Source of the DNA: an uncultured Pseudacidovorax sp.
Lineage (GTDB): Bacteria; Pseudomonadota; Gammaproteobacteria; Burkholderiales; Burkholderiaceae_C
Assembly (NCBI RefSeq): GCF_913773995.1
Contig: NZ_CAJYES010000028.1
Location: 1 to 47,525, forward strand
Length of the DNA stretch: 47,525 bases
Reading direction: 5' to 3'
Shown: in pieces, positions 1 through 47,525 of the stretch
How positions within the stretch are numbered: position 1 is the first letter of the stretch
How the letters are laid out: every line of letters starts with the position of its first letter
The notes under the pieces: model-generated
The model's input: the letters and a program-made list of their open reading frames with translations, nothing else
Told to the model about the DNA's origin: nothing
Database searches by the model: none
Made by a program: the position numbers and the translations under genes

Positions 1-165
1 GTCTCGCTGGCCTTCAACACCTCGCTGGGCAGCGCCGCGGGCCTGGTGGCGCGGCGCATGGCCGCAGGCGAAGGCAGTGCGCGCCTGCGCCAGCGGCTTC
101 TGGCCAGCGTGATGTTCGGCCTGGCGCTGCGGCTGCTGGTGATGGCGCGCCCTGCCGTGGCCTGA
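1..165 (+). CDS. LysE/RhtB-type exporter, C-terminal end (5' cut by window)
   Basis: An open frame enters at base 1 and stops at a TGA at 163-165, giving 54 residues. The peptide has a small-residue hydrophobic stretch (FNTSLGSAAGLVARR), a basic linker and a last hydrophobic helix (ASVMFGLALRLLV). This resembles the end of LysE/RhtB amino-acid exporters, where the last helix follows an Arg-rich loop. Such exporters expel amino acids or small metabolites through the inner membrane. Only the tail is visible, so the family is a tentative call and the substrate cannot be given. It lies 37 bases before the first PhzF gene on the same strand. Confidence 0.45.
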   Translation, partial: VSLAFNTSLGSAAGLVARRMAAGEGSARLRQRLLASVMFGLALRLLVMARPAVA

Positions 166-202
166 TCGCGCTTGCCTGGCGTACTTCCAAGCTCCAGACA
201 CC

Positions 203-1051
203 ATGAATGTCCAGCACATCGCCGCCTTCTCCGACGGCCCACGCGGCGGCAACCCGGCGGGCGTCGTGATCGGCGACAGCCTGCCCGACGACGGGCAGAT
301 GCAGCAGCTCGCCACCACGCTCGGCTATTCCGAAACCGTGTTCGCCGCGCCGATGGCGGACGGCACCTGGCGGGTGCGCTACTTCTCTCCGGCGTCCGAG
401 GTGCCTTTCTGCGGCCACGCCACCATCGCCCTGGGTGCCGCACTGGCGCGAGCGCACGGCGACGGGACGTTCGCGCTCGTGCTCAACGCCGCGCGGATCA
501 CGGTGGATGGACGCGGCGACCGCCAGTCGGCGGACGGCCTCATGCAGGCCGCGCTGCAGTCACCGCCCACGCGCAGCCAGCCCCTAGACGCCGCCTGGAA
601 GGCCGAGGCCCTCGCGCTGTTCGACCTGACCGAGCCCGACCTGGACCCGCGCCTTCCCCCGGCCCTGATCCACGGCGGCGCCGACCACTTTCTGCTGGCC
701 CTGCGGGACCGTCCCCGGCTGGCCGCCATGCGCTACGACTTCGAGACCGGGCGCGAACTGATGCAGCGTGCGGGTCTTGCGACGATCATGCTGGCGCATG
801 CCGAAGACGCCCGGCACTTCCATGTGCGCAACCCCTTCGCGGGCGGCGGCGTCTACGAAGACCCGGCCACCGGCGCCGCCGCCGCGGCGCTCGGCGGCTA
901 CCTGCGCGATCGGGGCTGGCCCCACGGCGGCACCATCTCGATCACGCAGGGCGAGGACATGGGCGTGCTCTGCCGCCTGCAGGCGGATATCGCCCACACG
1001 CCAGGCGCGTCGATCCGCGTGCGCGGAACCGCCCGCATGATGACCCTCTGA
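203..1051 (+). CDS. PhzF-family isomerase/epimerase-like protein (copy 1)
   Basis: 282 residues, the usual length for the PhzF/diaminopimelate-epimerase fold. Both pseudo-symmetric halves are visible: GNPAGVV near residue 17, SETVFAAP with the family's catalytic-position Glu at residue 44, CGHATIALG near residue 74, and DPATGAAAAALGGYL in the second half. PhzF of phenazine synthesis isomerises a dihydro-hydroxyanthranilate, but most members, probably including this one, have no known substrate, and no phenazine genes are nearby. Its neighbours are a GST-family gene 25 bases downstream and a second PhzF-family gene, which suggests small-molecule conversion rather than phenazine production. The ATG at 203 lacks a clear ribosome-binding site. 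Confidence 0.9.
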   Translation: MNVQHIAAFSDGPRGGNPAGVVIGDSLPDDGQMQQLATTLGYSETVFAAPMADGTWRVRYFSPASEVPFCGHATIALGAALARAHGDGTFALVLNAARITVDGRGDRQSADGLMQAALQSPPTRSQPLDAAWKAEALALFDLTEPDLDPRLPPALIHGGADHFLLALRDRPRLAAMRYDFETGRELMQRAGLATIMLAHAEDARHFHVRNPFAGGGVYEDPATGAAAAALGGYLRDRGWPHGGTISITQGEDMGVLCRLQADIAHTPGASIRVRGTARMMTL

Positions 1052-1076
1052 CCCGCTTCGACAAGGAAACCGACCC

Positions 1077-1718
1077 ATGCTCAATCTCTGGGGCCGCATC
1101 AGCTCGATCAATGTGCGCAAGGTGGTGTGGTGCGCGCAGGAACTCGGCCTGGACTTCCAGCGCACCGAGGCCGGCGGCGCCCACGGCCTGGTGCACACGC
1201 CCGAATACCTGGCCATGAACCCCAACGCGCTGGTGCCGCTGCTGCAGGACGGCGAGGGCGACGCCCGCTTCGTGCTGTGGGAAAGCAACGTCATCGTGCG
1301 CTACCTCTGCGCCCGCCATTCGCACGGGCTCATGTATCCCGAGCCGCTGGAGGCGCGCTTCGACGCCGAACGCTGGATGGACTGGCAGCAGACCACCCTG
1401 AACCCCGCGGGCCGCGATGCCTTCGTGCAGCTGGTGCGGGTGCCGGCGGCCGAGCGCGATGCGCAAGCCGTCGCCGCCTCCATCGCCGCCACCGAGCCGC
1501 TGATGGCCATGCTGGATGCCCACCTGGCTGGCCGCGACTTCATGACCGGCAAGCGCTTCACCATGGCCGACATCCCGGTCGCCTGCGAGGTGCACCGCTG
1601 GTTCGGCCTGCCGCCGGCCGAGTACCGCCGCCCTTCATGGCCCAACGTGGAGCGCTGGTTCGATGCGCTGCGCACCCGGCCGGCCGCCCTCGGCGTGCTG
1701 GATCTGGCGCTGGCCTGA
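1077..1718 (+). CDS. Glutathione S-transferase family protein
   Basis: 213 residues with the two-domain GST layout. The N-terminal thioredoxin-like domain begins MLNLWGRISSINVRKVVW, which supplies a Ser near residue 10 in the catalytic position of bacterial GSTs. NPNALVPLL carries the conserved cis-Pro, and WESNVIVRYL gives the Glu-Ser pair that holds the gamma-glutamyl group of glutathione. The C-terminal helical domain ends with FTMADIPVACEVHRWF, close to the family's D-x-x motif. It is probably cytosolic and conjugates or isomerises an electrophile; the substrate is unknown. AAGGAAA lies about 7-13 bases before the ATG. It sits between two PhzF-family genes and is probably co-transcribed with the first. 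Confidence 0.92.
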   Translation: MLNLWGRISSINVRKVVWCAQELGLDFQRTEAGGAHGLVHTPEYLAMNPNALVPLLQDGEGDARFVLWESNVIVRYLCARHSHGLMYPEPLEARFDAERWMDWQQTTLNPAGRDAFVQLVRVPAAERDAQAVAASIAATEPLMAMLDAHLAGRDFMTGKRFTMADIPVACEVHRWFGLPPAEYRRPSWPNVERWFDALRTRPAALGVLDLALA

Positions 1719-1823
1719 TCCGCTGCGGGCCCACCCGCGGCACCTGGCGCCCGACCCACGCCTGCAGGCGCCCCGGCGCCGCCCCACCGCTTCCTCCTTC
1801 ATTTCCGCTTCCCGATCCCCGCC

Positions 1824-2774
1824 ATGAGAACCCGCCGCTTCCGCCAGCCCGACGTCTTCACCGACACGCCCACCCGCGGCAATCCGGTCGCCGTGGTGCT
1901 GGACGGCCAGGACCTGGACGACGAGGCCATGCAGCGCTTCGCGCGCTGGACCAACCTCTCCGAGACCACCTTCGTGCTGCCGCCCACCGCCGAAGGCGCG
2001 GCCAGTGGCGCGGACTACCGGGTGCGCATCTTCACCCCCGGTGGCGAGCTGCCCTTCGCCGGCCATCCCACCCTGGGCACCTGCAGCGCCTGGCTCGCCC
2101 ACGGCGGCCGGCCGCGGCAGGCCGGACGCATCGTCCAACAATGCGCCATCGGCCTGGTGCCGATCCGCAACGAGGGTGAGCGCCTGGCCTTCGCCGCGCC
2201 GCCGCTGCAGCGCAGCGCGCCCAGCCCCATGCTGCTGTCCAAGGTGGCCGCGGCCCTGGGCCTGAAGGCCTCGCAGATCGAGGCCGCGCAGTGCCTGGAC
2301 AACGGCCCTGTCTGGCTGGGCCTGCTGCTGGACAGCCCCGACACCGTGCTGGCGCTGCGGCCGGACCATGCGGCGCTCAAGGCGCTGGGCCAGAAGGTGG
2401 GCGTGGCCGCGCGCATGGACGCCCAGGACGCCGATGCGCCGCCGCTCATCGGCCGCGCCAACCGCGAGGCCCGCGCCTTCGGTGCGCGCAGCAGCACAGC
2501 AGTCGCCGCAGCCGCGGCCGTGCCGTCGGTCGATCTGGAGGTGCGCGCCTTCGCCGCCCCCGTCGGCGTGGAAGAGGACCCCGTCACCGGCAGCCTCAAC
2601 GCCAGCCTGGCGCAGTGGCTCATCGCCGACGGACTGATGCCCACTCGCTACGTGGCGGGCCAGGGCCAGTGCCTGGGCCGAGACGGTCGGGTGCATGTCG
2701 CGCAGGACGCCTCGGGCCAGGTCTGGATCGGCGGTGACGTGGCCGACTGCATCGAGGGCCAGGTGCTGCTCTGA
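1824..2774 (+). CDS. PhzF-family isomerase/epimerase-like protein (copy 2)
   Basis: 316 residues. Motifs are GNPVAVVLDG near residue 19, LSETTFVLPP with the catalytic-position Glu at residue 47, FAGHPTLGTCSAW in the first half and EDPVTGSLNASLAQWL in the second half, the signature of the PhzF fold. It differs clearly from copy 1, so it is a paralogue rather than a recent duplicate. The predicted activity is isomerisation or epimerisation of a small acid; the substrate cannot be read from sequence. The 105 bases before it contain no gene and no obvious Shine-Dalgarno sequence. It lies 89 bases before a PLP-dependent dehydratase on the same strand. Confidence 0.9.
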   Translation: MRTRRFRQPDVFTDTPTRGNPVAVVLDGQDLDDEAMQRFARWTNLSETTFVLPPTAEGAASGADYRVRIFTPGGELPFAGHPTLGTCSAWLAHGGRPRQAGRIVQQCAIGLVPIRNEGERLAFAAPPLQRSAPSPMLLSKVAAALGLKASQIEAAQCLDNGPVWLGLLLDSPDTVLALRPDHAALKALGQKVGVAARMDAQDADAPPLIGRANREARAFGARSSTAVAAAAAVPSVDLEVRAFAAPVGVEEDPVTGSLNASLAQWLIADGLMPTRYVAGQGQCLGRDGRVHVAQDASGQVWIGGDVADCIEGQVLL

Positions 2775-2863
2775 CCCCAGCGCGCACCGGCCTCATCCGC
2801 ACCTTCCGGGCGCCCGACTGCCTTCTGCCCCGGCCCGTTCGCCCACACCTTCGAGGAGCCCCC

Positions 2864-3847
2864 ATGCGTTTCACGCCCGACGACATCGCGGCCGCACTGG
2901 CCACCGTGCGCACCGCCCTGCCGCCCACGCCGCAGTACCGCTGGCCCATGATCGAGCAGGCGCTGGGCACCGAGGCCTGGATCAAGCACGAGAACCACAC
3001 GCCCGTGGGCGCCTTCAAGCTGCGTGGCGGGCTGACCTATTTCGAGGAACTGCGCCGCACCCAGCCCGCGGTACGGCATGTGATCAGCGCCACGCGCGGC
3101 AACCATGGCCAGTCGGTCGGCTTCGCGGCCCGTCGGCACGGACTGAAGGCGACCATCGTGGTGCCACATGGCAACTCGGTCGAGAAGAACGCCGCCATGC
3201 GCGCGCTGGGCGTGGACCTGGTCGAGCACGGCGACGACTTCCAGGCGGCGGCCGACCATGCGGGCGCTTTGGCGGCGCAGCACGGGCTGCACCGCATTCC
3301 CTCCTTCCACCGCGAGCTGGTGCGCGGCGTGGCCACGGCCTACGTGGAATTCTTCGAGGCGACGAAGGCGGCCGGCGGCGCGCCGGACGTGCTCTTCGTG
3401 CCGATCGGGCTGGGCTCGGGCTTCGCCGGTGCCGCGGCGGCACGGGCCCACTGCGGCGTGTCCACGCGGCTGGTGGGCGTGGTGTCGGCGCATGCGGACG
3501 CCTGCCTGCAATCCTGGCGCAGCGGCACGCTGGTGGAATCGCCCGCCACCACGCGCATCGCCGACGGCATGGCCTGCCGCACGCCGGTGGCCGAGTCGGT
3601 GGCCGTCGTGCGCGCGGAGGCCGAGGACGTGGTGGCCGTCACCGACGACGAGGTGGCCGCGGCGATGCGGCTGCTCTACACCGCCACGCACAACGTGGCC
3701 GAGGGCGCCGGTGCCGCGGCGCTGGCGGCCGCATTGCAGCAGCGCGGTCGCTGGGCGGGCAAGCGCATCGGACTCGCACTGACCGGCGGCAATGTGGATG
3801 CGCCGCTTTTTGCCGAGGTGCTCGCCGCGGGCGTCGCAACGGGCTGA
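2864..3847 (+). CDS. Threonine/serine dehydratase-like PLP enzyme
   Basis: 327 residues, a fold-type II PLP enzyme. The cofactor lysine is in GAFKLRGG at about residue 52, RGNHGQSVGFAA is the loop that holds the substrate carboxylate, and LTGGNVDAP near the C-terminus is the phosphate or ring-nitrogen end motif. There is no C-terminal ACT domain, so it is not the isoleucine-inhibited biosynthetic IlvA type. It fits catabolic threonine/serine dehydratases or related hydroxy-amino-acid ammonia-lyases that give a 2-oxo acid and ammonia. GAGGAG at 2853-2858 sits 5 bases before the ATG and supports this start. Substrate preference is not visible. Confidence 0.88.
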   Translation: MRFTPDDIAAALATVRTALPPTPQYRWPMIEQALGTEAWIKHENHTPVGAFKLRGGLTYFEELRRTQPAVRHVISATRGNHGQSVGFAARRHGLKATIVVPHGNSVEKNAAMRALGVDLVEHGDDFQAAADHAGALAAQHGLHRIPSFHRELVRGVATAYVEFFEATKAAGGAPDVLFVPIGLGSGFAGAAAARAHCGVSTRLVGVVSAHADACLQSWRSGTLVESPATTRIADGMACRTPVAESVAVVRAEAEDVVAVTDDEVAAAMRLLYTATHNVAEGAGAAALAAALQQRGRWAGKRIGLALTGGNVDAPLFAEVLAAGVATG

Positions 3848-3859
3848 GGATTGCGTCCC

Positions 3860-3879
3860 CTCTCCCGCAGGCGGGAGGG
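3860..3879. terminator. Hairpin downstream of the dehydratase gene, terminator-like
   Basis: An 8-bp stem with one T-G wobble (CCTCTCCCG-type arm at 3860-3867, CGGGAGGG at 3872-3879) closes a 4-base loop 13 bases after the dehydratase stop. There is no following T-run, so intrinsic termination is uncertain. The sequence also looks like the short GC-rich palindromes scattered in many high-GC genomes. Confidence 0.4.
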
Positions 3880-3954
3880 ACCAGGACGGGTCACCGAAGC
3901 GACGGCCACCGCGCCCGCCGTCCCACGCGCGACAAGCGCCGCACGCCCGCTTTG

Positions 3955-3971
3955 GACAATCGCCGGCCATG
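3955..3971 (+). promoter_or_regulatory. -10-like GACAAT placed for a leaderless start
   Basis: GACAAT at 3955-3960 ends 8 bases before the ATG at 3969. A transcript starting the usual 6-8 bases after a -10 element would begin at or next to the start codon. No Shine-Dalgarno sequence is present. The -35 region is weak. Confidence 0.45.
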
Positions 3972-4643
3972 GGAACGCTCTACCTCGTGCGCCACGGCCA
4001 GGCCTCCTTCGGCTCCGACGATTACGACCGCCTCAGCGAACTCGGCCACCGCCAGGCCGAGCGGCTGGGCGAGTACTGGCGCGAGCGCGGAATGACTTTC
4101 GACGCCGTCATCACCGGCACCCTGCGCCGCCACCGCGAGACCTGGGAAGGCATCGCCCGCGGCATGCAGCTGCCGCCGCAGGACGTGCTGCCCTGGCCGG
4201 GCCTGAACGAATACGACAGCGAGGCGGTGGTCGCCACCATCCATCCGGAGAAGCTGCCCAAGGCCGACACGCCCGAGCTGTACAAGGCCCACTTCCGCCT
4301 GCTGCGCCAGGGCCTGGCCGCCTGGATGAACGGGCAGGCCGCGCCGGTGGGCATGCCGAGCTACGTGGACTTCCTGGCGGGCGTGACGACCGCGCTGGAC
4401 CATGTGCGCGACCGCCACCACGGCGCGAAGGTGCTGGTGGTGAGCAGCGGCGGGCCGATCTCGACGGCGGTGGGCCATGTGCTGGGCACCTCGCCCGAGA
4501 CCACCATCGAGCTGAACCTGCGCATCCGCAACACGGCGGTCACCGAATTTGCGTTCACCCCGAAGCGGCACATGCTGGTGACCTACAACACGCTGCCGCA
4601 TCTGGATGGACCTGCCTACGACGACTGGGTCACGTACGCATGA
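3969..4643 (+). CDS. Histidine phosphatase (phosphoglycerate-mutase-like) family protein
   Basis: 224 residues. LVRHGQAS at the N-terminus gives the RHG core with the phospho-accepting His at residue 9, followed by LSELGHRQAERLG, and a second conserved region VSSGGPISTAVG where the family usually has a His. The fold transfers or removes phosphate through a phosphohistidine in the cytoplasm. The substrate is unknown, and SixA-, CobC- or PGM-like roles cannot be told apart here. An open frame extends upstream to 3792, but this start is chosen because the RHG motif must sit next to the N-terminus and because a GACAAT -10-like element lies just upstream. Confidence 0.88.
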   Translation: MGTLYLVRHGQASFGSDDYDRLSELGHRQAERLGEYWRERGMTFDAVITGTLRRHRETWEGIARGMQLPPQDVLPWPGLNEYDSEAVVATIHPEKLPKADTPELYKAHFRLLRQGLAAWMNGQAAPVGMPSYVDFLAGVTTALDHVRDRHHGAKVLVVSSGGPISTAVGHVLGTSPETTIELNLRIRNTAVTEFAFTPKRHMLVTYNTLPHLDGPAYDDWVTYA

Positions 4644-4685
4644 GCAGTTGAGCGCGCCTTGGCCGCGCCCTGATGGGTACCGAAT

Positions 4686-5021
4686 TCAGGCTGACGCCGG
4701 TGGCTCCGCCGTGGCCTCGGCCAGCCAGCGCAGGTAGGCCGGCGAGCCGGCCGTGATGGGCAGTTGCACCACCTCGGGCACCGCATAGCTGTGCCTGTCG
4801 TGGATCAACGCCTGCAGTGCCTCGAAGCGGCCCGCGCGCGTCTTGCAGATCAGCAGCCACTCGGGCTCGCGGCGCGTTTCGCCTTCCCAGCGGTAGACGC
4901 TGCGCACCCGCTGGATCTGCACGCAGGCCGCCAGGCCCGCCTCGACCATCGCGCCGGCCAGGTCCTCGGCTTCTTCCTCGGTACCGGCCGTGGTCATCAC
5001 CACGCATGCGGTGTCGGTCAT
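4686..5021 (-). CDS. cutA: Divalent-cation tolerance protein CutA
   Basis: 111 residues, the normal length of CutA1. It matches the family over its whole length: VVMTTAGTEEEAEDLA, AACVQIQRVRSVYRWEG, EWLLICKTR, and AVPEVVQLPITAGSPAYLRW near the end. CutA forms a very stable trimer related to PII proteins. It has been linked to copper or divalent-metal tolerance in E. coli, but its molecular job is still unclear. It starts only 4 bases after the upstream membrane-protein gene, so the two are probably co-transcribed, perhaps also with the histidine kinase. It converges on the histidine phosphatase gene. Confidence 0.93.
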   Translation of the reverse strand: MTDTACVVMTTAGTEEEAEDLAGAMVEAGLAACVQIQRVRSVYRWEGETRREPEWLLICKTRAGRFEALQALIHDRHSYAVPEVVQLPITAGSPAYLRWLAEATAEPPASA

Positions 5022-5025
5022 GGCT

Positions 5026-5277
5026 TCAGCGGCGGCGGCCGGCCACCATGCCCCAGACGAACAGCAGGACGATGGCGCCGATCACCGAGGCGATGAAGCC
5101 GGCCGGCTGGCCCACCGTGTACCAGCCCATGGCCTGGCCGAGGTAGGTGGCGATGAAGGAGCCCACGATGCCGATCAGCGTGGTGACGATGAAGCCCGCC
5201 GAGTCGTCGCCCGGCTTGATGGCGCGCGCCACGAGGCCGACGATGAAGCCGATGAGGATGGTGCCGATGATGCCCAT
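5026..5277 (-). CDS. GlsB/YeaQ/YmgE-family small membrane protein
   Basis: 83 residues and almost entirely hydrophobic, with three predicted membrane segments: GIIGTILIGFIVGLVARAI, a middle segment around FIVTTLIGIVGSFIATYLG and a last one around GFIASVIGAIVLLFVWG. The Gly-rich pattern is the transglycosylase-associated (GlsB/YeaQ) family, found in inner membranes and often induced by general stress; no catalytic role is proven. The start is fixed by AAGGAG centred about 5286-5291, 7-8 bases before the ATG at 5277. A longer open frame upstream is read-through of the same frame without coding character. It follows the kinase gene by 49 bases. Confidence 0.9.
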   Translation of the reverse strand: MGIIGTILIGFIVGLVARAIKPGDDSAGFIVTTLIGIVGSFIATYLGQAMGWYTVGQPAGFIASVIGAIVLLFVWGMVAGRRR

Positions 5278-5326
5278 GGTGATCTCCTTGAAGGGTTTGG
5301 AAAGGGATGAGGGGAAAGCAGGTCGC

Positions 5327-7021
5327 TCAGTGCAGGGTACCGGGATTGCCGCCCGCCGCTGCAGGCGCCAATGCCTGGGCCACGCAGGCCGCGAGCGCAG
5401 AAATCTCGAAGGGCTTGATGAGGATGGACTGCGTGCCCAGCACGCGTCCCACCTGCGCCATGTCCGCATAGCCGGTGGCCAGCACCACGGGCACGGCGCC
5501 CACGCGCTCGCGCGCATGCACGATGAACTCGGCGCCGGTCATGCCGGGCATGGCGTAGTCCACCACCATCAGGTCGGGCCGCGCCTGGGCGCCCAGCACC
5601 TCCAGGCCCTGCCGGCCGTCCGCGGCCTGGATGACGCGGCAGCCCAGCAGCGCCAGGCTGTCGGCGATCACGCGGCGGACCTCGGCGTCGTCCTCCACCA
5701 CCAGCACCGAGCGGCCGGCGGCCAGCGCCTGAACCTCGGCCTCGGGCGGCGGCGGCGCGTCGGCGGCCGGGGCGGCCACCGCGGGAAAGAGCAGGTCCAC
5801 CCGGGTGCCCTGGCCTTCCACACTGTCGATGGCGGCTTCGCCCCCCGATTGCAGGGCGAAGCCATACACCTGGCTCAGGCCCAGGCCGCTGCCGCTGCCC
5901 AGTGGCTTGGTGGTGAAGAAGGGATCAAAGACTTGGCCGAGCACGCCGGCCGGGATGCCGGCGCCGGTGTCCTGCACCTGCACGGCCACATAGTCGCCGC
6001 CGGGCAGGCCGCCCGCAGCCTCGCGCTGCACATGCCCGGTGCGCACCGTGAGCACGCCGCCGGCCGTCATGGCCTCGCGCGCATTCACTGCCAGGTTGAT
6101 CAAGGCCATCTCCAGCTGGCTGGCGTCCAGCACGGCCCAGCAGGGGGCCGGATCGAGCGCCAGCTCCACCCGGACGGCAGAGCCGACCGAGACGGCGATC
6201 AGCTCGCGCATGCCCTCGATCAGCGCGTTCACGTCCGACAGCCGCGGCAGCAGCGACTGCTTGCGCGAGAAGGACAGCAACTGACTGGTCAGGCGCGCAC
6301 CCTTGGCCACGGCGCCGCGGGCGCGTCCGCTGATCTCCTGCACCTTGGCCTCCTTGGAGATGCGGCCGAGCAGGTCCAGGTTCATCTGCACCACGTGCAG
6401 CAGGTTGTTGAAGTCATGGGCGATGCCGCCGGTGAGCCGGCCGACGGCTTCCATCTTCTGCGCCTGCAGCAGGGCGGCCTGCGCGCGCTCGCGCTCGCCG
6501 ATCTCGGCCATGAGCCGGTCATTGGCACCGGCAAGCTCGCGCGTGCGCTCGGCAATGCGCGCCTCCAGCCCCGTGTTCAGGCGCTGCACCTCGGCGCGCG
6601 CCGCCTCCAGCTGTTCGATCTGCTGGCGCATCGTGTACTGGCGGTGGCGCTGTCGAACGGCGGCGTGGACCGCGCGCGTCAGCGTCTCGTCGCAGGCGGG
6701 ATGGTCGACCACCACTACATTGCCGAGCTCGCGCAGCCGCGCCATGGCCTCGGGCGTGTGCCTGTCCTGACTCATCAGCACGACGAAGGGAAAGTCCGAC
6801 CATGCCGGCTGGGCCGACAGCCAGGTTTGCAGCGTCGCTTCGGGCAGCAGGGACAGGGAGGGGCGGGTCAGCAGAGCGGCGGCAGCGCCTTCCTGCAGAT
6901 GCGTCATGAGCATCGCCAGAGAAGGACAGCCCACGGCGTTGAGCCCCAGGCCGCGCGCGATGCGGGCCAGCAGGTCGGCGTCTTCCGCCTCCGGCGCATG
7001 GATGAGAACCCGGCGCTCCAT
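5327..7021 (-). CDS. Hybrid sensor histidine kinase with degenerate N-terminal receiver
   Basis: 564 residues with no membrane segment, so cytosolic. Residues about 1-125 resemble a receiver fold but lack the Asp pocket, the phospho-acceptor Asp and the switch Lys (VVVVDHPACD in the Lys region). A coiled coil follows to about residue 190. The HisKA motif GGIAHDFNNLL has its His near residue 203, and LINLAVNAREAM is the N-box of the ATPase. A C-terminal receiver starts at SVLVVEDDAEVRRV, with its acceptor Asp in MVVDYAMPGMTG near residue 487 and Lys in ILIKPF. Probably it autophosphorylates and passes phosphate to its own receiver; the input signal is not visible. It lies upstream of the glsB-like and cutA genes. 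Confidence 0.92.
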   Translation of the reverse strand: MERRVLIHAPEAEDADLLARIARGLGLNAVGCPSLAMLMTHLQEGAAAALLTRPSLSLLPEATLQTWLSAQPAWSDFPFVVLMSQDRHTPEAMARLRELGNVVVVDHPACDETLTRAVHAAVRQRHRQYTMRQQIEQLEAARAEVQRLNTGLEARIAERTRELAGANDRLMAEIGERERAQAALLQAQKMEAVGRLTGGIAHDFNNLLHVVQMNLDLLGRISKEAKVQEISGRARGAVAKGARLTSQLLSFSRKQSLLPRLSDVNALIEGMRELIAVSVGSAVRVELALDPAPCWAVLDASQLEMALINLAVNAREAMTAGGVLTVRTGHVQREAAGGLPGGDYVAVQVQDTGAGIPAGVLGQVFDPFFTTKPLGSGSGLGLSQVYGFALQSGGEAAIDSVEGQGTRVDLLFPAVAAPAADAPPPPEAEVQALAAGRSVLVVEDDAEVRRVIADSLALLGCRVIQAADGRQGLEVLGAQARPDLMVVDYAMPGMTGAEFIVHARERVGAVPVVLATGYADMAQVGRVLGTQSILIKPFEISALAACVAQALAPAAAGGNPGTLH

Positions 7022-7151
7022 GACTCAGCGTGTGGCCACGGCCTCGGGATCGACGACACACACGGCAGGGCAGCAGGACATGAAGGCAGGAAAACCGGAC
7101 AACGAAAAACCAACGCGACCATGCGTCTCGCGGGACAGCGCAACGGGCGTA

Positions 7152-7197
7152 ATGTAGGGAGGGCGTCCGGCGGCGCGTGTCGCTCGAAGTCCTACAT
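7152..7197. promoter_or_regulatory. Inverted repeat ATGTAGG / CCTACAT between kinase and YbhB genes
   Basis: ATGTAGG at 7152-7158 and its exact complement CCTACAT at 7191-7197 lie in the 208-base divergent gap (7022-7229) between the kinase (-) and the YbhB-like gene (+). The half-sites are 39 bp apart. This could be a regulator site or chance; no other gene-like signal is seen in the gap. Confidence 0.3.
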
Positions 7198-7217
7198 CCG
7201 TGTGGGCCAGTTGCGCC

Positions 7218-7232
7218 TACCTTGGCGCCATG
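7218..7232 (+). promoter_or_regulatory. -10-like TACCTT placed for a leaderless start
   Basis: TACCTT at 7218-7223 ends 6 bases before the ATG at 7230, with no Shine-Dalgarno sequence between. The spacing matches that seen before the phosphatase, alaX and hemE genes. Confidence 0.4.
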
Positions 7233-7850
7233 CTCGAAAAACTTCCTGGGGCCATCGGCCAGGCGCTGGCCGGCGTACGCGCCGGCCTGGACGACATCGT
7301 CTTCAACACGGTGGGCCTGCGCGCGGGCCACGGCACGCTGCAGCTGACCAGCCTGGCCTTCGGGGACCATGCGCCGATTCCACAGCGCTACACGGCCGAC
7401 GGCGAGGGGATCTCCCCGCCGCTGGCCTGGACCGGCGTGCCGGCCGGCGTGGCAGAGCTGGTGCTGATCGTGGAAGACGCCGATTCGCCCACGCCGCATC
7501 CGCTGGTGCATGCCATCGCGGTGGACCTGCCGCCCGAGGACGGCCACCTGGCCGAAGGCGCCTGGCCCAGCCCGGACCACGAGGGCGCGGGCCTGCATGC
7601 CGGCCGCAATTCCTACCTGCAAGCCGCCTGGCTGCCTCCCGATCCGCCGCCGGGCCATGGGCCGCACCGCTATGCCTTCCAGCTCTATGCCCTGGCCGAA
7701 GGCGAGGCCTGGGGCGATACGCCGGGCCGCGACGCGCTTGTGGAGGCCATCCAGGCGCGGGCCGTCGCCAGCGGCCTGCTGATCGGCACCTACGAGCGGG
7801 GCGACGGCAGCATTCCGGTGGGAGACGCGCCGGCCGTGGCCGCCGGCTGA
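7230..7850 (+). CDS. YbhB/YbcL family (PEBP, Raf-kinase-inhibitor-like) protein
   Basis: 206 residues, longer than the usual 150-180 because of an extra N-terminal helix-like segment (LEKLPGAIGQALAGVRAG). The PEBP core begins at LQLTSLAF, with FGDHAPIPQRYTADGEGISP, the ligand-pocket motif VEDADSPTPHPLVHAIAVDLP and a C-terminal YAFQLYAL region. PEBP-fold proteins bind anionic or phosphate-bearing ligands; the function of bacterial members is poorly known. It has no signal peptide. A start 30 bases further up is possible, but the ATG at 7230 fits the -10-like TACCTT. It converges on the creatininase-family gene. Confidence 0.9.
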   Translation: MLEKLPGAIGQALAGVRAGLDDIVFNTVGLRAGHGTLQLTSLAFGDHAPIPQRYTADGEGISPPLAWTGVPAGVAELVLIVEDADSPTPHPLVHAIAVDLPPEDGHLAEGAWPSPDHEGAGLHAGRNSYLQAAWLPPDPPPGHGPHRYAFQLYALAEGEAWGDTPGRDALVEAIQARAVASGLLIGTYERGDGSIPVGDAPAVAAG

Positions 7851-7885
7851 ACGGACGACCGGCGGCCGCCCGTATCCCGCACAGA

Positions 7886-7918
7886 GTCGGCAGGGATCGC
7901 GACCCTCGACAGGCCGAC
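7886..7918. terminator. Possible bidirectional hairpin between convergent genes
   Basis: GTCGGC (7886-7891) can pair with GCCGAC (7913-7918), and AGGG (7892-7895) with CCCT (7903-7906), inside the 80-base gap between two convergent genes. There is no T-run, so a terminator role is only suggested by position. Confidence 0.3.
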
Positions 7919-7930
7919 GACAGAAATCAC

Positions 7931-8779
7931 TCAGCGCCGCGGCGGATCAGCGCCCAGCGTGGACAGCGGCAGGCGCGACACCTCGCCCAGCGCCTGCGCG
8001 AGCCCTCTCGCCGCGGCGTCGAGCAGCGCGCGGCCCTGCGCCTCGGTGGCGGCCGCGGCGTTGCCGGCCGCGCCTTCGGGGTGGTAGTCCTGCATGGCCC
8101 AGCCCAGCTTGGCGCTGCGGCCGTTGCCTAGGATGGCGTAGTCCCGTGCCCGCTCGCGCGAGGTGGAGGGAAAGTCCTTCACCGCCTCGCGCCGCACCTG
8201 CTGCGGCGCCAGCGCGAGCATCAGCGCCGTCTCGAACTCGCCCGCATGCACATCGAAGCGGTCCGGCACCAGCGCCTGACCGGTGGCGGCGTCCGTCAAC
8301 GGCAGGTTGAACCAGCTCAGGCTGTAGACGATCAGGTCGTGCGCCTCGCGCAGCTCGCGCGCGACGATGTCCATCGCGCCGGTGTGGCCGCCATGGGCAT
8401 TGAAGAGCACCAGCTTGCGCACGCCGGCGCGGGCGACACCGGCACCGATCTCCTTCCACAGGCGCAGCACCGTCTCCGACGACAGGGTGAGCGTGCCGGC
8501 GAATCGGGCATGTTCGGGGCTCAGGCCCACGGGTAGCGTGGGCAGGAACAGCGCAGGCAGATCGGCCGGCAACAGCGGCAGCGCGGCCTGCACGATGCCG
8601 TCGGCGATGACGGTGTCCACGCCCAGCGGCAGGTGCGGGCCGTGCTGCTCGGTGGCGCCCAGCGGCAGCACCGCGACGGTGGTCGCCGGGTCCAGCGCGG
8701 CGAAGTCGCGGGTGCCGAGTTCGGCCCAGAAGCGGGGGAGCGTCGGTGGCATGGCGGGCTTGGCGGGCTTGGCGGTCAT
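7931..8779 (-). CDS. Creatininase-family metal-dependent amidohydrolase
   Basis: 282 residues. Family motifs with metal ligands are visible: LPLGATEQHGPHLPLGVDT (Glu, His, Asp), FNAHGGHTGAMD (His) and DVHAGEFETALML (His, Glu). This fold includes creatinine amidohydrolase, FAPy deformylase and mycofactocin-type peptidases; all hydrolyse or open amide bonds with a two-metal centre. The exact substrate cannot be chosen from sequence. The ATG overlaps the stop of the LysR gene (ATGA at 8776-8779), so the two are translationally coupled and this enzyme is likely linked to the same signal. It ends 80 bases from the convergent YbhB-like gene. Confidence 0.9.
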   Translation of the reverse strand: MTAKPAKPAMPPTLPRFWAELGTRDFAALDPATTVAVLPLGATEQHGPHLPLGVDTVIADGIVQAALPLLPADLPALFLPTLPVGLSPEHARFAGTLTLSSETVLRLWKEIGAGVARAGVRKLVLFNAHGGHTGAMDIVARELREAHDLIVYSLSWFNLPLTDAATGQALVPDRFDVHAGEFETALMLALAPQQVRREAVKDFPSTSRERARDYAILGNGRSAKLGWAMQDYHPEGAAGNAAAATEAQGRALLDAAARGLAQALGEVSRLPLSTLGADPPRR

Positions 8780-9762
8780 GCGGCGATGTTAGGCCGGCCT
8801 GCCGCCCTGCCGGCCCCTGCATCCGCGCCGCCCCCGGCGGTGGCGATGCCGGCGGGATCGTCGGCCAGCCACTGCGCCAGCCAACCGGCCAGAAAGTCCA
8901 CCAGCGTCCGCACCCGCGCGGGCACGAAACGGTTGCTGGGCAGCAGGGCATGCAGCGGATAGGCCTCCGTGTCCCATTCGGGCAGCAGGCGCACCAGGGC
9001 GCCGCTGTCCAGGTCGGCTCGCACGTCCAGGTAGGACTTGAAGGTGATGCCCACGCCGGCGACCGCCCATTCGCGCGCCAGCGAGGCGTCGTCGGCATGG
9101 CGGTCGCCATCGATGCGCACCGCCACCCACTGGCCGGCCTGGCCGAAGCGCCACTCGCGCTGGCGTCGGCCACCGCGGTGGAAGCTCAGGCAGTTGTGTT
9201 GCACCAGGTCCTGCGGCAGGCGCGGTGTGCCGCGCCGCTGCAGGTAGGCGGGCGCGGCGCAGAGCACGGGCCGGGTCTGCGCCAGCGGGCGCGCCACCAG
9301 CCGCGAATCGGCCAGCGGACCGTAGCGCAGGGCCAGGTCCACCTCGTCGCGCATCACGTCCAGCGGCCGGTCGCCCACCGACAGCGCCAGTTGCACGCCG
9401 GGATGCCGCGTCAGGAATTCGTCGAAGGCGGGCAGCAGCACGCGGCGCGTGAGGTCCGAGGGCGCCGCCACCCGCAGCGTGCCCACCAGCTCGCCGCGGC
9501 CTGCGGCCACCTGCGCCTCGGCCTCGGCCAGCAGCTCGAAGGCACGGCCGGCGTAGTCCAGCAGCGTCTGGCCCTCGGCGGTGAGCCGCAGGGCCCGCGT
9601 CGAGCGCTCGAAGAGCCGCGCACCCAGCAGCGACTCGACCCGTTTGAGTGCCGCGCTGGCCGCCGCCGGCGTCAGACCCAGCGTGCGGCCGGCGGCACTC
9701 AGCGAGCCGCTGCGTGCCGCTTCCTGCACCAACCGCAGGTCGGCGAGATTTTCAATTCCCAT
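8776..9762 (-). CDS. LysR-family transcriptional regulator
   Basis: 328 residues. The N-terminal winged HTH is clear: LADLRLVQEAARSGSLSAAG, LGLTPAAASAALKRVESLLG and ARLFERSTRALRLTAEG. The remainder is the periplasmic-binding-like effector domain (for example GTLRVAAPSDLTRRVLLPAF). It belongs to the large group that usually controls a divergent oxidoreductase gene, and here it is divergent from an MDR oxidoreductase with a 92-base gap. Its 3' end overlaps the start of the creatininase-family gene, an unusual partner. The effector is unknown. Its C-terminus is rich in Gly and Ala. Confidence 0.93.
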   Translation of the reverse strand: MGIENLADLRLVQEAARSGSLSAAGRTLGLTPAAASAALKRVESLLGARLFERSTRALRLTAEGQTLLDYAGRAFELLAEAEAQVAAGRGELVGTLRVAAPSDLTRRVLLPAFDEFLTRHPGVQLALSVGDRPLDVMRDEVDLALRYGPLADSRLVARPLAQTRPVLCAAPAYLQRRGTPRLPQDLVQHNCLSFHRGGRRQREWRFGQAGQWVAVRIDGDRHADDASLAREWAVAGVGITFKSYLDVRADLDSGALVRLLPEWDTEAYPLHALLPSNRFVPARVRTLVDFLAGWLAQWLADDPAGIATAGGGADAGAGRAAGRPNIAA

Positions 9763-9789
9763 TTGAAGATGATGCCACTGGAAGGCGGC

Positions 9790-9817
9790 TTATCAATGCC
9801 GGACGCAGAACCTAGAG
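9790..9817 (+). promoter_or_regulatory. Putative promoter of the MDR oxidoreductase in the LysR-divergent gap
   Basis: TTATCA (9790-9795) and CTAGAG (9812-9817) are spaced by 16 bases and lie 38 bases before the ATG at 9855. The gap 9763-9854 is also where the LysR regulator would bind; no convincing T-N11-A palindrome could be pinned down. Confidence 0.3.
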
Positions 9818-9854
9818 TCACGCCATCGCAACGTCCCTTCTTCGGAGAACGCCC

Positions 9855-10865
9855 ATGAAAGCCATCGGCTACCGCCAGAACCTGCCCATCGAACAACCGG
9901 AATCGCTGATCGACCTCGATCTCCCCGAACCGCAGCCCGGCCCGCGCGACCTGCGCGTGCGGGTGGCGGCGATCTCGGTGAATCCGGTGGACACCAAGGT
10001 GCGCCGCAACGCCGCGCCCGAGACCGGCCAGGCCCGCGTGCTCGGCTGGGACGCCGTGGGCACGGTCGATGCCGTCGGCAGCGACGTCACCGGCTTCGCG
10101 CCCGGTGACCGGGTGTATTACGCCGGCTCCATCGTGCGGCCGGGCGCCAACAGCGAACTGCACTTGGTGGACGAGCGCATCGCCGCCCGCGCGCCCGCCA
10201 CGCTCGGCGACGCCGAGGCCGCGGCCCTGCCACTCACGGCCATCACGGCCTGGGAGCTGCTGTTCGACCGCCTCCAGGTGCCACGCGGCGGCGGCACCGG
10301 CCAGACGCTGCTCATCACCGGCGGGGCCGGCGGCGTGGGCTCGATCCTGATCCAGCTGGCGCGCCAACTGACGCAGTTGCGCGTGGTGGCCACCGCCTCG
10401 CGGCCCGAGACCCGCCAGTGGTGCCTGGACCTGGGTGCCCATGCGGTGGTCGATCACAGCCGCCCGCTCGCCGCCGAACTGAAGGCCAACGGCATCGAGG
10501 CGGTGGACCTGGTCGCCAGCCTCACGCAGACCGCCCAGCATTACGCGCAGCTGATCGAGGCACTCAAGCCCCAGGGCCGGCTGGGCCTGATCGACGACAT
10601 GCCGCAGCTCGACGCCATGCCGCTCAAGGGCAAGGCCATCTCGCTGCACTGGGAGATGATGTTCACCCGCTCGCGCTTCGGGACGCCCGACATGGCCGAG
10701 CAGGGCGCATTGCTGGCCGAGGTGGCGCAGCTGGTCGATACAGGCCGCCTGCGCACCACCCTGGGCGAGCACTACGGCCGCATCGATGCGGCCAACCTGC
10801 GCCGCGCACATGCCTTCGTCGAGAGCGGCCAGGCGCGGGGCAAGGTGGTGCTGGAAGGCTTCTGA
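9855..10865 (+). CDS. Zinc-type alcohol dehydrogenase-like (MDR/quinone) oxidoreductase
   Basis: 336 residues. The GroES-like N-terminal domain carries AAISVNPVDTKVRRNA and AGSIVRPGANSELHLVDE. The Rossmann domain has LITGGAGGVGSILIQLARQL for NADPH. There are no catalytic-zinc Cys/His ligands, so it matches the zinc-independent quinone-oxidoreductase-like branch often named zinc-binding alcohol dehydrogenase family. Expected activity is NADPH-dependent reduction of quinones, enones or related electrophiles in the cytosol. It is divergent from a LysR gene, the usual arrangement for this group, so LysR control is likely. TTCGGAGAA at about 9841-9849 gives a Shine-Dalgarno core before the ATG. 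Confidence 0.92.
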   Translation: MKAIGYRQNLPIEQPESLIDLDLPEPQPGPRDLRVRVAAISVNPVDTKVRRNAAPETGQARVLGWDAVGTVDAVGSDVTGFAPGDRVYYAGSIVRPGANSELHLVDERIAARAPATLGDAEAAALPLTAITAWELLFDRLQVPRGGGTGQTLLITGGAGGVGSILIQLARQLTQLRVVATASRPETRQWCLDLGAHAVVDHSRPLAAELKANGIEAVDLVASLTQTAQHYAQLIEALKPQGRLGLIDDMPQLDAMPLKGKAISLHWEMMFTRSRFGTPDMAEQGALLAEVAQLVDTGRLRTTLGEHYGRIDAANLRRAHAFVESGQARGKVVLEGF

Positions 10866-10922
10866 GCTGCTGGCCCGTGGGCGGCGGCATGCGCGCCACG
10901 CCGGCCGGGCGCGGTGCGCGGC

Positions 10923-11798
10923 TCAGTCCTGCTGCTCGTAGTGCGCCTGCCGCGCCTCCATCGCTTCCCAGCCGATCACGCGCTTGAACTCGGCCATGGG
11001 CACCTGGCCGGCCGGCAGGCCGTCCACCTCGCCGCTGCGGCGCGCGGCCAGCGTGACCAGGTTGGCCTGCAGCGCATGCACCGTGCTCATCAGCGTGACG
11101 ATCGGATAGGTGGCGAAGGCCGCTACCGACTCCACCTGCTCGCGCGAGAGCTTTTCCATCCACAGGCCCTGCATCAGCTGCAGCGACAGGCGTCGGCCCG
11201 ACACCTCGCGCAGCTTCACCAGGTCCTCGTAGCTCTTGAAGGTGCGCGAGATCGGCTGGATGAGGTCGGCGCCCGCCTCGGCATAGCGCGCGGCGCGGTC
11301 CATGGCCTCGGCCGGGTCGAGCACATCGGTGCGCGCCACGATCAGGAAGTCCGGATCCTGCCGCGCGTCGACCGCGGCGCGGATACGCGCGACGGCGTCC
11401 TTGACCGGCACCACCGGCATCACCGAGGCGGCGGCGGGGCAACGTTTGGGGCTGATCTGGTCCTCGATGGAGATGGCCGCCACGCCCGCCTTCTCGAACT
11501 CGCGCACGGTGCGGGCCACGTTGATCACGTTGCCGTAGCCGGTGTCGGCGTCCGCGAAGATGGGTTTCTTCACGACATTGGCGATGCGGTTGACCACCGC
11601 CACGTTCTCGGTGAGGGTGTAGACCTCCATGTCCGGCTGGCCCAGCAGCGAGGCCGAGATGCCGAAGCCGGTGGTGAAGATGCCGTCGAAGTCCGACTGG
11701 TCCACGAGCAGGGCCGACAGGGCGTCCTGCACGCCGGCCATCCAGAAGGTGGGGCCGTCGGTGATGCGTTGGCGAAGGGTCTGGCGCAGAGTGGGCAT
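10923..11798 (-). CDS. Isocitrate lyase/PEP mutase superfamily lyase (operon 1)
   Basis: 291 residues, TIM-barrel PEPM/ICL superfamily. Visible features are DSDFDGIFTTGFGISASLLG, the metal site FADADTGYGN, SIEDQISPKRCP and VARTDVLD. Isocitrate and methylisocitrate lyases have KxCGH around the catalytic Cys; here the Cys is kept but Gly-His is replaced (KRCPAA), so the substrate probably differs. Members split 2-substituted malates or isocitrates into an oxo-acid and an acid, or decarboxylate oxaloacetate. As last gene of the operon that starts with an aconitase-type hydratase, it likely acts on the hydratase product. GAGGAA lies 7 bases before the ATG. Confidence 0.88.
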   Translation of the reverse strand: MPTLRQTLRQRITDGPTFWMAGVQDALSALLVDQSDFDGIFTTGFGISASLLGQPDMEVYTLTENVAVVNRIANVVKKPIFADADTGYGNVINVARTVREFEKAGVAAISIEDQISPKRCPAAASVMPVVPVKDAVARIRAAVDARQDPDFLIVARTDVLDPAEAMDRAARYAEAGADLIQPISRTFKSYEDLVKLREVSGRRLSLQLMQGLWMEKLSREQVESVAAFATYPIVTLMSTVHALQANLVTLAARRSGEVDGLPAGQVPMAEFKRVIGWEAMEARQAHYEQQD

Positions 11799-11819
11799 GG
11801 TTGTTCCTCGTGCTGACGG

Positions 11820-13028
11820 TCAGCGCTTGACCGGGTCGATATAGCCGCCCAAGGGGGCGAACTTGTCGCCTTTGAGCTCCATCAGCGCCACGCCGGTCTG
11901 GCCGCGGCGCGAATAGGGGCCGGCGTTGAGCGGCTGGAAGGTGATCTTGGGGCCGATCTTCTGGTCGAAGTCCTTCAGGCCGTCCAGCGCTGCCACGACC
12001 TTGGCGCGCGAGGGCTCGTTGCCGGCGCGTTGCAGCGCCTCCACGGCGACGGCGGCGGCCGAGTAGCCCATCAGCGCGTTCGACGACGGCGCCGACTTGG
12101 GATAGGTCTTGGTGTAGCGCGCGAAGAAGGACTGGATCGCCGGGTTGTCGCCCTCGATGGCGTCGTAGTACGAGGCCACGTAGAGCTTGGACTGCGTCTT
12201 GCCCAGCAGCTCCACGAACTTGGGATCGTTCAGGCCGCCGGCACCGAAGACGGTGGGTTTCCAGCCCAGCTTCTCGGCGCTGCGGAAGAACTGCACCGCC
12301 TCCTGGCCCAGCGCATAGACCACGACCACATCGGGCTCGGCCTGCTTGAGCTTGAAGACCTGCGAGGTGAGGTCGGTCGCGAAGCGCTCGAAGCTCTGCG
12401 CCTCGACCAGCTTCATGCCGTGCTTCTCCAGCTGCTTGACGGCGATGTCGTAGGCCGGCTTTCCCCAGCCGTCGTTCTGGTAGAGCATGGCCACCTTCTT
12501 GGCCTTCAGCGTGCCCACGGCATAGTCGATATACGCGGCCGTCTCGGTGGACTGCGGCGAGGGCAGCACATAGAGCAGCTCGCGCGGCGGCGTGCTGGTC
12601 AGGTCCGAGATGGACAGCGCGCCGATGGTAGGCACCTTCTTGGTCGAGCTGTATTCGTAGGCGCTCACGTTGGTGGCATGGCCGATGTTGCCCACCATGG
12701 CCAGCACGTTGTCGCGCTCGATCAGCAGCTTGGCATTGGCCACCGACTTGGCGGGCTTGAGCTCGTCGTCGTAGGTGATCAGCTTGATCTTGCGGCCATT
12801 CACGCCGCCCTTCTCGTTGACGATGTCGAAGTAGGTGCGCATGCCCTCGTCCACGGCCTTGCCCATGTAGGCCAGCGTGCCGGACAGCGGCTGCGAAGAG
12901 CCGAGCACGATCTCCTTCTCCAGCACGCCTTCGTCCTTGTTCTCGAAGGCGGCGGCCGGCAGCGCAGCGGCGGCCAGGGCGCAGGCGGCCGCGGCGATCA
13001 GGGTGCGGCGGGAATGCAGCGTCATCAT
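11820..13028 (-). CDS. Liv-type ABC transporter substrate-binding protein
   Basis: 402 residues with an N-terminal signal peptide (RRTLIAAAACALAAAALPAAAF; cleavage probably after the last AAA). The mature part is a type I periplasmic-binding protein of the branched-chain amino-acid/amide family: EIVLGSSQPLSGTLAYMG, VNGRKIKLITYDDELKP and AMVGNIGHATNVSAYEYS. It captures the ligand in the periplasm and delivers it to the LivHM-like permease encoded upstream. The family also takes up urea, aromatic acids and dicarboxylates, so leucine is not implied. AAGGAG lies 8 bases before the first of two tandem ATGs, which selects the start at 13028. Genes on both sides run the same way. Confidence 0.92.
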   Translation of the reverse strand: MMTLHSRRTLIAAAACALAAAALPAAAFENKDEGVLEKEIVLGSSQPLSGTLAYMGKAVDEGMRTYFDIVNEKGGVNGRKIKLITYDDELKPAKSVANAKLLIERDNVLAMVGNIGHATNVSAYEYSSTKKVPTIGALSISDLTSTPPRELLYVLPSPQSTETAAYIDYAVGTLKAKKVAMLYQNDGWGKPAYDIAVKQLEKHGMKLVEAQSFERFATDLTSQVFKLKQAEPDVVVVYALGQEAVQFFRSAEKLGWKPTVFGAGGLNDPKFVELLGKTQSKLYVASYYDAIEGDNPAIQSFFARYTKTYPKSAPSSNALMGYSAAAVAVEALQRAGNEPSRAKVVAALDGLKDFDQKIGPKITFQPLNAGPYSRRGQTGVALMELKGDKFAPLGGYIDPVKR

Positions 13029-13086
13029 GGTTGTGTCTCCTTGGGGTGGGTTAGTCGCGGAAGGAAGAAGCGCAAAGGAAGCGGCA

Positions 13087-13813
13087 TCAGCCGCCGAGGT
13101 AGGCGCGCCGGACGTCCTCGTTGCCGGCCAGTTCGGCCGCGCTGGCCTGCATGACCACGCGGCCGGTCTCGATCACATAGCCCTCGTCCGAGATGTCCAG
13201 GGCGATGTCGGCGTCCTGCTCCACCACCAGCAGCGTCAGGCGCTCACGGTCGCGGATGTCACGCAGGGTGGAGAAGATGGCGTCCTTGAGGATGGGGGCC
13301 ACGCCCATCGAGGGCTCGTCCAGCATCAGCAGCCGCGGCCGCGCCAGCAGGCCGCGGGCGATGGCGAGCATCTGCTGCTCGCCGCCCGAGAGGGTGCCGG
13401 CGCGCGAGCCGATGCGCTCCTTGAGCCGCGGAAAGTAGTCCAGCACATGCGTGATGTGGTCGCGCACCTCGCCGGCCGGGCGGGTGTAGCCGCCGAGCAT
13501 CAGGTTCTCGCGCACGCTCAGCTGCGCGAACACCATGCGGCCCTGCGGCACATGCACGATGCCGCGGCGCACCAGCGTCTCGGCCGGCACGTTGGCGATG
13601 GACTGGCCGTCGAACTGCACTGTGCCGTCCATGACCGGTAGCAGGCCCGACAGCACCCGCATCAGCGTCGTCTTGCCGGCGCCGTTGGCGCCCAGCACGC
13701 AGACGATGCGGGCCTCGTGCACCGTGAGGCCGATGCCGTGCAGCGCGCGGATCTTGCCGTAGCCGGCCGCGAGCCGCTCCACCTGCAGCAGCGGGCGCGC
13801 GGCGCCCGTGGGT

Positions 13814-13830
<17 letters not shown>
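13087..13830 (-). CDS. Liv-type ABC transporter ATP-binding protein (LivF-like)
   Basis: 247 residues. Walker A GANGAGKTTLM near residue 50, ABC signature LSGGEQQMLAIARGLLARP, Walker B RLLMLDEPSMG and the H-loop region are in order. The short C-terminus and the sequence VPQGRMVFAQLSVRENLMLGG are typical of LivF rather than LivG. It powers the importer together with the LivG-like protein on the cytoplasmic face. Its start overlaps the end of the livG-like gene by 17 bases. Confidence 0.95.
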
Positions 13831-14667
<837 letters not shown>

Positions 14668-14671
<4 letters not shown>

Positions 14672-15636
14672 GTGCCCTCCTTGCCGGGCGCGTCGGCGCC
14701 GGGCAGGCGGCGCGTCTTGAACAGGCTGGCCAGCCCGTCGGGCAGGAACATCAGCGCCAGGATCATGGCCACGCCATACAGCGCGCGCTGGAACTGGTCG
14801 AAGCCGAAGTAGGTGAGCAGCTGCGGTGCGCCGATGACGAAGATCGCCCCCAGCACCGAGCCCAGGATGGAGCCGAGGCCGCCGACGATCACCATCGACA
14901 CGAAGCTGATCGACACCATGATGTTGAACAGCGAGGGATCGATGAAGCGCACCAGCGGCGCATAGAGCGCGCCGGACAGGCCCGTGTAGAAGGCGCAGAC
15001 GCCGAAGGCCACCAGCTTGAGGCCCGTGGTGTTGAGCCCCAGCGCGCGGGCCGCCGTCTCGCTGCCCTTGATGGCCAGGAAGCCGCGGCCGAAGCGGCTG
15101 CGCGCCAGGTTGCGCGCCAGCCAGAGCGCGGCGCCCAGCACGCAGGCGGCCAGCAGGTGGTAGGCGCGCTCGTCCAGGGCCAGGCCGAAGAGCGTGGGGC
15201 CGGGCGCGCCCATGCCGTTCTCGCCGCCGGTCAGGTCGCCGCCGGACTTGGCGATCTCCACCGAGATCATCACGAAGCCCAGCGTGGCGATGGCGAGGAA
15301 CACCTCCTCCAGCCGCAGCACCGGCAACGCCAGCACCAGGCCGAACACCGTGGCGACGGCTGCGGCAATGAGCATGGCCAGCAGCATCGGCACGCCGAAC
15401 TGCTGCGTCAGGATGGCGGTGCCATAGGCGCCGATGCCGAAGAACACCGCCCCCGCCATCGAAATGAGGTTGGTGTAGCCGGTGAGGATGTTGGTGCCGA
15501 AGGAAGCCAGCGTGTAGATCAGCACCAGCGTGGCGATGTAGAGCACATAGCCGCCCGGCACCAGCGGCGCCAGCACCAGCAGGGCCACGAACAGGGCGGG
15601 GGCCAGCCAGGGGCGGCCGTCGAGCAGATGGGTCAT
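14668..15636 (-). CDS. Liv-type ABC transporter permease (LivM-like)
   Basis: 322 residues and mostly hydrophobic, with about ten membrane segments. LivM signatures are AGAVFFGIGAYGTAIL, LAIATLGFVMISVEI and RFGRGFLAIKGSETAARALG, the last being the cytoplasmic coupling loop. GGLGSILGSVLGAIFV is another family signature. It forms the channel with the LivH-like protein. It starts 13 bases after the livH-like stop, and its stop overlaps the livG-like start. Confidence 0.95.
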
Positions 15637-15649
15637 GCGTGTCGCCCTC

Positions 15650-16513
15650 TCAAACCTTCTTGACCTGCCGGCGCGCGAGCAGCCCGTGCGGGCGCAGCAC
15701 CAGGATGGCCAGCATCACGATGAAGGGCACGGCGTCCTTCCAGGCCGAGGACACATAGGCGCCGGTGAGGTTGCTGCTCACGCCGATGATCACGCCGCCC
15801 AGCAGCGCGCCCGGCATGCTGCCGATGCCGCCCAGCACCGCCGCCGCGAAGGCGAAGTGCAGCGCGTGCTGCATCATCGAGAAGTGCACGAAGGTCAGCG
15901 GCGCGATCAGCAGCCCCGCCGCCGCCGCGATGACGTGCGACAGCGCCCAGGCCAGCGCATAGATGCGCTTGATGGGAATGCCCATCAGCCGGGCCGCCAC
16001 CGGGTTCTCCATGGTGGCCTGCATGGCGATGCCCAGCCGCGTGAAGCGGAAGAAGGCGAACAGCGCCGCGGCCAGCGTGGCGCACACCGCCACGATGCCC
16101 AGGTCGATGCCCGACACCACGGCATCGCCCACCTGCAGCGGCGTGCTCGGGAAGATGCTCGGCAGCTCCTGCGTGTCCTTGCCCCAGATCCAGATGGCCA
16201 TGTCGCCGAACAGCAGGAACAGCCCCAGCGTGCAGATGGCCGAAGACAGCAGGGCCTTGCCGATAAAGCGCCGGATGATGAAGCGCTCGATCAGCATGCC
16301 CAACGCCGCGCCGAACAGCAGCGTGAGCGGCACCACCGCCCACATCGGCAGGCCCAGGCGCACCAGCGTGCAGGCGGTGAAGGCCGACAGCATGGCGGCC
16401 TCGCCATGCGCGAAGTTCAGGATGCCCGTGGCCTTGAACACCATCACGATGCCCAGGGCGATGAGCCCGTAGATGGCGCCCAGGGCGACGCCGCTGACGA
16501 TCATCTGCAGCAT
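15650..16513 (-). CDS. Liv-type ABC transporter permease (LivH-like)
   Basis: 287 residues with about eight membrane segments. LivH signatures are GVALGAIYGLIALGIVMVFK, ILNFAHGEAAMLSAF and LGIAMQATMENPVAARLMG, which is the coupling loop; GGIGSMPGALLGGVIIGV lies near the end. The start ATG at 16513 is chosen because the family begins exactly here. The same frame stays open much further upstream, but that part lies over the hydratase small-subunit gene and has no permease character. The gap to the preceding gene is 11 bases. Confidence 0.95.
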   Translation of the reverse strand: MLQMIVSGVALGAIYGLIALGIVMVFKATGILNFAHGEAAMLSAFTACTLVRLGLPMWAVVPLTLLFGAALGMLIERFIIRRFIGKALLSSAICTLGLFLLFGDMAIWIWGKDTQELPSIFPSTPLQVGDAVVSGIDLGIVAVCATLAAALFAFFRFTRLGIAMQATMENPVAARLMGIPIKRIYALAWALSHVIAAAAGLLIAPLTFVHFSMMQHALHFAFAAAVLGGIGSMPGALLGGVIIGVSSNLTGAYVSSAWKDAVPFIVMLAILVLRPHGLLARRQVKKV

Positions 16514-16524
16514 GCGCGGCGCCC

Positions 16525-17097
16525 TCAGCCTGCGGCGGCGCCGGTGGTGGCGGCGTCTGCGGCGGCGGCCTTCTGCGCCGCCTCGCGCGCCAGCCGCGCC
16601 TTCAGGTAGGGGATGAATCCGCCGGCCGCCAGCGTGCCGCGCTCCACCGACGACAACGGCTCGAAGGGCAGTTCGGCACCGGTGTCGAGGTTGATCACGC
16701 GGCCGAGCGCCCAGTCCACGCGCAGCCGCTGCCAGCGCTCGGTGGCGTCGCGGATGCCTGGGCAGGTGACGAGCGGAAAGCCCATGCTGATCTCGCCGCG
16801 GAAGAAGCCGGGCGAGAAGGATTCGGCGATCACGCCCGCCACGCCCAGGTGGCGCATGGCCCGCATGGCCGGATAGTGCGGATGGCCGTAGCCGAAGTTG
16901 TGGCCGCCCACCAGCAGGTCGCCTTTTTGCACGCTGGCGGCGAACTGCGGGTCGTAGCTGGTCATGGTGACCGCGGCCAGCTCGTGGATGTCGGTGATCT
17001 TGATGTTCTTGATGCCGACGATGAGGTCGATGTCGTAGTCGTCCTCGGTGAAGATCCAGGCCGCGCGGCCTTCGAGGTTGGGCAGTTGGGCGCTCAT
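16525..17097 (-). CDS. Aconitase-superfamily hydratase, small (LeuD-like) subunit with altered active-site loop (operon 1)
   Basis: 190 residues, the swivel-domain subunit of a LeuCD/homoaconitase-type dehydratase. DIHELAAVTMTSYDPQF, GDLLVGGHNFGYGHPHYP and GVAGVIAESFSPGFFRGEI follow the LeuD order. In LeuD and aconitase the loop reads G-x-G-S-S-R-E and supplies the catalytic Ser and a substrate-binding Arg; here it reads GYGHPHY, so both are gone. The C-terminal 20 residues are Ala/Lys rich. Together with the large subunit it should hydrate or dehydrate an unsaturated di- or tricarboxylate, unless the loop change alters chemistry. The ATG overlaps the large-subunit stop by 4 bases. Confidence 0.85.
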   Translation of the reverse strand: MSAQLPNLEGRAAWIFTEDDYDIDLIVGIKNIKITDIHELAAVTMTSYDPQFAASVQKGDLLVGGHNFGYGHPHYPAMRAMRHLGVAGVIAESFSPGFFRGEISMGFPLVTCPGIRDATERWQRLRVDWALGRVINLDTGAELPFEPLSSVERGTLAAGGFIPYLKARLAREAAQKAAAADAATTGAAAG

Positions 17098-18380
17098 GCC
17101 GCGCTCCCTTCGGCGGCGGCGGCCGCCAGGTAGGGCCGCGGGTCGGCGATGCGCCCTTCCAGCGCCGAGGCGGCGACCACCGCCGCATTGCACAGGAAGA
17201 TCTCCGTGTCCGAGCTGCCCATGCGGCCCGGGGTGTTCAGCGTGCCGGTGGACACCGCGCGCTGGCCGTCGGCCATGGTGGCGATGCGGCCGTAGCAGTA
17301 GTCGCAGCTCGACGAGCTGATGAAGGCGCCGGCATCCACCAGGGTGGCGATCAGGCCTTCGCGCGCGGCCTGCGACATGATGGCCTGCGAGGTGGGCACC
17401 ACATGCAGCTGGAAGCCCGGCTTGATGCGCTTGCCGCGCAGCACGTCGGCGGCGGCGCGCAGGTCCTCCAGCCGGCCGCTGGCGCAGGAGCCCAGGTAGC
17501 CGGTGTGCACCTCCAGGCCCGCGTACTCGGCCAGGTCGCGCGTGTTGGCGGGGCTGGGCGGCGCCACGACGATGGGCTCCAGCGCCGAGACGTCGATCTG
17601 CACCACGCGCTCGTACACGGCGTCGGCATCGGGATACACCGGCTCCAGCGCGATCTTGGCCCGCTCGCGGGTGTACGCCAGCGTCTTGGCGTCGGGCGCG
17701 ATCAGCATGGTGGTGGCGCCCAGGAACATGGCCTGGCCGCAGATGGTCTGGCGGCCTTCGATGCTCATGGCGTCGATCACCGGGCCGCTGAGCTCCACCA
17801 CCTTGAAGCGGCAGGAGGACGGGCCCATCACCCGCACCATGTGGTGGAACACGTCGCGCGCCATCACGCCCGGCTGCAGCGTGCCGGTGAGTTCGACCTT
17901 GACGGTGGCGGGCACGGTGAGCGCCATCTTCTCGCTCACGAAGGTCTCGAGCACGCTCTTGCGGGCGCCGAAGGCCAGGGTGCCGAAGGCGCCCAGCTGA
18001 CTCACATGGCCGTCGAAATGCACCGCGAAGGCGCCGGGCGTGGCATAGCCCAGCTCGGCCGACACCTGGTGGCCGATGCCCTCGCGCTCATGCACCGGCA
18101 CGCCCTGCTCGGCGCCCCAGGCGCGGGTGACGCGGTGCAGCTCTTCTTCCTTGGGCGCGGCGGCCGGGACCATGTGGTCGATGAACAGCACGAAGCGCTC
18201 GGGGCTCGTGACCTTCTCGACGCCGAACTCCTCGCGGGCCTCCTTGAAGAACACGTCGGTGTAACCGGGGAAGTCGTAGGCGATCACGAAATCCGGCCGG
18301 GCCAGGATCTCGTCACCGGCCTTCACGGCAGGCAGCCCGGCCACGCGGGCCAGGATCTTCTCGGTCATCGTCTGGGGCAT
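17094..18380 (-). CDS. Aconitase-superfamily hydratase, large (LeuC-like) subunit (operon 1)
   Basis: 428 residues, the shorter LeuC/homoaconitase type (bacterial LeuC is near 470). Iron-sulfur ligands can be placed in YLGSCASGRLEDL (Cys near residue 297) and SSSSCDYCYGRI (Cys-x-x-Cys near residue 357). HMVPAAAPKEEELHR and TICGQAMFLGATTM are further conserved blocks. The enzyme adds or removes water on a 2-substituted malate-type acid. No leuA or leuB is nearby and an importer and a lyase follow, so a catabolic hydratase of the dimethylmaleate/citraconate kind is more likely than leucine synthesis. AAGGAG at 18391-18396, 10 bases upstream, selects this start over a longer frame from 18428. 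First gene of the operon. Confidence 0.88.
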   Translation of the reverse strand: MPQTMTEKILARVAGLPAVKAGDEILARPDFVIAYDFPGYTDVFFKEAREEFGVEKVTSPERFVLFIDHMVPAAAPKEEELHRVTRAWGAEQGVPVHEREGIGHQVSAELGYATPGAFAVHFDGHVSQLGAFGTLAFGARKSVLETFVSEKMALTVPATVKVELTGTLQPGVMARDVFHHMVRVMGPSSCRFKVVELSGPVIDAMSIEGRQTICGQAMFLGATTMLIAPDAKTLAYTRERAKIALEPVYPDADAVYERVVQIDVSALEPIVVAPPSPANTRDLAEYAGLEVHTGYLGSCASGRLEDLRAAADVLRGKRIKPGFQLHVVPTSQAIMSQAAREGLIATLVDAGAFISSSSCDYCYGRIATMADGQRAVSTGTLNTPGRMGSSDTEIFLCNAAVVAASALEGRIADPRPYLAAAAAEGSAA

Positions 18381-18398
18381 AGCGCCTCGTCTCCTTAT

Positions 18399-18409
18399 CC
18401 ACAATGTGG
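18399..18409. promoter_or_regulatory. Operator palindrome CCACAATGTGG, hydratase side
   Basis: CCACA-A-TGTGG, a 5+5 inverted repeat around one base, lies directly upstream of the Shine-Dalgarno of the hydratase large-subunit gene. An identical 11-mer sits at 18485-18495 beside the divergent IclR gene. The position fits a repressor site on the operon's promoter or 5' leader. Confidence 0.65.
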
Positions 18410-18451
18410 CGCCTTGTTCGGCACCCATGGATGAATTACAGGGCTTGCACC

Positions 18452-18477
18452 CGGTTCACCCTGATGCGGTTAACCCT
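18452..18477. promoter_or_regulatory. Direct repeat CGGTTCACCCT / CGGTTAACCCT in the divergent gap
   Basis: Two 11-base copies with one mismatch start at 18452 and 18467, a 15-bp period. They lie between the two CCACAATGTGG palindromes. The second copy is itself centred on the palindrome GGTTAACC. It may be a second protein-binding site or part of the divergent promoters. Confidence 0.4.
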
Positions 18478-18484
18478 AGATTGC

Positions 18485-18495
18485 CCACAATGTGG
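18485..18495. promoter_or_regulatory. Operator palindrome CCACAATGTGG, regulator side
   Basis: This is the exact copy of the site at 18399-18409, centred 86 bp away (about 8 helical turns). It lies 20 bases before the ATG of the IclR gene, where a bound regulator would also control its own expression. The flanks match in inverted orientation (ATCCACAWTGTGGSC), so the two sites face each other. Confidence 0.65.
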
Positions 18496-18515
18496 ATGCA
18501 AACTACAAAGCCCGC

Positions 18516-19361
18516 ATGAGTGAAGAGAACGAGGAAGCGGCAGAAGACGCCGGTGCACCGCCACAAGGTGGACAGACACGCACCGGTACGCAGAGCATCG
18601 AACGGGTGGTCAACATGCTCCGCGTTGTGGCGTCCCGCGGTCGCAACGGCATGCGCATCGGGGAGGTGGCGGCCACCAGCGGGCTGCCGCAGAGCACCTG
18701 CTTCCGCATGCTCGCGCGGCTGGAACTGGAGGGCCTGGTCGACCGCGATGCCCGCACCCGCAAGTACTACCTGGGGCCGCTGCTGCACGAGCTGGGTCTG
18801 CTGGCGCGCCCTCGCTACCGGCTCAGCGAGCTGTGCGACGCCGCCCTGCACCGGCTGGCCGAGACGACGCAGGACACGCTCTACCTCAGCGAGCGCAGCG
18901 GCCTGGAAGCGGTGTGCACCAACCGCGCGCTGGGCGACTACCCCATCAAGGCCTTGCCGCTGGACATCGGCATCCGCCGGCCGCTAGGCGTGGGCGCGGG
19001 CGGCCTGGCCATGCTGTGTGCCATGCCGGCCGCGGAGGCGGAGTCGATCATCCAGGCCAATGGCCACCGCTACGAGAAGTACGCCTCTTTCTCGGCCGAC
19101 TTCCTGCGCGAGGTCGTGGCGCAGGGGCGGCAGCAGGGCTACTCGTTTCTGGACAGCGTGGTGACGCCCGGCACGGCGGCCATCGGCGTGGCCTTTCCGC
19201 CGGACAACCCGGTGGCGGCGATCAGCGTGGCCGCGATCTCGGGCCGGCTGACGGCCGAGCGGCGTGAGGAGATTGCGCGCGAAGTGCAGCGTCAGGTGCG
19301 GCTGATCTGCGCCGACATGACGGCCCATGCGCTGCTGCCGCCCGAGGCGGGCGGCAGCTGA
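18516..19361 (+). CDS. IclR-family transcriptional regulator
   Basis: 281 residues. After a short acidic, low-complexity head comes the winged HTH (TQSIERVVNMLRVVASRG, MRIGEVAATSGLPQSTCFRM, ARLELEGLVDRDARTRKYYL). The IclR effector domain follows, with DTLYLSERSGLEAVCTN, GVGAGGLAMLCAMP and VTPGTAAIGVAFPPDNPVAA. IclR proteins are dimers or tetramers that bind short palindromes and respond to small carboxylates. It diverges from the hydratase/transporter/lyase operon and shares an intergenic region with twin palindromes, so it is the likely regulator of that operon and of itself. A GTG at 18492 is possible but would start inside the palindrome; the ATG at 18516 is preferred. Confidence 0.92.
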   Translation: MSEENEEAAEDAGAPPQGGQTRTGTQSIERVVNMLRVVASRGRNGMRIGEVAATSGLPQSTCFRMLARLELEGLVDRDARTRKYYLGPLLHELGLLARPRYRLSELCDAALHRLAETTQDTLYLSERSGLEAVCTNRALGDYPIKALPLDIGIRRPLGVGAGGLAMLCAMPAAEAESIIQANGHRYEKYASFSADFLREVVAQGRQQGYSFLDSVVTPGTAAIGVAFPPDNPVAAISVAAISGRLTAERREEIAREVQRQVRLICADMTAHALLPPEAGGS

Positions 19362-19389
19362 CCGGGCGCGACAGGCGAGCCGGCCGGGA

Positions 19390-20718
19390 TCAGCGGGCCC
19401 GCGACACGCGCCAGACCGCGCCGCCCACGTCGTCGGCCACCAGCAGGGCGCCCGACTTGTCCAGCGCCACGCCCACCGGCCGGCCCAGCGCCTTGCCGTC
19501 GGCCGAGAGGAAGCCGGTGAGGAACTCGCGCGGCGCGCCGCTGGGCTTGCCGCCGATGAAGGGCACGAAGCTCACGCGGTAGCCCGAGGGCGGGTTGCGG
19601 TTCCAGGAGCCGTGCTCGCCGATGAAGGCGCCGTTGGCGAATTCCTCCGGCATGCCGCGCGCGCTGGAGAAGGCCAGGCCCAGCGGCGCCACGTGGTTGC
19701 CCAGCGCATAGTCGGGACGGATGGCCGTCGCCACCTTCTCGGGCTGCTGGGGCTGCACGCGGGTGTCGACCACGCCGCCCCAGTAGCTCCAGGGCCAGCC
19801 GTAGAAGCCGCCGTCGCGCACCGAGGTCAGGTAGTCGGGCACCAGGTCGCTGCCGATCTCGTCGCGCTCGTTGACCACGGTCCACAGCACATTCGTGTCG
19901 GGCTCCCAGGCCATGCCGTTGGGATTGCGCAGGCCGCTGGCCATGAGGCGCTTGGCACCAGTGGCGCGGTCCACCTCCCAGATGGCGGCGCGGCCCTCCT
20001 CGTGCTGCATGCCGTAGTCGGCGATGTTGCTGTTGCTCCCCACGGTGACATAGAGCTTGCTGCCGTCGCGGCTGGCGAGAACGTTCTTGGTCCAGTGGTG
20101 GTTGAAGCTGGCGGGCAGGTCCGTCACCTTCACGGCCGGGCCGCCGGCCTGGGTCTGGCCTTCGGTGTAGGGCAGCTTCACCAGTGCATCGGCATTGGCC
20201 ACGAACAGCTCGTTGCCCACCAGCGCCATGCCGAAGGGCGAGGTCAGGCTGCTCGCGAAGACGGTGCGCGTCTCGGCCACGCCGTCGCCATCGGCGTCGC
20301 GCAGCAGGGTGATCCGGTCGGCGCTGGGTGTGCCGGAGCCGGCGCGCTTCATCACCAGGCCGGTGACCTTCTCCTTGATCTTGTCGAAGAAGCCACCCGG
20401 CTTGGGGTCGGCATTGCGGGGCCGGTCGCTTTCGGCCACCAGCACGTCGCCGTTGGGCAGCACATAGACCCAGCGCGGATGCTCCAGCCCGCGCGTCAGG
20501 GCCGTCACCTTGAAGCCGGGCAATGGCGTGGGGGCAGCGGTGTCCTGCCAGCCCGTGGCGGACGCCACCTTCATGGTGGGCAGCAGCGTCTTGTTGGGCG
20601 CGGGCAGCTGCGGGTTGGGACCGGTGCCGGCCTCGAAGGGCAGTTTGGCGGTGTCGCCGCAGCCGGCCAGGGCCAGCACCGCGGCAGCGGCAAGGGTGAG
20701 GGTGGCGGTGCGCATCAT
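19390..20718 (-). CDS. PQQ-dependent sugar (sorbosone-type) dehydrogenase lipoprotein
   Basis: 442 residues. The head is a lipoprotein signal ([18 protein letters not shown]) with Cys after ALAG, so it is probably anchored in the periplasm. The rest is a six-bladed beta-propeller of the soluble glucose/sorbosone dehydrogenase type: [76 protein letters not shown] and [18 protein letters not shown]. Members oxidise sugars or alcohols with PQQ. No PQQ synthesis genes or electron acceptor gene are in the window. The start at 20718 puts the signal at the N-terminus; a longer frame from 20754 would add a basic stretch. It converges on the IclR gene. Confidence 0.88.
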
Positions 20719-20825
20719 GGGCGCGAATGATCGTGGCCGCCTGAGGCGGCGCATGTAGTCGCAGGCCGCGCTTAGCCGGAAGCCGGACGCTGCCCGGTTC
20801 TCCTAGCCGCCGGCGGCCCCAGGGC

Positions 20826-20840
20826 TACCATCGACGGATG
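20826..20840 (+). promoter_or_regulatory. -10-like TACCAT placed for a leaderless start
   Basis: TACCAT at 20826-20831 ends 6 bases before the ATG at 20838, with no Shine-Dalgarno in between. It lies in the 119-base divergent gap between the sugar dehydrogenase and alaX-like genes. Confidence 0.45.
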
Positions 20841-21656
20841 ACCGCCGACGCCACCGCGGCTGCGCCTTCGCCGGCTGCGCCTGCCACCCCGCCCACCCCC
20901 ACCGGCGACCTGTTCCGCGCCGACGCCTACCTGCGCGACTGCCCCGCCCGCGTGCGGCGGGTGGACGCCGCAGCCGGCACCGTGGTGCTGGACCGCACCG
21001 TGTTCTATCCGCTGGGCGGCGGCCAGGCCGGCGACAGCGGCATGCTGCGCCTGGCCGATGGCTCCGAGCTGGTCATCGCCGACACCCGCAAGGGCAAGGA
21101 CGCGGAAGGCCGGCCCACGGCCGAGATCTGGCACCTGGCCGCACCGGGTCAGGACGCGCTTCTTGCGCGGATCGCGCCCGGCGACACCGTCACGGCCGCC
21201 ATCGACTGGGACCGACGCCATCGCATGATGCGGCTGCACACCGCCAGCCATCTGCTCTGCCACCTGGTGGCACAGCCGGTCAACGGCTGTTCCATCACGC
21301 CCGAGGCGGTGCGCGTGGATTTCCACATGAGCGAGGCGCTGGACGCTGCGGCCCTGGCCGAAGGCCTGGCCGCCCTGGTGGCGCAGGCGCTGCCGGTGAC
21401 CGTGGGCAGCGTCACCGATGCCGAGCTGGACGCCAACCCCGGCCTGGTCAAGAGCATGAGCGTGCAGCCGCCGCGCGGCAGCGGCACGGTGCGCACCATC
21501 CGCGTCGGCAGCGCCGAGGCGCCCATCGACCTGCAGCCCTGCGGCGGCACGCATGTGGCCAACATCGCCGAGATCGGCGCGCTGCGCGTGGCCAAGGTCG
21601 AGAAGAAGGGCGCGCAGACCCGGCGCGTGGTGCTGGCCTTCGCCGAGGGCGCGTGA
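20838..21656 (+). CDS. Alanyl-tRNA editing protein (AlaX type)
   Basis: 272 residues. An Ala/Pro-rich head of about 22 residues is followed by the AlaX core: DLFRADAYLRDCPARVRRVD, VFYPLGGGQAGDSG, the zinc-site histidines in MMRLHTASHLLCHLV, and the second zinc motif PCGGTHVANIAEIG near residue 235. These match the editing domain of alanyl-tRNA synthetase. AlaX acts in trans in the cytosol and hydrolyses Ser or Gly wrongly attached to tRNA-Ala. The catalytic AlaRS domain is absent. It is followed by the DsbD-like gene on the same strand. Confidence 0.93.
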   Translation: MTADATAAAPSPAAPATPPTPTGDLFRADAYLRDCPARVRRVDAAAGTVVLDRTVFYPLGGGQAGDSGMLRLADGSELVIADTRKGKDAEGRPTAEIWHLAAPGQDALLARIAPGDTVTAAIDWDRRHRMMRLHTASHLLCHLVAQPVNGCSITPEAVRVDFHMSEALDAAALAEGLAALVAQALPVTVGSVTDAELDANPGLVKSMSVQPPRGSGTVRTIRVGSAEAPIDLQPCGGTHVANIAEIGALRVAKVEKKGAQTRRVVLAFAEGA

Positions 21657-21778
21657 TGGCGGCCTGGCGGCACGCGGCGGCCTACGCCGTGGACGGATGC
21701 GCCGTGGCTGGCGGCAAGAACGGATCGACAACCCTGGCGGCCGGAACTTCAGGCCCGGGCCCCGCTCCGACCCCGCGC

Positions 21779-24043
21779 ATGCGCACCGCCCACTCCCTTC
21801 TTACTGCCCGCTGGCTGCTGCCGCTCTTCGCGGCCTTCCTGCTGGCCACGGGCCTGCTGCCCCACGCATCCGCCCAGCTCGCGCCCGGCAGCAACGGCGG
21901 CGGCAGCGCCGTCGTCACCACGCCGCATGTGCGGGCCGAACTGGTGGCCCAGGCGCCGCAGGGCGTGGGCCCCGGCGCCACCGTCTGGCTGGGCCTGAAG
22001 ATCAGCCACCAGCCCGAGTGGCACACCTACTGGAAGAACGCCGGCGACTCCGGCCTGCCCACCGAGCTGCGCTGGCAGCTGCCGCCCGGCCTGGACGCTG
22101 GCGAGGTCGACTGGCCGGTGCCGCACAAGCTCTTCATCGGCAGCCTGGCCAACTACGGCTACGAGAACGAGGTGCTGCTGCCGGTGCCCGTGACGGTGGC
22201 GCCGGACTTCCGCCCGCCCACCGCGCTGACCGGCACCGCCACGCTGCCGATCCGCCTGTCGGCCACCTGGCTGGTGTGCCGCAAGGAATGCATTCCCGAG
22301 GACGGCGAGTTCCGGCTTGACCTGCCGGTGCGCAGTTCCACCGCCGGCCATGGGGCCGAGTTCGATGCCGCCTGGGCCGCACGGCCGGTGGCCGTCGAAT
22401 CGCCCGCCACGGCCAAGCTCGCCGCCGACGCCCGCAGCCTGGCGCTGCGCGTCGAGGGCCTGCCCGCCGCCGCCCGGGGCCGCACGCTGGATCTGATGCC
22501 CGAGACCGCCGAGGTGCTGCGCAACGGCGCCGTCACCGGCACCGACTGGCAGCAGCGCTGGGAGGGCGGCGTGTGGACGGCGCAGTTCCCGGTGGCCGAC
22601 CAGCGCTCGGCCAGCCCGGCACGCATGCCGCTGGTGCTGGCCCTCACCGGCGAGGACCGCAAAAAGGCCGAGGCCGCTGGCCAGCCGGTGGGCTGGCGGG
22701 TGGACGCCGCGGTCGATGGCCGCTGGCCCGCCGTGGGCGCACCCGCCACCGTCTCGCCTGCGCTGCAGGCGGCGCTCGATGCCAATGCCCGCCCGGCCGC
22801 GCCCGTGGCGCCGACGCCGGTCGCACCGGCCGGCCTGCTGCTGGCCCTGCTGGGCGCCTTCGCCGGCGGCCTGCTGCTGAACCTGATGCCCTGCGTCTTC
22901 CCCGTGCTGGCGATCAAGGTATTGGGCTTCACCCGCCATGCCGACGACCGGCGCGGCCATCGGCGCGCCGCCCTGGCCTACAGCGCCGGCGTGGTGATGA
23001 GCCTGCTCGCGTTGGGCGGCCTGCTGATCGCGCTGCGCGCGGCCGGCGCCCAACTGGGCTGGGGCTTCCAGCTGCAGTCGCCCGGCATGGTGGCGGCGCT
23101 GGCCGGGCTGTTCACCTTGCTGGGGCTCAATCTGGCAGGCGTCTTCGAGGTGGGCATGCTGGCGCCGGCGCGGCTGGCCGGGACGCAGGTCCGCCATCCG
23201 GTGCTGAACGACTTCCTCTCCGGCGTGCTGGCGGTGCTGGTGGCCTCGCCCTGCACGGCGCCGTTCATGGGCGCCTCGCTGGGGCTGGCCATCGGCCTGC
23301 CGGCGCCGCAGGCGCTGCTGCTCTTCGCCGCGCTCGGTCTGGGCCTGGCCCTGCCCTACCTGCTGGCCGGCTTCGTGCCGGCGGTGGCGCGGTTGCTGCC
23401 CAAGCCCGGTCCCTGGATGGACACGCTGCGCCGGCTGCTGGCCTTCCCGATGTTTGCCACCGTCGCCTGGCTGGTGTGGGTGCTGGGCCAGCAGGCGGGC
23501 ATCGACGGCGCGGGCGCACTGCTGGCGCTGCTGGTGGCCGGCAGCGCCTTGGTCTGGGCCCTGGGCAGCCTGGCCGGCCGCACCCGGCTGCTGCTGGGCG
23601 GGGCTCTGGCGCTGGGCTTTGCGGCGCTGGCCGCCAGCTTCGGGCCGCTGCTGCTGCAAAGCGCGCCGGCGGTGGCTTCCACGGGGGGCGGCGCGTCGGC
23701 CGAGGCGCGCTGGCAGCCCTGGTCGGTCGAGCGGGTCGCGCAGCTGCAGGCCAAGGGCAAGCCGGTGTTCATCGACTTCACGGCCGCCTGGTGCGTCACC
23801 TGCCAGGTCAACAAGAAGACCACGCTGGGCAACGCCGATCTGCTGGCCGACTTCGACGCCCGCGGGGTGCAGCTGCTGCGCGCCGACTGGACCCGGCGCG
23901 ATCCGGCCATCGCAGCCGCGCTGAATGCGCTGGGCCGCAATGGAGTGCCGGTGTATGTGCTGCAGGCGCCCGGGAAGGCTCCGGTGGTGCTGAGCGAGCT
24001 GCTCTCACCCGCCGAGGTGCGCGAAGCGCTGCGCACGCTGTAG
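21779..24043 (+). CDS. DsbD/ScsB-like thiol:disulfide transporter
   Basis: 754 residues. A signal peptide (about residues 1-31) leads into a periplasmic DsbC-like domain with CRKEC in TWLVCRKECIPEDGEF, as in ScsB. The central eight-helix membrane domain (about 350-595) has the paired reactive Cys in NLMPCVFPVLAIK and VASPCTAPFMG. A C-terminal thioredoxin domain has AAWCVTCQVNKKT near residue 670. It moves electrons from cytosolic thioredoxin to periplasmic partners. The start at 21779 is chosen because it begins the signal peptide; the frame is open 126 bases further up to overlap the alaX-like stop. The redoxin gene downstream is a possible partner. Confidence 0.93.
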   Translation: MRTAHSLLTARWLLPLFAAFLLATGLLPHASAQLAPGSNGGGSAVVTTPHVRAELVAQAPQGVGPGATVWLGLKISHQPEWHTYWKNAGDSGLPTELRWQLPPGLDAGEVDWPVPHKLFIGSLANYGYENEVLLPVPVTVAPDFRPPTALTGTATLPIRLSATWLVCRKECIPEDGEFRLDLPVRSSTAGHGAEFDAAWAARPVAVESPATAKLAADARSLALRVEGLPAAARGRTLDLMPETAEVLRNGAVTGTDWQQRWEGGVWTAQFPVADQRSASPARMPLVLALTGEDRKKAEAAGQPVGWRVDAAVDGRWPAVGAPATVSPALQAALDANARPAAPVAPTPVAPAGLLLALLGAFAGGLLLNLMPCVFPVLAIKVLGFTRHADDRRGHRRAALAYSAGVVMSLLALGGLLIALRAAGAQLGWGFQLQSPGMVAALAGLFTLLGLNLAGVFEVGMLAPARLAGTQVRHPVLNDFLSGVLAVLVASPCTAPFMGASLGLAIGLPAPQALLLFAALGLGLALPYLLAGFVPAVARLLPKPGPWMDTLRRLLAFPMFATVAWLVWVLGQQAGIDGAGALLALLVAGSALVWALGSLAGRTRLLLGGALALGFAALAASFGPLLLQSAPAVASTGGGASAEARWQPWSVERVAQLQAKGKPVFIDFTAAWCVTCQVNKKTTLGNADLLADFDARGVQLLRADWTRRDPAIAAALNALGRNGVPVYVLQAPGKAPVVLSELLSPAEVREALRTL

Positions 24044-24293
24044 TCCCCCGCCGCCAGTCGCTTTGCGCGGGCAGGCCATGGACAGCGGCGGTCGACCCCG
24101 AACAATGCAATGACCGAACGGCGCGCGAGGTTCGACGCAAGCGGCAAGATGATTTCCCCCGTCGCCTACAGGTTGTCGCGCGAGCTTCAAGAAAGCGGTC
24201 TAAGCTCCCGTTGCGCTTCATCATTCAACCCCGCCGCCACGGCGCCTGACGACCGTGCGACGGCCCCTTCTGTCATGAGGAGCTGATCCACCC
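24044..24293. other. Non-coding gap between dsbD-like and redoxin genes
   Basis: 250 bases with no convincing gene. It is less GC-rich than its flanks and probably holds the promoter of the redoxin gene. AGGAG at 24278-24282 is its ribosome-binding site. No clear -35/-10 pair could be fixed. Confidence 0.4.
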
Positions 24294-25004
24294 ATGTCGA
24301 CCTCGCCGTCGCCATCCAACCTATCGCGCACCGAGCGTGCTGCGCGCAACGTCCGCGCAGCCCGTGCCGCCCTCTCCCGCGCTTCGCGCCGCGCCGTCAT
24401 GACCGCGGCCATGGCCCTGGGCGCCAGCCTGCTGATCAATGCCCAGGCCCATGCCGCGCCGGCGGTGGGCCAAAAGGCGCCCGACTTCGTCGCAGTGGAC
24501 ACCAACGGCCAGCGCCACCAATTGTCCGACTTCGCCGGCAAGTACGTGGTGCTGGAATGGACCAACCCCGGCTGCCCCTTCGTGCGCAAGCACTACGGCA
24601 GCGGCAACATGCCGGCCACGCAGAAGACGGCCACCGCCCGCGGCGTGGTCTGGCTGGCCATCAACTCCACCGAGCGCGCCGCCAGCGACTACCTGCCGCC
24701 GGCAGAACTCGCCGCCTGGATGAAGGCCCAGTCGGGCGCACCCACGGCCGTGCTGATGGACGAGGACGGCATCGTGGGCCAGGCCTACGGCGCGCGCACC
24801 ACGCCGCACCTCTTCATCATCGACCCCAAGGGGGTGCTGGTGTATGCCGGCGGCATCGACAGCATCGCCTCGGCCCGGCCCGAGGACATCAAGACCGCCA
24901 CCAACTATGTGAACCAGGCGCTGGCCGAGGCCTACGGCGGGCGGCCGATCTCCGCGGCGAGCACCAAGCCCTACGGCTGCTCGATCAAGTACCGCACGAG
25001 TTGA
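24294..25004 (+). CDS. Periplasmic redoxin (AhpC/TSA-thioredoxin-like) protein
   Basis: 236 residues. A long basic head ends in a signal-like stretch (RRAVMTAAMALGASLLINAQAHA), so export is likely, perhaps by Tat given the paired Arg. The redoxin fold starts at VGQKAPDFVAVDTNGQ, with VVLEWTNPGCPFVRKHY (single Cys near residue 93, not CxxC), YGARTTPHLFIIDPKGVLVY (cis-Pro) and a C-terminal YGCSIKY Cys near residue 229. Two distant Cys suit a thiol peroxidase or one-Cys redoxin that is reduced by the DsbD-like protein encoded just upstream. Shorter starts (24399) would still keep the signal. AGGAG 11 bases upstream supports the long start. Confidence 0.85.
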   Translation: MSTSPSPSNLSRTERAARNVRAARAALSRASRRAVMTAAMALGASLLINAQAHAAPAVGQKAPDFVAVDTNGQRHQLSDFAGKYVVLEWTNPGCPFVRKHYGSGNMPATQKTATARGVVWLAINSTERAASDYLPPAELAAWMKAQSGAPTAVLMDEDGIVGQAYGARTTPHLFIIDPKGVLVYAGGIDSIASARPEDIKTATNYVNQALAEAYGGRPISAASTKPYGCSIKYRTS

Positions 25005-25106
25005 GTCCGGGCGGTGGACGGCACGCCGTCCGCCGCCTGCGCCCCGCCGGCAAAATCGCGCCAGCCACGGCAACCGCCAAGTCCTTCACGACCCGGGCAC
25101 CGCTGC

Positions 25107-25121
25107 GACAATCCCGCGATG
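25107..25121 (+). promoter_or_regulatory. -10-like GACAAT placed for a leaderless hemE start
   Basis: GACAAT at 25107-25112 ends 6 bases before the ATG at 25119. No Shine-Dalgarno is present. TTCACG at 25085-25090 could serve as a weak -35 with a 16-base spacer. Confidence 0.5.
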
Positions 25122-26225
25122 CCCTTCGCCCCCCTCCAGAACGACAGCTTCCTGCGCGCCTGCTGGCGTCAGTCCACCGACCACACGCCCATCTGGCTGA
25201 TGCGCCAGGCCGGCCGCTACCTGCCGGAATACGTCGCCACCCGCGCCAGGGCCGGCAGCTTCATGGGGCTGGCCACCAACGTCGACTACGCCACCGAAGT
25301 CACGCTGCAGCCGCTGGACCGCTTTCCGCTGGACGCGGCGATCCTGTTCTCCGACATCCTGACGGTGCCCGACGCCATGGGCCTGGGCCTGTCGTTCGAG
25401 GCGGGCGAAGGCCCGCGCTTTGCGCGCACCGTGCGCGACGAGGCGGCGGTCGATGCCCTGCAGGTGCCCGACCTGGAGCGGCTGCGCTATGTCTTCGACG
25501 CCGTCGCCTCCATCCGGCGTGCGCTGGCCGGCCGCGTGCCGCTGATCGGCTTCTCCGGCAGCCCGTGGACGCTGGCCTGCTACATGGTCGAAGGCAGCGG
25601 CTCCAGCGACTGGCGACATGCCAAGGCCCTGATGTACGGCCGGCCCGACCTGATGCACCGCATGCTGGCCGTCAACGCCGATGCCGTGGCCGCCTACCTC
25701 AACGCCCAGATCGATGCCGGCGCACAGGCCGTGATGGTGTTCGACAGCTGGGGGGGCGCGCTGGCCGATGGCGCCTTCCACGAATTCAGCCTGGCCTACA
25801 CCGCGCGCGTGCTGTCGCAGCTCAAGCGCGATGGCGCGGACGGCCGGCGCGTGCCGCGCATCGTGTTCACCAAGGGCGGCGGCCTGTGGCTGGAGGCCAT
25901 GGCCAGCCTCGACTGCGAGGTGCTGGGCCTGGACTGGACCGTGGACCTGGCCGTGGCCCGCGCACGCGTGGGCGAAGGCCCGAAGGGCAAGGCGCTGCAG
26001 GGCAACCTCGACCCCAACGTGCTGTTCGCGCCGCCCGGGCGGGTGGCGGCCGAGGCCGTGCGCCTGCTCGACCGCTTCGGCGCACCCCATCGCGATCCGG
26101 CCACGACCGGCCCCACGCACATCTTCAACCTGGGCCATGGCATCAGCCAGTTCACGCCGCCCGAGCATGTGGCGGCGCTGGTGGAGGCGGTCCACCGGCA
26201 TTCCCGCGCCCAACGCGCCGCTTGA
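25119..26225 (+). CDS. hemE: Uroporphyrinogen decarboxylase
   Basis: 368 residues, full length. The N-terminal signature [13 protein letters not shown] and the second signature [16 protein letters not shown] are intact. [12 protein letters not shown] carries the catalytic-region Asp, and [18 protein letters not shown] closes the barrel. It removes four carboxyl groups from uroporphyrinogen III to give coproporphyrinogen III in haem synthesis, as a cytosolic homodimer. The upstream in-frame extension to 25014 is rejected because HemE begins at [12 protein letters not shown] and the GACAAT element sits directly before it. The only haem gene in the window. Confidence 0.97.
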
Positions 26226-26316
26226 AGGCGTGCGCCGCGCGGCGTAAGGGCCGCGAACCCGCATGGATGGGGCCTCTGCAGGGCATCGGCGCTTTGTCAA
26301 GCCCCCTCGCCATTAC

Positions 26317-26325
26317 TTATGCACA
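26317..26325 (+). promoter_or_regulatory. DnaA box TTATGCACA
   Basis: Perfect match to the TTATNCACA consensus, in the AT-richer gap before priA, 254 bases before the ATG. It has the same orientation as the second box. Confidence 0.55.
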
Positions 26326-26503
26326 AAGTCGTTGTTGCGGTGCGCAAAACAAGGATGAGGGGCGCCAGGGCCTGCAGGCCTGGGTGGATGCACCTAAGTC
26401 TTTGATTTGTATGGCGACGTGCCAATGCCTGTTTTGCGGGCAATCTGGCCAAGCCCTTGATCTGCGTGGCTTTGGCGGGCTTGGCCGACGCCTATCAACA
26501 AAG

Positions 26504-26512
26504 TTATCCACA
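26504..26512 (+). promoter_or_regulatory. DnaA box TTATCCACA
   Basis: Perfect match to the strongest E. coli DnaA box (R1 type), 66 bases before the priA ATG. It overlaps where a priA promoter would be expected, so DnaA could regulate the gene. Confidence 0.6.
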
Positions 26513-26578
26513 GGAACGCTGGATGACCAGCAAACCTTCCGAAAATCAATCACTTAGGCGTTGCTTCTTGAAACAAGC

Positions 26579-28708
26579 ATGAAAGAAGCCTCCCAAAGCG
26601 GGAGCCGGGTCCGGGTGGCGGTGCAGACGCCCGCCCACAGCGGCATCTCCGAACCTTTGACCTACATCACGCCGAACCCTCTCGCGGCAGGGACGCTGGT
26701 GCGCGTCCCGCTGGGTCAGCGGGAAGTGCTGGGCGTGGTCTGGGGCGGGGCGGCGGCAGAGCCCGAAGGCGCCGCGCTGCGCGCCGTGTCCGCCGTGCTG
26801 GAGGGGTTGCCGCCTCTGTCCGAGGGCTGGCGCGACCTGGTGGAATTCGCGGCGCGCTACTACCAGCGCGCCGTCGGGGAAGTGGCGCTCGCCGGCCTGC
26901 CGCCCCAGCTGCGGGAGCTGGGCGCGGACCAGCTTGCGAGACGACTGGCGCGCAAGCCCCGGGCGGTGCCGGACGCTGCCGTGGATGGCGACACGGCTCG
27001 GCTCCCCACGCCCGAGCAGGCCGCCGTGCTGGCCGAACTGCGCTCGGGCGACGCGGGCGCCTTCCTGCTGCACGGCAGCACCGGCAGCGGCAAGACCGAG
27101 GTCTATCTCCAGGCCGTGGCCGAGCTGCTGGAGGCCGATCCCGAGGCGCAGGCCCTGGTGATGGTGCCGGAGATCAACCTCACGCCCCAGCTGGAGGCCC
27201 GTTTCATCGCCCGCTTCGCGCCGATCTACGGCGCAGGTGCGGTGGTGTCGATGCACAGCGGCATGACCAACCCGCAGCGCCTGGGCAGCTGGCTGGCCGC
27301 GCACCTGGGCCGCGCGCGCATCGTGCTGGGCACGCGCATGGCCATCTTCGCCAGCCTGCCGAAGCTGGCGCTGATCGTGGTCGACGAGGAGCACGACCCC
27401 AGCTACAAGCAGCAGGAAGGCGCCCGCTATTCCGCGCGCGACCTGGCCGTGTGGCGGGGCCGGCGCGAGGGCGCGAAGGTGCTGCTGGGCTCGGCCACGC
27501 CCTCATTGGAAAGCTGGTGGGGCAGCCGTCCGCCGTCGGACGGCGATGCCGGCGGCCGCTACCGGCGACTGGCCATGCCCAGCCGCGTCGGCGCCGGCGA
27601 CCTGCCGACCGTGCGGCTGGTGGACATGACCCTGCAGCCGCCGCGCACCCGCCTGTCGGCCGCGCTGGTGGACGCCATCGCCCAGCGTGTGGCGCGCGGC
27701 GAGCAGAGCATGCTGCTGCTCAACCGCCGGGGCTATGCGCCGGTGCTGGCCTGCGGCGACTGCGGCTGGAAGAGCGAGTGCCCCCACTGCAGCGCCTACC
27801 GCGTCTTCCACAAGATCGACCGCAGCCTGCGCTGCCACCACTGCGGCTTTGCCGAACGCGTGCCCCGCGCCTGCCCGGCCTGCGGCAACCTCGACATCGC
27901 GCCCGTGGGCCGCGGCACCGAGCGGCTCGAAGAGGAGCTGGCCGAATTGCTGGTGGGCGTGCAGCGGCCCGACAGCGAAGGCGGCGGCCCGGTGCGCATC
28001 GCCCGCATCGACGCCGACAGCACCCGGCACGAGGGCGCCCTGGCCCAGCAGCTGGCGCAGGTGCACGACGGCACGGTGGACGTGCTGGTGGGCACGCAGA
28101 TGATCGCCAAGGGCCACGACTTCCGGCGCATCACGCTGGTGGCGGCCATCAACCCGGACGGCGCACTGTTCTCCAGCGACTTCCGTGCGCCGGAGCGGCT
28201 GTTCTCGTTGCTGATGCAGTCGGGCGGGCGCGCAGGCCGCGACAGCGCCTGGCTCGCGGCGCAGGGCAGCCGGGCAGAGATGTGGATCCAGAGCTTTCAT
28301 CCGCAGCATCCGCTGTTCGCGGCGCTGCGGCGGCACGACTATCCGGCCTTCGCCGAACAGCAGCTGGAGGAGCGGCGCGGCGCCAGCCTGCCGCCCTTCG
28401 CCTTCCAGGCGCTGCTGCGCGCCGACGCGCGTACGCAGGAGGCGGCCCAGGCCTTCCTGACGGCGGCCAGCGCGGCGGTGGACGATCTGCCCGAGGCGGC
28501 CGCGGTGCAGCGCTATCCGGCCGTGCCGCTGGCGATCCAGCGCGTGGCCAACGTGGAGCGCGCGCAGATGCTGGTGGAAAGCGAATCGCGGGTCGCGCTG
28601 CAGCGCCTGCTGGCGCAGTGGCATCCACGGCTGCATGCGCTGCGGCGCGGGCCGGAAGGGCAGGGAATCATCCGGTGGCTGGTGGATGTGGATCCGCAGG
28701 CGATTTGA
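26579..28708 (+). CDS. priA: Primosomal replication-restart helicase PriA
   Basis: 709 residues. An N-terminal 3'-DNA-binding domain (RVRVAVQTPAHSGISEPLTY, VRVPLGQREVLGVVWG) is followed by helicase lobes with Walker A LLHGSTGSGKTEVYLQ near residue 165, DEEHD as motif II and GSATPSLES as motif III. The zinc-binding insertion has eight Cys in CGDCGWKSECPHC and CHHCGFAE to CPACGN. QSGGRAGRD is in lobe 2. PriA reloads the replisome at collapsed forks in the cytosol. A TTG at 26561 is an alternative start; the ATG at 26579 is preferred. No strong Shine-Dalgarno is seen. Confidence 0.96.
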   Translation: MKEASQSGSRVRVAVQTPAHSGISEPLTYITPNPLAAGTLVRVPLGQREVLGVVWGGAAAEPEGAALRAVSAVLEGLPPLSEGWRDLVEFAARYYQRAVGEVALAGLPPQLRELGADQLARRLARKPRAVPDAAVDGDTARLPTPEQAAVLAELRSGDAGAFLLHGSTGSGKTEVYLQAVAELLEADPEAQALVMVPEINLTPQLEARFIARFAPIYGAGAVVSMHSGMTNPQRLGSWLAAHLGRARIVLGTRMAIFASLPKLALIVVDEEHDPSYKQQEGARYSARDLAVWRGRREGAKVLLGSATPSLESWWGSRPPSDGDAGGRYRRLAMPSRVGAGDLPTVRLVDMTLQPPRTRLSAALVDAIAQRVARGEQSMLLLNRRGYAPVLACGDCGWKSECPHCSAYRVFHKIDRSLRCHHCGFAERVPRACPACGNLDIAPVGRGTERLEEELAELLVGVQRPDSEGGGPVRIARIDADSTRHEGALAQQLAQVHDGTVDVLVGTQMIAKGHDFRRITLVAAINPDGALFSSDFRAPERLFSLLMQSGGRAGRDSAWLAAQGSRAEMWIQSFHPQHPLFAALRRHDYPAFAEQQLEERRGASLPPFAFQALLRADARTQEAAQAFLTAASAAVDDLPEAAAVQRYPAVPLAIQRVANVERAQMLVESESRVALQRLLAQWHPRLHALRRGPEGQGIIRWLVDVDPQAI

Positions 28709-28777
28709 GGCACCGGCAGGCCGCTCCGCGGTCTTTCACCCGGACGCGCCCGCCAGGAAGACTGGAAGCGCGTTGCC

Positions 28778-29005
28778 TCAGGCCTGGCGGTGCTCGATGT
28801 GCCCGAGCGGCGGCTTGACGACCTGAACGTAGGAAAGCACGCGCCGGCGCGTGGAGCGCAGGCGCCCTGCCCAGGCGCCGATCGCGAGCACGACGGCGAC
28901 CGCGGCCAGGATGGCCGCTGCCCATCGCCCTTGGCCGTGCGCGACCATTGCACCCACCGCGGCCAGTGCCGCCACGGCGACCATCACGCGAACCCATGTC
29001 TGCAT
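28778..29005 (-). CDS. Small two-helix membrane protein, unknown function
   Basis: 75 residues. Two hydrophobic segments (VRVMVAVAALAAVGAMVAHG and AAAILAAVAVVLAIGAWAG) are separated by a short polar turn, followed by a basic tail (RLRSTRRR). No family is recognised. GAGG 8 bases before the ATG at 29005 selects this start over an ATG 24 bases further out. It converges on priA with a 69-base gap. The upstream 115 bases to the AEC gene contain no other gene. Confidence 0.55.
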   Translation of the reverse strand: MQTWVRVMVAVAALAAVGAMVAHGQGRWAAAILAAVAVVLAIGAWAGRLRSTRRRVLSYVQVVKPPLGHIEHRQA

Positions 29006-29120
29006 GATCAGAACCTCGGAAACATGCACTCACATTAGGCCGGACCGCGGCCGCGCGGCGTAGGAATAGCTCGCATGCCGAGGGTGACGAACGGCCTATG
29101 GCGTCCGTCTCGGCCGCGGC

Positions 29121-30095
29121 TCAGCGCGTGAGCGACACCGCCAGCGGAAAGCTCAGGAAGGCGCCGACGGTCGTCCACAGGATGATTCGCGCCACCCTGC
29201 CCGTGTCCGCACCGTAGCGCTCGGCCAGCATCGACACATTGCTGGCGCTGGGCAGTGCCGCCGTCAGCACCAGGGCCAGCCCGGCGAGCGGTGCCAGTCC
29301 GGCGCCGGTGGCCGCAAGCAGCGCCACCAGGCCGAGCACCAGCAGCGGATGCACAAGCAGCTTGAAGCCCACCACCGGCAGCAGGTCGCGCAGCGCGGCG
29401 CGCAGCGGGGGCTGCGCCCCGCCCTCGCGCGCCCGCAGAGCCGATCGGGCCAGCACGGCGCCGATGGTGAACAGCGCCGCCGGCGACGCCGCGTCCGCCA
29501 GCATGCCCACCGTGCGGTCCACCGGCGTCGGCAACCGCCATTGCAGCGCGGACGCCAGCGCACCCAGCACCATCGACCAGGGCATCGGGTTGCGCACGAT
29601 ACCGCCCAGCGCGCGCCGTACGGCCTGCGCCGCCGCGCCGCCCTCGTGCGTGTCCAGCCGCGACAGGGCGATGCACAGCGAGGAGGTCAGCACCATGTCG
29701 AAGGCGATGGTGACGATCACCGGCCCGGCCACCGCGGGCCCCAGCAGCGCGGCCAGCAAGGGCACCCCCATGAAACCGGTGTTGGGAAAGGCGGCCACCA
29801 GCGCGCCGAAGGCCGCATCGTTCCAGCGGTGGCCGGCGCGCCGCGCCGCGGCGGTGGCCAGCGCCACCATCGCCAGTGCGGCGCCGCCCCAGACCAGCGC
29901 CACCCGCGCATCGAGCAGTTGCGCCAGCGGCGTGCCGGCCGCGAAGCGGAACAGCATGCAGGGCAGCGCGAAGTACAGGACGAAGACGTTGAGGCCCGGA
30001 ATCGCCTCGACGGGCATCAGGCCGCGCCGGGCGGCCAGGTAGCCGAGGGCAATCAGCGCGAAGAAGGGGAAGGTGGCGGCAAAGACGGCAAGCAC
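29121..30095 (-). CDS. AEC (auxin-efflux-carrier-type) permease
   Basis: 324 residues with about ten hydrophobic segments in two inverted halves. FFALIALGYLAARRGLMP and LNVFVLYFALPCMLFRFA open the first half; NTGFMGVPLLAALLGP carries the conserved Gly-Pro break of the family; ALVLTAALPSASNVSMLAERYG is the matching motif of the second half. Bacterial AEC proteins export or exchange organic acids such as malate, lactate or malonate, so a dicarboxylate role is possible. It is divergent from rep with a 101-base gap. Confidence 0.9.
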   Translation of the reverse strand: MLAVFAATFPFFALIALGYLAARRGLMPVEAIPGLNVFVLYFALPCMLFRFAAGTPLAQLLDARVALVWGGAALAMVALATAAARRAGHRWNDAAFGALVAAFPNTGFMGVPLLAALLGPAVAGPVIVTIAFDMVLTSSLCIALSRLDTHEGGAAAQAVRRALGGIVRNPMPWSMVLGALASALQWRLPTPVDRTVGMLADAASPAALFTIGAVLARSALRAREGGAQPPLRAALRDLLPVVGFKLLVHPLLVLGLVALLAATGAGLAPLAGLALVLTAALPSASNVSMLAERYGADTGRVARIILWTTVGAFLSFPLAVSLTR

Positions 30096-30196
30096 GGCGG
30101 CGCATTCTCGTCGCCAGCCCCCGCCAGTATCATTGCGCGCTTTTGCGTCCGGCCGATCCAGCGCCGCGGCGCCTGCAGCCCTCCCCCCCTCTCGCC

Positions 30197-32266
30197 ATGT
30201 CCTCCGGCCTCAATCTCGCCCAGCAGGAAGCGGTCAACTACCTCCACGGGCCCTGCCTGGTGCTCGCCGGCGCGGGCTCGGGCAAGACGCGGGTGATCAC
30301 CCACAAGATCGGCCGCCTCATCCAGGCCGGGCTGGAGCCCAAGCGCATCGCGGCCATCACCTTCACCAACAAGGCGGCGGCCGAGATGCGCGAGCGGGCC
30401 AAGGGCCTGATCGGCCGCGCGGCCAAGGACGTGGTGATCTGCACCTTCCACGCCCTGGGCGTGCGCATGATGCGCGAGGACGGCGCCGTGCTCGGCCTCA
30501 AGCCGCAGTTCAGCATCCTGGACGCCGACGACGTCACCAAGATCCTCAAGGACGCCGGCGGCACCACCGACACGGCCACCGCCCGCACCTGGCAGTGGAC
30601 GATCAGCAAGTGGAAGAACATGGGCCTCAATTCGGCCGAGGCCGAGGCCCAGGCGCTGGACGACAACGAGCGCATCACGGCGAAGATCATGGCCCGCTAC
30701 GAGGAGCGGCTGACGGCCTACCAGAGCGTGGACTTCGACGACCTGATCGGCATGCCGCTGCAGCTCTTGCACAAGCACGAGGCGGTGCGCGAGAAGTGGC
30801 AGAAGCTGCTGGGCCACATCCTGGTCGACGAATACCAGGACACCAACGCCACGCAGTACGAGGTGCTCAAGCTGCTGGCCGGCGAGCGCGGCCGCTTCAC
30901 CGCCGTGGGCGACGACGACCAGTCCATCTACGGCTGGCGCGGCGCCACGCTGGACAACCTCAAGAAGCTGCCGATCGACTATCCGCAGCTCAAGGTCATC
31001 AAGCTGGAGCAGAACTACCGCTCCACCAGCGCCATTCTGCGCGCGGCCAACAACGTGATCGGGCCCAACCCCAAGCTCTTTCCCAAGACGCTGTTCAGCG
31101 AGCTTGGCGAGGGCGAGCCGGTGCGCGTGGTGGACTGCGACAACGAGCAGCACGAGGCCGAGCGCGCCGTGGCCCGCATCCAGGGCCTGCGCGAGAGCTC
31201 CACGCACAAGGAGTGGCGCGACTTCGCCATCCTCTACAGGGCCAACCACCAGGCGCGCATCTTCGAGCAGGCGCTGCGCCGGGCCAACATTCCCTACAAG
31301 GTGTCGGGCGGCCAGAGCTTCTTCGACCGCGCCGAAATCAAGGACCTGTGCGGCTGGTTCCGCCTGTGGGTCAACAACGACGACGACCCGGCCTTCCTGC
31401 GCGCCGTCACCACGCCCAAGCGCGGCATCGGCCACACCACGCTGCAGCAGCTGGGCGTGTTCGCCAGCCAGTACAAGATCAGCCTGTTCGAGGCGCTGTT
31501 CTCGCCCTCGCTGCCCAGCGCCGTGCCCAAGCGCGGCATCGAGGGACTGCACGAGTTCGGCCGCTACATCAACGACCTCGAATACCGCGCCCGCCACACC
31601 GTGGGCGCCGAGGGTGCGCGGGCCTTCCTGACGGACTGGCTCAAGGACATCGACTACGAGAAGCACCTCTACGACGGCGAGGACAGCGAGCAGGCCGCCG
31701 CCAGCCGCTGGACCAACGTGCTGGAGTTCTGCGACTGGATGTCGCAGCGCTGCGGCGGCCAGGTGGAGGACGCCTCCGGCGCCACGAGCGGCCCCGAGGC
31801 CAAGAGCCTGCTGGAGGTGGCGCAGACCATCTCGCTGCTGTCGACCATCAGCGAGCGCGAGCAGGACCAGAACGTGCTCACCCTCTCCACGCTGCATGCC
31901 TCCAAGGGCCTGGAGTGGCCGCACGTGATGCTTGTGGGCGTGAACGAGGGCCTGCTGCCCTTCAAGCTCGAGGACGACGAAGGCCGCCAGGAGAAGGTGG
32001 CCGAGAACATCGCCGAGCGCCTGCAGGAGGAGCGCCGCCTGATGTACGTGGGCATCACCCGTGCCCAGCGCACCCTGGCCGTGAGCTGGATGAAGCGCCG
32101 CAAGAAGGGCCGCGAGATGGTGCAGGCCACGCCCAGCCGCTTCATCGCCGAGATGGCGCTGGACAAGACCACGGCCAAGGAAGACCCGCGCGAGAAGCTC
32201 AAGGCCCTGCGCGCCGAATTTGCCCGCCGCGCCGCCGCGGCCTCGGCGGCCGAGCCGTCGAACTGA
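30197..32266 (+). CDS. rep: ATP-dependent DNA helicase Rep (UvrD/Rep, SF1)
   Basis: 689 residues, close to E. coli Rep (673). The SF1 motifs are in order: LNLAQQEAVNYLHGPCLVLA (Q motif), AGAGSGKTRVITHKIG (Walker A), AAITFTNKAAAEMRERA (Ia), LVDEYQDTNATQYEV (II), GDDDQSIYGWRGA (III), QNYRSTSAILRAANN (IV), TLHASKGLEWPHVMLVG (V) and RLMYVGITRAQRTL (VI). The 3'-5' helicase clears proteins ahead of forks and cooperates with PriA in restart, though the two genes are separated by two minus-strand genes. The start at 30197 fits the family; the frame is open further up. A TATCAT -10-like box lies in the divergent gap. Confidence 0.95.
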   Translation: MSSGLNLAQQEAVNYLHGPCLVLAGAGSGKTRVITHKIGRLIQAGLEPKRIAAITFTNKAAAEMRERAKGLIGRAAKDVVICTFHALGVRMMREDGAVLGLKPQFSILDADDVTKILKDAGGTTDTATARTWQWTISKWKNMGLNSAEAEAQALDDNERITAKIMARYEERLTAYQSVDFDDLIGMPLQLLHKHEAVREKWQKLLGHILVDEYQDTNATQYEVLKLLAGERGRFTAVGDDDQSIYGWRGATLDNLKKLPIDYPQLKVIKLEQNYRSTSAILRAANNVIGPNPKLFPKTLFSELGEGEPVRVVDCDNEQHEAERAVARIQGLRESSTHKEWRDFAILYRANHQARIFEQALRRANIPYKVSGGQSFFDRAEIKDLCGWFRLWVNNDDDPAFLRAVTTPKRGIGHTTLQQLGVFASQYKISLFEALFSPSLPSAVPKRGIEGLHEFGRYINDLEYRARHTVGAEGARAFLTDWLKDIDYEKHLYDGEDSEQAAASRWTNVLEFCDWMSQRCGGQVEDASGATSGPEAKSLLEVAQTISLLSTISEREQDQNVLTLSTLHASKGLEWPHVMLVGVNEGLLPFKLEDDEGRQEKVAENIAERLQEERRLMYVGITRAQRTLAVSWMKRRKKGREMVQATPSRFIAEMALDKTTAKEDPREKLKALRAEFARRAAAASAAEPSN

Positions 32267-32286
32267 CACATCCCGAGGACCCGCCG

Positions 32287-32712
32287 ATGCGCCTTCTGCC
32301 CCCTTTGCTGATCGCGCTGGCGATCACCGGCTGCATAAGCACCCGGGTTCCGCCCGGCTGTCCCGCCACGGCAAGCGACATGAAGCCCTCGGACCTGTAT
32401 GGCTGGTGGGATGCGCGCTTCGGCACAGACGGCGCCCCCGCCGACGTCGAATTGCGCCCGCATCCGGAATACGCCGGCAGCGTGCGTGGCACCATCGCCA
32501 AGGCCGGCTCCCCGCTGGCCCAACTGGCCGGCGACGTCAACCCTGACGGTCAGCTCAGCCTCGACGAATCCCGGGACGGCCGCACGATCAGCGCGGTCTG
32601 GACCACAGACCTGCAGCCCGCCTCGTGCGGCAAGGAGTTCACTGGAACATGGCGCAACACCGCCACCGAGCAGAGCGTGCCCGTCGTTCTGCGCAAACGC
32701 CCCTCACCCTGA
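32287..32712 (+). CDS. Small lipoprotein of unknown function
   Basis: 141 residues. The signal is short (RLLPPLLIALAITGC) with a lipobox ITGC, so it is likely an envelope lipoprotein. The mature part has three more Cys, including PPGCPATASD and PASCGKEFTGTW, and begins a compact domain with DLYGWWDARF. Four-strand patterns such as VELRPHPEYAGSVRGTI and QLSLDESRDGRTISAVW suggest a small beta barrel. No family is recognised. GAGG 9 bases upstream supports the ATG. It starts 20 bases after rep, and its last 64 bases overlap the phospholipase A gene in another frame. Confidence 0.75.
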   Translation: MRLLPPLLIALAITGCISTRVPPGCPATASDMKPSDLYGWWDARFGTDGAPADVELRPHPEYAGSVRGTIAKAGSPLAQLAGDVNPDGQLSLDESRDGRTISAVWTTDLQPASCGKEFTGTWRNTATEQSVPVVLRKRPSP

Positions 32713-33896
32713 GTTTCCTGGCACTGACGGCGCTGGCCCTGCCCTGGACCGTCCAGGCCCAGACGCCCGCCCCGGCCCAGGCCGCCCCCGCGCCCGGCCT
32801 GCCCCCCAGCCCGCTCGCGGACGCACAACTCACCTGGCAGCAATGTGCGCGGCTGTCCACCGACAACGCCGCGCGGCTGGCCTGCTTCGACCGCTGGGCC
32901 CTGCAGCAGCAGGCGCCGGCCGCCAGCCTGCCGCCAGCGCCGCCTGCCCTGGCCACCGCCCAGCCGCCGGACGCACCGTCGCTGCAGAAGCCCGTGGACG
33001 TCGCCCAGCCCGCCACGCGCGTCATCGCCGTGGCCGAACCCGAGGGCTGCCGCGATCGCCAGTACTCGGTGCTGTCGCGCTTCTGGGAGCTGGAACAGGG
33101 CAGCAGCTGCGGCACCTTCACCTTCCGCGGCTACCGGCCGCTGAACGTGGCGATCTCCACCGCCGATGGCCGGCCCCAGACGCCGACCTCGCCGGCCGAG
33201 GGCCACACCGGCACGGCGATGGCCTACCAGCCCACCGAGATGCGCATCGGCCTGTCCGTGCGCACCAAGCTCGCCGAAGGCCTGCTCACGCGCAACGACC
33301 CGCTGCGCCGCGATTCGCTGTGGTTCGGCTACACGCAGCAATCCACCTGGCAGGTCTTCAATTCGGACCTGTCGCGGCCCTTCCGCACCACGGACCATGA
33401 GCCCGAGCTCATGTACGCCTACCCCATCGACCTGAACCTGCCCGGCGGCTGGCGCTGGCGCTATGCGGGCCTGGGGCTGGTGCACCAGTCCAACGGCCAG
33501 AGCCTGCCGCTGTCGCGCAGCTGGAACCGCGTCTACCTGATGGGCGGTGTGGAGCTGGACAACCGCTTCGCCATCACCGCCCGTGTGTGGCAGCGCGTGC
33601 ACGAGAGCGCCGCGGACGACGACAACCCCGACATCACCAAGTACCTCGGCCACAGCGAGATCATCGGCACCTGGAACATGGACCCCGTCAACACGCTGCG
33701 CGGCACGGTCCGCGGCATGGTCGGCGGCAGCGGCAAGGGCTCGGTACGACTCGAATGGCTGCGCGCCATCGGCGACCCGGCCAAGAGCGACCTGCGCTTC
33801 CATGTGCAGCTGTTCCACGGCTATGGCGACACGCTGGTCGACTACAACCGCAAGCGCACCGTCCTTTCGGTCGGCGTCAGCCTGGTGGACTTCTGA
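32649..33896 (+). CDS. pldA: Outer-membrane phospholipase A (OMPLA/PldA)
   Basis: 415 residues. A signal sequence near residues 17-38 (LSFLALTALALPWTVQAQ) is followed by a long Pro/Ala-rich linker with a Cys pair (QQCARLSTDNAARLACFDRW), which is extra compared with E. coli PldA. The barrel part has the active site GLVHQSNGQSLPLSRSWNR, giving His, Ser and Asn of the OMPLA triad. It hydrolyses ester bonds of phospholipids in the outer leaflet when the membrane is disturbed, as a calcium-dependent dimer. AAGGAG 11 bases before the ATG at 32649 selects this start; an in-frame GTG lies at 32625. The stop shares a base with the next start (TGATG). Confidence 0.9.
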   Translation: MAQHRHRAERARRSAQTPLTLSFLALTALALPWTVQAQTPAPAQAAPAPGLPPSPLADAQLTWQQCARLSTDNAARLACFDRWALQQQAPAASLPPAPPALATAQPPDAPSLQKPVDVAQPATRVIAVAEPEGCRDRQYSVLSRFWELEQGSSCGTFTFRGYRPLNVAISTADGRPQTPTSPAEGHTGTAMAYQPTEMRIGLSVRTKLAEGLLTRNDPLRRDSLWFGYTQQSTWQVFNSDLSRPFRTTDHEPELMYAYPIDLNLPGGWRWRYAGLGLVHQSNGQSLPLSRSWNRVYLMGGVELDNRFAITARVWQRVHESAADDDNPDITKYLGHSEIIGTWNMDPVNTLRGTVRGMVGGSGKGSVRLEWLRAIGDPAKSDLRFHVQLFHGYGDTLVDYNRKRTVLSVGVSLVDF

Positions 33897-34840
33897 TGCT
33901 CCGCCGTCCCCGCATCGGGCTGGCGCTGGGCAGCGGCTCGGCGCGGGGCTGGTCGCACATCGGGGTGATCCGCACGCTGGAGCAGGCGGGCTATGCGCCC
34001 GACGTGGTCTGCGGCACCTCCATCGGCGCGCTTGTCGGCGCCATCTATGCTGCGGGCCGGCTGGACTGGCTGGAAGACTGGGTGCGCAAGCTCACCTGGT
34101 CGGGCACGGTGGCCATGCTGGACCTCAAGATGGGCGGCGGGCTGATCGAAGGCGGCAAGCTGCTGAAGTTCTTCCGCGAGCATTCGCAGGACCCGGATTT
34201 CGCCGACCTGCCCAAGGCCTTCGGCTGCGTGGCGACCGAGTTGGCGACAGGCCGCGAGGTGTGGCTGCGCGAAGGTCCGGTGATCGACGCCGTGCGGGCC
34301 TCGATGGCCTTGCCCGGCTTGTTCACGCCGACGCAGCAGGAGGACCGGCTGCTGGTGGACGGCGGGCTGGTCAACCCGATCCCGGTGTCGCTGTGCCGCG
34401 CCATGGGCGCCGACCTCGTGATCGCCGTGGACCTCAACTGGGACCTGATCGGCCGGCGCAATCGCACTGCCTCCACCGATGGCACGGCCGTGGCCGAGCT
34501 GCCCAAGGCCGGCGTGCTGGCCACGGTGCTCGGCAAGCTGCGGCCGGCCGCGCGTGCGCCTGCGGGCAGCGGCACGGAGATGCCCTCGCTGCTGGACGTG
34601 CTGGGCACCAGCCTCAACATCATGCAGGTGCGCATCACCCAGAGCCGCATGGCGGGCGAGCCCGCGGACGTGATGGTGCGTCCGCGCCTGTCGGACATCG
34701 CGGCGATGGATTTCCACCGCGCCGCTGCGGCCATCGCCGAGGGCGAGCGCGCCGCCCAGCAGGTGCTGGCGCTGCTGGCCGACCTGGCGGTGCCGCTCCA
34801 GGATGGCGGCAGCCTGCCGCCGGTGACCGTCCAGGGCTGA
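33896..34840 (+). CDS. Patatin-like phospholipase (RssA type)
   Basis: 314 residues. The patatin core is complete: LALGSGSARGWSHIGVI (oxyanion loop), VVCGTSIGALVGAIYA (nucleophile Ser in GTSIG near residue 43) and LLVDGGLVNPIPVSLCRAMG (catalytic Asp in DGG). It is a cytosolic or inner-membrane-associated lipid acyl hydrolase with no signal peptide. Its natural lipid is unknown. The ATG overlaps the pldA stop by one base (TGATG), so translation is coupled to an outer-membrane phospholipase. Confidence 0.92.
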   Translation: MLRRPRIGLALGSGSARGWSHIGVIRTLEQAGYAPDVVCGTSIGALVGAIYAAGRLDWLEDWVRKLTWSGTVAMLDLKMGGGLIEGGKLLKFFREHSQDPDFADLPKAFGCVATELATGREVWLREGPVIDAVRASMALPGLFTPTQQEDRLLVDGGLVNPIPVSLCRAMGADLVIAVDLNWDLIGRRNRTASTDGTAVAELPKAGVLATVLGKLRPAARAPAGSGTEMPSLLDVLGTSLNIMQVRITQSRMAGEPADVMVRPRLSDIAAMDFHRAAAAIAEGERAAQQVLALLADLAVPLQDGGSLPPVTVQG

Positions 34841-34946
34841 CGAACACGGAAGGACGACGGAGGCTGGCGTCCGGACGAGACCGGTCGGCCCTCGCGCACG
34901 TCGCCCGGCACCGCAGACCCCCAGGCCTGACGTCACCCAGCGTCGC

Positions 34947-36974
34947 TCAGGCCGCGCTGCGCAACGCGGCCTGCAGCGTCTCGTGCACCGCCTCCGGGTC
35001 CGCCGGCTTGATCAGGTGCGCGGCAAAGCCGGCGGCCTGGGTGCGCTGGCGGTCGATGGGACTGCCGTAGCCGCTCAGCGCCACCACGGGCAGCCGGGCA
35101 CCGAGGGCGCGCCCGATCTCCACGCCGCTGCCATCGGGCAGGCCCAGGTCGGTCAGCACGATGTCGAACTCCTTCTGCGCGGCGCAGGCCAGGCCTTCGG
35201 CCACCGAGGCGGCGTGGGTGATGGCATAGCCGTAGTCCTGCAGGAAAAGCATCAACAGCTCGGCCGCCTGGACGTTGTCCTCCACCATGAGCACCCGGGC
35301 GCCCTGGGCAGCGGCGGGAGCCGGCGGCAGGGTGGGCGCGGCGCGCAGGGGCTGGGTCTCCTCGCGGTCGGCCAGCGGCAGCCGCATCTCGAAGGTGGCG
35401 CCCTGACCCGGGCCGGCGCTGGTGGCGGTGAGCATGCCCCCGTGCTCGATGACCAGGTGCCGCGCAATGGCCAGGCCCAGGCCCAGCCCGCCGAACTGGC
35501 GTGCGACCTCGCGGTCGGCCTGCTCGAAGGCCTTGAAGATGCGCTCCAGCGCGTCGGGCGCGATGCCGATGCCGTGGTCGACCACGCGCACGACGAAATG
35601 CCCGTCATGCACCTCGGACTCGAGCCGGATCGTGGCGCCGGCCGGACTGAACTTGATCGCGTTGCGCAGAAGGTTGGCGATGACCTGCTTGATGCGGGCG
35701 GCATCGGCCCGCACCCAGGCGCCTTCGGCCATGCCGCGCACACTGAGCTTGAGCTTCTTCTCCGCCAGCGCGCCGCGCATCATCTCGCCCACCTCGCCCG
35801 GCAGCGTGGCCGCGTCGAGCCGGTCGGCGCGAAGGCTCAGCTTGCCGCTGGTGATGGTGGAGACATCGAGCAGGTCGTCGATGAGGCGGGCCTCCAGCTC
35901 GACGTTGCGGCGGATGCCGGGGATCAGGTCCTTGTGGCGCTCGGGCACGGTGGCCAGTCGCTGCAGCAACTGCGCGGCGAAGGAGATGGCGGCCAGCGGA
36001 TTGCGCAGCTCGTGCGAGACGATGGCCAGGAAGCGGTCCTTGGCCTCGTTGGCGCGGGCCATGTCTTCCTGCGCCGCCTCGGCCTGGGCGACGGCGGCCC
36101 GCAGGGCTTCGGCATTGCGATGCTCGGCAGTTCGGTCGCGGATGATCAGGCAGTAGCGCACGCGGCTGGTGGCCACCGGCGGCGCCCCGGCCGAGGGCTC
36201 GGCATCCAGGCAGGCGACGACCACATCGGCCCAGCAGGGCTCGCCGCGCACGGGCTGCAGCCACAGCTGCCCGTTGAAGCTGCCACCGGCGCAGCTGGCG
36301 TGCAGCCACTCCATGGGCTGCGGCCCTTCGCGACTGGTGAGGAATTCATGCAGGGGGCGGCCCAGCGCCTCCGACTCGACCGAGCCGAAGATCTGTCGCG
36401 CACCCAGGTTCCAGCGCAGAACACGCGCCTGGGCATCCAGCAGCACCACCGCATAGTCCGCCAGCGAATCGACCAGGCGGCCGAAGAGCAGGTCGTTGTC
36501 CTGCAGGGCGCGCTCGGCGCGCACGCGCCCATCGCGCACGGCCACTTCGCGCAGCGCGCGATCCACGACCATCGGCAGGCGCGAGAGGCGGCCCTTGCTC
36601 ACGTAGTCGGTGGCACCCTGGCGCAGCAGCTCGACGGCGTTGTCCTCGCCGATGACGCCCGAGACGAAGACGAAGGGCACCTGCGGCGCCAGACTGCGCG
36701 CCAGCTCCAGCGCCTGCTGGCCGGAATAGCCGGGCAGCTCGAAGTCCGACAGGATGAGCTCGAAGCGCTCCTGCCGCAGGGCCTCGGCATAGCCGGCTTC
36801 GTCGCGCACCGTGGTGACCTTCGCATGCGGATACGCACGCAACAGTGCCTCCATCAGCAACTCGGCATCGAAGACCGAGTCTTCCAGCATCAGCACCCGA
36901 AAGGGCGCCAGTGCGCCCCCCGCCGCGGCGGGCCGGGCGGCAGAGCCCGCCCCAGCGGCCGCCCGTTCACTCAT
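34947..36974 (-). CDS. Hybrid histidine kinase, REC-PAS-HisKA-HATPase-REC
   Basis: 675 residues and soluble. Receiver 1 begins FRVLMLEDSVFDAELLMEAL with its acceptor Asp in LILSDFELPGYSG near residue 76. A PAS domain (about 150-275) contains YAVVLLDAQARVLRWNLGAR. The HisKA motif FLAIVSHELRNPLAAIS has its His near residue 320, then NLLRNAIKFSP (N box) and FGGLGLGLAIARHL (G box). Receiver 2 has RVLMVEDNVQAAELL and Asp in IVLTDLGLPDGSG near residue 606. With receivers at both ends it can both receive and pass phosphate. It is the last gene after the phytochrome kinase and a single receiver, overlapping the latter by 8 bases. Confidence 0.94.
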   Translation of the reverse strand: MSERAAAGAGSAARPAAAGGALAPFRVLMLEDSVFDAELLMEALLRAYPHAKVTTVRDEAGYAEALRQERFELILSDFELPGYSGQQALELARSLAPQVPFVFVSGVIGEDNAVELLRQGATDYVSKGRLSRLPMVVDRALREVAVRDGRVRAERALQDNDLLFGRLVDSLADYAVVLLDAQARVLRWNLGARQIFGSVESEALGRPLHEFLTSREGPQPMEWLHASCAGGSFNGQLWLQPVRGEPCWADVVVACLDAEPSAGAPPVATSRVRYCLIIRDRTAEHRNAEALRAAVAQAEAAQEDMARANEAKDRFLAIVSHELRNPLAAISFAAQLLQRLATVPERHKDLIPGIRRNVELEARLIDDLLDVSTITSGKLSLRADRLDAATLPGEVGEMMRGALAEKKLKLSVRGMAEGAWVRADAARIKQVIANLLRNAIKFSPAGATIRLESEVHDGHFVVRVVDHGIGIAPDALERIFKAFEQADREVARQFGGLGLGLAIARHLVIEHGGMLTATSAGPGQGATFEMRLPLADREETQPLRAAPTLPPAPAAAQGARVLMVEDNVQAAELLMLFLQDYGYAITHAASVAEGLACAAQKEFDIVLTDLGLPDGSGVEIGRALGARLPVVALSGYGSPIDRQRTQAAGFAAHLIKPADPEAVHETLQAALRSAA

Positions 36975-37425
36975 AGCGGCGCGAGGTCTTGACCGAGCCG
37001 GGCGGCGGCTCGTTGAGCACCGCCCAGAACACGCCCAGGTCGGCGATGGCCGAGACGAACTGCTTGAAGTCCACCGGCTTGACCACGTAGGCATTGACGC
37101 CCAGCTCGTAGCTGCGCAGCACGTCGGATTCCTGCTGCGAGGAGGTGAGCATCACCACCGGCACGCTGCGCAGGCTGGGATTGGCGCGCACCTGCTCCAG
37201 CACCTCCAGGCCGTCCACCTTGGGCAGCTTAAGGTCCAGCAGGATGACCGCCGGATTGCCCGTGCCGCGGTCGGCGAATTCGCCTTCCTGGTTGAGGTAG
37301 GCCAGCGCCTGGGCGCCGTCGCGCACGGTGATGACCTCGTTGGCCAGCTGGCTGCGTTCGAGCGCCATGAGGGTGAGTTCGAGGTCCCGCTTGTCGTCCT
37401 CGACCAGCAAGATGGGCTTAAGCAT
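36967..37425 (-). CDS. Single-domain response regulator (Rcp1-like)
   Basis: 152 residues, receiver domain only. PILLVEDDKRDLELTLMALE supplies the acidic pocket, VILLDLKLPKVDGLEVLEQV the acceptor Asp, VVMLTSSQQESDVLRSYELG the Thr/Ser switch and AYVVKPVDFKQF the Lys. The long segment between strands and the KLPKVDG motif match the Rcp regulators paired with phytochromes. GGAG 6 bases before the ATG at 37425 selects this start; the frame is open to 37533. The 5' end overlaps the phytochrome stop by 8 bases. It should carry phosphate from the photoreceptor to the hybrid kinase. Confidence 0.94.
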   Translation of the reverse strand: MLKPILLVEDDKRDLELTLMALERSQLANEVITVRDGAQALAYLNQEGEFADRGTGNPAVILLDLKLPKVDGLEVLEQVRANPSLRSVPVVMLTSSQQESDVLRSYELGVNAYVVKPVDFKQFVSAIADLGVFWAVLNEPPPGSVKTSRRYE

Positions 37426-39664
37426 GAAGTTCTCCGGGCGCATCCTGCGCGGGACCTGGGGGATGGGGGGGCAGCACGAAACCGAAGCGGGCACCGCGAC
37501 CGGGTTCGCCATGCGCCCAGACCCGGCCGCCATGACGCTCGACGATGCGCTTGACGTTGGCCAGGCCGATGCCGGTGCCCTCGAACTCCTCCGCGGAATG
37601 CAGCCGCTGGAACACGCCGAAGAGCTTGCCCACGTACTTCATTTCGAAGCCGACGCCATTGTCCTCGACCTCGATGCCGCTGCCGTCCGCCTCGCGGATG
37701 GCCCTCACCTGGATCACGGCCGGGCTGGCCCCCCGCGTGTACTTCAGGGCGTTTCCGAGCAGGTTGCGCGTGGCCACCTGCAGCAGCAGCGGATCGGCCT
37801 CCAGCACGGGCAGCGGCGCCTGCACCTTCCACTGCACGCCGCGGGCGGCGTCGCCGCGCGAGAGTTCGTGGATCAGCCCTTCGATCAGGTCCGCCATCTT
37901 CACCGGCCGCAGCTTGAGCGCCGTGCGGCCCATGCGCGAGAAGTCGAGCAGCGCATCGACCAGCTCACCCGCGAAGGCCGCCGCGTCCTTGACGTTGGAG
38001 AGGTAGCGCAGCGCCCGCTCGGACAGCTGGCGCCCTTCCATGTCGACCACCAAGTCCACGAAGCCGGCGATGTGGCGCATGGGTGCCCGCAGGTCGTGCG
38101 AGACGGTGTACGAGAACGCCTCCAGCTCGCGGTTGACGCGGCTCAGCTCCGTGGCCACGGCGGCCATCTCTTCCGCCCGGCGCAGCACGATGCCGATGAG
38201 CGCCTGGCGCAGTTCGTCGGCCGCGGCGCGCTCCTCGGCGGTCCAGGGCAGGCTGCGGCCGCGGATCTTCTGCGCCCAGCTGGAGAAGCTGCGCCGCGGA
38301 TGGATGCGGCCGTCTTCCGGGCGCACTTCCTTGCGCGGGTCGCCCGCCCAGGTGATGGTGCGCACATGCTCCGGCCGGAACCACAGCACCAGGTGGCGGT
38401 GCACCTGCGAGATCGACACCGCCAGGCAGCCGGCGATCTCCTGGCCCGCCGACCAGGCCGGCACGGTGTGCGGACTCAGGGCGTCGTTGGCGTAGACCGG
38501 CTCTTCCAGGCCGGCGATCCAGCTGGCCAGGGCCAGCACCTCGGACTTGGGCGGGGTCTCGCCCGTGGTCCAGACCTCGTCGTCGAGCACCACGGCCGCG
38601 CCGGCGGCGCGCGCCAGCCGCAGCAGGGGCGCCGGCTCGGCCAGCAGGCGCTGCAGGCTGGCATCGCTGTCGGACAGGTGCGAGACGATCTCCAGGATCA
38701 GCTTGCGCAGCTCCAGCCGCTGGGCAGCCGAGGCGTTGCTTTCCTTGGCCTGTATCTGCAGCGACACCAGCCGCCCGAGGTGCTCGCAGGCCAGGCGCGT
38801 GGTGGGCGCCAGCTGGCGCGGCTGGTGGTGATGGCAGGAGATCAGCCCCCACAGCCGCCCCTGCACCACCAGCGACACCGACATGGACGCCAGCGTGCCC
38901 ATGTTGCGCATGTACTCGAGGTGCACTGGCGACACGCTGCGCAGACCCGACTGGGACAGATCCACCGGCCGCTCGTCGCCCGGCCCGATCAGCGGAACGG
39001 GCGTGTAGTTGGCGTCGGGAATGATGCGGAAGTGGTTGAGCGTGTACAGCTCGCGCGCCTGCGCCGGAATGTCGGAGGCGGGAAAGTGGTGTCCCGTGTA
39101 GCGCTCGTAGCCGTCCTCGGCCACCTCGGCCAGCACGCGGCCATCGCCGTTCTCGTCGAAGCGGTAGAGCAGACAGCGGCCGAAGCCGCTGAGCTGCTTC
39201 ATCTCGGCGACGGCCAGCACGGCCAGCGCCTCGATGTCGTCCACGGCCTGCAGCCGCGGCATGAAGGCCCGTGCCACCGTGTAGATGGACGTGCTTCCGT
39301 GCCCAGGCTCTTCCTGCGGCGGTTCGAACTCCACGATGAGCCGGCCATCGCGGGCATGGGCCGAGGCCTGCATGTGGCCGCCCTCGCCCACCGCGAAGTT
39401 GCCCAGCGGCACCGGGAAGGCCTGCTCCGGCAGGGCCTGCAGCCCGCGGGCCAGCAGTTCGGCGACAGCGGCGTGGCGCTCATGCTCGGGCCAGTTGGCA
39501 CTCCACGCCGTCTGCCGCCCGCTGGCGATGTCGATCACCAGCAACCGGCCGTGCGGCTGGATCGCGCCGGGGATGCGGATGGGCTCGTCCTCGCAGCGCG
39601 CGAGGTCGGCAGGCTCCGGCCCCGAAGGTGGCGTGAGCGCGGATGGGGCGGAAGGCGAATTCAT
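37418..39664 (-). CDS. bphP: Bacteriophytochrome photoreceptor histidine kinase
   Basis: 748 residues with PAS-GAF-PHY-HK order. Cys24 in LARCEDEPIRIPGAIQPHG is the biliverdin-binding residue of bacteriophytochromes. The GAF domain has GRVLAEVAEDGYERYTGHHF and FPASDIPAQARELY (the PxSDIP motif). The PHY domain has the tongue motif HPRRSFSSW. The kinase has FSYTVSHDLRAPMRHI (His near residue 521), NLLGNALKYTRG and GTGIGLANVKRIVERHGG. It should sense red/far-red light in the cytosol and phosphorylate the receiver encoded next. No haem oxygenase gene (biliverdin supply) lies beside it in the window. The ATG lacks a visible Shine-Dalgarno. Confidence 0.95.
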   Translation of the reverse strand: MNSPSAPSALTPPSGPEPADLARCEDEPIRIPGAIQPHGRLLVIDIASGRQTAWSANWPEHERHAAVAELLARGLQALPEQAFPVPLGNFAVGEGGHMQASAHARDGRLIVEFEPPQEEPGHGSTSIYTVARAFMPRLQAVDDIEALAVLAVAEMKQLSGFGRCLLYRFDENGDGRVLAEVAEDGYERYTGHHFPASDIPAQARELYTLNHFRIIPDANYTPVPLIGPGDERPVDLSQSGLRSVSPVHLEYMRNMGTLASMSVSLVVQGRLWGLISCHHHQPRQLAPTTRLACEHLGRLVSLQIQAKESNASAAQRLELRKLILEIVSHLSDSDASLQRLLAEPAPLLRLARAAGAAVVLDDEVWTTGETPPKSEVLALASWIAGLEEPVYANDALSPHTVPAWSAGQEIAGCLAVSISQVHRHLVLWFRPEHVRTITWAGDPRKEVRPEDGRIHPRRSFSSWAQKIRGRSLPWTAEERAAADELRQALIGIVLRRAEEMAAVATELSRVNRELEAFSYTVSHDLRAPMRHIAGFVDLVVDMEGRQLSERALRYLSNVKDAAAFAGELVDALLDFSRMGRTALKLRPVKMADLIEGLIHELSRGDAARGVQWKVQAPLPVLEADPLLLQVATRNLLGNALKYTRGASPAVIQVRAIREADGSGIEVEDNGVGFEMKYVGKLFGVFQRLHSAEEFEGTGIGLANVKRIVERHGGRVWAHGEPGRGARFGFVLPPHPPGPAQDAPGELHA

Positions 39665-39881
39665 GCAGGAAGGGGGCGCGCACGGCGGCCAGGGCAGGCC
39701 AGCGGCGATCGGGGCAAGGCGGAGCGAGGGTGCTGGACTTTCTCAGCTTTTGCCGTCCCACTTTGTAGGCGCAGGCCGACAGGCGAAGCCCTGCGAGGCC
39801 CCGTCACGCCTTCACGGCCATCCCCAGCGTCGGCGAAGGCGTCGGCAGCGCACGGCGCCACGGCACGCCCTCTGCCGCGTC
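39665..39881. other. 217-base gap between the lyase gene and bphP
   Basis: Both flanking genes run on the minus strand, so this gap holds the end of operon 2 and the bphP promoter. No gene is seen. A clear terminator with a T-run and a clear promoter could not be identified. Confidence 0.4.
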
Positions 39882-40799
39882 TCATCCCTCGTACTGCCGA
39901 CCCCGCGCGAGCAGCTCGGGCGTGCCGATCACGGCATTGAGCCCATCGAAATCCAGCATCGACGAACGCCAGGGCTCGGTGGTCTGGTGCGCCCGCAGGC
40001 TGGCGAAGTAGCCCTGCATCGCATGGGCCAGGGCCCGCACCGTGCCGCCCGGGAAGATGACGATCCGAAAACCCAGGCGGCCCAGCTCGTCCGCGGGCGT
40101 GATCGGCGTCTTGCCGCCTTCGACCATGTTGGCCAGCAGCGGCACGCGGCCGGCGAATCGCTGCGCGGCCTTGGCCAGTTGTTCCGGCGTGCGCAGAGCC
40201 TCGATGAAGAGCGCATCGACACCGCAGGCCAGATAGGCCTCGGCCCGGTCCATGGCGGCGTCCCAGCCCTCCACGGCCAGGGCATCGGTGCGCGCGAGGA
40301 TCAGCGTGTCGGCGCTGCGGCGCGCGTCCAGCGCAGCGCGCAGCTTGCCCTGCATCTCGGCGACGGGCACCACGGTCTTGCCGTCCAGGTGGCCGCAGCG
40401 CTTGGGAAAGCCCTGGTCCTCCAGCTGGATCATGGCGGCGCCGGCGCGCTCCAGGCCGGCCACGGTGCGTTGCGTGTTCAGCGCATTGCCGAAGCCGGTG
40501 TCGGCGTCCACGATCACCGGCGTGCGCACCCGCTCGGTGATGTGGGCCAGCGTGTCGCAGACCTCGGTGAAGGTGGTGAGCCCGATGTCGGAGCGGCCCA
40601 GCTTCGTATAGGCGATGGAGGCACCCGACAGGTACAGCGCCTCGAAGCCGGCCTGCTCGGCCAGCAGCGCGCTGAAGGCGTCGTAGACGCCCGGGCACAG
40701 CAGGGGCTCGGGCCGCGCCAGGCGCGCGGCAAGCCCGGCGCCTGCAGTGACGGAAGGGCTGCGCCCAGGGCGCGCCGAAGAAGAAGTCGTCTCGTTCAT
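39882..40799 (-). CDS. Isocitrate lyase/PEP mutase superfamily lyase (operon 2)
   Basis: 305 residues, PEPM/ICL TIM barrel. LCPGVYDAFSALLAEQAGFE, LYLSGASIAYTKLG, VIVDADTGFGNALNT (metal-binding Asp), MIQLEDQGFPKRCGHLDGK and LILARTDALAVEGWDAAMDR match methylisocitrate or dimethylmalate lyase-type enzymes. The KRCGH loop with catalytic Cys is intact, unlike in the paralogue at 10923-11798. Expected reaction: retro-aldol or Claisen-type cleavage of a substituted malate to an oxo-acid and a carboxylic acid, needing Mg. It could instead be an oxaloacetate decarboxylase-like enzyme. Last gene of the seven-gene overlapping operon; ATGA overlap with the flavoprotein gene. Confidence 0.9.
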   Translation of the reverse strand: MNETTSSSARPGRSPSVTAGAGLAARLARPEPLLCPGVYDAFSALLAEQAGFEALYLSGASIAYTKLGRSDIGLTTFTEVCDTLAHITERVRTPVIVDADTGFGNALNTQRTVAGLERAGAAMIQLEDQGFPKRCGHLDGKTVVPVAEMQGKLRAALDARRSADTLILARTDALAVEGWDAAMDRAEAYLACGVDALFIEALRTPEQLAKAAQRFAGRVPLLANMVEGGKTPITPADELGRLGFRIVIFPGGTVRALAHAMQGYFASLRAHQTTEPWRSSMLDFDGLNAVIGTPELLARGRQYEG

Positions 40800-42229
40800 G
40801 TCGAAGTGGATGTGCGCAGGAAGGCCGCCATGTCATGGGCCGCGATATAGCCGCCCGCCACCGCGCTGAGCAGGCCGTTGCCGGAGAGGTAGCCGCTGAC
40901 ATGGTTGCCGGAGACGCCGCGCGCCGCGCCGCCCGCCGCCCAGAGGTTGGGTAGCGGCTGGCCCTGGCCATCGAGCACGCGGGTGCGTGCATCGATGTCG
41001 AGCCCGCCCTGCGTATGGAACAGGGCGCCGGTCACCTTCACGGCGTAGAAGGGTGCGTCGAGGCGGCGCGGCAGCCGGCGGCCGAAGGCATCGGGCTCGC
41101 CCGGCGTCCAGGCAGACAGCGTCTCGCCGAGCGTGCCCGGATCGCAGCCGATGAGCGCCGCAAGCGCTTCGAGCGAATCGGCCCGCCGGACGGCGCCGGC
41201 GCTCTCGGCCTCGACGAAGTCGGGAAAGCCCTGCGCCAGCGCATGCACCGGCGTGTCGAACACGTTCCAGGCGATGCCACCGGGCTGCGCGACCACGTGC
41301 AGCGCGGCTTCAGAGTAGCCCTGCGACTCGTCATGGAAGCGGCGGCCTTCGCGGTTGATCTGGACGCCGCCCTCGACCATCAGGGCCCAGGTCATCAGCA
41401 CGCCGTGCGGCACGGCCCAGGAGCCGTGGCCCTGGTAGGCCTGCATGTCCGCGAGTTGCGCGCCCAGCGCCTCGCCCCAGTGCAGCGCGGTGCCGTCGTT
41501 GCCGGTGTGGCCGCCGAAGGTGGCTTCGGCCATCTCCGGGATGTAGCGGCGCACCAGCGCGGGCGCCCCGCCGTAGCCATTGCAGGCCAGCAGCAGCGCG
41601 CGACAGCCGATGGCCTCCACGCTGCCATCGGGCCGACGGGCGCGCACGCCGAGCACGCGGCGCTCCGCGTCGACCACCAGCTCGGTCGCCTGCGCCTCGC
41701 AGAGGATGGGCACCGCCGCCGCCTCGGCCGCAGCCTCCAGCGCCTGCTCCAGCGCGACGCCGGTGCGGGCAGCCAGCGTGTGCATGCGATGGCGGCTGTG
41801 GCCCGGATAGAGAAAGCCCGTCAGCACTTCCCATTGCAGGCCATGGCGCGCTTCGAGATGGTCCAGCGCCGGGGCGATGGCCTGCGTGTAGGCCGCCACC
41901 AGGGCCGGCGCCGCCGTGCCGTGGGCCTTGGCCTGGATGTCTTCGGCGAAGCGCTCGGCATTGTCCTGGACGCCCAGCGCCTGCTGCGTGCGTGTACCGG
42001 CCGCCGGAATGAAGCCGGAGGACAGGCTGGTCGAGCCGCTGGGCTGCGCATCGCGCTCCAGCACCACCGCCTCGACGCCCAGATCGGCGAGCAGCAGTGC
42101 GGCCACGAGGCCGCAGGCGCCCGCGCCCACGATCAGCACGTCGGCCTGCACCGGCGCTTCGAAGCCCGGCTCGACCACCACCCGGGCCGCCGTGCCCGAC
42201 CCGGCCGTGGCCGCCGGAGGGCCGCTCAT
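40796..42229 (-). CDS. FAD-dependent fumarate-reductase-like dehydrogenase
   Basis: 477 residues. The FAD site ADVLIVGAGACGLVAALLLA lies near residue 30, with VVLERDAQPSGSTSLSSGF next. The C-terminal flavin motif is NLWAAGGAARGVSGNHVSGY followed by LSGNGLLSAVAGGYIAAHD. This is the succinate dehydrogenase/fumarate reductase, ketosteroid dehydrogenase and tricarballylate dehydrogenase group, which makes or reduces a C=C bond next to a carboxyl or keto group. In this operon it could oxidise a substituted succinate to the maleate or fumarate form for the hydratase. No signal peptide is seen. The start at 42229 fits the ATGA overlap with the preceding gene; an open frame runs on to 42418. Confidence 0.87.
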   Translation of the reverse strand: MSGPPAATAGSGTAARVVVEPGFEAPVQADVLIVGAGACGLVAALLLADLGVEAVVLERDAQPSGSTSLSSGFIPAAGTRTQQALGVQDNAERFAEDIQAKAHGTAAPALVAAYTQAIAPALDHLEARHGLQWEVLTGFLYPGHSRHRMHTLAARTGVALEQALEAAAEAAAVPILCEAQATELVVDAERRVLGVRARRPDGSVEAIGCRALLLACNGYGGAPALVRRYIPEMAEATFGGHTGNDGTALHWGEALGAQLADMQAYQGHGSWAVPHGVLMTWALMVEGGVQINREGRRFHDESQGYSEAALHVVAQPGGIAWNVFDTPVHALAQGFPDFVEAESAGAVRRADSLEALAALIGCDPGTLGETLSAWTPGEPDAFGRRLPRRLDAPFYAVKVTGALFHTQGGLDIDARTRVLDGQGQPLPNLWAAGGAARGVSGNHVSGYLSGNGLLSAVAGGYIAAHDMAAFLRTSTST

Positions 42230-42816
42230 GCCAGCACCCGGGCGCCGAAGTCGGCGCAGTCCACCACATGGGCGACGGTGGCCATGTCGGCCAGGGCCGT
42301 GGCATGGGTCTCGGGCTTGAAGGCGGCGCAGCCGTCGGCCACCACCCAGGTGTCGTAGTCGCGCATGTGCGCATCGCGCACGGTGCTGGCCACGCCGCCG
42401 TTGGTGACGATGCCGCAAACCGCCACGCGCTCGATGCCGTTCTTGCGCAGCAGCCAGTCGAGCTGGGTGTTGAAGAAGGCGGAGTACGCCACCTTGTGCA
42501 CCGTGGCGTCGATGACCGGCTGCAGCAGCTCCACATTGGCCTGGCCCCAGCTGCCGGGCGCAAAGTCACCCTGCCGCAGGAAGGGCCGCAGCGCCAGCAG
42601 GTGCGGCGAGATCATGGGCGCACCGCCAACGCCGGGCCACAGCGTGAACTGGCTGGCCACCACCAGGCCGCCGGCCGCGCGCACGGCCTGCGCCAGCGGC
42701 AGCACGCGCTCGGGCAGGGCCTGCGCGGCCGGGTTGGCACAGCCGCCGCGGGCATAGGCGCCGCGGGCGTCGAGGAAGTCGTTCTGCAGGTCGATGATGA
42801 CCAGGGCGGTTTTCAT
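42226..42816 (-). CDS. Isochorismatase-fold hydrolase lacking the nucleophile Cys
   Basis: 196 residues. The fold is clear: TALVIIDLQNDFLDARGAY (catalytic Asp near residue 9), a Lys in VHKVAYSAFFNTQLDWLL, and ERVAVCGIVTNGGVASTVRD. Amidases of this family have Cys in the last motif (GIxTxxCVxxT); here that position is Gly (TNGGV). Isochorismatases also lack the Cys and hydrolyse an ether-type bond, so this protein may not be a thiol amidase. In context it is the candidate for hydrolysing the half-amide or carbamoyl product of the hydantoinase-like pair. Another Cys (AVCGI) is six residues earlier. Start at 42816 overlaps the preceding stop by 4 bases. Confidence 0.88.
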   Translation of the reverse strand: MKTALVIIDLQNDFLDARGAYARGGCANPAAQALPERVLPLAQAVRAAGGLVVASQFTLWPGVGGAPMISPHLLALRPFLRQGDFAPGSWGQANVELLQPVIDATVHKVAYSAFFNTQLDWLLRKNGIERVAVCGIVTNGGVASTVRDAHMRDYDTWVVADGCAAFKPETHATALADMATVAHVVDCADFGARVLA

Positions 42817-44858
42817 GGCTGGCGAAGGATGAGGTTGCCCAGGGCATCGACCACGGCCTCGAAGCCGGGTTCGAGCCAGACGGTGGTGTCGGCCTGTTCG
42901 AGGATGGCCGGGCCGGCGATGCGCGCGCCCACCGGCAGGTCCAGCCGCGCGTAGCGGCGTGCCTGCACCCAGTCGCCGCCGAAGTAGACCGGCTGCTCGC
43001 CCAGCGGCTCGGTGCGGCCCTCGCCGCGCGGTGCCAGCACGGACAGGTCGAACTTGGGCCGCACGCCGATGAGGGCATAGCGCAGGTTCATGACGCGCAG
43101 GCCGATGCCGTCGAGCACACGGCCGAACTCGGTGCGGTAGGCGGTCTCGAAGGCGGCGCGGGCGGCGTCGGCGTCCAGGGCGTCGGCCAGCACCGGCACG
43201 GCCACCGTGTGGGTCTGGCCCTGGTAGAGCATGTCCAGCACCAGTTCCTCGCGCACCGACTCGAAGGCCACGCCGGCGCTGTCCAGCCGGGCGCGGCAGC
43301 GCGACTCGAAGCCGGCCCTCAGTTCGCGCAGCGCGGCGAAGTCGATGGCGGCCAGGTCCTGGTTGAGGGTCTGCACCGCGTCGTGGCGCATGTCGGCCAT
43401 CACGCAGCCCAGGGCCGAGGTGACGCCCGGATAGCGCGGCACGATGCCGGTGACCACGCCCACCTCGCGCATCATGGCGCACACATGCAGGCCGCCGCCG
43501 CCGCCGAAGGGCATGTAGGCGAAGCGCCGCGGGTCGTGGCCACGCTCGATGGAGACCAGCCGCATCGCGCCGGCCATCTTGGCATTGGCCACCGTGAGGA
43601 TGGCCTCGGCCGCGGCCAGCACGTCCAGGCCCAGCGGCTCGGCCACATGGCGGCGGATGGCTTCGCGGGCCTTCTCCACGTCCAGCGCGCCCAGCAGACC
43701 ACCGCCGAGCGGGCGCTGCGCCGCGATGCGACCCAGCAGCACGTTGGCGTCGGTCACGGTGGGCCGCTCGTTGCCGCGGCCGTAGCAGGCCGGGCCGGGC
43801 ACGCTGCCGGCGGACTCGGGGCCGACCTGCAGCATGCCGCCCGCGTCCACGCTGGCGATGGAGCCGCCGCCAGCGCCGATGGTCTCGATCTGGATCATGG
43901 GCGAGCGCACCACCAGGCCGAAGTCGATGCTGGTCTGCGAGGCCAAGGCAGCCTGCCCGCCCGCGATGAGCGACACGTCGAAGGAGGTGCCGCCGATGTC
44001 GCCGGTGATCACGTCCGGATGGCCCGCGGCCGTGGCGATGGCCGCGCAGGCGATGACGCCCGCGGCCGGGCCGGAGAGCGCCGTGCGCACCGGCAGTTCG
44101 CCCGCCGTGCGGCGCGACATCACGCCGCCGTTGCTCTGCACGATCAGCAGCTCGCCGCCGAAGCCGCGCGCGCGCAGGTCGCCGTCCAGCCGCTCCAGGT
44201 AGCGGCCCACCACGGGCTGCAGCGCGGCATTGAGGCTGGCGGTGGAGGCGCGCTCGAACTCGCGGATCTCGGGCAGCACCTCGGCCGCCGCCGTCACATG
44301 GTCGTTGGGCCAGAGCGCGCGCACCGCCGCCACGGCGGCCTGCTCGTTGCTGGGGTTGGCATAGGTGTTGATGAAGAACACGCACACGGCCTCGCAGCCC
44401 TGCTCCAGCAGCTGGCGGGCGGCGGCGCGCACCTGGTCCAGGTCCACCGGCGTGTGCACGCTGCCGTCGGCCAGCACGCGCTCGTCGACCTCCAGGCGCA
44501 GGGCGCGCTCGATCACCGGCTCGAAGCCGCCGCGCAGGCCCCAGGTCTGGGGCCGGTCGCGCCGGCGCATCTCCAGCACGTCGCGAAAGCCCCGCGTGGT
44601 GATCAGGCCGGTGCGGGCCACCTTGCGCTCCAGCAGCGCGTTGGTGCCCACGGTGGTGCCGTGGATGATGGTGGCCAGGCTCTGCGCGCCGCGGTCGTCC
44701 ACGCGCGCGATGCCGTTCATGAAGCCCACCGACTCTTCGCCGCGGGTGGAGGGCACCTTGACGATCTCGGCGGTGCCGGCGGCCTCGTCGAGCACGAAGA
44801 GGTCGGTGAAGGTGCCGCCGACGTCCACGCCGACGACACGGGTGCGCGCGTCGCTCAT
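42813..44858 (-). CDS. Hydantoinase/oxoprolinase subunit A (HyuA-type)
   Basis: 681 residues, the normal size. The ATPase-type fold (acetate/sugar kinase, Hsp70-like) is marked by VVGVDVGGTFTDLFVLDE at the N-terminus, HGTTVGTNALLERKVARTGL, LIVQSNGGVMSRRTA and ITGDIGGTSFDVSLIAGG, the second phosphate loop. With subunit B it forms an ATP-dependent ring-opening hydrolase for 5-oxoproline, N-methylhydantoin, lactams or similar rings, or an acetone-carboxylase-like enzyme. The exact ring is not predictable. The ATG at 44858 overlaps the subunit B stop by 4 bases; the frame is open upstream without family similarity. Confidence 0.93.
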   Translation of the reverse strand: MSDARTRVVGVDVGGTFTDLFVLDEAAGTAEIVKVPSTRGEESVGFMNGIARVDDRGAQSLATIIHGTTVGTNALLERKVARTGLITTRGFRDVLEMRRRDRPQTWGLRGGFEPVIERALRLEVDERVLADGSVHTPVDLDQVRAAARQLLEQGCEAVCVFFINTYANPSNEQAAVAAVRALWPNDHVTAAAEVLPEIREFERASTASLNAALQPVVGRYLERLDGDLRARGFGGELLIVQSNGGVMSRRTAGELPVRTALSGPAAGVIACAAIATAAGHPDVITGDIGGTSFDVSLIAGGQAALASQTSIDFGLVVRSPMIQIETIGAGGGSIASVDAGGMLQVGPESAGSVPGPACYGRGNERPTVTDANVLLGRIAAQRPLGGGLLGALDVEKAREAIRRHVAEPLGLDVLAAAEAILTVANAKMAGAMRLVSIERGHDPRRFAYMPFGGGGGLHVCAMMREVGVVTGIVPRYPGVTSALGCVMADMRHDAVQTLNQDLAAIDFAALRELRAGFESRCRARLDSAGVAFESVREELVLDMLYQGQTHTVAVPVLADALDADAARAAFETAYRTEFGRVLDGIGLRVMNLRYALIGVRPKFDLSVLAPRGEGRTEPLGEQPVYFGGDWVQARRYARLDLPVGARIAGPAILEQADTTVWLEPGFEAVVDALGNLILRQP

Positions 44859-46549
44859 TGCTGTTCTCCTGGGTGGGCCGCGTCTGCCGCGTCGGCCAGA
44901 TAGCCGCGGCGGGCATCCACCGCGCGTTCGTCGGCGCTGCGCCCCGCGGGTGGCCCCCAGCCACCGCCGCCGGGGGTTTCGAGCCGCACGCGGTCGCCGC
45001 GCTCCAGGGTGATGCCCAGCATCTTCGACACCATGGGCGGCGTGTGCCACGCGCCCTGCGAATGCCAGCTGAAGCGGTTGGCCTGCGCATCGCCGCCGCC
45101 GGCGATGCCCTTGGGCGCCGACTTGCCGCGCTCGCCGAAGACGAAGGCCTGGGCCTGGCGCTCCAGCAGCTCGATCTCGTAGACGGCGCCCAGGCCGCCG
45201 CGGTGCGTGCCATCGCCGCCCGAGCCGGGGCGCAGGGCCCATTCGGTGAAGCGCACGGGATAGGCGGCCTCCAGGATTTCCAGCGGCGGGATGGTGGCCG
45301 TGGAGATCGGCGCATTGCCGTGGTTGAGGCCATCGCCGCCCGCATGGGCGCCGTGGCCGCCGCCGAAGAAGCTGAACATCACCCAGCGCTGGCCGTTGCG
45401 TGCGCCCTCGCTGCGGTGGCCGGCGATGGACAGCGCATTGATGGTGCCGTAGGCCTGCGCCACGGCGCGGCGCGGATCGGCCTGGGCCGCGGCGCTGAAG
45501 ATGACGTCGATCATGCGCAGGATGGTCTCGGTGTAGCCGCCCACCGGCCGCGGGCGCTGCGCCGTGATGACCAGGCCTTCGGGCATGACGAACTCCACCG
45601 CATCGAGCACGCCGGCATTGGCCGGCACCTCGGGGAACAGGTGCTTGAGCGCCACGTAGCAGGCGGCCACGGCGGTGGCGCGCGAGATGTTGACGGGGCC
45701 CTGGCACTGCGGCGAGCTGCGCGAGAAGTCCAGCACCAGCCGCTCGCCCTGCACCGTCATGTCCAGCGCGATGGTGAGCGCCTCGTCGGTCACGCCATCG
45801 TTGTCGAGCACGTCCGAGAAACTGTAGACACCGTCGGGCAGCGAGGCGATCTGCGCGCGCATCAGCCGGCGGGCCCGCTCGCGCAGTGCCTGCAGGGCCT
45901 GCAGCACCACGGCGTCGCCATAGGCATCGAGCAGTTCGGCCAGGCGGCGCGCACCCAGCTCCAGCGCGGCCAGCTGGCCGTTGAGGTCGCCCCACAGGCT
46001 GTCGGGCAGGCGGGTGTTGGCCCGCAGGATGGCCAGCACATCGGGGTTGATCTGCCCGCCCTGCACGATGCGCACCGGCGGGATCTGCACCGCCTCCTGC
46101 CAGCATTCGGTGGCCGCCGGGTTGTAGTTGCCCGGCACCGCGCCACCCACGTCGTGCCAGTGCGCGGCCGAGGCCAGGAAGCACAGCAGCCGGCCGTCGC
46201 GGAACACCGGACGCACCAGCTTGAAGTCGTTGGCATGGGTGCCGCCCTCGTAGGGGTCGTTGAACAGCCAGACCTCGCCCTCGCGCATGCCGCCGAGCGC
46301 CTCGGCCGCCCGCTTGGCGGCGCGCACCGCGAAGGCCATGGCGCCCACGAACACGGGCAGGCCCGACTTGCCCTGCACCAGGGTGTCGCCGCTCGCCGCG
46401 TCGTACAGCCCGTGGCAGGCGTCGTGCGCCTCGGCAATGATGGGATTGAACGCGCTGCGGTAGAGCGTCGCGTCCATCTCGTCGGCGATCTGCTCGAGTC
46501 GCCCCTTGAGCACCGCCAGCGTGACGGGATCGAGTGTGGCTTCAGACAT
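44855..46549 (-). CDS. Hydantoinase/oxoprolinase subunit B (HyuB-type)
   Basis: 564 residues, full length. The N-terminus DPVTLAVLKGRLEQIADEMD is the family signature. It continues with RSAFNPIIAEAHDACHGLYD, LFNDPYEGGTHANDFKLVRP, FLASAAHWHDVGGAVPGNYN and RPRPVGGYTETILRMIDVIF. A Gly-rich tail (RLETPGGGGWGPPAG) is the usual C-terminal motif. It is the partner that carries out amide or ring hydrolysis after activation by subunit A. Its start overlaps the end of the hydratase small-subunit gene by 8 bases. Gene order B then A is reversed from many hyuAB operons. Confidence 0.94.
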   Translation of the reverse strand: MSEATLDPVTLAVLKGRLEQIADEMDATLYRSAFNPIIAEAHDACHGLYDAASGDTLVQGKSGLPVFVGAMAFAVRAAKRAAEALGGMREGEVWLFNDPYEGGTHANDFKLVRPVFRDGRLLCFLASAAHWHDVGGAVPGNYNPAATECWQEAVQIPPVRIVQGGQINPDVLAILRANTRLPDSLWGDLNGQLAALELGARRLAELLDAYGDAVVLQALQALRERARRLMRAQIASLPDGVYSFSDVLDNDGVTDEALTIALDMTVQGERLVLDFSRSSPQCQGPVNISRATAVAACYVALKHLFPEVPANAGVLDAVEFVMPEGLVITAQRPRPVGGYTETILRMIDVIFSAAAQADPRRAVAQAYGTINALSIAGHRSEGARNGQRWVMFSFFGGGHGAHAGGDGLNHGNAPISTATIPPLEILEAAYPVRFTEWALRPGSGGDGTHRGGLGAVYEIELLERQAQAFVFGERGKSAPKGIAGGGDAQANRFSWHSQGAWHTPPMVSKMLGITLERGDRVRLETPGGGGWGPPAGRSADERAVDARRGYLADAADAAHPGEQQ

Positions 46550-47075
46550 GGGATTCCTTGGAGAAGCGTTGCTTGAGTTCGTTGAGCAGGCCGCCCGCGC
46601 GCACCCGCGCCATCAGGAAGGCGGGCACCGGTTCGCAGGCGAGCACGCGGCCGTCGGCGGCCCGCACCTGGGGCCGGTCGGGGTCGTCCACGGCCAGGCC
46701 GATGCGCTCGCCCTCCTGCAGCGCGTCTCCGTCGGCGCAGGTGAGCAGCAGCAGGCCGACGTTGAAGGCGTTGCGGAAGTACAGGCCGCTGTAGCTGGGC
46801 GCGATGACGGCGCGCACGCCCAGGGCCACGAGCACGGACGCGGCCTGCTCGCGCGAGGAGCCGATCCCGAAGCCCGGCCCGGCCACCACCACGTCGCCGG
46901 GGCGCACCTGGGTGGCGAACTCGGGCCGCATCGATTCGAGGCAGTGGCGGGCGATGACGTCCATGCCGAACTTCATGGCATGGCCGGGGGCCAGGGCGTC
47001 GGTGTCGACATTGGCGCCCAGGCGCCACACGCGGTGGCCCGGCGCCGCGCCGTCCGTCGGTAGAGATGTGCTCAT
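46542..47075 (-). CDS. Aconitase-superfamily hydratase, small (LeuD-like) subunit (operon 2)
   Basis: 177 residues, the short LeuD/homoaconitase type. RLGANVDTDALAPGHAMKFG is the N-terminal motif, and VVVAGPGFGIGSSREQAASV keeps the catalytic Ser-Ser-Arg-Glu loop. YSGLYFRNAFNVGLLLLTC is the third block. It completes the active site of the large subunit encoded just before it. The intact loop contrasts with the paralogue at 16525-17097. Both ends overlap neighbours, by 4 and 8 bases, so it is translated as part of the operon. A leucine-synthesis role is unlikely among hydantoinase and lyase genes. Confidence 0.9.
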   Translation of the reverse strand: MSTSLPTDGAAPGHRVWRLGANVDTDALAPGHAMKFGMDVIARHCLESMRPEFATQVRPGDVVVAGPGFGIGSSREQAASVLVALGVRAVIAPSYSGLYFRNAFNVGLLLLTCADGDALQEGERIGLAVDDPDRPQVRAADGRVLACEPVPAFLMARVRAGGLLNELKQRFSKESHV

Positions 47076-47525
47076 GGCTTTGCGCTCGGCGATGAAGAAG
47101 CGATGGCGGAAGAGCGCCCATCCGCCAGCAGCTCGCGCGGATCGGTGATGCGCCCGCGCAGCGCCGAAGCCGCCACGGTGTAGGGCGAGGCCAGGAACAC
47201 CTCGGCCTGCGCCGAGCCCATGCGGCCCTTGAAGTTGCGCGCCGTGCTGGAGATCACCCGCGTCGCGCCCTGGATGGCCTGGCCGTAGCCGGCGCAGGCG
47301 CCGCAGGCACTGGGCAGCAGCTCGGCGCCCGCATCGCGCAGCACCTGGGCCACGCCGGCCGCCTCGGCCCGCTGCCAGTCGTGCACGCTGGCCGGTGCCA
47401 CCAGCAGCCGCATGCCGGCGGCGATGCGGCGGCCGGCCAGCACGCGGGCGGCGGCCTGCAGGTCCTCCAGCTTGGCGCCAGTGCAGGCGCCGATGTAGGC
47501 CAGCTGCACCGGCTCGTCGGCCACG
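47072..47525 (-). CDS. Aconitase-superfamily hydratase, large (LeuC-like) subunit, C-terminal part (operon 2; 5' cut by window)
   Basis: The visible 151 codons cover the C-terminal third of a LeuC-like protein. Iron-sulfur Cys positions are in LAYIGACTGAKLEDL and LPSACGACAGYG (Cys-x-x-Cys). NFKGRMGSAQAEVFLASPYT and ASALRGRITDPRELL are conserved late blocks. It resembles the shorter, non-leucine type of large subunit and is the partner of the small subunit that overlaps its stop by 4 bases. The rest of the gene, the operon promoter and any regulator lie beyond the right edge of the window. Confidence 0.88.
   Translation of the reverse strand, partial: VADEPVQLAYIGACTGAKLEDLQAAARVLAGRRIAAGMRLLVAPASVHDWQRAEAAGVAQVLRDAGAELLPSACGACAGYGQAIQGATRVISSTARNFKGRMGSAQAEVFLASPYTVAASALRGRITDPRELLADGRSSAIASSSPSAKP

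Follow-up and report, generated by a model that had tools for sequence, protein, structure and literature searches.

A conserved gene block in a Pseudacidovorax sp. and its relatives that probably serves the import and degradation of a small cyclic amide

Introduction

Nicotinate fermentation, an anaerobic process, ends with dimethylmaleate hydratase (DmdAB) and then 2,3-dimethylmalate lyase. The operon described here likewise combines a LeuCD-type hydratase with a lyase of the isocitrate lyase (ICL) family, the likeness of the two lyases being one of pathway. Nicotinate fermentation is not known to involve a HyuAB, an isochorismatase-fold protein or a flavoprotein like the operon's. TcuA (tricarballylate dehydrogenase) is a flavoprotein that feeds an aconitase-type step. 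In the anaerobic indole-3-acetate pathway, the HyuAB-type enzyme IaaCE forms a substituted succinate by opening a lactam ring, after which the pathway continues through CoA esters; by description, the opening of the lactam resembles the step proposed below, whereas the continuation differs. The isonicotinate/citrazinate pathway leads from a cyclic imide to cis-aconitamide.

A fungal nicotinate pathway, in which the imidase HxnM opens a cyclic imide and the amidase HxnN hydrolyses the amide to yield 2-hydroxyglutarate, has been reported, as has a cyclic imidase of the polysaccharide-deacetylase/PuuE-like family (PMC9304392). Proteins of the PuuE/imidase fold recur in some relatives of the present operon, whereas the part of that report available to us describes no core of flavoprotein (FAD), LeuCD and ICL. 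A literature search turned up no description of the operon's pathway, in agreement with the earlier view that no known pathway unites all of its parts. The operon is a new combination of known kinds of enzyme.

Gene content and conservation

The window, i.e. the whole stretch of DNA analysed, comprises 47,525 nucleotides. Open reading frames and Pfam/NCBIfam profiles placed a block of seven genes at 39882–47525 on its minus strand, all co-directional and with neighbours overlapping by 4–8 bases. The initial annotation had counted seven enzymes in one operon; seven families were indeed present, but these amount to only five activities, since both the hydratase and HyuAB consist of two subunits. 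Because the contig stops at 47525, inside leuC, the first gene of the operon, LeuC is incomplete and the source genome offers no further upstream sequence. Among the matches listed (for the flavoprotein, the best 25 of 71), no operon protein reached an NCBIfam equivalog cut-off.

Relatives were sampled as 80 loci found via the lyase alone, and the phylum as 398 genomes. Operons carrying HyuAB and the isochorismatase-fold protein (ISO) were termed type A, those with an allantoinase-like amidohydrolase type B, those with no recognised ring opener type C, and those with PuuE/imidase-fold proteins type D. The records included Variovorax, Acidovorax, Limnohabitans, Achromobacter, Thiobacillus and others, plus genomes from other classes of the phylum. 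In 42 of the 47 type-A loci, all seven genes lay no more than 9 kb from the flavoprotein gene; in the other five, contig ends cut off the block. The expected co-occurrence of the seven families across genomes was thus found, grouping by chance is excluded, and the idea of one conserved catabolic unit is supported in the type-A relatives. The block also occurred in other classes of the phylum in a partly different gene order, with all seven genes at L102, L105 and L106. Type C (12 of the 80 loci) and L050 had the FAD-LeuCD-ICL set with no ring opener that could be recognised. LeuCD and ICL occurred without FAD at L078, the lyase without FAD at L056 and L074, and the lyase as the sole member of the seven within 20 kb at L008, while at L108 MmgE/PrpD held the place that LeuCD has in other operons.

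The hydratase, lyase and flavoprotein

The fragment of the large hydratase subunit (LeuC/DmdA type; 47072–47525), its C-terminal part, matched the last 150 aa of Pfam Aconitase and kept three cysteines (ACTGAK, ACGAC), which presumably hold a 4Fe-4S cluster. The small subunit (LeuD/DmdB family; 46542–47075; Aconitase_C) passed the cut-off of NCBIfam TIGR02087 with 141.2 vs. 108.95 bits. In its specificity loop, M-K/Q replaces YLRT or YLVx, which we take to be the known loop types of such subunits. The C-C lyase (39882–40799; PEP_mutase/ICL), a member of the PEP mutase/isocitrate lyase family, showed KRCGH, N224 and E227 to be invariant in 38 sequences. It shares its family and KRCGH with PrpB, the methylisocitrate lyase of the methylcitrate cycle, but its active-site stretch reads NMVEGGKTP rather than the NITEFGATP of PrpB and its score fell below the PrpB cut-off (279 vs. 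354.4 bits). The earlier proposal of a hydration and a lyase step resembling those of dimethylmaleate or methylcitrate metabolism is supported. A "dimethylmalate lyase" named in connection with isoprene in Variovorax WS11 was considered and set aside, as the part of the source available to us places it in a prpC-acnD-prpF methylcitrate cluster and not in the operon studied (PMC9804861).

The flavoprotein (40796–42229; FAD_binding_2) has the flavocytochrome c/urocanate reductase fold. It belongs to the same domain family as TcuA, but scored far under the cut-off for that enzyme (128.1 vs. 369 bits). Desaturation of the fumarate-reductase kind had been proposed for it. The aligned histidines are kept, but all 38 sequences have tyrosines (Tyr305 and Tyr447) in place of two arginines that are catalytic in flavocytochrome c, which weakens the case for plain succinate as substrate. 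We take these positions to be Arg402 and Arg544 of flavocytochrome c3, an Arg402Tyr mutant of which was among the structure matches. Since the flavoprotein, LeuCD and lyase are common to types A, B and C, they probably act on a common open-chain diacid.

The isochorismatase-fold protein

ISO (42226–42816; Pfam Isochorismatase) had been assigned hydrolysis of the half-amide. Asp9 and Lys108 were kept and Gly141 stood at the position of the catalytic cysteine, all three residues being invariant in 32 aligned copies, so that ISO departs from the Asp-Lys-Cys triad of cysteine amidohydrolases such as maleamate amidase, N-carbamoylsarcosine amidase and RutB. The motif TNGG, with Gly in place of the nucleophile, was present in all 48 type-A copies read and in all eight strong matches of the phylum sample; two of these eight, the window's own and that of L045, also count towards the 48. 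Because none of the type-A copies read has the cysteine, and type B manages with no ISO counterpart, ISO is no ordinary half-amidase and the earlier assignment does not hold. Nor did the type-B operons show an amidase, and a half-amide with no evident enzyme to hydrolyse it speaks against the pathway proposed below.

These observations bear on whether the ring could be a hydantoin or other ureide instead of an imide, in which case HyuAB or the allantoinase-like enzyme would yield an N-carbamoyl acid and ISO would act on the ureido group. The closest solved folds of ISO, namely RutB and the biuret/triuret hydrolases, point in this direction, as do the affinities of the type-B enzyme (nearest to allantoinase and hydantoinases) and of the one type-D protein searched (nearest to the allantoinase PuuE). 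However, ISO is devoid of the cysteine nucleophile, a hydantoin would give an amino acid, which fits poorly with a hydratase and a lyase, and the conserved operon genes are all assigned to other families. We therefore regard a ureide as unlikely.

Exchange of ring openers under a shared importer

The Hydantoinase_B and Hydantoinase_A domains span the full length of HyuB (44855–46549) and HyuA (42813–44858), respectively, which places both in the ATP-dependent hydantoinase/oxoprolinase superfamily. Their best solved matches were N-methylhydantoinase and 5-oxoprolinase/hydantoinase chains. Caprolactamase (CapAB) was the best NCBIfam match of both subunits (HyuA 504.7, HyuB 282.3 bits), but neither scored much above half of its equivalog cut-off of 1000 bits; unlike CapAB, HyuAB is here accompanied by a diacid-splitting core. 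Two stretches of HyuB aligned to CapB residues that we take to be metal ligands were kept in 45 of 47 HyuB copies, the exceptions being two paralogues in the source genome (L002 and L003).

At the type-B loci (eight named ones and L112), the slot of HyuB-HyuA-ISO was taken by an allantoinase-like amidohydrolase whose metal-ligand motifs were kept. These loci did not form a single clade on a quick tree of the flavoprotein; the tree called for six changes, at least two of them forced by starred branches. The type-D loci L103 and L104 carry, beside FAD and ICL, a cysteine-bearing isochorismatase and two proteins of the polysaccharide-deacetylase fold. At L139, a distant type-D relative, the module has a monooxygenase, an ADH and another isochorismatase in its vicinity, surroundings that suggest a nitrogen-ring pathway too loosely to be of use.

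GntR, LivK and LivH were all upstream in 15 of the 16 type-A/B genomes whose upstream side was read (G379 and G280, where it could not be judged, were left out); the sixteenth, G339, had GntR, with LivK and LivH absent from the stretches read. Beyond GntR-LivKHMGF, no further gene recurred widely in the upstream stretches of relatives, and downstream genes were common only within small sets of loci related to each other, in families of 7 to 9 rows. Median LivK identity was 84% between types A and B, 82% within A and 53% between A and C; unlike LivK, the FAD, ICL and LeuD identities did not set type C apart from type A. The solved relatives of LivK were mostly generic Leu/Ile/Val- or amino-acid-binding proteins, and no ligand was drawn from them. 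Because other ring-opening hydrolases replace HyuAB-ISO while LivK is as similar between types A and B as within A, the earlier assignment of ring opening to HyuAB gains support.

An organic-acid pathway resembling tricarballylate or methylcitrate degradation, with HyuAB and ISO in side chemistry, would account for the core without a ring opener in type C and L050 and for the TctC-type binding proteins found in many operons. It is hard to reconcile with the exchange of the HyuAB-ISO block for a different kind of ring opener while LivK stays equally similar, or with the fact that ISO was never apart from the flavoprotein (eight strong matches in eight of the phylum genomes, each with both), and we consider it distinctly improbable. 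An ATP-dependent carboxylase of the acetone or acetophenone type is rendered very improbable by the far better match to caprolactamase than to the acetophenone carboxylase models (505 vs. 295 bits for HyuA, 282 vs. 103 for HyuB) and by the cyclic amidohydrolase in the same slot, despite the common superfamily and matches to those models in both subunits and to acetone carboxylase chains. The isonicotinate/citrazinate route, considered since the diacid would be aconitate, needs neither a flavoprotein nor a dedicated lyase; judged by title, its literature among the matches listed was chemical, mostly on carbon dots, with none on degradation. A literature search on indole-3-acetate and oxindole gave a single paper, with no mention of a hydantoinase.

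Proposed pathway

The operon is thus best read, with somewhat better than even confidence, as a GntR-regulated system for the import and degradation of a small cyclic amide that is opened and then split into two small metabolites; catabolism of a cyclic amide is the likely pathway type. The gene content, its conservation, the exchange of blocks, the shared importer and the lost cysteine were observed, whereas each chemical step, the step order and the substrate are predictions. Counting against this reading are the type-C operons, the relatives in which the unit is broken up, the flavoprotein's two missing arginines and the scores below the equivalog cut-offs among the matches listed. The Liv-type ABC importer, present in relatives and probably, with GntR, also in the source genome past the contig end, would take up an imide, hydantoin or lactam, and HyuB-HyuA would open the ring at the expense of ATP. 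The cysteine-less ISO may perform a further step restricted to the HyuAB route. The flavoprotein would then make the cis-unsaturated form of the open-chain diacid, the LeuCD-type enzyme would hydrate the diacid or this form to a substituted malate, and the lyase would cleave the latter to give a carboxylic acid together with a 2-oxo acid of the glyoxylate or pyruvate type.

A more speculative version, to which we give little credence, is a new route with one desaturating, hydrating and cleaving core that is fed by three ring openers unrelated to one another (HyuAB with the cysteine-less ISO, the allantoinase-like amidohydrolase and the PuuE-fold imidases), possibly with a tetrapyrrole-derived imide, e.g. 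hematinic acid or its dihydro form, as substrate. Such imides are a guess; if a hematinic-type imide were used, the opened acid would be a methyl-homoaconitate, and hydration and cleavage would give pyruvate and glutarate.

Significance

In the relatives, regulator, importer and enzymes are all part of the operon itself, but none of its proteins reaches a listed equivalog cut-off. The cysteine-less ISO family, strictly conserved, poses a small puzzle of its own. Repeated exchange of the ring opener under one importer amounts to a natural experiment: it limits the substrate to compounds that both enzymes open, and LivK can be screened directly for its ligand.

Organisation and conservation of the operon

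Transcription of the operon (39882–47525, minus strand) runs through genes for the two hydratase subunits (LeuC-type, then LeuD), HyuB and HyuA, then an isochorismatase-fold protein (ISO) and a flavoprotein (FAD), and lastly an ICL-family lyase (ICL). Neighbouring genes overlap by 4–8 bases, and the contig ends at 47525, leaving 150 C-terminal residues of the LeuC-type subunit. Family assignments were secure at the Pfam level; at the NCBIfam level the LeuD/DmdB subfamily model was passed, and no equivalog was passed by the operon proteins among the matches listed. A phytochrome-type histidine kinase (PAS_2, GAF, PHY, HisKA, HATPase; 37418–39664, minus strand) lies downstream of the lyase gene at a distance of 217 bases, and a response regulator (36967–37533) and a hybrid kinase (34947–37094) come after it; none of the 80 named loci described below contained a phytochrome relative. 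A second, distant PEP mutase/ICL paralogue with the KRCGH motif altered to KRCPA (within 10923–14671, minus strand) adjoins a Liv-type binding protein and a LivG-like ATPase, the latter recognised by eye.

Relatives were collected with the lyase alone as query against 84,980 species (one genome per species), and because the best 80 of at least 584 were kept, the sample is biased towards close lyases. Typing by the module proteins present within 9 kb of FAD gave 47 loci of type A (HyuAB and/or ISO), 8 of type B (amidohydrolase), 12 of type C (SDR/AtuA with DUF4387), 6 undecided and 7 without FAD. The co-occurrence of the seven families, proposed as a check in the initial annotation, was borne out: within these best 80 of at least 584, 42 of the 47 type-A loci carried all seven genes, and the other five (L012, L013, L015, L016, L025) run into a contig edge on the side where the absent genes would lie. 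In four undecided loci (L009, L035, L064, L076) the contig stops no more than 6 bases from the FAD match, and one locus lies on a short contig (L037); L050, with 8.7 kb available upstream, is truly FAD-LeuCD-ICL without a ring opener. Three loci without FAD were contig-cut (L029, L047, L048), and four lack it though their contigs are uncut (L008, L056, L074, L078), which counts against a strict unit.

In an even sample of 398 genomes across the phylum, 13 matched the flavoprotein profile at E ≤ 1e-60, the window's genome among them, and the ISO profile gave 9 matches at E ≤ 1e-30. All eight genomes with strong ISO matches (E ≤ 2.0e-73) also carried the flavoprotein; the ninth match (G255, 2.7e-31) came from a genome without a flavoprotein match. 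Flavoprotein without ISO occurred in five genomes: one of type B (G366), two of type D, with polysaccharide-deacetylase-fold proteins (G050, G395), and two with distant flavoproteins (G288, G392). In other classes of the phylum, type-A loci had the order LeuC-LeuD-ICL-HyuB-HyuA-ISO-FAD (L105, L106) or were rearranged (L102, L107–L109). In L108, an MmgE/PrpD protein (2730–4124) stands at the LeuCD position, suggesting that the hydratase is replaced too, and LeuCD-like genes lie directly behind FAD. The flavoprotein distribution is patchy: at E ≤ 1e-100 the family sample of 200 genomes yielded 17 matching ones, and there was no match at this threshold in G477, which belongs to the same genus as the window.

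Exchange of proposed ring openers, and import

In type B, an allantoinase/hydantoinase-like amidohydrolase occupies the place of HyuB-HyuA-ISO. The full set of motifs that we take to be metal ligands was present in five of the six copies examined; the remaining copy is truncated at its start. This amidohydrolase is tied to the FAD-LeuCD-ICL core: only one of the 398 phylum genomes matched at E ≤ 1e-70, within a type-B operon. A quick tree of 69 flavoprotein rows, with several of its branches long, requires 6 changes for type B, at least 2 of them forced by starred branches; the exchange therefore probably occurred more than once.

The initial annotation had proposed reading beyond 47525 for a regulator and a transporter; the window's contig stops there, but both were found upstream of the enzymes in relatives, as a GntR gene followed by LivK-H-M-G-F, often with a TctC-type binding protein. 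The one regulator scanned (L022) has a UTRA domain. By tblastn recount, GntR, LivK and LivH occurred together in 15 of the 16 A/B genomes with the upstream side read, a count that leaves out G379 (stretch ending inside LivH) and G280 (contig end); G339 had GntR only. Across 13 operons, median LivK identity was 82% for A-A (21 pairs), 84% for A-B (35) and 87% for B-B (10), and 53% (A-C, 7 pairs) and 52% (B-C, 5) against the single type-C LivK. LivH agreed, with 57–64% for four type-C operons vs. 76–92% among A/B operons (named records and G366, other-class operons excluded). For FAD, ICL and LeuD of the 13 operons, A-C medians were within 2 points of A-A medians. In our reading of these identities, types A and B would share one imported compound but differ in the enzyme that opens it, type C would import another, and all three would end in one shared FAD-LeuCD-ICL core.

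Proposed pathway

The initial annotation had outlined ring opening, half-amide hydrolysis, desaturation, hydration and cleavage. Its amidase step, assigned to ISO, does not stand: TNGG occupies the nucleophile-cysteine site of amidases in 48 of 48 copies, as well as in all eight strong ISO matches from the phylum sample, and type B lacks ISO, so that ISO is not an obligatory half-amidase. ISO keeps the Asp and Lys; in true isochorismatases, Gly likewise replaces the cysteine and Asp and Lys are present. Its predicted model (mean pLDDT 90.3) was nearest to RutB and biuret/triuret hydrolases. The fumarate reductase-like assignment of the flavoprotein is weakened: its predicted model (mean pLDDT 91.0) was nearest to urocanate reductase and flavocytochrome c, but Tyr stands at the aligned catalytic-arginine positions in 38 of 38 copies.

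The outline is partly right. We consider it moderately likely that a compound would be imported, its ring opened, and the product desaturated, hydrated and cleaved at a C–C bond. The weakest point of this mechanism is the loss of the amide nitrogen in type B. As to the ring, a hydantoin is favoured by the fold neighbours of the predicted ISO model, and an imide is somewhat favoured by product chemistry and the type-D enzymes. Type-D loci (L103, L104) encode FAD and ICL together with two polysaccharide-deacetylase-fold proteins and an isochorismatase that has the cysteine and is closest to maleamate amidase, while GntR-LeuCD point away from these genes; for the polysaccharide-deacetylase-fold protein searched, the nearest solved structure was PuuE allantoinase. 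A cyclic imidase of the same family, related to a P. putida imidase, is described from Aspergillus nidulans (PMC9304392). The distant relative L139 (694–15297) combines an isochorismatase, two PuuE-like proteins and LeuCD with neighbouring genes for a flavin monooxygenase, an iron-type ADH and one more ICL-family lyase. The tetrapyrrole-derived imides put forward in the initial annotation are possible but not likely substrates; according to PMC7318184, reports exist of maleimides and hematinic acid in senescent leaves and in lake sediments.

No description of the gene set was recognised among the open-licence papers listed by the searches, a collection outside which most subscription-journal papers lie. 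The operon is real, conserved, catabolic and assembled from known enzyme kinds, and is probably so far undescribed. In the 12 type-C loci (L022, 3420–6728, and relatives), SDR, DUF4387 and AtuA-family proteins and a GntR gene precede the LeuCD-FAD-ICL core, and these operons provide a handle on the AtuA/DUF4387 pair.
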